From a virus, in IMG/VR virus record IMGVR_UViG_3300035698_012399, positions 1 to 23,141 of that record: 23,141 nt of DNA. The stretch is one strand, 5' to 3'. Below, piece by piece: positions 1-23,141 of this stretch. The notes under the pieces are model-generated. The model was not told the origin of the DNA, searched no databases, and saw nothing but the letters and a program-made list of their open reading frames with translations. Each line of letters begins with the position of its first letter. Position 1 is the stretch's first letter. A program made the translations under genes and the position numbers.

Positions 1-1
1 A

Positions 2-739
2 ATTGACGCGGATGTACTTTATATAAATGCGTCTGACGAAAACAACGTAGACACGGTAAGAACCAAAATCAAAAACTTTGCCAGTTCAATGGGATTCAGA
101 AAGTGGAAGATTTGTATTCTTGATGAAAGTGATTATATGACTCCGAACGGCCAAGCAGCCCTTCGTAATTTAATGGAAACTTTTTCAAAAACTACACGTT
201 TCATTCTTACATGTAATTACGTTGAAAAAATTATAGACCCTATACAGAGTAGATGCCAATCATTTGCCATAACACCTCCTAACAAAGCAGACGTGGCTAA
301 GAGGCTCGTGTCCATCCTCAGCGCAGAAGGAGTATCCTTTGACAATGCGGATGTAGTGTCTATTGTTAATAATGGATACCCTGACATAAGACGTATATTG
401 GGATCGGCACAAAGTCAAATAATAAATGGTAAGTTGACAATAGATAAGCAATCTATCATTCAGGCAAATTACATGAATGAATGTTTGATTCACCTAACAT
501 CTAAGGCAAGTACTGAAAATAAGTTTGTACTTATAAGACAGACTATAGCTGATAGTAAGGTTAAGGACTTTACTCAATTCTTTAAGTTTCTTTATGACAA
601 TGTAGATCAGTATGCTCCACAAAAACAAGGTGAAGTAATTATTAAGTTGGCTGATGGCCAATATAAAGATAGCTTTGTAGTGGACTCAGAAATTAATATA
701 ATGGCAACCATTATGGGAATCTTAGATATTATAAACTAA
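2..739 (+). CDS. 44: Sliding clamp loader ATPase subunit (T4 gp44-like), 5' partial
   Basis: The reading frame is open from base 2, so the N-terminus and Walker A lie upstream of the window; 245 residues are visible. Counting from base 2, a Walker B-type box, ILDESD, lies at residues 39-44. It is followed by a sensor-1-like strand (FILTCNY) and the SRC signature of RFC/gp44 clamp loaders (IQSRCQSF). The C-terminal part would be the lid and collar helices. In the family this AAA+ subunit hydrolyses ATP to open the sliding clamp and load it on primer-template DNA for the phage polymerase. The gene 62-type partner follows at 861, as in T4. Family assignment is firm; equivalence to gp44 rather than another RFC-like loader rests on that neighbour. 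Confidence 0.9.
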   Translation: MDADVLYINASDENNVDTVRTKIKNFASSMGFRKWKICILDESDYMTPNGQAALRNLMETFSKTTRFILTCNYVEKIIDPIQSRCQSFAITPPNKADVAKRLVSILSAEGVSFDNADVVSIVNNGYPDIRRILGSAQSQIINGKLTIDKQSIIQANYMNECLIHLTSKASTENKFVLIRQTIADSKVKDFTQFFKFLYDNVDQYAPQKQGEVIIKLADGQYKDSFVVDSEINIMATIMGILDIIN

Positions 740-864
740 TGCATATTATACACCACATTTTAGGTACATGCGGAGAACCACATTTTTCTTTACTAAGTTT
801 ATTTGGATTTGTCCCAATGATTTACTATATTGTAAAGGCTAAGCTACGTAAATATATAAAATGA
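739..864 (+). CDS. Small membrane-like protein, 41 aa, between the clamp loader genes
   Basis: An ORF of 41 codons starts MHIIHHILG and ends KLRKYIK. Its ATG shares one base with the clamp loader stop (TAATG junction), and its TGA overlaps the ATG of the next gene by four bases (ATGA at 861-864). It therefore fills the otherwise empty 121 bases exactly. The middle (about residues 16-32) is hydrophobic and the C-terminus is basic, consistent with one short membrane segment or a membrane-associated helix. There is no strong Shine-Dalgarno, so expression would depend on coupling to the upstream gene. I do not recognise a family. The tidy junctions on both sides are the main evidence that it is real; function is unknown. 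Confidence 0.6.
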   Translation: MHIIHHILGTCGEPHFSLLSLFGFVPMIYYIVKAKLRKYIK

Positions 865-1310
865 GTACAACGAAACCAAAAACAATCTTCGAACACTTAG
901 CAGGTATAAAGGATAAGAAAGTACCTTGGAATACCTTAAGTGAGTTGGATAAAAAATCGTTTAGTCCATTTCTTATAAATAGATTTCTAAGTATGAACCA
1001 GGACTTAATTGAATTCGTAAATGAATTTCAAATATTTTCCATTGGATTATTAGAACCAAGAGATGTATATAAAGTTTATTATGATTTCTTACCCAAAGTA
1101 AAAACGTATGACAAATACATTAAAGGAAAGGGTACATCTAAGTATGATAGTGAACTGATTGATTACCTCATTAAATGGTATAAAGTTTCATCACGCGAAG
1201 TGATTCAATATTTAGAAATAATGGATAAGGATGATGTAAAATCTATCTTACAGGCGTATGGTCTTGATAAGAAAAAAATAACCAAGCTCACGAGCTTTAA
1301 GAAAAAGTAG
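861..1310 (+). CDS. 62: Sliding clamp loader small subunit (T4 gp62-like)
   Basis: This protein of 149 residues resembles gp62-type subunits of T4-like phages. The N-terminus carries the pattern IFEHLAGIKDKKVPW, then a Ser/Asp-rich turn and INRFLSMN at about residues 40-47. A central helical stretch (EPRDVYKVYYDFLPK) and a basic Lys-rich C-terminus follow. T4 gp62 is somewhat longer (187 residues). In T4 one gp62 joins four gp44 subunits to make the clamp loader; it has no ATPase motifs, and none are seen here. Position just after the gp44-like gene supports the call. The ATG overlaps the stop of the 41-codon ORF, so translation is probably coupled. The family is variable, so the evidence is motif plus context. 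Confidence 0.8.
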   Translation: MSTTKPKTIFEHLAGIKDKKVPWNTLSELDKKSFSPFLINRFLSMNQDLIEFVNEFQIFSIGLLEPRDVYKVYYDFLPKVKTYDKYIKGKGTSKYDSELIDYLIKWYKVSSREVIQYLEIMDKDDVKSILQAYGLDKKKITKLTSFKKK

Positions 1311-1311
1311 T

Positions 1312-1324
1312 GATATTTATAATA
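1312..1324. promoter_or_regulatory. Candidate promoter motif, copy 1 (before groES)
   Basis: The 13-mer GATATTTATAATA lies in the 32-base gap between the gp62-like gene and groES. On the + strand it contains TATAAT (1318-1323), a consensus -10 box 20 bases before the groES ATG. On the - strand the same bases read TATAAATA, the T4 late-promoter box, pointing away from groES. An identical 13-mer occurs at 5658-5670, also in a rare intergenic gap. No convincing -35 box is visible. The strand of action is undecided. Confidence 0.4.
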
Positions 1325-1342
1325 GTAAATAAAAAATAAGTT

Positions 1343-1711
1343 ATGAAGCAGTTTTTTCCCATTGGTGGCCGGGTAATAATAAAGCCCACCAAACAAGACA
1401 TTACATCCGGTGGAGTAATAGTACCAGAAACAAATGATGAAGGTGTAAACACAGCTGAAGTAGTTGCTGTGGGTCCTGGATTATTATTACTGTCTGGTGC
1501 CAGAGGTGACATGCAGTGTATTGTGGGTGATATCGTATTGTATACTAAATTATCTGCGAAAGTAATGGAAGATACAGACGGATTGATGGCAGTCCAAGAA
1601 TCTGATTTATTGTCTATTATAAACAGAACAGGACCGAAAAACAAATCGAGTTCAGACTACCCTTCACCTCCACCAATGCCTCCGACAGACCGCAACAGCG
1701 CGCACATTTAA
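1343..1711 (+). CDS. groES: GroES-like co-chaperonin
   Basis: This is a protein of 122 residues. The first 95 or so follow bacterial GroES: FPIGGRVIIKP at the N-terminus, a mobile-loop region with GGVIVP (the hydrophobic tripeptide that contacts GroEL), then EVVAVGPG, a roof-loop region, and VGDIVLYTKLSAKV. GroES forms a heptameric lid on GroEL. Unlike T4 gp31, the core is close to normal GroES size. It instead carries a C-terminal tail of about 25 residues rich in proline (PSPPPMPP) that ordinary GroES (about 95-97 residues) lacks. The gene lies 19 bases before groEL, the standard bacterial operon order. A candidate promoter box precedes it. The family call is firm; the role of the tail is unknown. 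Confidence 0.93.
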   Translation: MKQFFPIGGRVIIKPTKQDITSGGVIVPETNDEGVNTAEVVAVGPGLLLLSGARGDMQCIVGDIVLYTKLSAKVMEDTDGLMAVQESDLLSIINRTGPKNKSSSDYPSPPPMPPTDRNSAHI

Positions 1712-1721
1712 AAGAAAATAA

Positions 1722-3371
<1,650 letters not shown>

Positions 3372-3373
3372 TT

Positions 3374-3634
3374 ATGGGAAAGACAATTAACATGGGTGGT
3401 AAAGGCCCTCCGCCTCCACCAGTACCACAGGAACCACAACTCAATATTAAACCGGAAGATTTAACTGATTACACATGTAATAACTGTGGAAATCAAACAT
3501 TTGTTCAGGCATTTGTATTCAAAACACTATCGGCAGTTATGTCACCGGATGGAAAGGAACGAATGATTCCACTACAGGTGTTTAAATGTGATGAATGTAA
3601 TGAAATCGGAAAAGAATTTTTACCAAAAACGTAA
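3374..3634 (+). CDS. Small zinc-ribbon protein with proline-rich N-terminus
   Basis: This protein of 86 residues starts two bases after the groEL stop. The N-terminus is low-complexity, with five prolines in a row at residues 12-16. A zinc-ribbon pattern follows: Cys35-x2-Cys38 and Cys72-x2-Cys75, separated by 33 residues of predicted beta structure. Such ribbons bind one zinc ion and mediate nucleic-acid or protein contacts; no partner can be named. The proline run echoes the proline-rich tail of the GroES two genes upstream. There is no catalytic motif. The gene is likely co-transcribed with groES-groEL. The zinc site is a firm prediction from the cysteine spacing; the function is unknown. 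Confidence 0.75.
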   Translation: MGKTINMGGKGPPPPPVPQEPQLNIKPEDLTDYTCNNCGNQTFVQAFVFKTLSAVMSPDGKERMIPLQVFKCDECNEIGKEFLPKT

Positions 3635-3638
3635 TAAT

Positions 3639-4301
3639 ATGTCAGACGAAAAAAAGGTTGTAGTACCATGTGGTACTCGTGGAACCGATAAAACTGAAAA
3701 TACTCCCGTTGCTCAAGACTCAACTGAAGATAGAGTGGCCGAAGCCCTGGGCCGGAGTAACGAAGGGCCAAGTGTAAACAAAACGCGGGATTTATCTACG
3801 TGGTATCATTACGTGGATTGGACCACGTGGCCTCCAAGACCAACAATTCCAGGAGCTCGGCCAATGTTGCCTATTCTTGATCCGTATGGCGATTACCCAG
3901 TTACTGTCAGTGAACCAAATCCATATGTACGTGATACACCGGATACTCTGGCGCTTACACGAAACGAAACAGCTATAGAATATTGTGAACGAATGTATCC
4001 ATTATGTACAACTGAATTCAAGCGATTACAAGATGAAATGTACGTCACGTTTTGTAAAAAGCAACGGAATTACGGCCCAGCAAATATATCAGTGGGAACC
4101 CCATTGACAACGCCGGAAGATATAAAATTATCATTGACAGGCCTATTTTTTAGAATGAATGATAAAATTCAACGTATCAAACAACTTGTAGTGATGGGGC
4201 AACCAGACGAAGTGGGTGAGGCTATCGATGATACATATGAAGATTTATCTGTGTATGGAATTATCGCTAGATTAGTAAATACTGGAAAATGGGGTAAGTA
4301 A
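3639..4301 (+). CDS. DUF1599/Nmad1 nucleotide-modification-associated protein
   Basis: This protein has 220 residues from the ATG at 3639 (MSDEKK), four bases after the upstream stop. An in-frame ATG at 3588 would run deep into the preceding gene and was not used. The first 100 residues are Trp/Pro-rich (TWPPRPTIPGARP) and unrecognised. The C-terminal half matches the DUF1599 (Nmad1) pattern: KKQRNYGPANI (140-150), GLFFRMNDKIQRIKQL (168-183), then EAIDDTYEDLSVYGII (195-209). Nmad1 is an all-helical domain found near phage nucleotide- or DNA-base-modification genes and is thought to act on nucleotides; the reaction has not been established. The long N-terminal extension is an oddity. The domain call is fairly firm; the activity is inferred from the family only. 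Confidence 0.75.
   Translation: MSDEKKVVVPCGTRGTDKTENTPVAQDSTEDRVAEALGRSNEGPSVNKTRDLSTWYHYVDWTTWPPRPTIPGARPMLPILDPYGDYPVTVSEPNPYVRDTPDTLALTRNETAIEYCERMYPLCTTEFKRLQDEMYVTFCKKQRNYGPANISVGTPLTTPEDIKLSLTGLFFRMNDKIQRIKQLVVMGQPDEVGEAIDDTYEDLSVYGIIARLVNTGKWGK
3662..3677. repeat. Short inverted repeat inside the start of the Nmad1 gene
   Basis: AGTACCA and TGGTACT form a 7-bp perfect inverted repeat around a 2-base centre, 23 bases after the chosen start codon. It could be an operator-like palindrome or a weak mRNA hairpin. It is short enough to be chance. Confidence 0.2.
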
Positions 4302-4340
4302 TTATTTGGTAATGTCATAATTTATTACTATATTACTGTA

Positions 4341-5270
4341 ATGAATAAAGGTTACAAATCTCCGAAGGAACTGGCTATAGCTGCCTACAAACAGGGTAAA
4401 ACCCCGGTAAGCTATAGCCAGTTTAATATGTATAGGACTTGTCCCAGACAATGGAAGCTAACGTACATAGACAAGCATAAGTCATTTGATGCAAATGTGT
4501 TTAGTATATTTGGCACGGCTATACACGAATGTCTTCAACACTACTTAACAGTCATGTATGAATCTTCTATAAAGGAAGCTAATAAACTTGGCTTACATCA
4601 AATGATGCAAGCAGTATTGATACGTGAATACAATACCGAATATGAAAAAACAGGTGTACATTTCCTTACGTCCGATGATCTGAAGGAATGTTATTACGAT
4701 GGTATTGAAATATTAGATTTCTTTTTAAAGAAGCGCGCTAAATACTTTGGTAAACGTAATTGCAAATTAATTGGAATTGAAGTTCCAATATTACAACCCG
4801 TTGAAAGTAACGATAATGTATCGTTCATTGGATTTGTAGATATTATAATGCAAGAAGGTGATAACGTAGTACTATATGATATTAAATCTTCATTCTATGG
4901 ATGGAAGCCGGCAAGAAAAAAGATTGAAGGCGACCAAATTAGACTTTATAAAGAACATTATTCTAAGCAATTGGGTATAGATGCTAATTCTATTTTAGTT
5001 GAATATTTCATAGTAAAGAGGAAGTTATATGAAAATACTGATTTTCCGCAATCACGTATTCAACAGTTTAGGCCGGCTCATGGGTCGGTAAGTATGAATA
5101 GAACAAAGCGAAAGTTTAATTCTTTTATATCCACGGCATTTTTAGAAACAGGAAAACACAATAAAGAAGCGGAATATCCAGCATGGAAAACCGGCTGTAA
5201 ATTTTGCGCATTTAAAGACAACTATGAATTATGTCCAAAAGGAAGCAGAATCAAACCAGAGTCGGAATAG
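4341..5270 (+). CDS. PD-(D/E)XK nuclease, Cas4/RecB-like, with putative Fe-S cysteines
   Basis: This protein of 309 residues carries the PD-(D/E)XK motifs in order: SYSQFNMYRTCPRQWKL (24-40), GTAIHE with His62, a first acidic position in IGIEVPI (Glu147), GFVDII with Asp167, LYDIKSS with Asp180 and Lys182, and the QxxxY motif at Gln199-Tyr203. Cys34 and a C-terminal cluster, Cys286, Cys289 and Cys298, have the arrangement of the 4Fe-4S pin in Cas4/AddB nucleases. Family members are 5'-3' or mixed-polarity DNA exonucleases that may act in recombination or host DNA degradation. The next gene starts inside its 3' end. A 14-bp perfect stem lies near its 5' end. The superfamily call is firm; the Fe-S cluster is an inference from cysteine spacing. 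Confidence 0.85.
   Translation: MNKGYKSPKELAIAAYKQGKTPVSYSQFNMYRTCPRQWKLTYIDKHKSFDANVFSIFGTAIHECLQHYLTVMYESSIKEANKLGLHQMMQAVLIREYNTEYEKTGVHFLTSDDLKECYYDGIEILDFFLKKRAKYFGKRNCKLIGIEVPILQPVESNDNVSFIGFVDIIMQEGDNVVLYDIKSSFYGWKPARKKIEGDQIRLYKEHYSKQLGIDANSILVEYFIVKRKLYENTDFPQSRIQQFRPAHGSVSMNRTKRKFNSFISTAFLETGKHNKEAEYPAWKTGCKFCAFKDNYELCPKGSRIKPESE
4369..4423. repeat. 14-bp perfect inverted repeat within the nuclease gene 5' end
   Basis: AACTGGCTATAGCT (4369-4382) is repeated as its exact complement AGCTATAGCCAGTT (4410-4423), with a 27-base loop. Inside the loop GGGT (4394-4397) can pair with ACCC (4401-4404) across a three-A loop, giving a nested hairpin. The left arm starts 28 bases after the ATG of the nuclease gene, so as mRNA it would form a strong stem just after initiation. 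It may also be a protein-binding site on DNA. It lies wholly in coding sequence. Confidence 0.6.
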
Positions 5271-5656
5271 TTGGTAGTTTGGGATGGCAGAATAGACGTA
5301 AAATAAAGGATAGTATTTGGAAAATGAAAGGACGATTCGGCAGCGAACTACAAATAGTGTCAACGGGAAATAAAGACGGAGCCGATAAGATGGCTAAGAA
5401 GTTTTGTCTTGAACTTGAATGTAACTATAAAGAATTTAATCCGGCATATACAAATGCTAATTTATATTCCGCCTGTCATGAAAACTATTACGGGAAGGAA
5501 TACAGCCCAAGATATATATTTCACAGAAACGATATGTTTTGTAAGCATATCGATTATTTAATGGTGTTCATCGATAAAGGTGACTCGAATAAAGGAATAA
5601 TCGATATAATAAATAAGACAAAAAAATTAAATAAACCAGTCGTTATTGTATATTAG
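5231..5656 (+). CDS. SLOG-superfamily protein (DUF2493/YspA-like)
   Basis: This protein of 141 residues starts at an ATG that overlaps the nuclease gene by 40 bases. The start is supported because the first beta strand (VGIVGSLGW) comes only ten residues in. It has a Rossmann-like SLOG pattern: GSLGW (15-19), a Gly-rich loop STGNKDGADKMA (44-55) matching the GxxxGxD signature, RN at 99-100, then strands DYLMVFID and KPVVIVY with NKGIIDII between them. SLOG/DUF2493 proteins bind nucleotides or nucleotide-derived ligands. Several occur in phage and anti-phage contexts, and some are DprA/LOG relatives. The ligand here is not known. Placement after an Nmad1 protein and a nuclease suggests a nucleotide- or DNA-related role. 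Confidence 0.7.
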   Translation: MSKRKQNQTRVGIVGSLGWQNRRKIKDSIWKMKGRFGSELQIVSTGNKDGADKMAKKFCLELECNYKEFNPAYTNANLYSACHENYYGKEYSPRYIFHRNDMFCKHIDYLMVFIDKGDSNKGIIDIINKTKKLNKPVVIVY

Positions 5657-5657
5657 C

Positions 5658-5670
5658 GATATTTATAATA
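5658..5670. promoter_or_regulatory. Candidate promoter motif, copy 2 (before the glycan cassette)
   Basis: This is the exact 13-mer GATATTTATAATA also present at 1312-1324. Here it lies in the 26-base gap before the first glycosyltransferase gene. TATAAT at 5664-5669 is 13 bases before that ATG on the + strand; the - strand reads TATAAATA. A second TATAAT-like run (TTATAAT) follows at 5674-5680. Its place at the head of the 14-kb cassette fits a promoter, but there is no clear -35 element. Confidence 0.4.
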
Positions 5671-5682
5671 AAGTTATAATAA

Positions 5683-7203
5683 ATGAATAAGTTACCTAAG
5701 TTACGAAAAGTAGATACATCTAAGCCTCCAAAGAAAAAAGTATTACTATTATCGGATGATATTAGATTACCATCTGGAGTAGGAACTATGTCCAGAGAAA
5801 TGGTATACGGAACCGTGGCCACGTATGATTGGGTTCAGATTGGTGGAGCAATTAATCATCAAGATCAAGGTAAGGTGTTTGATATGAGCCAAGATGCAGC
5901 TACTGTAACGGGTGTAGGTGATGCTTCGGTCAAAGTATATTGTGCTAGTGGATATGGTAACCCTGATGTTCTAAGACAAATATTGTTAATTGAAAAGCCT
6001 GATATCATTGTTCACTTTACAGACCCCAGATTTTGGGACTGGCTGTACAACATGGAACATGAAATTAGGCAAACTATTCCAATTGCATATCTTAATATAT
6101 GGGATGATTTACCGGCACCACATTGGAATCGTAACGCATATGAATCATGTGATTTATTAATGGCTATATCAAAACAAACATACAATTTAAATCGAATGGT
6201 ACTAGGCCATGGCTACTATGAATCAGAAGATAAAACTGATGATGTCAATAGAATGAAATTGGTTGGTAATACTGGGCAGGAAGCACCGTGGAGACCCATA
6301 CCATTATTAACATATGTACCGCATGGTATTGATACAGATACGTTTACACCACTTAAATCTACAGACCCTACGCTGGCCAAAGTTAAGCAGGCAATATTTG
6401 GAAATAAAGATCCAAAATTCGTAGCATTTTTTAATAGTAGAAATGTAAGACGGAAATGCCCGTCTAATTTGATATTGGCATTTAAATTAATGGTTGATAG
6501 TCTTCCCGAAGAACAACGAAGTGATTGTTACCTGTTGATGCACACCGACCCCGTTGACCAACATGGTACAGATTTACCAGCAGTCGCACAGGCACTTGCA
6601 CCCGATGTAAATATCATATTCAGTAATCGAAAGATAAGTACTACCGAGTTAAATTGTCTGTATAATCTGGCCGATGTTACCTGTAATCCATCGTCCGCTG
6701 AAGGATTTGGATTATCACATATGGAATCATTAATGGCAGGAACACCTACCATAGCTACCGTCATCGGTGGGTTACAGGACCAAATGGGATTTACTAAAGA
6801 CGGTAAGGAACTTACGGTTAATGATTTCACCGATGCAGTAGCTAGTAATAGTTCGGGTAACATCACAACCGAACATGGAAATTGGGTATATCCGTTATGG
6901 CCAATTTATAATTTACAAGGTTCACCCGCAACGCCATATATATATGATTCGATTGCTCCTATTACATCGCTACGTGATGGCCTGAAGTATTGGTACTTGA
7001 AAGGTGATGACCATAGAATTAAAGCAGGAGCAGCTGGAAGATCATGGTCAATTAAAAACGGGTTTACAAAAGAAAATATGTGTAGTAGAACCGTTTATTC
7101 GTTGGATATGTGTATGGATAGATTTCATCCAAGAAATAAATTTTCGGTCATTGACGTATCACATAAAGAAGATGTTACCTATACAAATTGTACGTTACTA
7201 TGA
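5683..7203 (+). CDS. GT-B glycosyltransferase (GT4-like)
   Basis: This protein of 506 residues has the GT-B architecture. The N-terminal half carries a Gly-rich loop (LPSGVGTMSREM, 29-40) and an acceptor-domain strand/helix pattern. VPHGIDTDTF (212-221) marks the junction to the nucleotide-sugar domain. EGFGLSHMESLMAG (340-353) is the conserved E-x7-E-like motif that binds the donor nucleotide-sugar, followed by TPTIAT. GT4 enzymes are retaining and often add hexoses to glycans or lipids; donor and acceptor cannot be read from sequence. There is no signal peptide or membrane helix, so it is probably cytoplasmic. It is the first gene of the glycan cassette and ends in an ATGA overlap with the 2H phosphoesterase. 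Confidence 0.85.
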   Translation: MNKLPKLRKVDTSKPPKKKVLLLSDDIRLPSGVGTMSREMVYGTVATYDWVQIGGAINHQDQGKVFDMSQDAATVTGVGDASVKVYCASGYGNPDVLRQILLIEKPDIIVHFTDPRFWDWLYNMEHEIRQTIPIAYLNIWDDLPAPHWNRNAYESCDLLMAISKQTYNLNRMVLGHGYYESEDKTDDVNRMKLVGNTGQEAPWRPIPLLTYVPHGIDTDTFTPLKSTDPTLAKVKQAIFGNKDPKFVAFFNSRNVRRKCPSNLILAFKLMVDSLPEEQRSDCYLLMHTDPVDQHGTDLPAVAQALAPDVNIIFSNRKISTTELNCLYNLADVTCNPSSAEGFGLSHMESLMAGTPTIATVIGGLQDQMGFTKDGKELTVNDFTDAVASNSSGNITTEHGNWVYPLWPIYNLQGSPATPYIYDSIAPITSLRDGLKYWYLKGDDHRIKAGAAGRSWSIKNGFTKENMCSRTVYSLDMCMDRFHPRNKFSVIDVSHKEDVTYTNCTLL

Positions 7204-7742
7204 TATCACTTAGAAGTTTATTGGCGGAAGCAGAATATTCATTCGGTTGCGCTATGTTGTATTTTTCATTTCCAGAAATGAAACGTATTCATGATATGAT
7301 TGCTACTAATGACGTATTTGAAGAGCCGAACGGTGACACGTATGGGCTAGAAGTACACCCGCACGCTACGCTGTTATATGGATTACATGATGGTGTAAGT
7401 AAACACCAAGTAGAATCAGTACTTGATGATTACACATATTCATCGTGTAGGCTACACAATCCATCTACTTTCAGTAGTGAATTTTATGATGTACTTAAGT
7501 TTGATGTAAAGGGTGCCAACTTAAATGAAACAAATAAAGCGCTGGGAAAATTACCACATACGACTAAGTTTCCTGATTATCATCCTCACATGACTATAGC
7601 ATATCTAACACCTGGAACGGGAAAAAAATATATCGATATACTCAACCAGATTAATTTCAATGAATTTCAGGCGACGCCACAGTACGCTATTTATTCCGTA
7701 CCGGATGGACAAGAATACAGAATTAATATCAAATTAGATTAA
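7200..7742 (+). CDS. 2H phosphoesterase (LigT/Acb1-like) with capsid-targeting-like leader
   Basis: The start at 7200 (ATGA overlap with the upstream stop) gives 180 residues; the ATG at 7188 lies inside the previous gene. The two histidine motifs of the 2H superfamily are present: His55-Ala-Thr57 in HPHATLLYG and His130-Met-Thr132 in FPDYHPHMTIAYL. From memory, the second motif closely resembles that of T4 gp57B (Acb1), which cleaves cyclic oligonucleotides to defeat CBASS. Other 2H enzymes act on RNA 2',3'-cyclic ends. The N-terminus MISLRSLLAEA resembles the T4 capsid-targeting leader, including an L-x-E|A prohead-protease site, so the enzyme might be packaged and injected. The fold is confident; substrate and packaging are inference. 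It is an odd passenger in a glycan cassette. Confidence 0.8.
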   Translation: MISLRSLLAEAEYSFGCAMLYFSFPEMKRIHDMIATNDVFEEPNGDTYGLEVHPHATLLYGLHDGVSKHQVESVLDDYTYSSCRLHNPSTFSSEFYDVLKFDVKGANLNETNKALGKLPHTTKFPDYHPHMTIAYLTPGTGKKYIDILNQINFNEFQATPQYAIYSVPDGQEYRINIKLD

Positions 7743-7755
7743 AACAAAAAATTAA

Positions 7756-9024
7756 ATGAAAGAATCATTAGTTATAAGTTGCCCGGCAAGTAGTAGAAGT
7801 GGATACGGCGATCATTCAAGAGACATTATACGTAGTTTAATTGCGTTGGATAGATTTGATATAAAGATAATGGATCAGCGATGGGGGTCATGCGATAAAA
7901 ACGCGTTGACTACCAATGATACTGATATTACCAATTTATTTGCGCAGCCTGGCCAACAGCTTAATCAACCTGACGTATGGATTCAAGTGACAGTACCAAA
8001 TGAATTTCAAAAACAAGGGAAATTTAATATTGGTATTACGGCTGGAATGGAAACCGATAAAGTATCTCAAAAATGGATTGAAGGATGTAATAATATGGAT
8101 TTGGTAATTACTACATCCAATCATTCTAAGGCATCATTTGTAAATTCTATACTACAAATTGTAGATAATAATACTAAGCAACAAGTGGGTGAACTTAAGG
8201 TTGAAACGCCCATTGAAGTTTTATTTGAAGGTATTAATACTGACATATTCCATAAGACGCCTGATATTCCAGTTACCATTGTCACCCAAATGGAATCAGT
8301 ACCCGAAGACTTTTGTTTTCTTGTCATGGGTCATTGGTTGAAAGGTGATTTAACCCACGATAGAAAGGATATTGGCGGAACTATATCAACGTTCATTCAA
8401 ACGTTTAAGGGTATGGCACCTAGAAATAGACCTGCACTAATACTTAAAATAAGTGGATCAGGATTCAGTGTTACCGATAGAAATACTATGATAGCACAAA
8501 TTGAATCTATTACATCCAAATATCAAAAAAAGGATCTACCGAAGGTATATCTGTTCCACGGTGACTTAACTCCCGCTGAAGTCAATGGGTTGTATAACCA
8601 CCCGAAAATCAAAGCTATGGTTTCCTTTACTCACGGTGAAGGTTTTGGGAGGCCACTACTAGAATTTTCAGTAACACAGAAGCCGGTAATTGCAAGTAAT
8701 TGGTCCGGTCATATTGATTTCCTAACAAAATCAGTTTTACTTCCTGGTGAACTAAAAAATGTACACCCGTCAGCAGTATGGGAAGATGTAATTATTCCGG
8801 AATCAAAATGGTTTTATGTTAATTATCCAACTGCAAGTAATATACTAAAAGCCGTGTATGAAAGTTATTCTGATTATGTAGTCGATGCGCGAAAGCAAGC
8901 AATGATATCAAGGGAACAATTTAATCACGGAAGCATGACGGTTGAATTCGGTGACATATTAGATAAGTACGTTTCAAAGAAAGTAGAATTAAAACTTCCA
9001 AAATTAAATAAGATAGCACAATGA
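7756..9024 (+). CDS. GT-B glycosyltransferase (GT4-like)
   Basis: This protein of 422 residues starts 13 bases after the phosphoesterase gene. The N-terminus has a Gly-rich loop (SSRSGYGDHSRDI, 12-24) typical of GT4 acceptor domains. The central FEGINTDIF matches the H/E-G-x-D linker, and HGEGFGRPLLEF (from about residue 293) with KPVIASNWSGH gives the donor-binding motif. The order and spacing fit a retaining GT-B enzyme. It shares general layout, but no long identity by eye, with the gene at 5683, so the two are probably not recent duplicates. No membrane segment or signal peptide is seen. Donor and acceptor are unknown. It overlaps the next gene at ATGA. Confidence 0.83.
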   Translation: MKESLVISCPASSRSGYGDHSRDIIRSLIALDRFDIKIMDQRWGSCDKNALTTNDTDITNLFAQPGQQLNQPDVWIQVTVPNEFQKQGKFNIGITAGMETDKVSQKWIEGCNNMDLVITTSNHSKASFVNSILQIVDNNTKQQVGELKVETPIEVLFEGINTDIFHKTPDIPVTIVTQMESVPEDFCFLVMGHWLKGDLTHDRKDIGGTISTFIQTFKGMAPRNRPALILKISGSGFSVTDRNTMIAQIESITSKYQKKDLPKVYLFHGDLTPAEVNGLYNHPKIKAMVSFTHGEGFGRPLLEFSVTQKPVIASNWSGHIDFLTKSVLLPGELKNVHPSAVWEDVIIPESKWFYVNYPTASNILKAVYESYSDYVVDARKQAMISREQFNHGSMTVEFGDILDKYVSKKVELKLPKLNKIAQ

Positions 9025-9497
9025 CAAACGGAACATGGGAAACTAGCCCATTTACAGATAAACAATCTGTACTAGTCGAACACGACGATCAGGGAAATAA
9101 ATCTAAGTATGATATTGAAAGTGGATTTTTCACTAATGAATATCCTTTAAATTATATCAAATATCCAGATGAAAACCTAACTGGTCAAGATGGATACGAA
9201 GCTAGACTTCCAGAATTAATTAAAAATCTGAGACATGACGATGGTGAATCGTATTGGTATCCAATTGTAGTAGAAGCATCCGATGGTATAGTTTTTCCTC
9301 TCGGTACATTACAAAGCTGGGAATGGTGTTACGCACCTGTAATAGATAATGAATCTACGTCTGAAGCTGATATGAAAAACGCCAAATATTACAAGCGTCA
9401 TTTAGATGCAATTAAAAACATAAATGGGTATTCGCTCGGTGATATCAGCTTCGAACAACAAACCTTAATAAATACCGACGATGAGCCGATTAATTGA
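9021..9497 (+). CDS. Uncharacterised acidic protein, 158 aa
   Basis: I do not recognise a family. The start forms an ATGA overlap with the upstream glycosyltransferase stop. The protein is acidic and soluble in appearance, with many Asp/Glu and aromatic residues (ESYWYPIVVEASDG, LQSWEWCYAPVI) and no membrane segment or signal peptide. A C-terminal helix-like stretch (EADMKNAKYYKRHLDAIKNI) follows. Its 3' end overlaps the next gene by 17 bases. Its location inside the glycan cassette does not prove a glycan role. Coding status is supported by the tight overlaps and the intact frame. Confidence 0.65.
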   Translation: MTNGTWETSPFTDKQSVLVEHDDQGNKSKYDIESGFFTNEYPLNYIKYPDENLTGQDGYEARLPELIKNLRHDDGESYWYPIVVEASDGIVFPLGTLQSWEWCYAPVIDNESTSEADMKNAKYYKRHLDAIKNINGYSLGDISFEQQTLINTDDEPIN

Positions 9498-9969
9498 ACA
9501 TCAGTATAATATACGGAAACGGAGCCGCATCACACCAGCCGAATTTGAACATGGTATGATAGTAGAAGCAAACTACAATACCAAAACAGGTGAAGCGAGA
9601 AAATATATGTTGGTTGTACTTAGTCCAGATTGGCCCATTAATTCGGGCATGTGCCATGTTATTAAGATGAATGATATTCCCCGCCATGTATTTCTAAGGC
9701 TAATAACCGAACTGGGTATTGTTTGCGTTAACAACAAGCGTATGGTTAAAATTCCAATGGTAGACATTACCGAAACCAACACTCAACGATTTTATTTAGA
9801 TACAATAAAGAGTTCACGGTTTCCAGATGTTAAGAAAGCCTATAGAACTTTACTAACAGATTCATTTAAAAATTCATCGGTAATAGAATATAAATTCGGC
9901 AAAGAATTAGAAAATAAATACCCATGTGCTGCTCCCGAGCCAATTAAAGTAGACAGTAATGAAGATTAG
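9481..9969 (+). CDS. Uncharacterised phage protein, 162 aa
   Basis: The family is not recognised. The N-terminus is basic (NIRKRSRITPAEFEHGMIV), followed by a beta-rich core with KYMLVVLSPDWP, CHVIKMNDIP, VKIPMVDI, and RFYLDTIKSSRF, then a helical C-terminus (KKAYRTLLTDSF). The strand pattern around GMIVEANYN and MLVVLSPDW faintly recalls PemK/MazF-like barrels, but key residues are not evident and I do not make that call. It overlaps the upstream gene by 17 bases and the next by 11, so it belongs to the same transcription unit. No membrane features. A role in the virion or in regulation is equally possible. Confidence 0.65.
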   Translation: MSRLIEHQYNIRKRSRITPAEFEHGMIVEANYNTKTGEARKYMLVVLSPDWPINSGMCHVIKMNDIPRHVFLRLITELGIVCVNNKRMVKIPMVDITETNTQRFYLDTIKSSRFPDVKKAYRTLLTDSFKNSSVIEYKFGKELENKYPCAAPEPIKVDSNED

Positions 9970-10582
9970 TTATGCAATTCCGGTCAAAGATGAACTACAT
10001 CAAATACAGCATTTGATTACTCATTTATTAGACAACAAGCGTTCCGAAGATGAAATTGTAGTTTTATATGATTCAAAAAACGGCCATGAATACGTAGAAG
10101 AATACTTACGATCACATTCTGTTAATTCGGAATATATGTGGTATGAGCGACCGTTTGAAGGCTCTTTTGCGGACCAGAAGAATTATTTGAATTCAATGTG
10201 TAACGGTGATTGGATTTTTCAAATTGATGCCGATGAAGTTCCAGATGAACATTTATTGGAAGTCTTGCCAGGTATTTTGGTTGAAAATGAAGCAACCGAT
10301 TTACTGTGGGTTCCCCGGGTAAATATTGTTAAAGGTATAACTCCACATCATATTCGTAAATGGGGATGGATACAAGATGATCAGGGTAGAGTCAATTTTC
10401 CTGACTTTCAAAGTAGAATCTATAGAAATAAGGATTCAATACAATGGACGAATCACGTACATGAACGAATAATAGGCGCTGCATCATATGCATTCCTACC
10501 TACCGAAACAGAATATTCGTTATTTCACGCTAAGGATATTAATAGACAAGAACGCCAAAACGAATTTTATAATACGTTATGA
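9959..10582 (+). CDS. GT2-family glycosyltransferase (GT-A fold)
   Basis: This protein of 207 residues starts with MKISYAIPVKDE, a typical GT2 first strand with the nucleotide-binding region. It has DEIVVLYDS (31-39), the helix FADQKNYLNSM that usually precedes the donor site, and FQIDADEVPDE with the metal-binding DxD at Asp90-Ala-Asp92. The length is short for GT2 (usually 240 or more) but resembles WaaE/KdtX-like enzymes that transfer heptose or glucose onto LPS core. HVHERI near the C-terminus fits that subgroup. No membrane helix. The gene overlaps both neighbours (11 bases and ATGA). Family is firm; substrate unknown. Confidence 0.82.
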   Translation: MKISYAIPVKDELHQIQHLITHLLDNKRSEDEIVVLYDSKNGHEYVEEYLRSHSVNSEYMWYERPFEGSFADQKNYLNSMCNGDWIFQIDADEVPDEHLLEVLPGILVENEATDLLWVPRVNIVKGITPHHIRKWGWIQDDQGRVNFPDFQSRIYRNKDSIQWTNHVHERIIGAASYAFLPTETEYSLFHAKDINRQERQNEFYNTL

Positions 10583-11010
10583 TTAACAAAATATATTCAG
10601 CGGTAGAACCGGGTAAGCTATTGCACATGGTAATTACCGATGTACTTGATTCTAAATATGATGGAAGATTAGATATTATATCAGGCGAAAATTTCCTACA
10701 GTGTTCCGTACTTGGTATGGGAGAAGGTAAAACATTCGTTCCGCACCGACATATAAAGAAGCATCGTTCATATACAGATCAGATTGCTCAGGAATCTTGG
10801 GTAGTATTACGTGGTAAAGTTGAATGTACTTTCTATGATTTGGATGATGGTGTTTTGTGTAAGATGATATTGAATCAGTTTGACGCCAGTTTTACTTTAG
10901 AGGGTGGCCACAATTATTTGATATTGGAAGACGGTACACGGGTGTTGGAATATAAGACTGGGCCATATGAGGGCCAAGAATTCGATAAAACTTTCATCAA
11001 TGAACAATAG
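10579..11010 (+). CDS. Cupin-fold protein
   Basis: This protein of 143 residues has a single cupin barrel. Motif 1 is visible as His56-x-His58 in FVPHRHIKKHR followed by Glu72 in QESWVVLRGKVE, and motif 2 has a third ligand, His111, in GGHNYL. These residues would hold one metal ion. Cupins of this size in sugar clusters include nucleotide-sugar 3,4-ketoisomerases (FdtA/QdtA) and WbuC-like proteins. The residues seen do not decide between an isomerase, an epimerase-like or a binding role. It sits between two glycosyltransferase genes with ATGA and 11-base overlaps, which supports a sugar-related function. The barrel and metal site are firm; the reaction is not. Confidence 0.75.
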   Translation: MINKIYSAVEPGKLLHMVITDVLDSKYDGRLDIISGENFLQCSVLGMGEGKTFVPHRHIKKHRSYTDQIAQESWVVLRGKVECTFYDLDDGVLCKMILNQFDASFTLEGGHNYLILEDGTRVLEYKTGPYEGQEFDKTFINEQ

Positions 11011-12568
11011 ATTTGTAGTTATAACTACATGCTATAATGTAAATGATTATATTCGAATGAATATAGCCATGAACAAATATCAAAGTTATAAGAATGTATT
11101 GTACCTATACATTGATGATGGTTCTACTGATGGTACGTATACTACGTTACTAGATGAAACTCATAGTGATGATAGGTGCCATGTAATTCGTAACGATGAT
11201 AATGGAAGTCAAGGTAAAGCCTATATGTTTGGAATTAGTTGGCTACAGGTAAACGATTTAATTTCAGATGAAGATATAATAGTTGAAGTTGATGGTGATG
11301 ATTGGTTATCAAGTGTATTTACGTTACAATATATAAGCCAAATTTATACCGACAATGCTGTATGGATGACCTATGGCCAATACCAAATGTATCCAAGCGG
11401 TGAAACAGGCGGCCATTATAATATGGGTATAGACCAAGCAGTAGATTCAGCTAATACTTATAGATTCACACCGTTCCCGTTTTCCCATCTAAAGACGTAT
11501 AAGTACCATTTGTTTAGTAGGATACCTACCAATAGATTAACAGATGATTGTACGGGAGAATACTTCTCAGCCGCTTGGGACCATGCCCTATGTATTCCAA
11601 TGGTAGAAATGGCTGGTAAGGATCATATCTATAGATGTGATGATATATTGTACATACTGAATAGGTCCGCTGATTTAAATAACGAAGGATCCGTTAGGCA
11701 GAAAGAACAAAAGGAAATAGAAAAAAGAATTAGAACTAAGCCACCGATGGACAGAATTATTACATCAAATATTACATTTGATTTGAAGGGTCCTGGTGCG
11801 CCTGGTGGCATACATAATTATGGATTAGGTAATTTGATGTTTCAGGTTGCTACCGGAATATCAATGGCAAAGGACAACGATGCAACATTAATTCTTCCTC
11901 AATTAAAAACGCCTCAATTTGGCGGATATACAAATAATATATTTAGTAAAATACGCACTACCCCAAGTGTAAATCATACTATGACGTATGAACAACCAGA
12001 ATTTACATACAGTGATACACCGTTTTATCCAAACTGTAAATATTCTGGTTACTTTCAATCGGAAAAATTCTTTGTTCACAATCGTCAGGCCATACTAAAT
12101 ATGTTCAAACACGATGACGATATGATGAAGCCGGTACAGGAGAATCTAAGCACGTTATTACCATTTACTGGCAACGTAGTATCAATTCATGTACGTAGGG
12201 GTGATTACACTAATTTATCAGAAATGCACCCTATACTTCCGATGGATTATTATAAAAATGCCATAGATTATTTTGATTCATCAGCTTTATTCCTTATATT
12301 TAGTGATGACATTGACTGGTGTATGAATAATGAATTATTTTCGTCGTTATCAAATAAACACTTTGTATGTGATTGTGATGATTATTTGGATTTATTGATA
12401 ATGTCTGAATGTAATCACAATATTATTGCCAACTCTACATTTTCTTGGTGGGGAGCATGGCTAAATGAAAACCCCGATAAAGTTGTAATTGCACCTAAAC
12501 AATGGTTCGGCGAAAAAAGAAATTTAAGCGATAAAGATATAATACCAGAATCATGGATAAAGATATAA
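11000..12568 (+). CDS. Two-domain GT2-GT11 glycosyltransferase (putative alpha-1,2-fucosyltransferase)
   Basis: The start at 11000 (MNNRFVVITTCYN) is preferred over 10967 because the GT2 first strand follows directly and overlap with the cupin gene is only 11 bases. It gives 522 residues. Residues 1 to about 240 are a GT2 domain with YLYIDDGSTDGT (36-46) and the DxD region VDGDDW (97-102). Residues 258-522 are a GT11 domain: NYGLGNLMFQ (273-282), HVRRGDY (397-403, the GDP-binding signature of alpha-1,2/alpha-1,6 fucosyltransferases), LIFSDD (432-437) and NSTFSWWGAW (478-487). GT11 enzymes transfer fucose from GDP-fucose. Both modules look intact, so this is a bifunctional fusion. Acceptor and exact linkage are unknown. 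Confidence 0.85.
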   Translation: MNNRFVVITTCYNVNDYIRMNIAMNKYQSYKNVLYLYIDDGSTDGTYTTLLDETHSDDRCHVIRNDDNGSQGKAYMFGISWLQVNDLISDEDIIVEVDGDDWLSSVFTLQYISQIYTDNAVWMTYGQYQMYPSGETGGHYNMGIDQAVDSANTYRFTPFPFSHLKTYKYHLFSRIPTNRLTDDCTGEYFSAAWDHALCIPMVEMAGKDHIYRCDDILYILNRSADLNNEGSVRQKEQKEIEKRIRTKPPMDRIITSNITFDLKGPGAPGGIHNYGLGNLMFQVATGISMAKDNDATLILPQLKTPQFGGYTNNIFSKIRTTPSVNHTMTYEQPEFTYSDTPFYPNCKYSGYFQSEKFFVHNRQAILNMFKHDDDMMKPVQENLSTLLPFTGNVVSIHVRRGDYTNLSEMHPILPMDYYKNAIDYFDSSALFLIFSDDIDWCMNNELFSSLSNKHFVCDCDDYLDLLIMSECNHNIIANSTFSWWGAWLNENPDKVVIAPKQWFGEKRNLSDKDIIPESWIKI

Positions 12569-14061
12569 TGGAAGTAAATTTGTTTGGCGGATTTACTCAC
12601 CTGGACAGAGACAACGGTCATTTTTCAATGACTGATAATCGTATTCCTAAAAATTGGAAATGGGTTAGAAATAAAATGAAGCACAATGGTATCACTATAT
12701 TTTCAGATGATTGGATGTGTAATGGTGAGTTGGTAACTTCTGTGGAAAGCACATATAAGGTTGGTATGATAATAGAACCACCACAAATCAATTCAAATGT
12801 GTATTCTAATATAGAAACCATTATAGATTTGTTTGATTTTATATTGACGTACAATCGTGACTTGATTGACAAATATCCAACAAAATGTATATATTATCCG
12901 TTTGGTGGCTCATGGGTATTAGAAGATAACATAGGCGTGTATGAAAAATCAAAGGATGTAAATATTATATATTCTAACAAGAAATTAACTGACGGTCATA
13001 AACTACGTCATGAAATTGCTAGAATGTTTCCCGATGTAGATAGGTATGGTTCGGGGGCAGGTATAGACTTTGATTATAAAGAAGAAATTCTTGCTCCATA
13101 TAGATTTTCAATTGTAGTGGAAAATTCAAAGATACCGGATTACTTTTCAGAGAAGTTACTAGATTGTTTTGCCGTTGGTACTATCCCAATTTACTATGGA
13201 CCAAATGCAATAGGTAATTATTTTGATAAAAACGGAATTATAATGTTCGATACTATATCGGAATTGGATGATATACTTTCTACACTAACTACTGATTTAT
13301 ATGAACGTAAGTTACATTCTGTCATGAAAAACAACGCGATGATGCGTAATTATTATTGTCAAGAAGATTGGATATATGATAATGTATTTAAGAATTTACA
13401 TGAAACATCAGATAAAGAAATAATAGATTTAAGTCCCGATGACTTTAGAACTACAGTAGATGGACATGTACAGCGTCATTGGCTTGACCAGTTTTTTTCA
13501 AACGGTGGCGATTCAACTCATTTATATTTTGATTTAAATGAAGACTCGGTAGTGTTCGACGTTGGTTCATATGAAGGCGATTATTATAATCAGCTTATGT
13601 TACGTAATAAACATACCTTACGTATACATGCATTCGAACCAGTACAATCTTTCTATCGATATTCAAGCGAACATTTACCGGATAGCGTTACACTACATAA
13701 TTTTGCACTGGGTGATTCTAATTCTACATTTGAAATTTCGGTTGATGGTAATTCATCGTCGCAATTTACATCCGGGTCAAAGGAAACATGCAGTAAGGTT
13801 AGATTCCGTGATTTTGTAATAGAAAACAATATTGATGATATTTCATTGATAAAAATTAATATTGAAGGTGGAGAATATGAATTACTTAATGAAATTATAG
13901 ATTCGAAATTTATTAATAAGGTTGACCGTATATTGGTTCAGTTTCATTACTTAGCAGTTAATCCTATATCCGATAGAGCAAAAATAATAGAACGATTGAA
14001 AGAAACACATGAACTTGTATTTTCATATCCGTTTGTTTGGGAATGTTGGAAACGTAAATAA
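12568..14061 (+). CDS. Two-domain GT10 fucosyltransferase-FkbM methyltransferase
   Basis: A TAATG junction at 12568 gives 497 residues; an ATG five codons earlier (12553) is also possible. Residues 1 to about 280 resemble GT10: YGSG at 160-163, then YRFSIVVENS (178-187), DYFSEKLLDCFAVGTIPIYYG (191-211), the region that binds GDP-fucose in alpha-1,3/4 fucosyltransferases. Residues 328-497 are an FkbM-type SAM methyltransferase: VVFDVGSYEGDY (328-339), HAFEPVQSF (354-362), LHNFALGD (376-383) and LIKINIEGGEYELL (427-440). A single chain could thus add a sugar and O-methylate it or a neighbour. Both modules appear complete. Sugar and methylation position are inferred only from family. Confidence 0.83.
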   Translation: MEVNLFGGFTHLDRDNGHFSMTDNRIPKNWKWVRNKMKHNGITIFSDDWMCNGELVTSVESTYKVGMIIEPPQINSNVYSNIETIIDLFDFILTYNRDLIDKYPTKCIYYPFGGSWVLEDNIGVYEKSKDVNIIYSNKKLTDGHKLRHEIARMFPDVDRYGSGAGIDFDYKEEILAPYRFSIVVENSKIPDYFSEKLLDCFAVGTIPIYYGPNAIGNYFDKNGIIMFDTISELDDILSTLTTDLYERKLHSVMKNNAMMRNYYCQEDWIYDNVFKNLHETSDKEIIDLSPDDFRTTVDGHVQRHWLDQFFSNGGDSTHLYFDLNEDSVVFDVGSYEGDYYNQLMLRNKHTLRIHAFEPVQSFYRYSSEHLPDSVTLHNFALGDSNSTFEISVDGNSSSQFTSGSKETCSKVRFRDFVIENNIDDISLIKINIEGGEYELLNEIIDSKFINKVDRILVQFHYLAVNPISDRAKIIERLKETHELVFSYPFVWECWKRK

Positions 14062-14064
14062 CCA

Positions 14065-14724
14065 ATGGCATATTTATTTAAAAATGATGCGAATAATGCA
14101 CATTATTGTTTTGTTCACATACCAAAAACCGGCGGCACAACAATCGGAAAAGTATTGTCAATGTATGATGAAATAGACACGATTTATGGGTGGGAAAATA
14201 AAGGACCAATAACCGGCCACTTATCCTTAACGGATATTAAAGGTATATGTAGATTACAAAACATAGACTTTAAAAATTTAATTACATTTTCGCTTGTCAG
14301 AAATCCGTATTCATGGTATGTATCTTGGTATCATTTTTTAAAAGTACATGCTAGTGTTGATAATGATTTTAGTATAGAATCTAAATGGACTCAGTTATCG
14401 TTTCCAGAATTTATGAAAAATATATACCAATATAGGGATGAACTGACATTTTATAATAATGGTAAACTGACTCCCAAATATCAACAAATGATAGACTGGA
14501 TATCAATTGATAGAAATGAATATGTTAATGCTGTTTTTAAAATGGAAGACATTGGTAAATGGCCTGATATGTTGAATTCCATTGGTATAGATGTAACTAT
14601 TTCAAAACATGAACGAAAATCATCACACAACGATTTTAGAACATATTATGATGATTATACTATTGGTTTGGTGGCTGAAATGCACTCGGATGATTTGAAA
14701 TTTTTTGGATATAACTTTGAATAA
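14065..14724 (+). CDS. Sulfotransferase (Sulfotransfer_2-type)
   Basis: This protein of 219 residues has the two PAPS-binding signatures. The 5'-phosphosulfate loop is CFVHIPKTGGTT (15-26) with Lys21. The 3'-phosphate site is LVRNPYSWYVSWYHF (77-91) with Arg79 and Ser83/Ser87. The C-terminus (DDLKFFGYNF) is also typical of this family, which includes carbohydrate 2-O- and other sulfotransferases. It would move sulfate from PAPS to a glycan hydroxyl. There is no signal or anchor segment, so it would act in the cytoplasm, unlike Golgi homologues. No PAPS synthesis gene is in the window, so the host would supply the donor. It lies three bases after the fusion gene. Confidence 0.85.
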   Translation: MAYLFKNDANNAHYCFVHIPKTGGTTIGKVLSMYDEIDTIYGWENKGPITGHLSLTDIKGICRLQNIDFKNLITFSLVRNPYSWYVSWYHFLKVHASVDNDFSIESKWTQLSFPEFMKNIYQYRDELTFYNNGKLTPKYQQMIDWISIDRNEYVNAVFKMEDIGKWPDMLNSIGIDVTISKHERKSSHNDFRTYYDDYTIGLVAEMHSDDLKFFGYNFE

Positions 14725-14731
14725 ATTAAAC

Positions 14732-15277
14732 ATGAACGAAATTAAAATAAATTTAGGATGTGGCTGGCGAAACTTTGGTAAAGATTGGGTACATATTGAC
14801 GGCGGCGATTATAGTCACTTAGATTCACATGATATTGTAACTCTACCATATAGAGATAACACCGTAGATTTAATATATGCCAGTCATGTATTAGAATACT
14901 TCGATTATGATGCGGCTGTGATTTTGATGTATGGCTGGTATCGTAAATTGAAACCAGGTGGAACAATTAGAATAGCCGTTCCTAATTTCGCCGCAATGGC
15001 TTCTTTATATATGGCCGGACAATATCCATTGGAATCTTTCTTGGGCCCACTATACGGCAAAATGTATATGGATGGTAAGGCAATATATCACAAGACAGCA
15101 TATGATTATGCTAGATTAAAATCGGTATTATTTAAGGCGGGATTCAACTATGTACGTATGTATGATTGGAAAGATACTGAGCACAGTATGTATGACGATC
15201 ATTCACAGGCTTACCTACCACACATGGATAAAGAGAATGGTACATTAATTAGTTTAAATATGGAAGCAATAAAATGA
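14732..15277 (+). CDS. SAM-dependent methyltransferase (Methyltransf_11-like)
   Basis: The start at 14732 (MNEIKINLGCGW) leaves a 7-base gap after the sulfotransferase; the ATG at 14705 lies inside that gene and adds nothing recognisable. The protein has 181 residues. Motif I is INLGCGW (6-12), the acidic end of strand 2 is VHIDGGD (20-26), then LPYRDNTVDLIYASHVLEYF spans motif II/III, and LKPGGTIRIAVPNF is the usual strand 4-5 region. This pattern is common in small methyltransferases of LPS and O-antigen clusters. The target is unknown; O-methylation of a sugar is the contextual guess. It ends in an ATGA overlap with the aminotransferase-like gene. Confidence 0.8.
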   Translation: MNEIKINLGCGWRNFGKDWVHIDGGDYSHLDSHDIVTLPYRDNTVDLIYASHVLEYFDYDAAVILMYGWYRKLKPGGTIRIAVPNFAAMASLYMAGQYPLESFLGPLYGKMYMDGKAIYHKTAYDYARLKSVLFKAGFNYVRMYDWKDTEHSMYDDHSQAYLPHMDKENGTLISLNMEAIK

Positions 15278-15864
15278 GCTTTAATACAATAACATCCTTC
15301 GAAGATATAGTAGCCAGTTATTTTGGTGCTAAGTACGGTGTAGCAGTAGATTCGTGTACACATGGATTGGAATTATGCCTAAGATATACTAAGGCCGATA
15401 AAATGCAATCTCCCCGCAGGACATACATATCAGTACCTTTTTTAGCAGATAAATTGTCAATTGATTTAGAATGGATTGATTGTACTTGGTCGGACTATTA
15501 CTATATTACGACTGATATTATAGATGCAGCAGTTTTGTGGGGTGAAAATACATATGTACCCAATACATTAATGTGTATATCATTTCAATATAGAAAGCAT
15601 CTTAGTTTAGGTCGGGGTGGAATGATATTAACTGATAATATAGATCAAGCAGTGGCGTTAAAAAAAATGTCGTATGACGGTAGATTGCCAGATGTACCTT
15701 GGCGTGAACAAAACATCGATACGATGGGATATCATTATTATATGACGCCAGAAACGGCAGCCGAAGGCATATATAAGTTTGCAGAAGCAGTAGAAACAAT
15801 TCCTCACCAATGGGATATTAATGATTGGCCAGACATTTCGTTGATGGATGTTTTTAATAATTAA
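15274..15864 (+). CDS. Miniature DegT/DnrJ/EryC1/StrS-type aminotransferase-like protein
   Basis: This protein of 196 residues is about half the usual 360-400. It keeps the N-terminal landmarks of the sugar aminotransferase family. YFGAKYGVAVDSCTHGLEL (16-34) matches the substrate and PLP-phosphate region. IIDAAVLWGE (82-91) matches the VIEDAA-HG motif with Asp84 for the PLP ring nitrogen. ISFQYRKHLSLGRGGMI (102-118) holds the putative PLP lysine Lys108. The block normally lying between these motifs is shortened and the C-terminal domain is missing. The family converts 4-keto sugars such as the Gmd product to aminosugars. It may be a compact active form, a subunit, or a decayed relic; the intact frame and kept lysine argue against simple decay. 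Confidence 0.65.
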   Translation: MSFNTITSFEDIVASYFGAKYGVAVDSCTHGLELCLRYTKADKMQSPRRTYISVPFLADKLSIDLEWIDCTWSDYYYITTDIIDAAVLWGENTYVPNTLMCISFQYRKHLSLGRGGMILTDNIDQAVALKKMSYDGRLPDVPWREQNIDTMGYHYYMTPETAAEGIYKFAEAVETIPHQWDINDWPDISLMDVFNN

Positions 15865-15866
15865 AA

Positions 15867-16280
15867 ATGGTACATCACGGTAAGGAAAATGGAATGTATG
15901 GTAAAACACATACTGATGAAGCCAAGAAAAAAATATCGGAATCAAGAACTGGGACAAAATGGAATGACGATGTTAAACAACGTATATCAGATTCTATAAA
16001 GGGTGAAAATCATCCTATGTATGGTAAAAAACATCGTAAGGAAACCATTGATAAAATGAGTGAAGTTAAACACGGGATTAATAACCCTATGTATGGTGTT
16101 GGTTGTTCTGTAAAATGTATAGATGGTGATAAAAACGAAGTTACGTTTCCCACTATTAGTGAGGCATCCGAAACATTAGGAATATCAATTACTGCTATAC
16201 GAAATAGTATTGAAAAAAAGAAACCCGTAACCAAAGGTAAATTCAAGGGTTACAAATTTAACACAAATGAAAATCTTTAA
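15867..16280 (+). CDS. Orphan homing-endonuclease DNA-binding protein (NUMOD3/NUMOD1-like)
   Basis: This protein of 137 residues is built of repeats with the NUMOD3 pattern: GKENGMYGKTHTDEAKKKIS, GENHPMYGKKHRKETIDKMS, and a partial third copy with NNPMYG. A C-terminal NUMOD1-like helix-turn-helix follows: VKCIDGDKNEVTFPTISEA and LGISITAIRNSIEKK, then GYKF. In GIY-YIG and HNH homing endonucleases these modules recognise DNA next to a catalytic domain. No catalytic domain is present here, and none is visible in the upstream 600 bases, which code for another protein. It is either a remnant of a homing endonuclease or a stand-alone DNA-binding protein. It lies between the shortened aminotransferase and gmd, a likely insertion point. 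Confidence 0.75.
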   Translation: MVHHGKENGMYGKTHTDEAKKKISESRTGTKWNDDVKQRISDSIKGENHPMYGKKHRKETIDKMSEVKHGINNPMYGVGCSVKCIDGDKNEVTFPTISEASETLGISITAIRNSIEKKKPVTKGKFKGYKFNTNENL

Positions 16281-16286
16281 CAAGTA

Positions 16287-17258
16287 ATGAGTAAAAAAGC
16301 ATTTATCACGGGAATTTCAGGACAGGACGGATCGTACCTGGCCGAATATTTACTTTCATTGGGATATGAAGTACATGGTATAGTCCGCAGAAATTCTGTT
16401 CCAGAACATCAAGATACCCGTATAACGGATATTCAAGATAAAATCAATACCTACTATGGTGATTTATTAGATCAAGGTGGAATAGAAAAACTACTGGACG
16501 ACATACAACCAGATGAAATATATAATTTGGCAGCACAAAGCCACGTTAGAATTAGTTTTGATATTCCACAATTCACAGTACAAACAAATGCCATAGGTGT
16601 ATTGAATGTGATGGAAGCTTATAGGCGAAGTTGTCCAAAAGCCAAGTTTTATCAAGCCAGTAGTTCGGAAATGTTTGGTTTATCAGTTGATGAGGATAAT
16701 TGCCAACGTGAAACAACACCGATGAATCCCGTATCTCCATATGGATGCGCAAAGGTATTTGGATATAACATTGTACGTAATTACAGACGGGCCTATAAGC
16801 TCCATGCATCCAATGGTATTCTTTTTAATCATGAATCACCACGTAGAGGCTCGAACTTCGTTACTAATAAAGTAGTTAAGGCTGCGGTTCGTATATCACT
16901 TGGTATGCAAGATAAGTTGGAACTGGGAAATATCGATTCATATAGGGATTGGGGTCACTCAAAGGACTATGTTAGGGCAATGCACTCCATTGTACAACAA
17001 GACGAACCAGGTGACTACGTAGTATCTACAGGCAAGACACATTCAGTCCGTGAAATGTGCGATTATGTCTTCGGTAGTCTGGGACTTGATTATAATGATT
17101 ACGTTGTACAAAATCCAAAGTTTCTTAGACCAGAAGAATTACCATATTTAAAAGGCGATTCAACTAAAATAAGAACTGAATTAGGATGGGAACCCGAATA
17201 TACATTTGAAGCCATGATGGACGAAATGGTGCAGTTTTGGGTAAAATTTTACGCATAA
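16287..17258 (+). CDS. gmd: GDP-mannose 4,6-dehydratase
   Basis: This protein of 323 residues is an extended short-chain dehydrogenase/reductase. It has the NAD(P)-binding loop GISGQDGSYLAEYLL (9-23), YNLAAQSHV (79-87), ASSSEMFG (124-131) with catalytic Ser/Glu, and PYGCAKVFGY with Tyr152 and Lys156. FNHESPRRGSNFVTNKV and NIDSYRDWGH are highly characteristic of Gmd and distinguish it from GalE or RmlB. The reaction makes GDP-4-keto-6-deoxy-D-mannose, the precursor of GDP-L-fucose, GDP-rhamnose or GDP-perosamine. No GDP-fucose synthase is seen here. It starts six bases after the NUMOD ORF and shares a TAATG junction with the next methyltransferase. Length is slightly under the usual 345-375, with the core complete. 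Confidence 0.95.
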   Translation: MSKKAFITGISGQDGSYLAEYLLSLGYEVHGIVRRNSVPEHQDTRITDIQDKINTYYGDLLDQGGIEKLLDDIQPDEIYNLAAQSHVRISFDIPQFTVQTNAIGVLNVMEAYRRSCPKAKFYQASSSEMFGLSVDEDNCQRETTPMNPVSPYGCAKVFGYNIVRNYRRAYKLHASNGILFNHESPRRGSNFVTNKVVKAAVRISLGMQDKLELGNIDSYRDWGHSKDYVRAMHSIVQQDEPGDYVVSTGKTHSVREMCDYVFGSLGLDYNDYVVQNPKFLRPEELPYLKGDSTKIRTELGWEPEYTFEAMMDEMVQFWVKFYA

Positions 17259-17869
17259 TGTTTAGAGGAAATAATACAGTTGACTACTGGGAAAAGAAAC
17301 ATACTGAACAGTATGAAGTAAATACCGAATACGATTTCACCACAATTGAAGATTCAAGCTATGTTAAAATTGCGTCCGATATACTTGGAATCAATGGCGA
17401 ATCATTCGAACGTAATAGTATTCTTGATGTAGGGTGTGCAGCAGGATACGCTATTGAATATTTTAAACAAAATCATCCAGAGTGGGAATGTACAGGGTAC
17501 GACTTTTCCAAGACTGCTATAGATGCAGCAACTATAAAGTCGCCACTATGTACATTTGAATGTAGGGATATTTTATTAAATCCAATTGAAGCTGACTTTG
17601 GCTATATTACATGCCTTGAAACTATTGAACACATAGAAGAAGGAGTCAATTATAAAATCATTGATAATATCTTAGACCATTGTGAATACGCATTTATATC
17701 CACAGTAGATACGGTAGATGATTGTTTTGGTGAACACATATCACATTATACACTGGATACGTTTGATATCAGAGGCTACCCTGTTCTTTGGAAATCAAAC
17801 TTAGAAGATATAAATATGCCCGATGGAATCTATCATTATATTGGATTCTTATTAAAAGGAAAATTATGA
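17258..17869 (+). CDS. SAM-dependent class I methyltransferase
   Basis: The TAATG junction with gmd sets the start at 17258 (MFRGNN), giving 203 residues; the ATG at 17237 is within gmd. YWEKKH near the N-terminus and the SAM motif SILDVGCAAGYAIEYF (54-69) are clear. WECTGYDFSKTAI gives the acidic residue after strand 2, and FGYITCLETIEHI matches the strand-4 region typical of UbiG/Methyltransf_11/23 enzymes. The substrate is not evident. Coupling to gmd suggests methylation of a deoxy sugar, but this is contextual. No membrane features. Its 3' end overlaps the next gene at ATGA. Confidence 0.82.
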   Translation: MFRGNNTVDYWEKKHTEQYEVNTEYDFTTIEDSSYVKIASDILGINGESFERNSILDVGCAAGYAIEYFKQNHPEWECTGYDFSKTAIDAATIKSPLCTFECRDILLNPIEADFGYITCLETIEHIEEGVNYKIIDNILDHCEYAFISTVDTVDDCFGEHISHYTLDTFDIRGYPVLWKSNLEDINMPDGIYHYIGFLLKGKL

Positions 17870-18810
17870 AAATAGCATTTTTTTCAGAAAACACATTTAC
17901 CGGTAAGGTACCTCGTAACTTCGAACAAATGCGTACGGAATTTGCTTGGATGTGTGCACTCGATGCTAATCATTATACTCTACCAAATAAAAATAATCCG
18001 GACCACGGTAAATTTGAATCACATGATTTGGGTATAATAATTATACCAAAAAAAGGCCAGTATGACTGGGACGCCATATTAAGTTCTTTGAAACCGGCAT
18101 GTGGTAAATTGGCAGTCATGCAAGAAGGACCGAATTGGTATTGGCAGGATTACCCAATTGAACAACAGTTTGATTATTATGGTATTTTAAGTCGGGTAGA
18201 TACTATTTTTGCACATAATAAGTCTGATGTACTATATTATCAGGGACATTTTCCAGATAAATCCGTGTATACATTACAATCTCTTATGATTGAAAATTCT
18301 ATTATCAGGCCATTAACTGAAAAAACAAAGGATGTTATTATAGGTGGTAATTTCTGTTCGTGGTACAGCGGATTTGATTCGTATGTAGTAGCCAAAGAAT
18401 ACAGCGATACAGTCTATATACCGTCAATGGGTAGAAAGATTGTTGGAGAAGAACAAGTAGATGGCCTGGTTCATTTACCATATATGAAATGGGTAGATTG
18501 GATAGCTGAGCTGTCTAAGTATAAGGTAGGAATACACTTGATGCGTACACATGCAGCTGGAACGTTTGCCCTAAACTGTGCATTCCTTGGTATACCATGT
18601 ATTGGTTATAATGGATTGGATACACAAATGGTCTGCCACCCAGAAACTACAGTAGATGTAGGAGATATACATTCTGCTAAAAAAGTTATGTTAAAGTTAG
18701 CTCAAGATTTGGATTTCTACAAAGAATGTAGTATATTTACACAGAAGGCTTATGATACACATTATTCTGAACGTATCTTTTTAAGTAAATTTTATGATAA
18801 ATTTCAATAA
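17866..18810 (+). CDS. Putative GT-B-like glycosyltransferase
   Basis: The start at 17866 has a good Shine-Dalgarno (AAAAGGA, 17854-17860) and an ATGA overlap with the previous stop; the ATG at 17788 lies within that gene. The protein has 314 residues. MKIAFFSEN is a typical first strand of a GT-B N-domain. VDTIFAHNKSDVLYY resembles the linker region, and VGIHLMRTHAAGTFALNCAFLGIPCIGYN (from about residue 221) is the donor-domain pattern of a conserved Gly/Ala loop followed by the 'A-x-LG-P-I' strand. The classical E-x7-E motif is replaced by other residues, so the subfamily is unclear. Inferred cytoplasmic. It could have lost transferase activity; context supports a sugar role. Confidence 0.6.
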   Translation: MKIAFFSENTFTGKVPRNFEQMRTEFAWMCALDANHYTLPNKNNPDHGKFESHDLGIIIIPKKGQYDWDAILSSLKPACGKLAVMQEGPNWYWQDYPIEQQFDYYGILSRVDTIFAHNKSDVLYYQGHFPDKSVYTLQSLMIENSIIRPLTEKTKDVIIGGNFCSWYSGFDSYVVAKEYSDTVYIPSMGRKIVGEEQVDGLVHLPYMKWVDWIAELSKYKVGIHLMRTHAAGTFALNCAFLGIPCIGYNGLDTQMVCHPETTVDVGDIHSAKKVMLKLAQDLDFYKECSIFTQKAYDTHYSERIFLSKFYDKFQ

Positions 18811-20036
18811 TGAATATTAGTATAATTCAACCGGCTCGTAATAATTTAAAATATCTTAAATGGTCATATGATTCCATTAGACGAAATCAAGGAGACCATA
18901 CCGTAGAAATTTGTGTGGCAGATGACTTTTCTGATGATGGTACTGATGTATGGTGCCAAGATACTGCTGAACGTGATGAACATTTCAAATGGATGCGTAA
19001 CGCTGGCCCGAAACGTCTTGGGCATACTATCTTATATGATGATTTAGTAAATAGAGTTGCAACTCATGATATTTGTATGATATTTCATGCGGATATGTAT
19101 TTATGTCCAGTCGCATTAGATGCAATTGAAAAGAATATAGGTAATTCAGATTCAAAAACAATAGTATCACTTACTCGAATAGAACCACCATTACATCCAC
19201 CTGGTCCGGAAAAAATTATAATGGATTTTGGTATTGAAACCGAGGAATTTGATGAAGATGCTCTATTATTATGGCTGGTACATACCGATGGAGAATATAA
19301 AAATACAGAAGGTATATTTGCACCGTGGGCATTTTGGAAAAAAGACTTTCAAGAAATTGGAGGCCATGATCCATTATTCGCGCCACAATCAAAAGAAGAT
19401 TCAGATATCTTCAATCGCTTTCAATTGAATGGTGTTAAATTCATTCAAACATGGGAAGGTTATGTATATCATATGACCTGCCGCGGAAGTAGATTTGCAG
19501 ATGGCGCTACACGTAATCCAGCTGGCCAAGTGTTCATGAAGAATCGTGAAACAGATGAATGGTTAATTCAAAATCAAAAGTCAACGCGAAATTTTATTCG
19601 TAAATGGGGCCATATGGTTAAGCATGATGAATATATGAAACCAATAATTCCACCTAAATATATTATCAAATTTAAAATTGATAATTGTACACAGCAGTTA
19701 TTACACATAGTAGAACCCTGGGCTTCGCGGATTGAATGCGACTTATCCGAAGATGAAATTGATTCGTATATCAAATCAGAGCAAGATAATACTCTATTTG
19801 ATTTAAGAGAACACATCAACAATTTCTATGATGGTGGTGAAATGGATTTCTTTTACGATGTAATAGTAAATATTGATGGTAATACGTACATTCAATCGGA
19901 CCATGATATAACCGCCCAGCTATCAGAAATTATAAAAGATAGTGGTGAAATAGGTGAATTTAAAATAGGAAATTTACTAATTACTATCAATAAATTGGAA
20001 GATCATTCTAAAGAATTGATATTTATTAACAAATAA
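18810..20036 (+). CDS. GT2-family glycosyltransferase with C-terminal extension
   Basis: This protein of 408 residues starts at a TAATG junction. Residues 1 to about 235 form a GT-A domain: MNISIIQPARNNLKYL, VEICVADDFSDDGT (31-44), and ICMIFHADMY with the metal-site His93-Ala-Asp95 variant of DxD. GGHDPLFAPQSKEDSD further on matches the acceptor ED motif of GT2 enzymes, and WEGYVYHMTCRG is a common closing segment. The last 150 or so residues are not recognised and are acidic (CDLSEDEIDSY, NFYDGGEMDFFYDV). Family is firm, specificity unknown. The variant HAD in place of DxD is found in other GT2 members. It is the last glycosyltransferase of the cassette. Confidence 0.8.
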   Translation: MNISIIQPARNNLKYLKWSYDSIRRNQGDHTVEICVADDFSDDGTDVWCQDTAERDEHFKWMRNAGPKRLGHTILYDDLVNRVATHDICMIFHADMYLCPVALDAIEKNIGNSDSKTIVSLTRIEPPLHPPGPEKIIMDFGIETEEFDEDALLLWLVHTDGEYKNTEGIFAPWAFWKKDFQEIGGHDPLFAPQSKEDSDIFNRFQLNGVKFIQTWEGYVYHMTCRGSRFADGATRNPAGQVFMKNRETDEWLIQNQKSTRNFIRKWGHMVKHDEYMKPIIPPKYIIKFKIDNCTQQLLHIVEPWASRIECDLSEDEIDSYIKSEQDNTLFDLREHINNFYDGGEMDFFYDVIVNIDGNTYIQSDHDITAQLSEIIKDSGEIGEFKIGNLLITINKLEDHSKELIFINK

Positions 20037-20037
20037 T

Positions 20038-20283
20038 ATGGAATACTATTTACAGATGCCCGGCGACACAGAAGAAACAGCCGGCTTCGATTCAAATTTA
20101 TTAGGTATAGATAATGGCTTTGGTGTATTTTGGGGTGGCCAAGCTATGAATATATTACTTAAGATGACAGAAAATAATCCAGATGCACTTATGGTTGTTA
20201 AGATAAGAACCGATATAGGTGGAACATACACAATAACCGAATTTTTAAAAAAAATTGAACCCCTGAAGATTAGATTAAAATGA
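20038..20283 (+). CDS. Uncharacterised small protein, 81 aa
   Basis: The family is not recognised. The gene begins one base after the upstream stop. The sequence is soluble in appearance, with a Gly-rich centre (GIDNGFGVFWGGQAMNILLKM) and a beta-strand-like stretch (ALMVVKIRTDIGGTYTIT) before a basic end. No metal, nucleotide or membrane motif is visible. Its TGA overlaps the next small ORF at ATGA. Coding status is supported by the tight spacing on both sides. Confidence 0.6.
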   Translation: MEYYLQMPGDTEETAGFDSNLLGIDNGFGVFWGGQAMNILLKMTENNPDALMVVKIRTDIGGTYTITEFLKKIEPLKIRLK

Positions 20284-20423
20284 AAAAAATTAACTTGGAC
20301 GATTATATAGAAATCCCTCCAGCAAAAAAGGTTAAGATTAAGAGCAAAAAGAAGCTCACCGATAGTTTTGATGATTCAACCTTGAAACCAAAGAAACGCC
20401 GTGCAAAAACCGATTTAAAATAA
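20280..20423 (+). CDS. Small lysine-rich basic protein, 47 aa
   Basis: This ORF of 47 codons (MKKINLDDYIE start, AKTDLK end) begins at an ATGA overlap with the previous gene and fills the gap up to the next intergenic region. About a third of its residues are Lys or Arg, in two clusters (KKVKIKSKKK and KPKKRRAK), separated by an acidic DSFDDS turn. This looks like an unstructured nucleic-acid- or phosphate-binding peptide. No homologue is recognised. Support comes from the overlap and from the lack of any other use for these bases. Confidence 0.5.
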   Translation: MKKINLDDYIEIPPAKKVKIKSKKKLTDSFDDSTLKPKKRRAKTDLK

Positions 20424-20427
20424 ATCT

Positions 20428-20440
20428 GTATATTTATATG
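20428..20440. promoter_or_regulatory. Possible promoter motif, weaker third copy
   Basis: GTATATTTATATG shares ATATTTATA (20430-20438) with the 13-mers at 1312 and 5658, and likewise reads TATAAATA on the - strand. It lies in one of the few gaps, just before a gene with a strong ribosome site. Confidence 0.25.
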
Positions 20441-20446
20441 AAAGGA
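20441..20446 (+). promoter_or_regulatory. Strong ribosome binding site for the small membrane protein
   Basis: AAAGGA lies seven bases before the ATG at 20454. Most genes here lack such a clear Shine-Dalgarno, so this gene probably starts independently of coupling. Confidence 0.6.
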
Positions 20447-20453
20447 ATTTTAT

Positions 20454-20774
20454 ATGAAAAAGATTAAATCATTTTTTGAAAAGATAGGTAATTGGTTTGT
20501 AGATACATGGAATACTGTAGCCGGTTTCTTTTCTAATCTATGGTATTCATTTCTGAATAAGGTAGTTGACCCAGTAGTTGACTTTTCGGTTAATGCATAT
20601 ACCAAGGCTAAGGCTCTTGTAATATTTATAATTGGATTGGTAACAGGTCTGGTGAATACATCTATACTATTTGTAGAAACTCTATTAGCGGTGTGGGCAT
20701 CCGAATGTAAGGTTCTCCGTGAATCTTGGTTTGGAACCGATACACTTGAAATTGTCAAACGAAAGAAAAAGTAA
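20454..20774 (+). CDS. Small putative membrane protein, 106 aa
   Basis: The N-terminal half (KSFFEKIGNWFVDTWNTVAGFF) is rich in aromatic residues and looks like an amphipathic helix. A hydrophobic stretch at about residues 53-82 (ALVIFIIGLVTGLVNTSI onward to LLAVWA) could span the membrane once or as a tight hairpin. The C-terminus is basic (VKRKKK), suggesting it stays on the cytoplasmic side. No signal-peptide cleavage site is obvious. The gene has its own strong Shine-Dalgarno and a possible promoter upstream, and starts a new cluster after the small basic ORF. Family is not recognised. A role in membrane remodelling, superinfection exclusion or lysis timing is possible but not shown. Confidence 0.65.
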   Translation: MKKIKSFFEKIGNWFVDTWNTVAGFFSNLWYSFLNKVVDPVVDFSVNAYTKAKALVIFIIGLVTGLVNTSILFVETLLAVWASECKVLRESWFGTDTLEIVKRKKK

Positions 20775-20787
20775 GAGTCAATAAACT

Positions 20788-21063
20788 ATGATTAACGAAG
20801 CAAGTGAACTCCCGGTTACAACTATTCGAGCAATAGAAAAATTAACTGATGCTAATAATCACACCGAAGCAAGATATGTTCTAGCCAGAACAATGGCCCA
20901 TACCACGCTGTCAGCCGCGTATGACAAGCTGATGAAAATGCAGCGAAGAGATGGTCATCTTTCAACCGCTAATCAAAACATTAGACGTAGATTGGATGAT
21001 AAGCTATTTGCAATGGCTAAATCCATGTATTCTAATTACGATAGTATACACAACGCATTCTAA
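20788..21063 (+). CDS. Uncharacterised helical protein, 91 aa
   Basis: The family is not recognised. The protein appears almost wholly helical and basic, with TTIRAIEKLTDANNHTEARYVLARTMA followed by a Lys/Arg-rich middle (KLMKMQRRDG, NIRRRLDDKL). The first residues MINEASE contain an I-x-E|A pattern like a T4 prohead-protease site, but only four residues precede it, so no leader is claimed. The upstream sequence has GTAAGAG, a weak ribosome site. It lies 12 bases before the next gene. Confidence 0.6.
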   Translation: MINEASELPVTTIRAIEKLTDANNHTEARYVLARTMAHTTLSAAYDKLMKMQRRDGHLSTANQNIRRRLDDKLFAMAKSMYSNYDSIHNAF

Positions 21064-21075
21064 GGAAATCACACT

Positions 21076-21822
21076 ATGGAATCTAAAGATTTAAACGAAG
21101 TATCATACGCCGACGCAGCCAAAGGTACGGCAATTAAAAATGATGATGATTTAATATCAGTACTAAACACATTTGATAATTACGCAGAAATGAGTGATAA
21201 TCCTAAGAAATACAGTGCTATGAAATCGGCCATCCAGCAAATTAGCAAATATACAAAAAATGCTTCGCCGGATATTGTAAGTCAGAATTCTAAATTGAAT
21301 TCGGCTGGAAAATTGGCAATCAAACGTTATGGCAAAACTTTCAACTTACGGGAAAGTACTATTGATGAATTGAAGTATATGGATGGCCAATTTGTAGGAT
21401 ATGTTACGTTAGACAGCGGCAAAAAACGCTTTATTAAGATATTAAAATCGGGTCACGCGGCCGCTATGTGGTCGAATAAGAATATGAAAATGATGGAAAA
21501 GCCTGGTATACGCGGGCTTGGTACAATGGCTAAGTCTGAATGGGATAAATACGAATCAAGAGTTAGTGAAACTACTGAATCTATAGCTGAAACTACTGAC
21601 CCAGATGTTATAACTCAAATACGAAGTGTTGTCGCTAAGGGTACTGCGGCAAAAGTAAAAGATCCTAAAACTGGTACGAACGTATTAGTTGATTTATTTT
21701 CAGCAGGAGCAATCGTTAGTGTATATGATAAAATTAGCGATTCAAATAAAAAGAAATTATCTTCATTATCAATACCATCTATGGTTAACATTGTATTTAA
21801 GTTAGGTAAGAAGAAAAAATAA
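21076..21822 (+). CDS. Uncharacterised protein, 248 aa
   Basis: The family is not recognised. A good Shine-Dalgarno (AAGGAAA, 21062-21068) overlaps the stop of the gene before. The N-terminal region (to about residue 70) is Asn/Ser/Lys-rich and probably helical or partly disordered. A beta-rich segment, FVGYVTLDSGKKRFIKIL, lies near residues 105-122. A low-complexity linker (VSETTESIAETTDPD) separates this from a C-terminal helical part ending in a Lys-rich tail (LGKKKK). No catalytic, metal or membrane motif is visible. It sits upstream of the CCA-adding enzyme by five bases, so it is probably co-transcribed with it; no shared function is implied. Confidence 0.6.
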   Translation: MESKDLNEVSYADAAKGTAIKNDDDLISVLNTFDNYAEMSDNPKKYSAMKSAIQQISKYTKNASPDIVSQNSKLNSAGKLAIKRYGKTFNLRESTIDELKYMDGQFVGYVTLDSGKKRFIKILKSGHAAAMWSNKNMKMMEKPGIRGLGTMAKSEWDKYESRVSETTESIAETTDPDVITQIRSVVAKGTAAKVKDPKTGTNVLVDLFSAGAIVSVYDKISDSNKKKLSSLSIPSMVNIVFKLGKKKK

Positions 21823-21827
21823 TAATT

Positions 21828-23141
21828 ATGGTACTCTTAGAAGTAAAGAATTTAGTAGTACCCAAGGACATACGACAAATACACAGTATCTTCAAAAAGA
21901 ATGGTAAGAAATTGTATGTAGTTGGCGGTGCTGTCCGTGATGCTGTATTAGGTAAGACTCCGAAGGATTGGGATTTGGCAACAGATGCTAAACCCGACGA
22001 AGTTATCGCTATGGCTAAGAAAGCTGGTTATAGCGTAGTTGAAGTTGGTAAATCATTTGGTGTTGTAATTATCGGTGGCCACGAGATAGCTACATTCAGA
22101 AAAGATATAGGCAAGGGTAGGCGCCCGGATTCAGTTGATTTCACCGATATCGAAGGTGATGTAAAACGTAGAGACTTGACTATCAACGCTCTCTTTTACG
22201 ATATTGGAACAGATAAGATAGTCGACCTGGTAGGTGGAATCAAAGACTTAAAGAATAAGCAGATTCGTACCGTAGGTGTAGCACAAGAACGATTTGATGA
22301 AGACCCGCTCCGAAAGCTACGGGTACTAAGGTTTGCAGCAAGACTTGGCGGCAAAATTGAAAAGTCAGCATTACTTGCACTAAAAACAAGCCCAGGCTTA
22401 GATGGTGTATCAGCAGAACGAATTCGTGACGAATTTCTGAAATCTATCAAAAGTGCGAAATCAACTACTTGGTACTTGAAATTGGCCCATACATTAAAGA
22501 TATTACATCTAATACTTCCGAATGTAAAGTATTCAACTAGTTTCATCAATAACAACAATTACAAGCTACAACTTGCTACTTTGTTGTTGGATGTACCAAA
22601 TGTAGGTAAGTACCTTAAGAAGTTAAAGTATACTGACAAAGAATCATTTGATGTTGATTTCCTAATTAAGTTAAATAAATTCAATCCAGAAAATATATAC
22701 CTTTTAAAGAGGTTACATGACAATACCGATTTATCTGATTCGGAAATAATCGAATGGGGTAAGTTGGTAAATAAAGACCTATCTAAGTTTGTCAAGTTCA
22801 AGCTAAGTGTAAATGGTCAAGATGTAATGGATAGAGGATTTAAAAAGCAAGATATTGGAAAAGAAGTGAAACGTCTGGAAACTGAAAAGTTTCTTAGTGA
22901 ATCTATAAATGAAGTTGTCAATAACTTTAAATCATTATACAGTAAACTACCATCACCACTACAAAAACGAATCTTTAACTTAAAGTACATTGGTCAAAAT
23001 CCAACCTATCATCCAGAAGGAAATGTATTGAAACATACCATCATGGTAGTTAATCGCGCGCTAAAGGATGGTGAGCATATAGATTACGCTTTAGCTGCAA
23101 TATTTCATGATATCGGAAAAGATGAAACAAGTGGAATACAT
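21828..23141 (+). CDS. cca: CCA-adding tRNA nucleotidyltransferase with HD domain, 3' partial
   Basis: The ORF opens at ATG 21828, five bases after the preceding stop, and runs 438 codons to the window edge with no stop. The nucleotidyltransferase head is intact: GGAVRD (33-38), the metal-binding pair Asp47-Trp-Asp49 in KDWDLAT, RRDLTINAL (114-122), and EDPLRKLRVLRFAARLG (158-174), which carries the nucleotide-selecting EDxxR motif of class II enzymes. A body/tail follows. The last visible part is an HD phosphohydrolase domain: HPEGNVLKHT (from His395) and FHDIGKD with His427-Asp428. The enzyme repairs or adds the 3' CCA of tRNAs; the HD domain has phosphatase/phosphodiesterase activity in E. 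coli Cca. A phage copy could keep host or phage tRNAs chargeable. Confidence 0.93.
   Translation, partial: MVLLEVKNLVVPKDIRQIHSIFKKNGKKLYVVGGAVRDAVLGKTPKDWDLATDAKPDEVIAMAKKAGYSVVEVGKSFGVVIIGGHEIATFRKDIGKGRRPDSVDFTDIEGDVKRRDLTINALFYDIGTDKIVDLVGGIKDLKNKQIRTVGVAQERFDEDPLRKLRVLRFAARLGGKIEKSALLALKTSPGLDGVSAERIRDEFLKSIKSAKSTTWYLKLAHTLKILHLILPNVKYSTSFINNNNYKLQLATLLLDVPNVGKYLKKLKYTDKESFDVDFLIKLNKFNPENIYLLKRLHDNTDLSDSEIIEWGKLVNKDLSKFVKFKLSVNGQDVMDRGFKKQDIGKEVKRLETEKFLSESINEVVNNFKSLYSKLPSPLQKRIFNLKYIGQNPTYHPEGNVLKHTIMVVNRALKDGEHIDYALAAIFHDIGKDETSGIH

Follow-up and report, generated by a model that had tools for sequence, protein, structure and literature searches.

What could a phage gain from two adjacent genes that each join two enzymatic modules in a single protein, and how did such genes arise? 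The question is raised by a 23,141-nucleotide stretch of DNA from an uncultured phage (IMG/VR record IMGVR_UViG_3300035698_012399; the whole stretch is called the window below), in which the initial annotation placed back-to-back GT2-GT11 and GT10-FkbM fusions at 11000-14061. The start at 11000 fits the homologues, and slight corrections apply to the coordinates: the open reading frames themselves open at 10967 (running to 12568) and 12553. We take 11000 as the likely start of gene 1, because residue 12 of its product P0001 (the ATG at nt 11000) aligns with the homologues' starts and the structure model shows residues 1-11 as disordered. For gene 2, position 12568, where a TAATG overlaps the stop of gene 1, is the likely start and fits the relatives better than 12553.

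Profile searches placed all four halves of P0001 and of the gene 2 product, P0002, in the families originally named. Each half scores above its curated Pfam cut-off and is modelled with confidence (pLDDT about 91), which bears out the reading of two complete modules per gene. The first half of P0001 matches PF00535 over residues 18-187 (E 2.6e-12, 47.4 bits against a cut-off of 23.3), and its DGDD motif (residues 109-112) has D109, D111 and D112 invariant in alignment A1, the D.DD pattern of an Asp-x-Asp metal site being present in 91/91 rows. Its closest folds are K4CP (Z 23.4), heparosan synthase (Z 23.1), WrtF (Z 21.5) and SpsA (Z 20); sequence and model alike assign it to glycosyltransferase family 2 with a GT-A fold and an Asp-x-Asp site. 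The second half matches PF01531 over residues 355-532 (E 1.4e-27, 97.2 bits against 23.9) and PHROG 2644 (E 2.2e-58). It carries the HVRRGDY motif quoted earlier (HxRRGDY in the family) and two downstream motifs, FSDDIDWC and NSTFSWWGA, all in columns conserved in alignment A5; we assign it to GT11, with fucose transfer as the predicted activity. Among the matches listed for fold searches with whole P0001, all fall on the GT2 half.

The first half of P0002 matches PF00852 over residues 131-245 (E 1.7e-8, 34.8 bits against 23.9) and includes the other quoted motif, ENS...DYFSEKL. It resembles Helicobacter pylori FucT and human FUT9 both by sequence and by fold (Foldseek E 9.5e-7 to FucT 2nzx and 1.8e-6 to FUT9). 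Its N191, Y197, E200 and K201, invariant among the phage homologues (alignment A3), align with FucT N240, Y246, E249 and K250, which we take to be residues with catalytic roles. These features point to GT10, with an alpha-1,3-fucosyltransferase fold, conserved donor-site residues and predicted fucose transfer. The second half passes PF05050 (residues 336-467, E 1e-9, 39.2 bits against 22.7) and the NCBIfam model TIGR01444 fkbM_fam (59.4 against 37.7 bits), shows FDVGSYEGDY as motif I (DxG) and has fold matches to SAM methyltransferases, so that it is best read as an FkbM-family enzyme with a SAM-binding Rossmann fold, predicted to O-methylate a sugar. The Asn in KINIEGGEYELL of this domain is also found in three related contigs (L002, L004, L005) and is therefore not a sign of decay.

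The two fusion genes sit in the variable interior of a glycosylation cassette, between the elements of a fixed backbone consisting of a nuclease, GT4a, GT4b and GT2b on one side and GT2c on the other (Table 1). In this interior, the cupin is 59-60% identical to its counterparts in the close relatives L002 and L004, and a homologue of the sulfotransferase follows GT10-FkbM in another contig (L026).

Table 1. Predicted features of the cassette and of the two fusion genes (window coordinates).
Feature	Position	Strand	Basis and remarks
PD-(D/E)XK nuclease-like gene	4341..5270	+	PHROG exonuclease families; 38% to immuto PD-(D/E)XK gene; first backbone gene
GT4a, backbone glycosyltransferase	5683..7203	+	PHROG 2170; 42% to immuto gene 90
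GT4b, backbone glycosyltransferase	7756..9024	+	PHROG 2170; 46% to immuto gene 91
GT2b, backbone, upstream border of variable part	9959..10582	+	PF00535; 49% to immuto gene 93
WbuC-like cupin, variable part	10579..11010	+	TIGR04366 35.0 bits, below cut-off 42
Gene 1, GT2-GT11 fusion (P0001)	11000..12568	+	Pfam, homologue alignment, structure model
GT2 (GT-A fold) domain of P0001	11000..11752	+	Residues 12-262; PF00535; fold match
GT2/GT11 seam	11735..11806	+	R256 (last GT2 residues) to GT11 start; alignment with L002, L004, L003, L039
GT11 (alpha-1,2-fucosyltransferase type) domain of P0001	11807..12565	+	Residues 281-533; PF01531, PHROG 2644
Gene 2, GT10-FkbM fusion (P0002)	12553..14061	+	Pfam, relatives; likely start 12568
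GT10 (alpha-1,3/4-fucosyltransferase type) domain of P0002	12553..13401	+	PF00852; sequence and fold matches
GT10-FkbM linker	13402..13467	+	Low-pLDDT core at residues 288-303; RT-VDG kept in fused homologues
FkbM-type SAM methyltransferase domain of P0002	13468..14058	+	PF05050, TIGR01444
Sulfotransferase, variable part	14065..14724	+	PF03567 E 1.5e-7; PHROG 3347
Small methyltransferase, variable part	14705..15277	+	PF08241
Short DegT/DnrJ-type aminotransferase, 196 aa	15274..15864	+	PF01041 E 1.8e-14
GDP-mannose 4,6-dehydratase (GMD)	16287..17258	+	PF16363 E 2.1e-116; TIGR01472 387.7 bits, below cut-off 415
GT2c, backbone, downstream cassette border	18810..20036	+	45% to immuto gene 102

Alignment to unfused relatives (L002, L004, L003, L039) showed that the former GT11 start codon (M261, nt 11747) is still in frame in P0001, close to a seam whose residues 276-283 have pLDDT under 50. 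At 42-48% identity, the GT10-FkbM architecture with the same RT-VDG linker is also present in three other phage contigs (L026, L174 and G001/L334), and ten others have GT2-GT11; on this comparative evidence both are confirmed as real, with no missed stops. An assembly or sequencing error merging two overlapping genes at the GT2-GT11 junction might be suspected from the persisting ATG, from an A6 run just upstream of it (the likeliest place for an indel) and from the overlap of unfused relatives at this point, but we judge it very improbable, since I255 and R256, invariant in homologues, remain in frame past the A6 run, numerous stops interrupt both alternative frames across this junction and that of GT10 and FkbM, and the same type of fusion is present in the ten other contigs.

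What the four domains would make together is suggested by their families. The GT2 domain would add an acceptor sugar, GT11 and GT10 would attach two deoxy-sugars (most probably L-fucose, with GDP-fucose as donor), FkbM would O-methylate one of these, and neighbouring genes might contribute sulfation and a second methylation. Two soluble bifunctional transferases would assemble and modify the variable outer portion of a phage-encoded glycan; we regard this account as a whole, including an origin of the fusions by recombination, as probable. The proposed succession "add sugar, add fucose, add fucose, methylate" is plausible, and such an order can be real, since the chlorovirus protein A064R provides a precedent. 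Gene context and module order likewise make it plausible that the domains act in turn on one glycan. The link to a single pathway gained further ground, in that the four modules are adjacent or fused in many phages and that in one contig (L177) a GDP-L-fucose synthase-like gene comes after a GT2-GT11-GT10 fusion, with a 384-aa aminotransferase gene and GMD beyond it.

The identity of the donor is less straightforward, as a gene for GMD is present in the window and none for a GDP-fucose synthase was recognised. Fucose is not the obligatory substrate of GT10-type domains: the second domain of A064R, which has a GT10-annotated Pithovirus homologue, is a rhamnosyltransferase (PMC9614988). GMD and the short DegT protein could instead supply a 4-amino sugar, and L002 and L004 likewise combine DegT and GMD with GT11, so that GT10 and GT11 might use another GDP-deoxy-sugar and the product would not be fucosylated. 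We consider this unlikely, given the resemblance of GT10 to FucT and FUT9, the synthase-like gene directly after the L177 triple fusion and the annotated GMD and GDP-L-fucose synthase that accompany GT10, FkbM and GT11 in Synechococcus phage S-SRM01; moreover, the DegT protein has only about half the expected length and is possibly inactive.

How the fusions arose is illuminated by their relatives. P0002 alone retrieved no relatives from the viral contig collection, and these were found only with domain alignments as queries; completeness of 90% or more is not established for any of the contigs compared. Beyond the window, we recovered 15 distinct fused proteins with the architectures GT2-GT11, GT2-GT11-GT10, GT11-GT10, GT10-FkbM and GT2-FkbM, all without exception in the order GT2, GT11, GT10, FkbM. 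Counting the window, the fused pairs run forward in every case (11:0 forward to reverse for GT2-GT11, 9:0 for GT11-GT10 and 3:0 for GT10-FkbM). Among unfused neighbours, GT2 precedes GT11 in 23:0, whereas GT11/GT10 and GT10/FkbM occur in both orders. Common descent within two clades weakens the argument from fixed order. In closer relatives, separate genes that overlap encode these modules (L002 and L004 lack the fusions), with neighbours overlapping by 4-23 bases as a rule. A scan of bacterial contigs with the GT10-FkbM alignment yielded no confirmed bacterial relative, and one with the GT2-GT11 alignment found mostly lone GT11 genes and a single GT2-GT11 ORF with both halves recognised.

Three contig pairs shift identity abruptly at the end of GT2, which gives this module border the look of a recombination seam, although several of the seams are each drawn from a single pair. 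First, in L041 and L044 GT2 is 97% identical in nucleotides, dropping to about 47% past its end. Second, L029 and L035 share only 54% of GT2 amino acids but are mostly 89-100% identical in nucleotides over the linker, GT11-GT10 and the gene that follows. Third, L034 and L035 go from about 70-87% to about 45% identity at the same point. In trees from quick searches, the GT11 parts of the triple fusions group together and with that of a GT11-GT10 fusion (L025), and the GT10 parts do likewise; the GT2 parts need at least 4 changes. These comparisons show, at the level of sequence, that relatives exchanged partners at the GT2 end. The fusion linkers of relatives are under purifying selection, to judge from dN/dS of 0.04-0.15 over L175, L179 and L230, linkers included.

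The fusions give the impression of having arisen by recombination at module borders, probably as by-products, perhaps selected ones, of recombination between overlapping neighbour genes. Excision of FkbM from between GT2 and GT11 (the order in L002 and L004) was set aside, as GT2 and GT11 are directly adjacent and overlapping in L026 and L039, making read-through fusion of neighbours the simpler path. The initial suggestion that fusion limits the loss of intermediates in a fast-acting phage found no support, as close relatives use separate genes, disorder is predicted for the P0002 linker and there is no sign of a channel. In a stronger form of the recombination account, which we advance tentatively, the GT2 end and probably each module border would be a seam at which aquatic phages reshuffle domains in a fixed order mirroring sugar addition, giving a serotype-like glycan switch in one step. 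That the fusions are instead neutral accidents, in which a stop disappears from overlapping genes and the two enzymes act as separate domains on unrelated glycans, is rather doubtful in our view. The small overlaps mean that one event can fuse neighbours, the modules are kept separate in relatives and the P0002 linker is flexible by prediction, but GT10-FkbM has been kept with a conserved linker over more than 50% sequence divergence, fused pairs keep one order where unfused GT11/GT10 and GT10/FkbM do not, and the triple-fusion linkers are constrained. With recombination at module borders as the preferred origin, a phage could probably change its sugar chain in one step by swapping modules at protein borders. 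In such cassettes the core may be constant and the outer part open to exchange, like bacterial serotype loci.

As to where the glycan ends up, a virion protein is the most likely acceptor, rather than a lipid-linked host polymer, albeit with low certainty. It is favoured because no membrane or hydrophobic segment is found in any cassette protein and no flippase, polymerase or lipid-linking enzyme is recognised in the window, an argument that covers this 23 kb fragment only. Surface glycans of bacteria often bear fucose, methyl and sulfate groups, and the best cultured relative infects Flavobacterium. Instead of the virion, the modules might modify a glycan of the host surface (LPS O-chain, capsule or Bacteroidota O-glycan) during infection, blocking superinfection or altering host recognition. 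This is the published view of glycosyltransferase clusters in pelagimyophages and cyanophages, genes of this type in the former having been read by their authors as modifying the host O-chain (PMC7029224). We think it a possibility of some substance, yet not the likelier course: a priming phosphoglycosyltransferase and a membrane-anchored transferase also go unrecognised in the 23 kb, and the cassette proteins are free of hydrophobic segments, though soluble enzymes could use host lipid-linked acceptors.

Among known systems, the bacterial polysaccharide synthases K4CP and heparosan synthase 2, the best fold matches of the GT2 half of P0001, also carry two glycosyltransferases per chain. Both of their halves are GT-A enzymes that take turns in building a polymer; the second half of P0001 is GT11, and a polymerase role is not expected. 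The one bacterial ORF mentioned above (L260, rumen bacterium RGIG4980) joins PF00535 and PF01531 in 560 aa, but its GT2 half is only weakly like the phage GT2 model, and it is the single clear case among 80 bacterial loci kept. No phage record matched P0001, P0002 or the triple fusion over 80% of its length at a single place. Literature searches for phage glycosyltransferase fusions and for cyanophage with FkbM and fucosyltransferase found no relevant paper. S-SRM01 (MW015081) has consecutive GT10, FkbM and GT11 genes, then a GT2-annotated gene and another GT11, with its GMD and GDP-L-fucose synthase upstream; however, it is a cyanophage with every module in a separate gene, and its FkbM and GT2-annotated genes gave no blastp match to those of the window at E 1e-3. 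The cultured Flavobacterium phage Immutovirus immuto (MW353175) shares the backbone (GroES, GroEL, PD-(D/E)XK, GT4a, GT4b, GT2b, ..., GT2c) but has other sugar genes in the cassette interior, where GT11, GT10 and FkbM modules were not found.

Further parallels come from chlorovirus PBCV-1. A064R (638 aa) joins two rhamnosyltransferases and a methyltransferase, with activities proven by assay, and adds the glycan end in order (PMC9614988). It differs in belonging to an algal virus, in the families of its rhamnosyltransferase domains and in holding GT-GT-MT in one chain, where the window distributes GT-GT and GT-MT, known from sequence, over two proteins. A111/114R (860 aa; GalT, XylT, FucT) resembles the GT2-GT11-GT10 phage fusions in its three transferase domains of ~260-300 aa, with the H. 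pylori FucT-like (GT10-type) one last, but its first two domains are not GT2 and GT11 and its target is a capsid protein of a eukaryotic virus (PMC7826918). If our account is correct, phages would possess an equivalent of these glycan-assembly proteins of chloroviruses, and a natural series of fucosyltransferase fusions with two or three domains whose swap points can be seen; the one at the GT2 end could guide the construction of chimeric glycan-making enzymes.

The record, itself a virus genome fragment, lies complete in the window (23,141 bases), and every ORF of interest there is on the + strand. The initial annotation had assigned two modules to each of two adjacent genes, from four named families, and this is borne out: all four domains (GT2, GT11, GT10 and FkbM) pass the Pfam curated cut-offs, with PHROG 2644 agreeing on the GT11 domain (E 2.2e-58) and NCBIfam TIGR01444 on the FkbM domain. 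The annotated start of gene 1 at 11000 is preferable to the first ATG of the ORF because homologues start there and the model shows no structure for residues 1-11. For gene 2 the most likely start is 12568, an ATG that overlaps the gene 1 stop (TAATG).

Coordinates of the fused genes, their neighbors in the window and related ORFs on other contigs
Contig	Positions	Strand	Feature
Window	1343-3371		Phage GroES and GroEL
Window	10967-12568	+	Gene 1 ORF (product P0001): GT2 then GT11
Window	12553-14061	+	Gene 2 ORF (product P0002): GT10 then FkbM methyltransferase
Window	15274-15864	+	DegT/DnrJ-type aminotransferase, 196 aa
Window	15867-16280		Putative HNH-like gene, called by eye
Window	21828-23141		tRNA nucleotidyltransferase-like gene (PHROG 2244)
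L005	4753-7476		~900-aa protein: unknown ~410-aa domain, GT2, GT6
L079	2675-5461		As L005
L057	4001-5449		One ORF: GT2, then ~240 residues of sulfotransferase (PF03567, E 8.8e-25)
L052	4076-5533		One ORF: GT2 plus ~240 residues; length similar to L057
L018 (also L017, L020-L023)	4789-6228		479-aa ORF: GT10 in C-terminal half; faint sulfotransferase match (E 0.04) in N-terminal half
L266	3870-5432		520-aa GT2-GT10 fusion, Candidatus Marinamargulisbacteria MAG

Both halves of both proteins appear complete. The GT11 half carries its three conserved sequence motifs. The AlphaFold models have a mean pLDDT of 90.9 (P0001) and 91.4 (P0002), with low confidence limited to the P0001 N-terminus and the linkers (276-283 in P0001, 288-303 in P0002). 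The GT2 half matches GT-A enzymes, namely chondroitin polymerase K4CP (Z 23.4), heparosan synthase 2 (Z 23.1), the fucosyltransferase WrtF (Z 21.5) and SpsA (Z 20), and the P0002 model matches H. pylori FucT (E 9.5e-7), human FUT9 (E 1.8e-6) and SAM methyltransferases. The fusions do not stem from missed stops: stops abound in the other two frames at both junctions, and past the likeliest indel site in P0001, an A6 run, the invariant GT2 residues I255 and R256 are still in frame. GT10-FkbM also recurs at 42-48% identity in three further contigs, L026, L174 and L334 (the same locus as G001), which share the linker motif RT-VDG with the window.

Scans with domain alignments recovered at least 237 phage loci, a number that includes repeat copies of the same contig; the GT2 and GT10 scans contributed their best 80 each, and all counts from these loci are lower bounds. 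Models built from them identified at least 15 distinct proteins with fused modules besides those of the window. At least eight are GT2-GT11-GT10 triple fusions of 788-1038 aa (L029, L030, L035, L175, L179, L180, L181 and L230), at least two are GT2-GT11 (L044, L049), at least three are the GT10-FkbM proteins of L026, L174 and L334, and GT11-GT10 (L025) and GT2-FkbM (L194) are each represented at least once. The order GT2, GT11, GT10, FkbM has no exception among the fusions of these four modules that were found. As unfused neighbors, GT2 always precedes GT11 (23:0), the same order as in the fusions; GT11/GT10 and GT10/FkbM neighbors occur in either order (11:8 each). In trees, the GT11 parts of the triple fusions form one clade including L025, as do the GT10 parts, so shared descent explains part of the fixed order.

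Alternative partners include GT2 with sulfotransferase (L057) or GT6 (L005, L079), and GT10 with GT25 (L116). GT6 is the blood-group A/B transferase family, and GT11 is the next gene in both L005 and L079. The gene after the 479-aa GT10 ORF of the L018 group gives a weak GT11 match. The L266 protein places GT10 fusions in bacterially binned contigs too.

How the fusions arose is suggested by loci in which the modules remain apart. The nearest relatives, L002 and L004, carry GT2, FkbM and GT11, in that order, as separate genes; in L026 and L039 the GT2 and GT11 genes lie side by side, overlapping by 23 and 4 bases, respectively, and M261 of P0001 is the old GT11 start codon, still in frame. Trees scatter the GT2 parts of these triple fusions over several positions beside unfused GT2 genes, with starred branches forcing at least four changes. 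We infer that the GT2 end is a recombination seam because three contig pairs show an identity step there. Between L041 (separate genes) and L044 (fusion), GT2 nucleotide identity is 97% and drops to ~47% immediately past its end; the triple fusions of L029 and L035 have GT2 parts of just 54% protein identity and are mostly 89-100% identical from the linker through GT11, GT10 and the next gene; L034 and L035 share ~70-87% identity until the GT2 end and are unrelated beyond. In L175, L179 and L230, dN/dS is 0.04-0.15 across all domains and linkers, indicating that the fused frame is maintained.

The window, glycosylation cassette included, has a backbone in common with immuto (Immutovirus), a cultured Flavobacterium phage: GroES (37% identity), then GroEL, PD-(D/E)XK nuclease, GT4a, GT4b, GT2b and later GT2c (38-49%). 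The interval between GT2b and GT2c differs, holding other sugar genes in immuto, where GT11, GT10 and FkbM modules were not found. Among the phage-collection records listed, none exceeds 51% identity to the window GroEL, and immuto has an equivalent GroES/GroEL pair upstream of its cassette. Clamp-loader genes (PHROG 168, 225), together with a Gp23-type capsid gene that two contigs of the set carry, suggest a T4-like phage. No tRNA genes were found in the window despite its tRNA nucleotidyltransferase-like gene.

GT11 enzymes form alpha-1,2-fucosyl and GT10 enzymes alpha-1,3/4-fucosyl links, both from GDP-fucose, and FkbM enzymes carry out O-methylation. The window encodes GMD, the first step toward GDP-fucose; no GDP-fucose synthase was recognised within it. 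In L177, the gene directly behind the triple fusion matches a GDP-L-fucose synthase model (E 2.6e-54, below the strict cut-off), and after it come a gene for a 384-aa aminotransferase and GMD; a gene at the same place in L029 has the same N-terminus as the synthase-like gene. In S-SRM01, genes annotated as GMD and GDP-L-fucose synthase lie upstream of GT10, FkbM and GT11 genes. Given these genes and the family functions, the proposed succession of adding a sugar, two fucoses and a methyl group is a fair hypothesis. The window aminotransferase matches a 360-position profile in two separate stretches, and homologues of the same short length, ~60% conserved, occur in L002, L004 and L014. The putative HNH-like gene, with repeated short motifs resembling a homing endonuclease, separates it from GMD; in L002 and L004 GMD follows directly. 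Membrane segments are absent from all proteins of the window's cassette, which mildly favors a soluble acceptor, e.g., a virion protein; the pelagimyophage authors favor modification of the host O-chain (PMC7029224).

No phage record in the searched collection covers 80% of P0001, P0002 or the triple fusion at one place, and no description of these fusions was found in the part of the literature covered. Their interest lies in the recurrence, fixed order and visible seams rather than in the two window genes by themselves. Giant viruses contribute many multidomain glycan enzymes to the fold matches, and uncultured phages some large FkbM proteins. Chloroviruses are already known to have multidomain glycan enzymes: the last domain of PBCV-1 A111/114R resembles H. 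pylori FucT (PMC7826918), and the best-studied parallel to the phage fusions is PBCV-1 A064R, in which one chain with two rhamnosyltransferases and a methyltransferase builds the end of a capsid glycan in order (PMC9614988).
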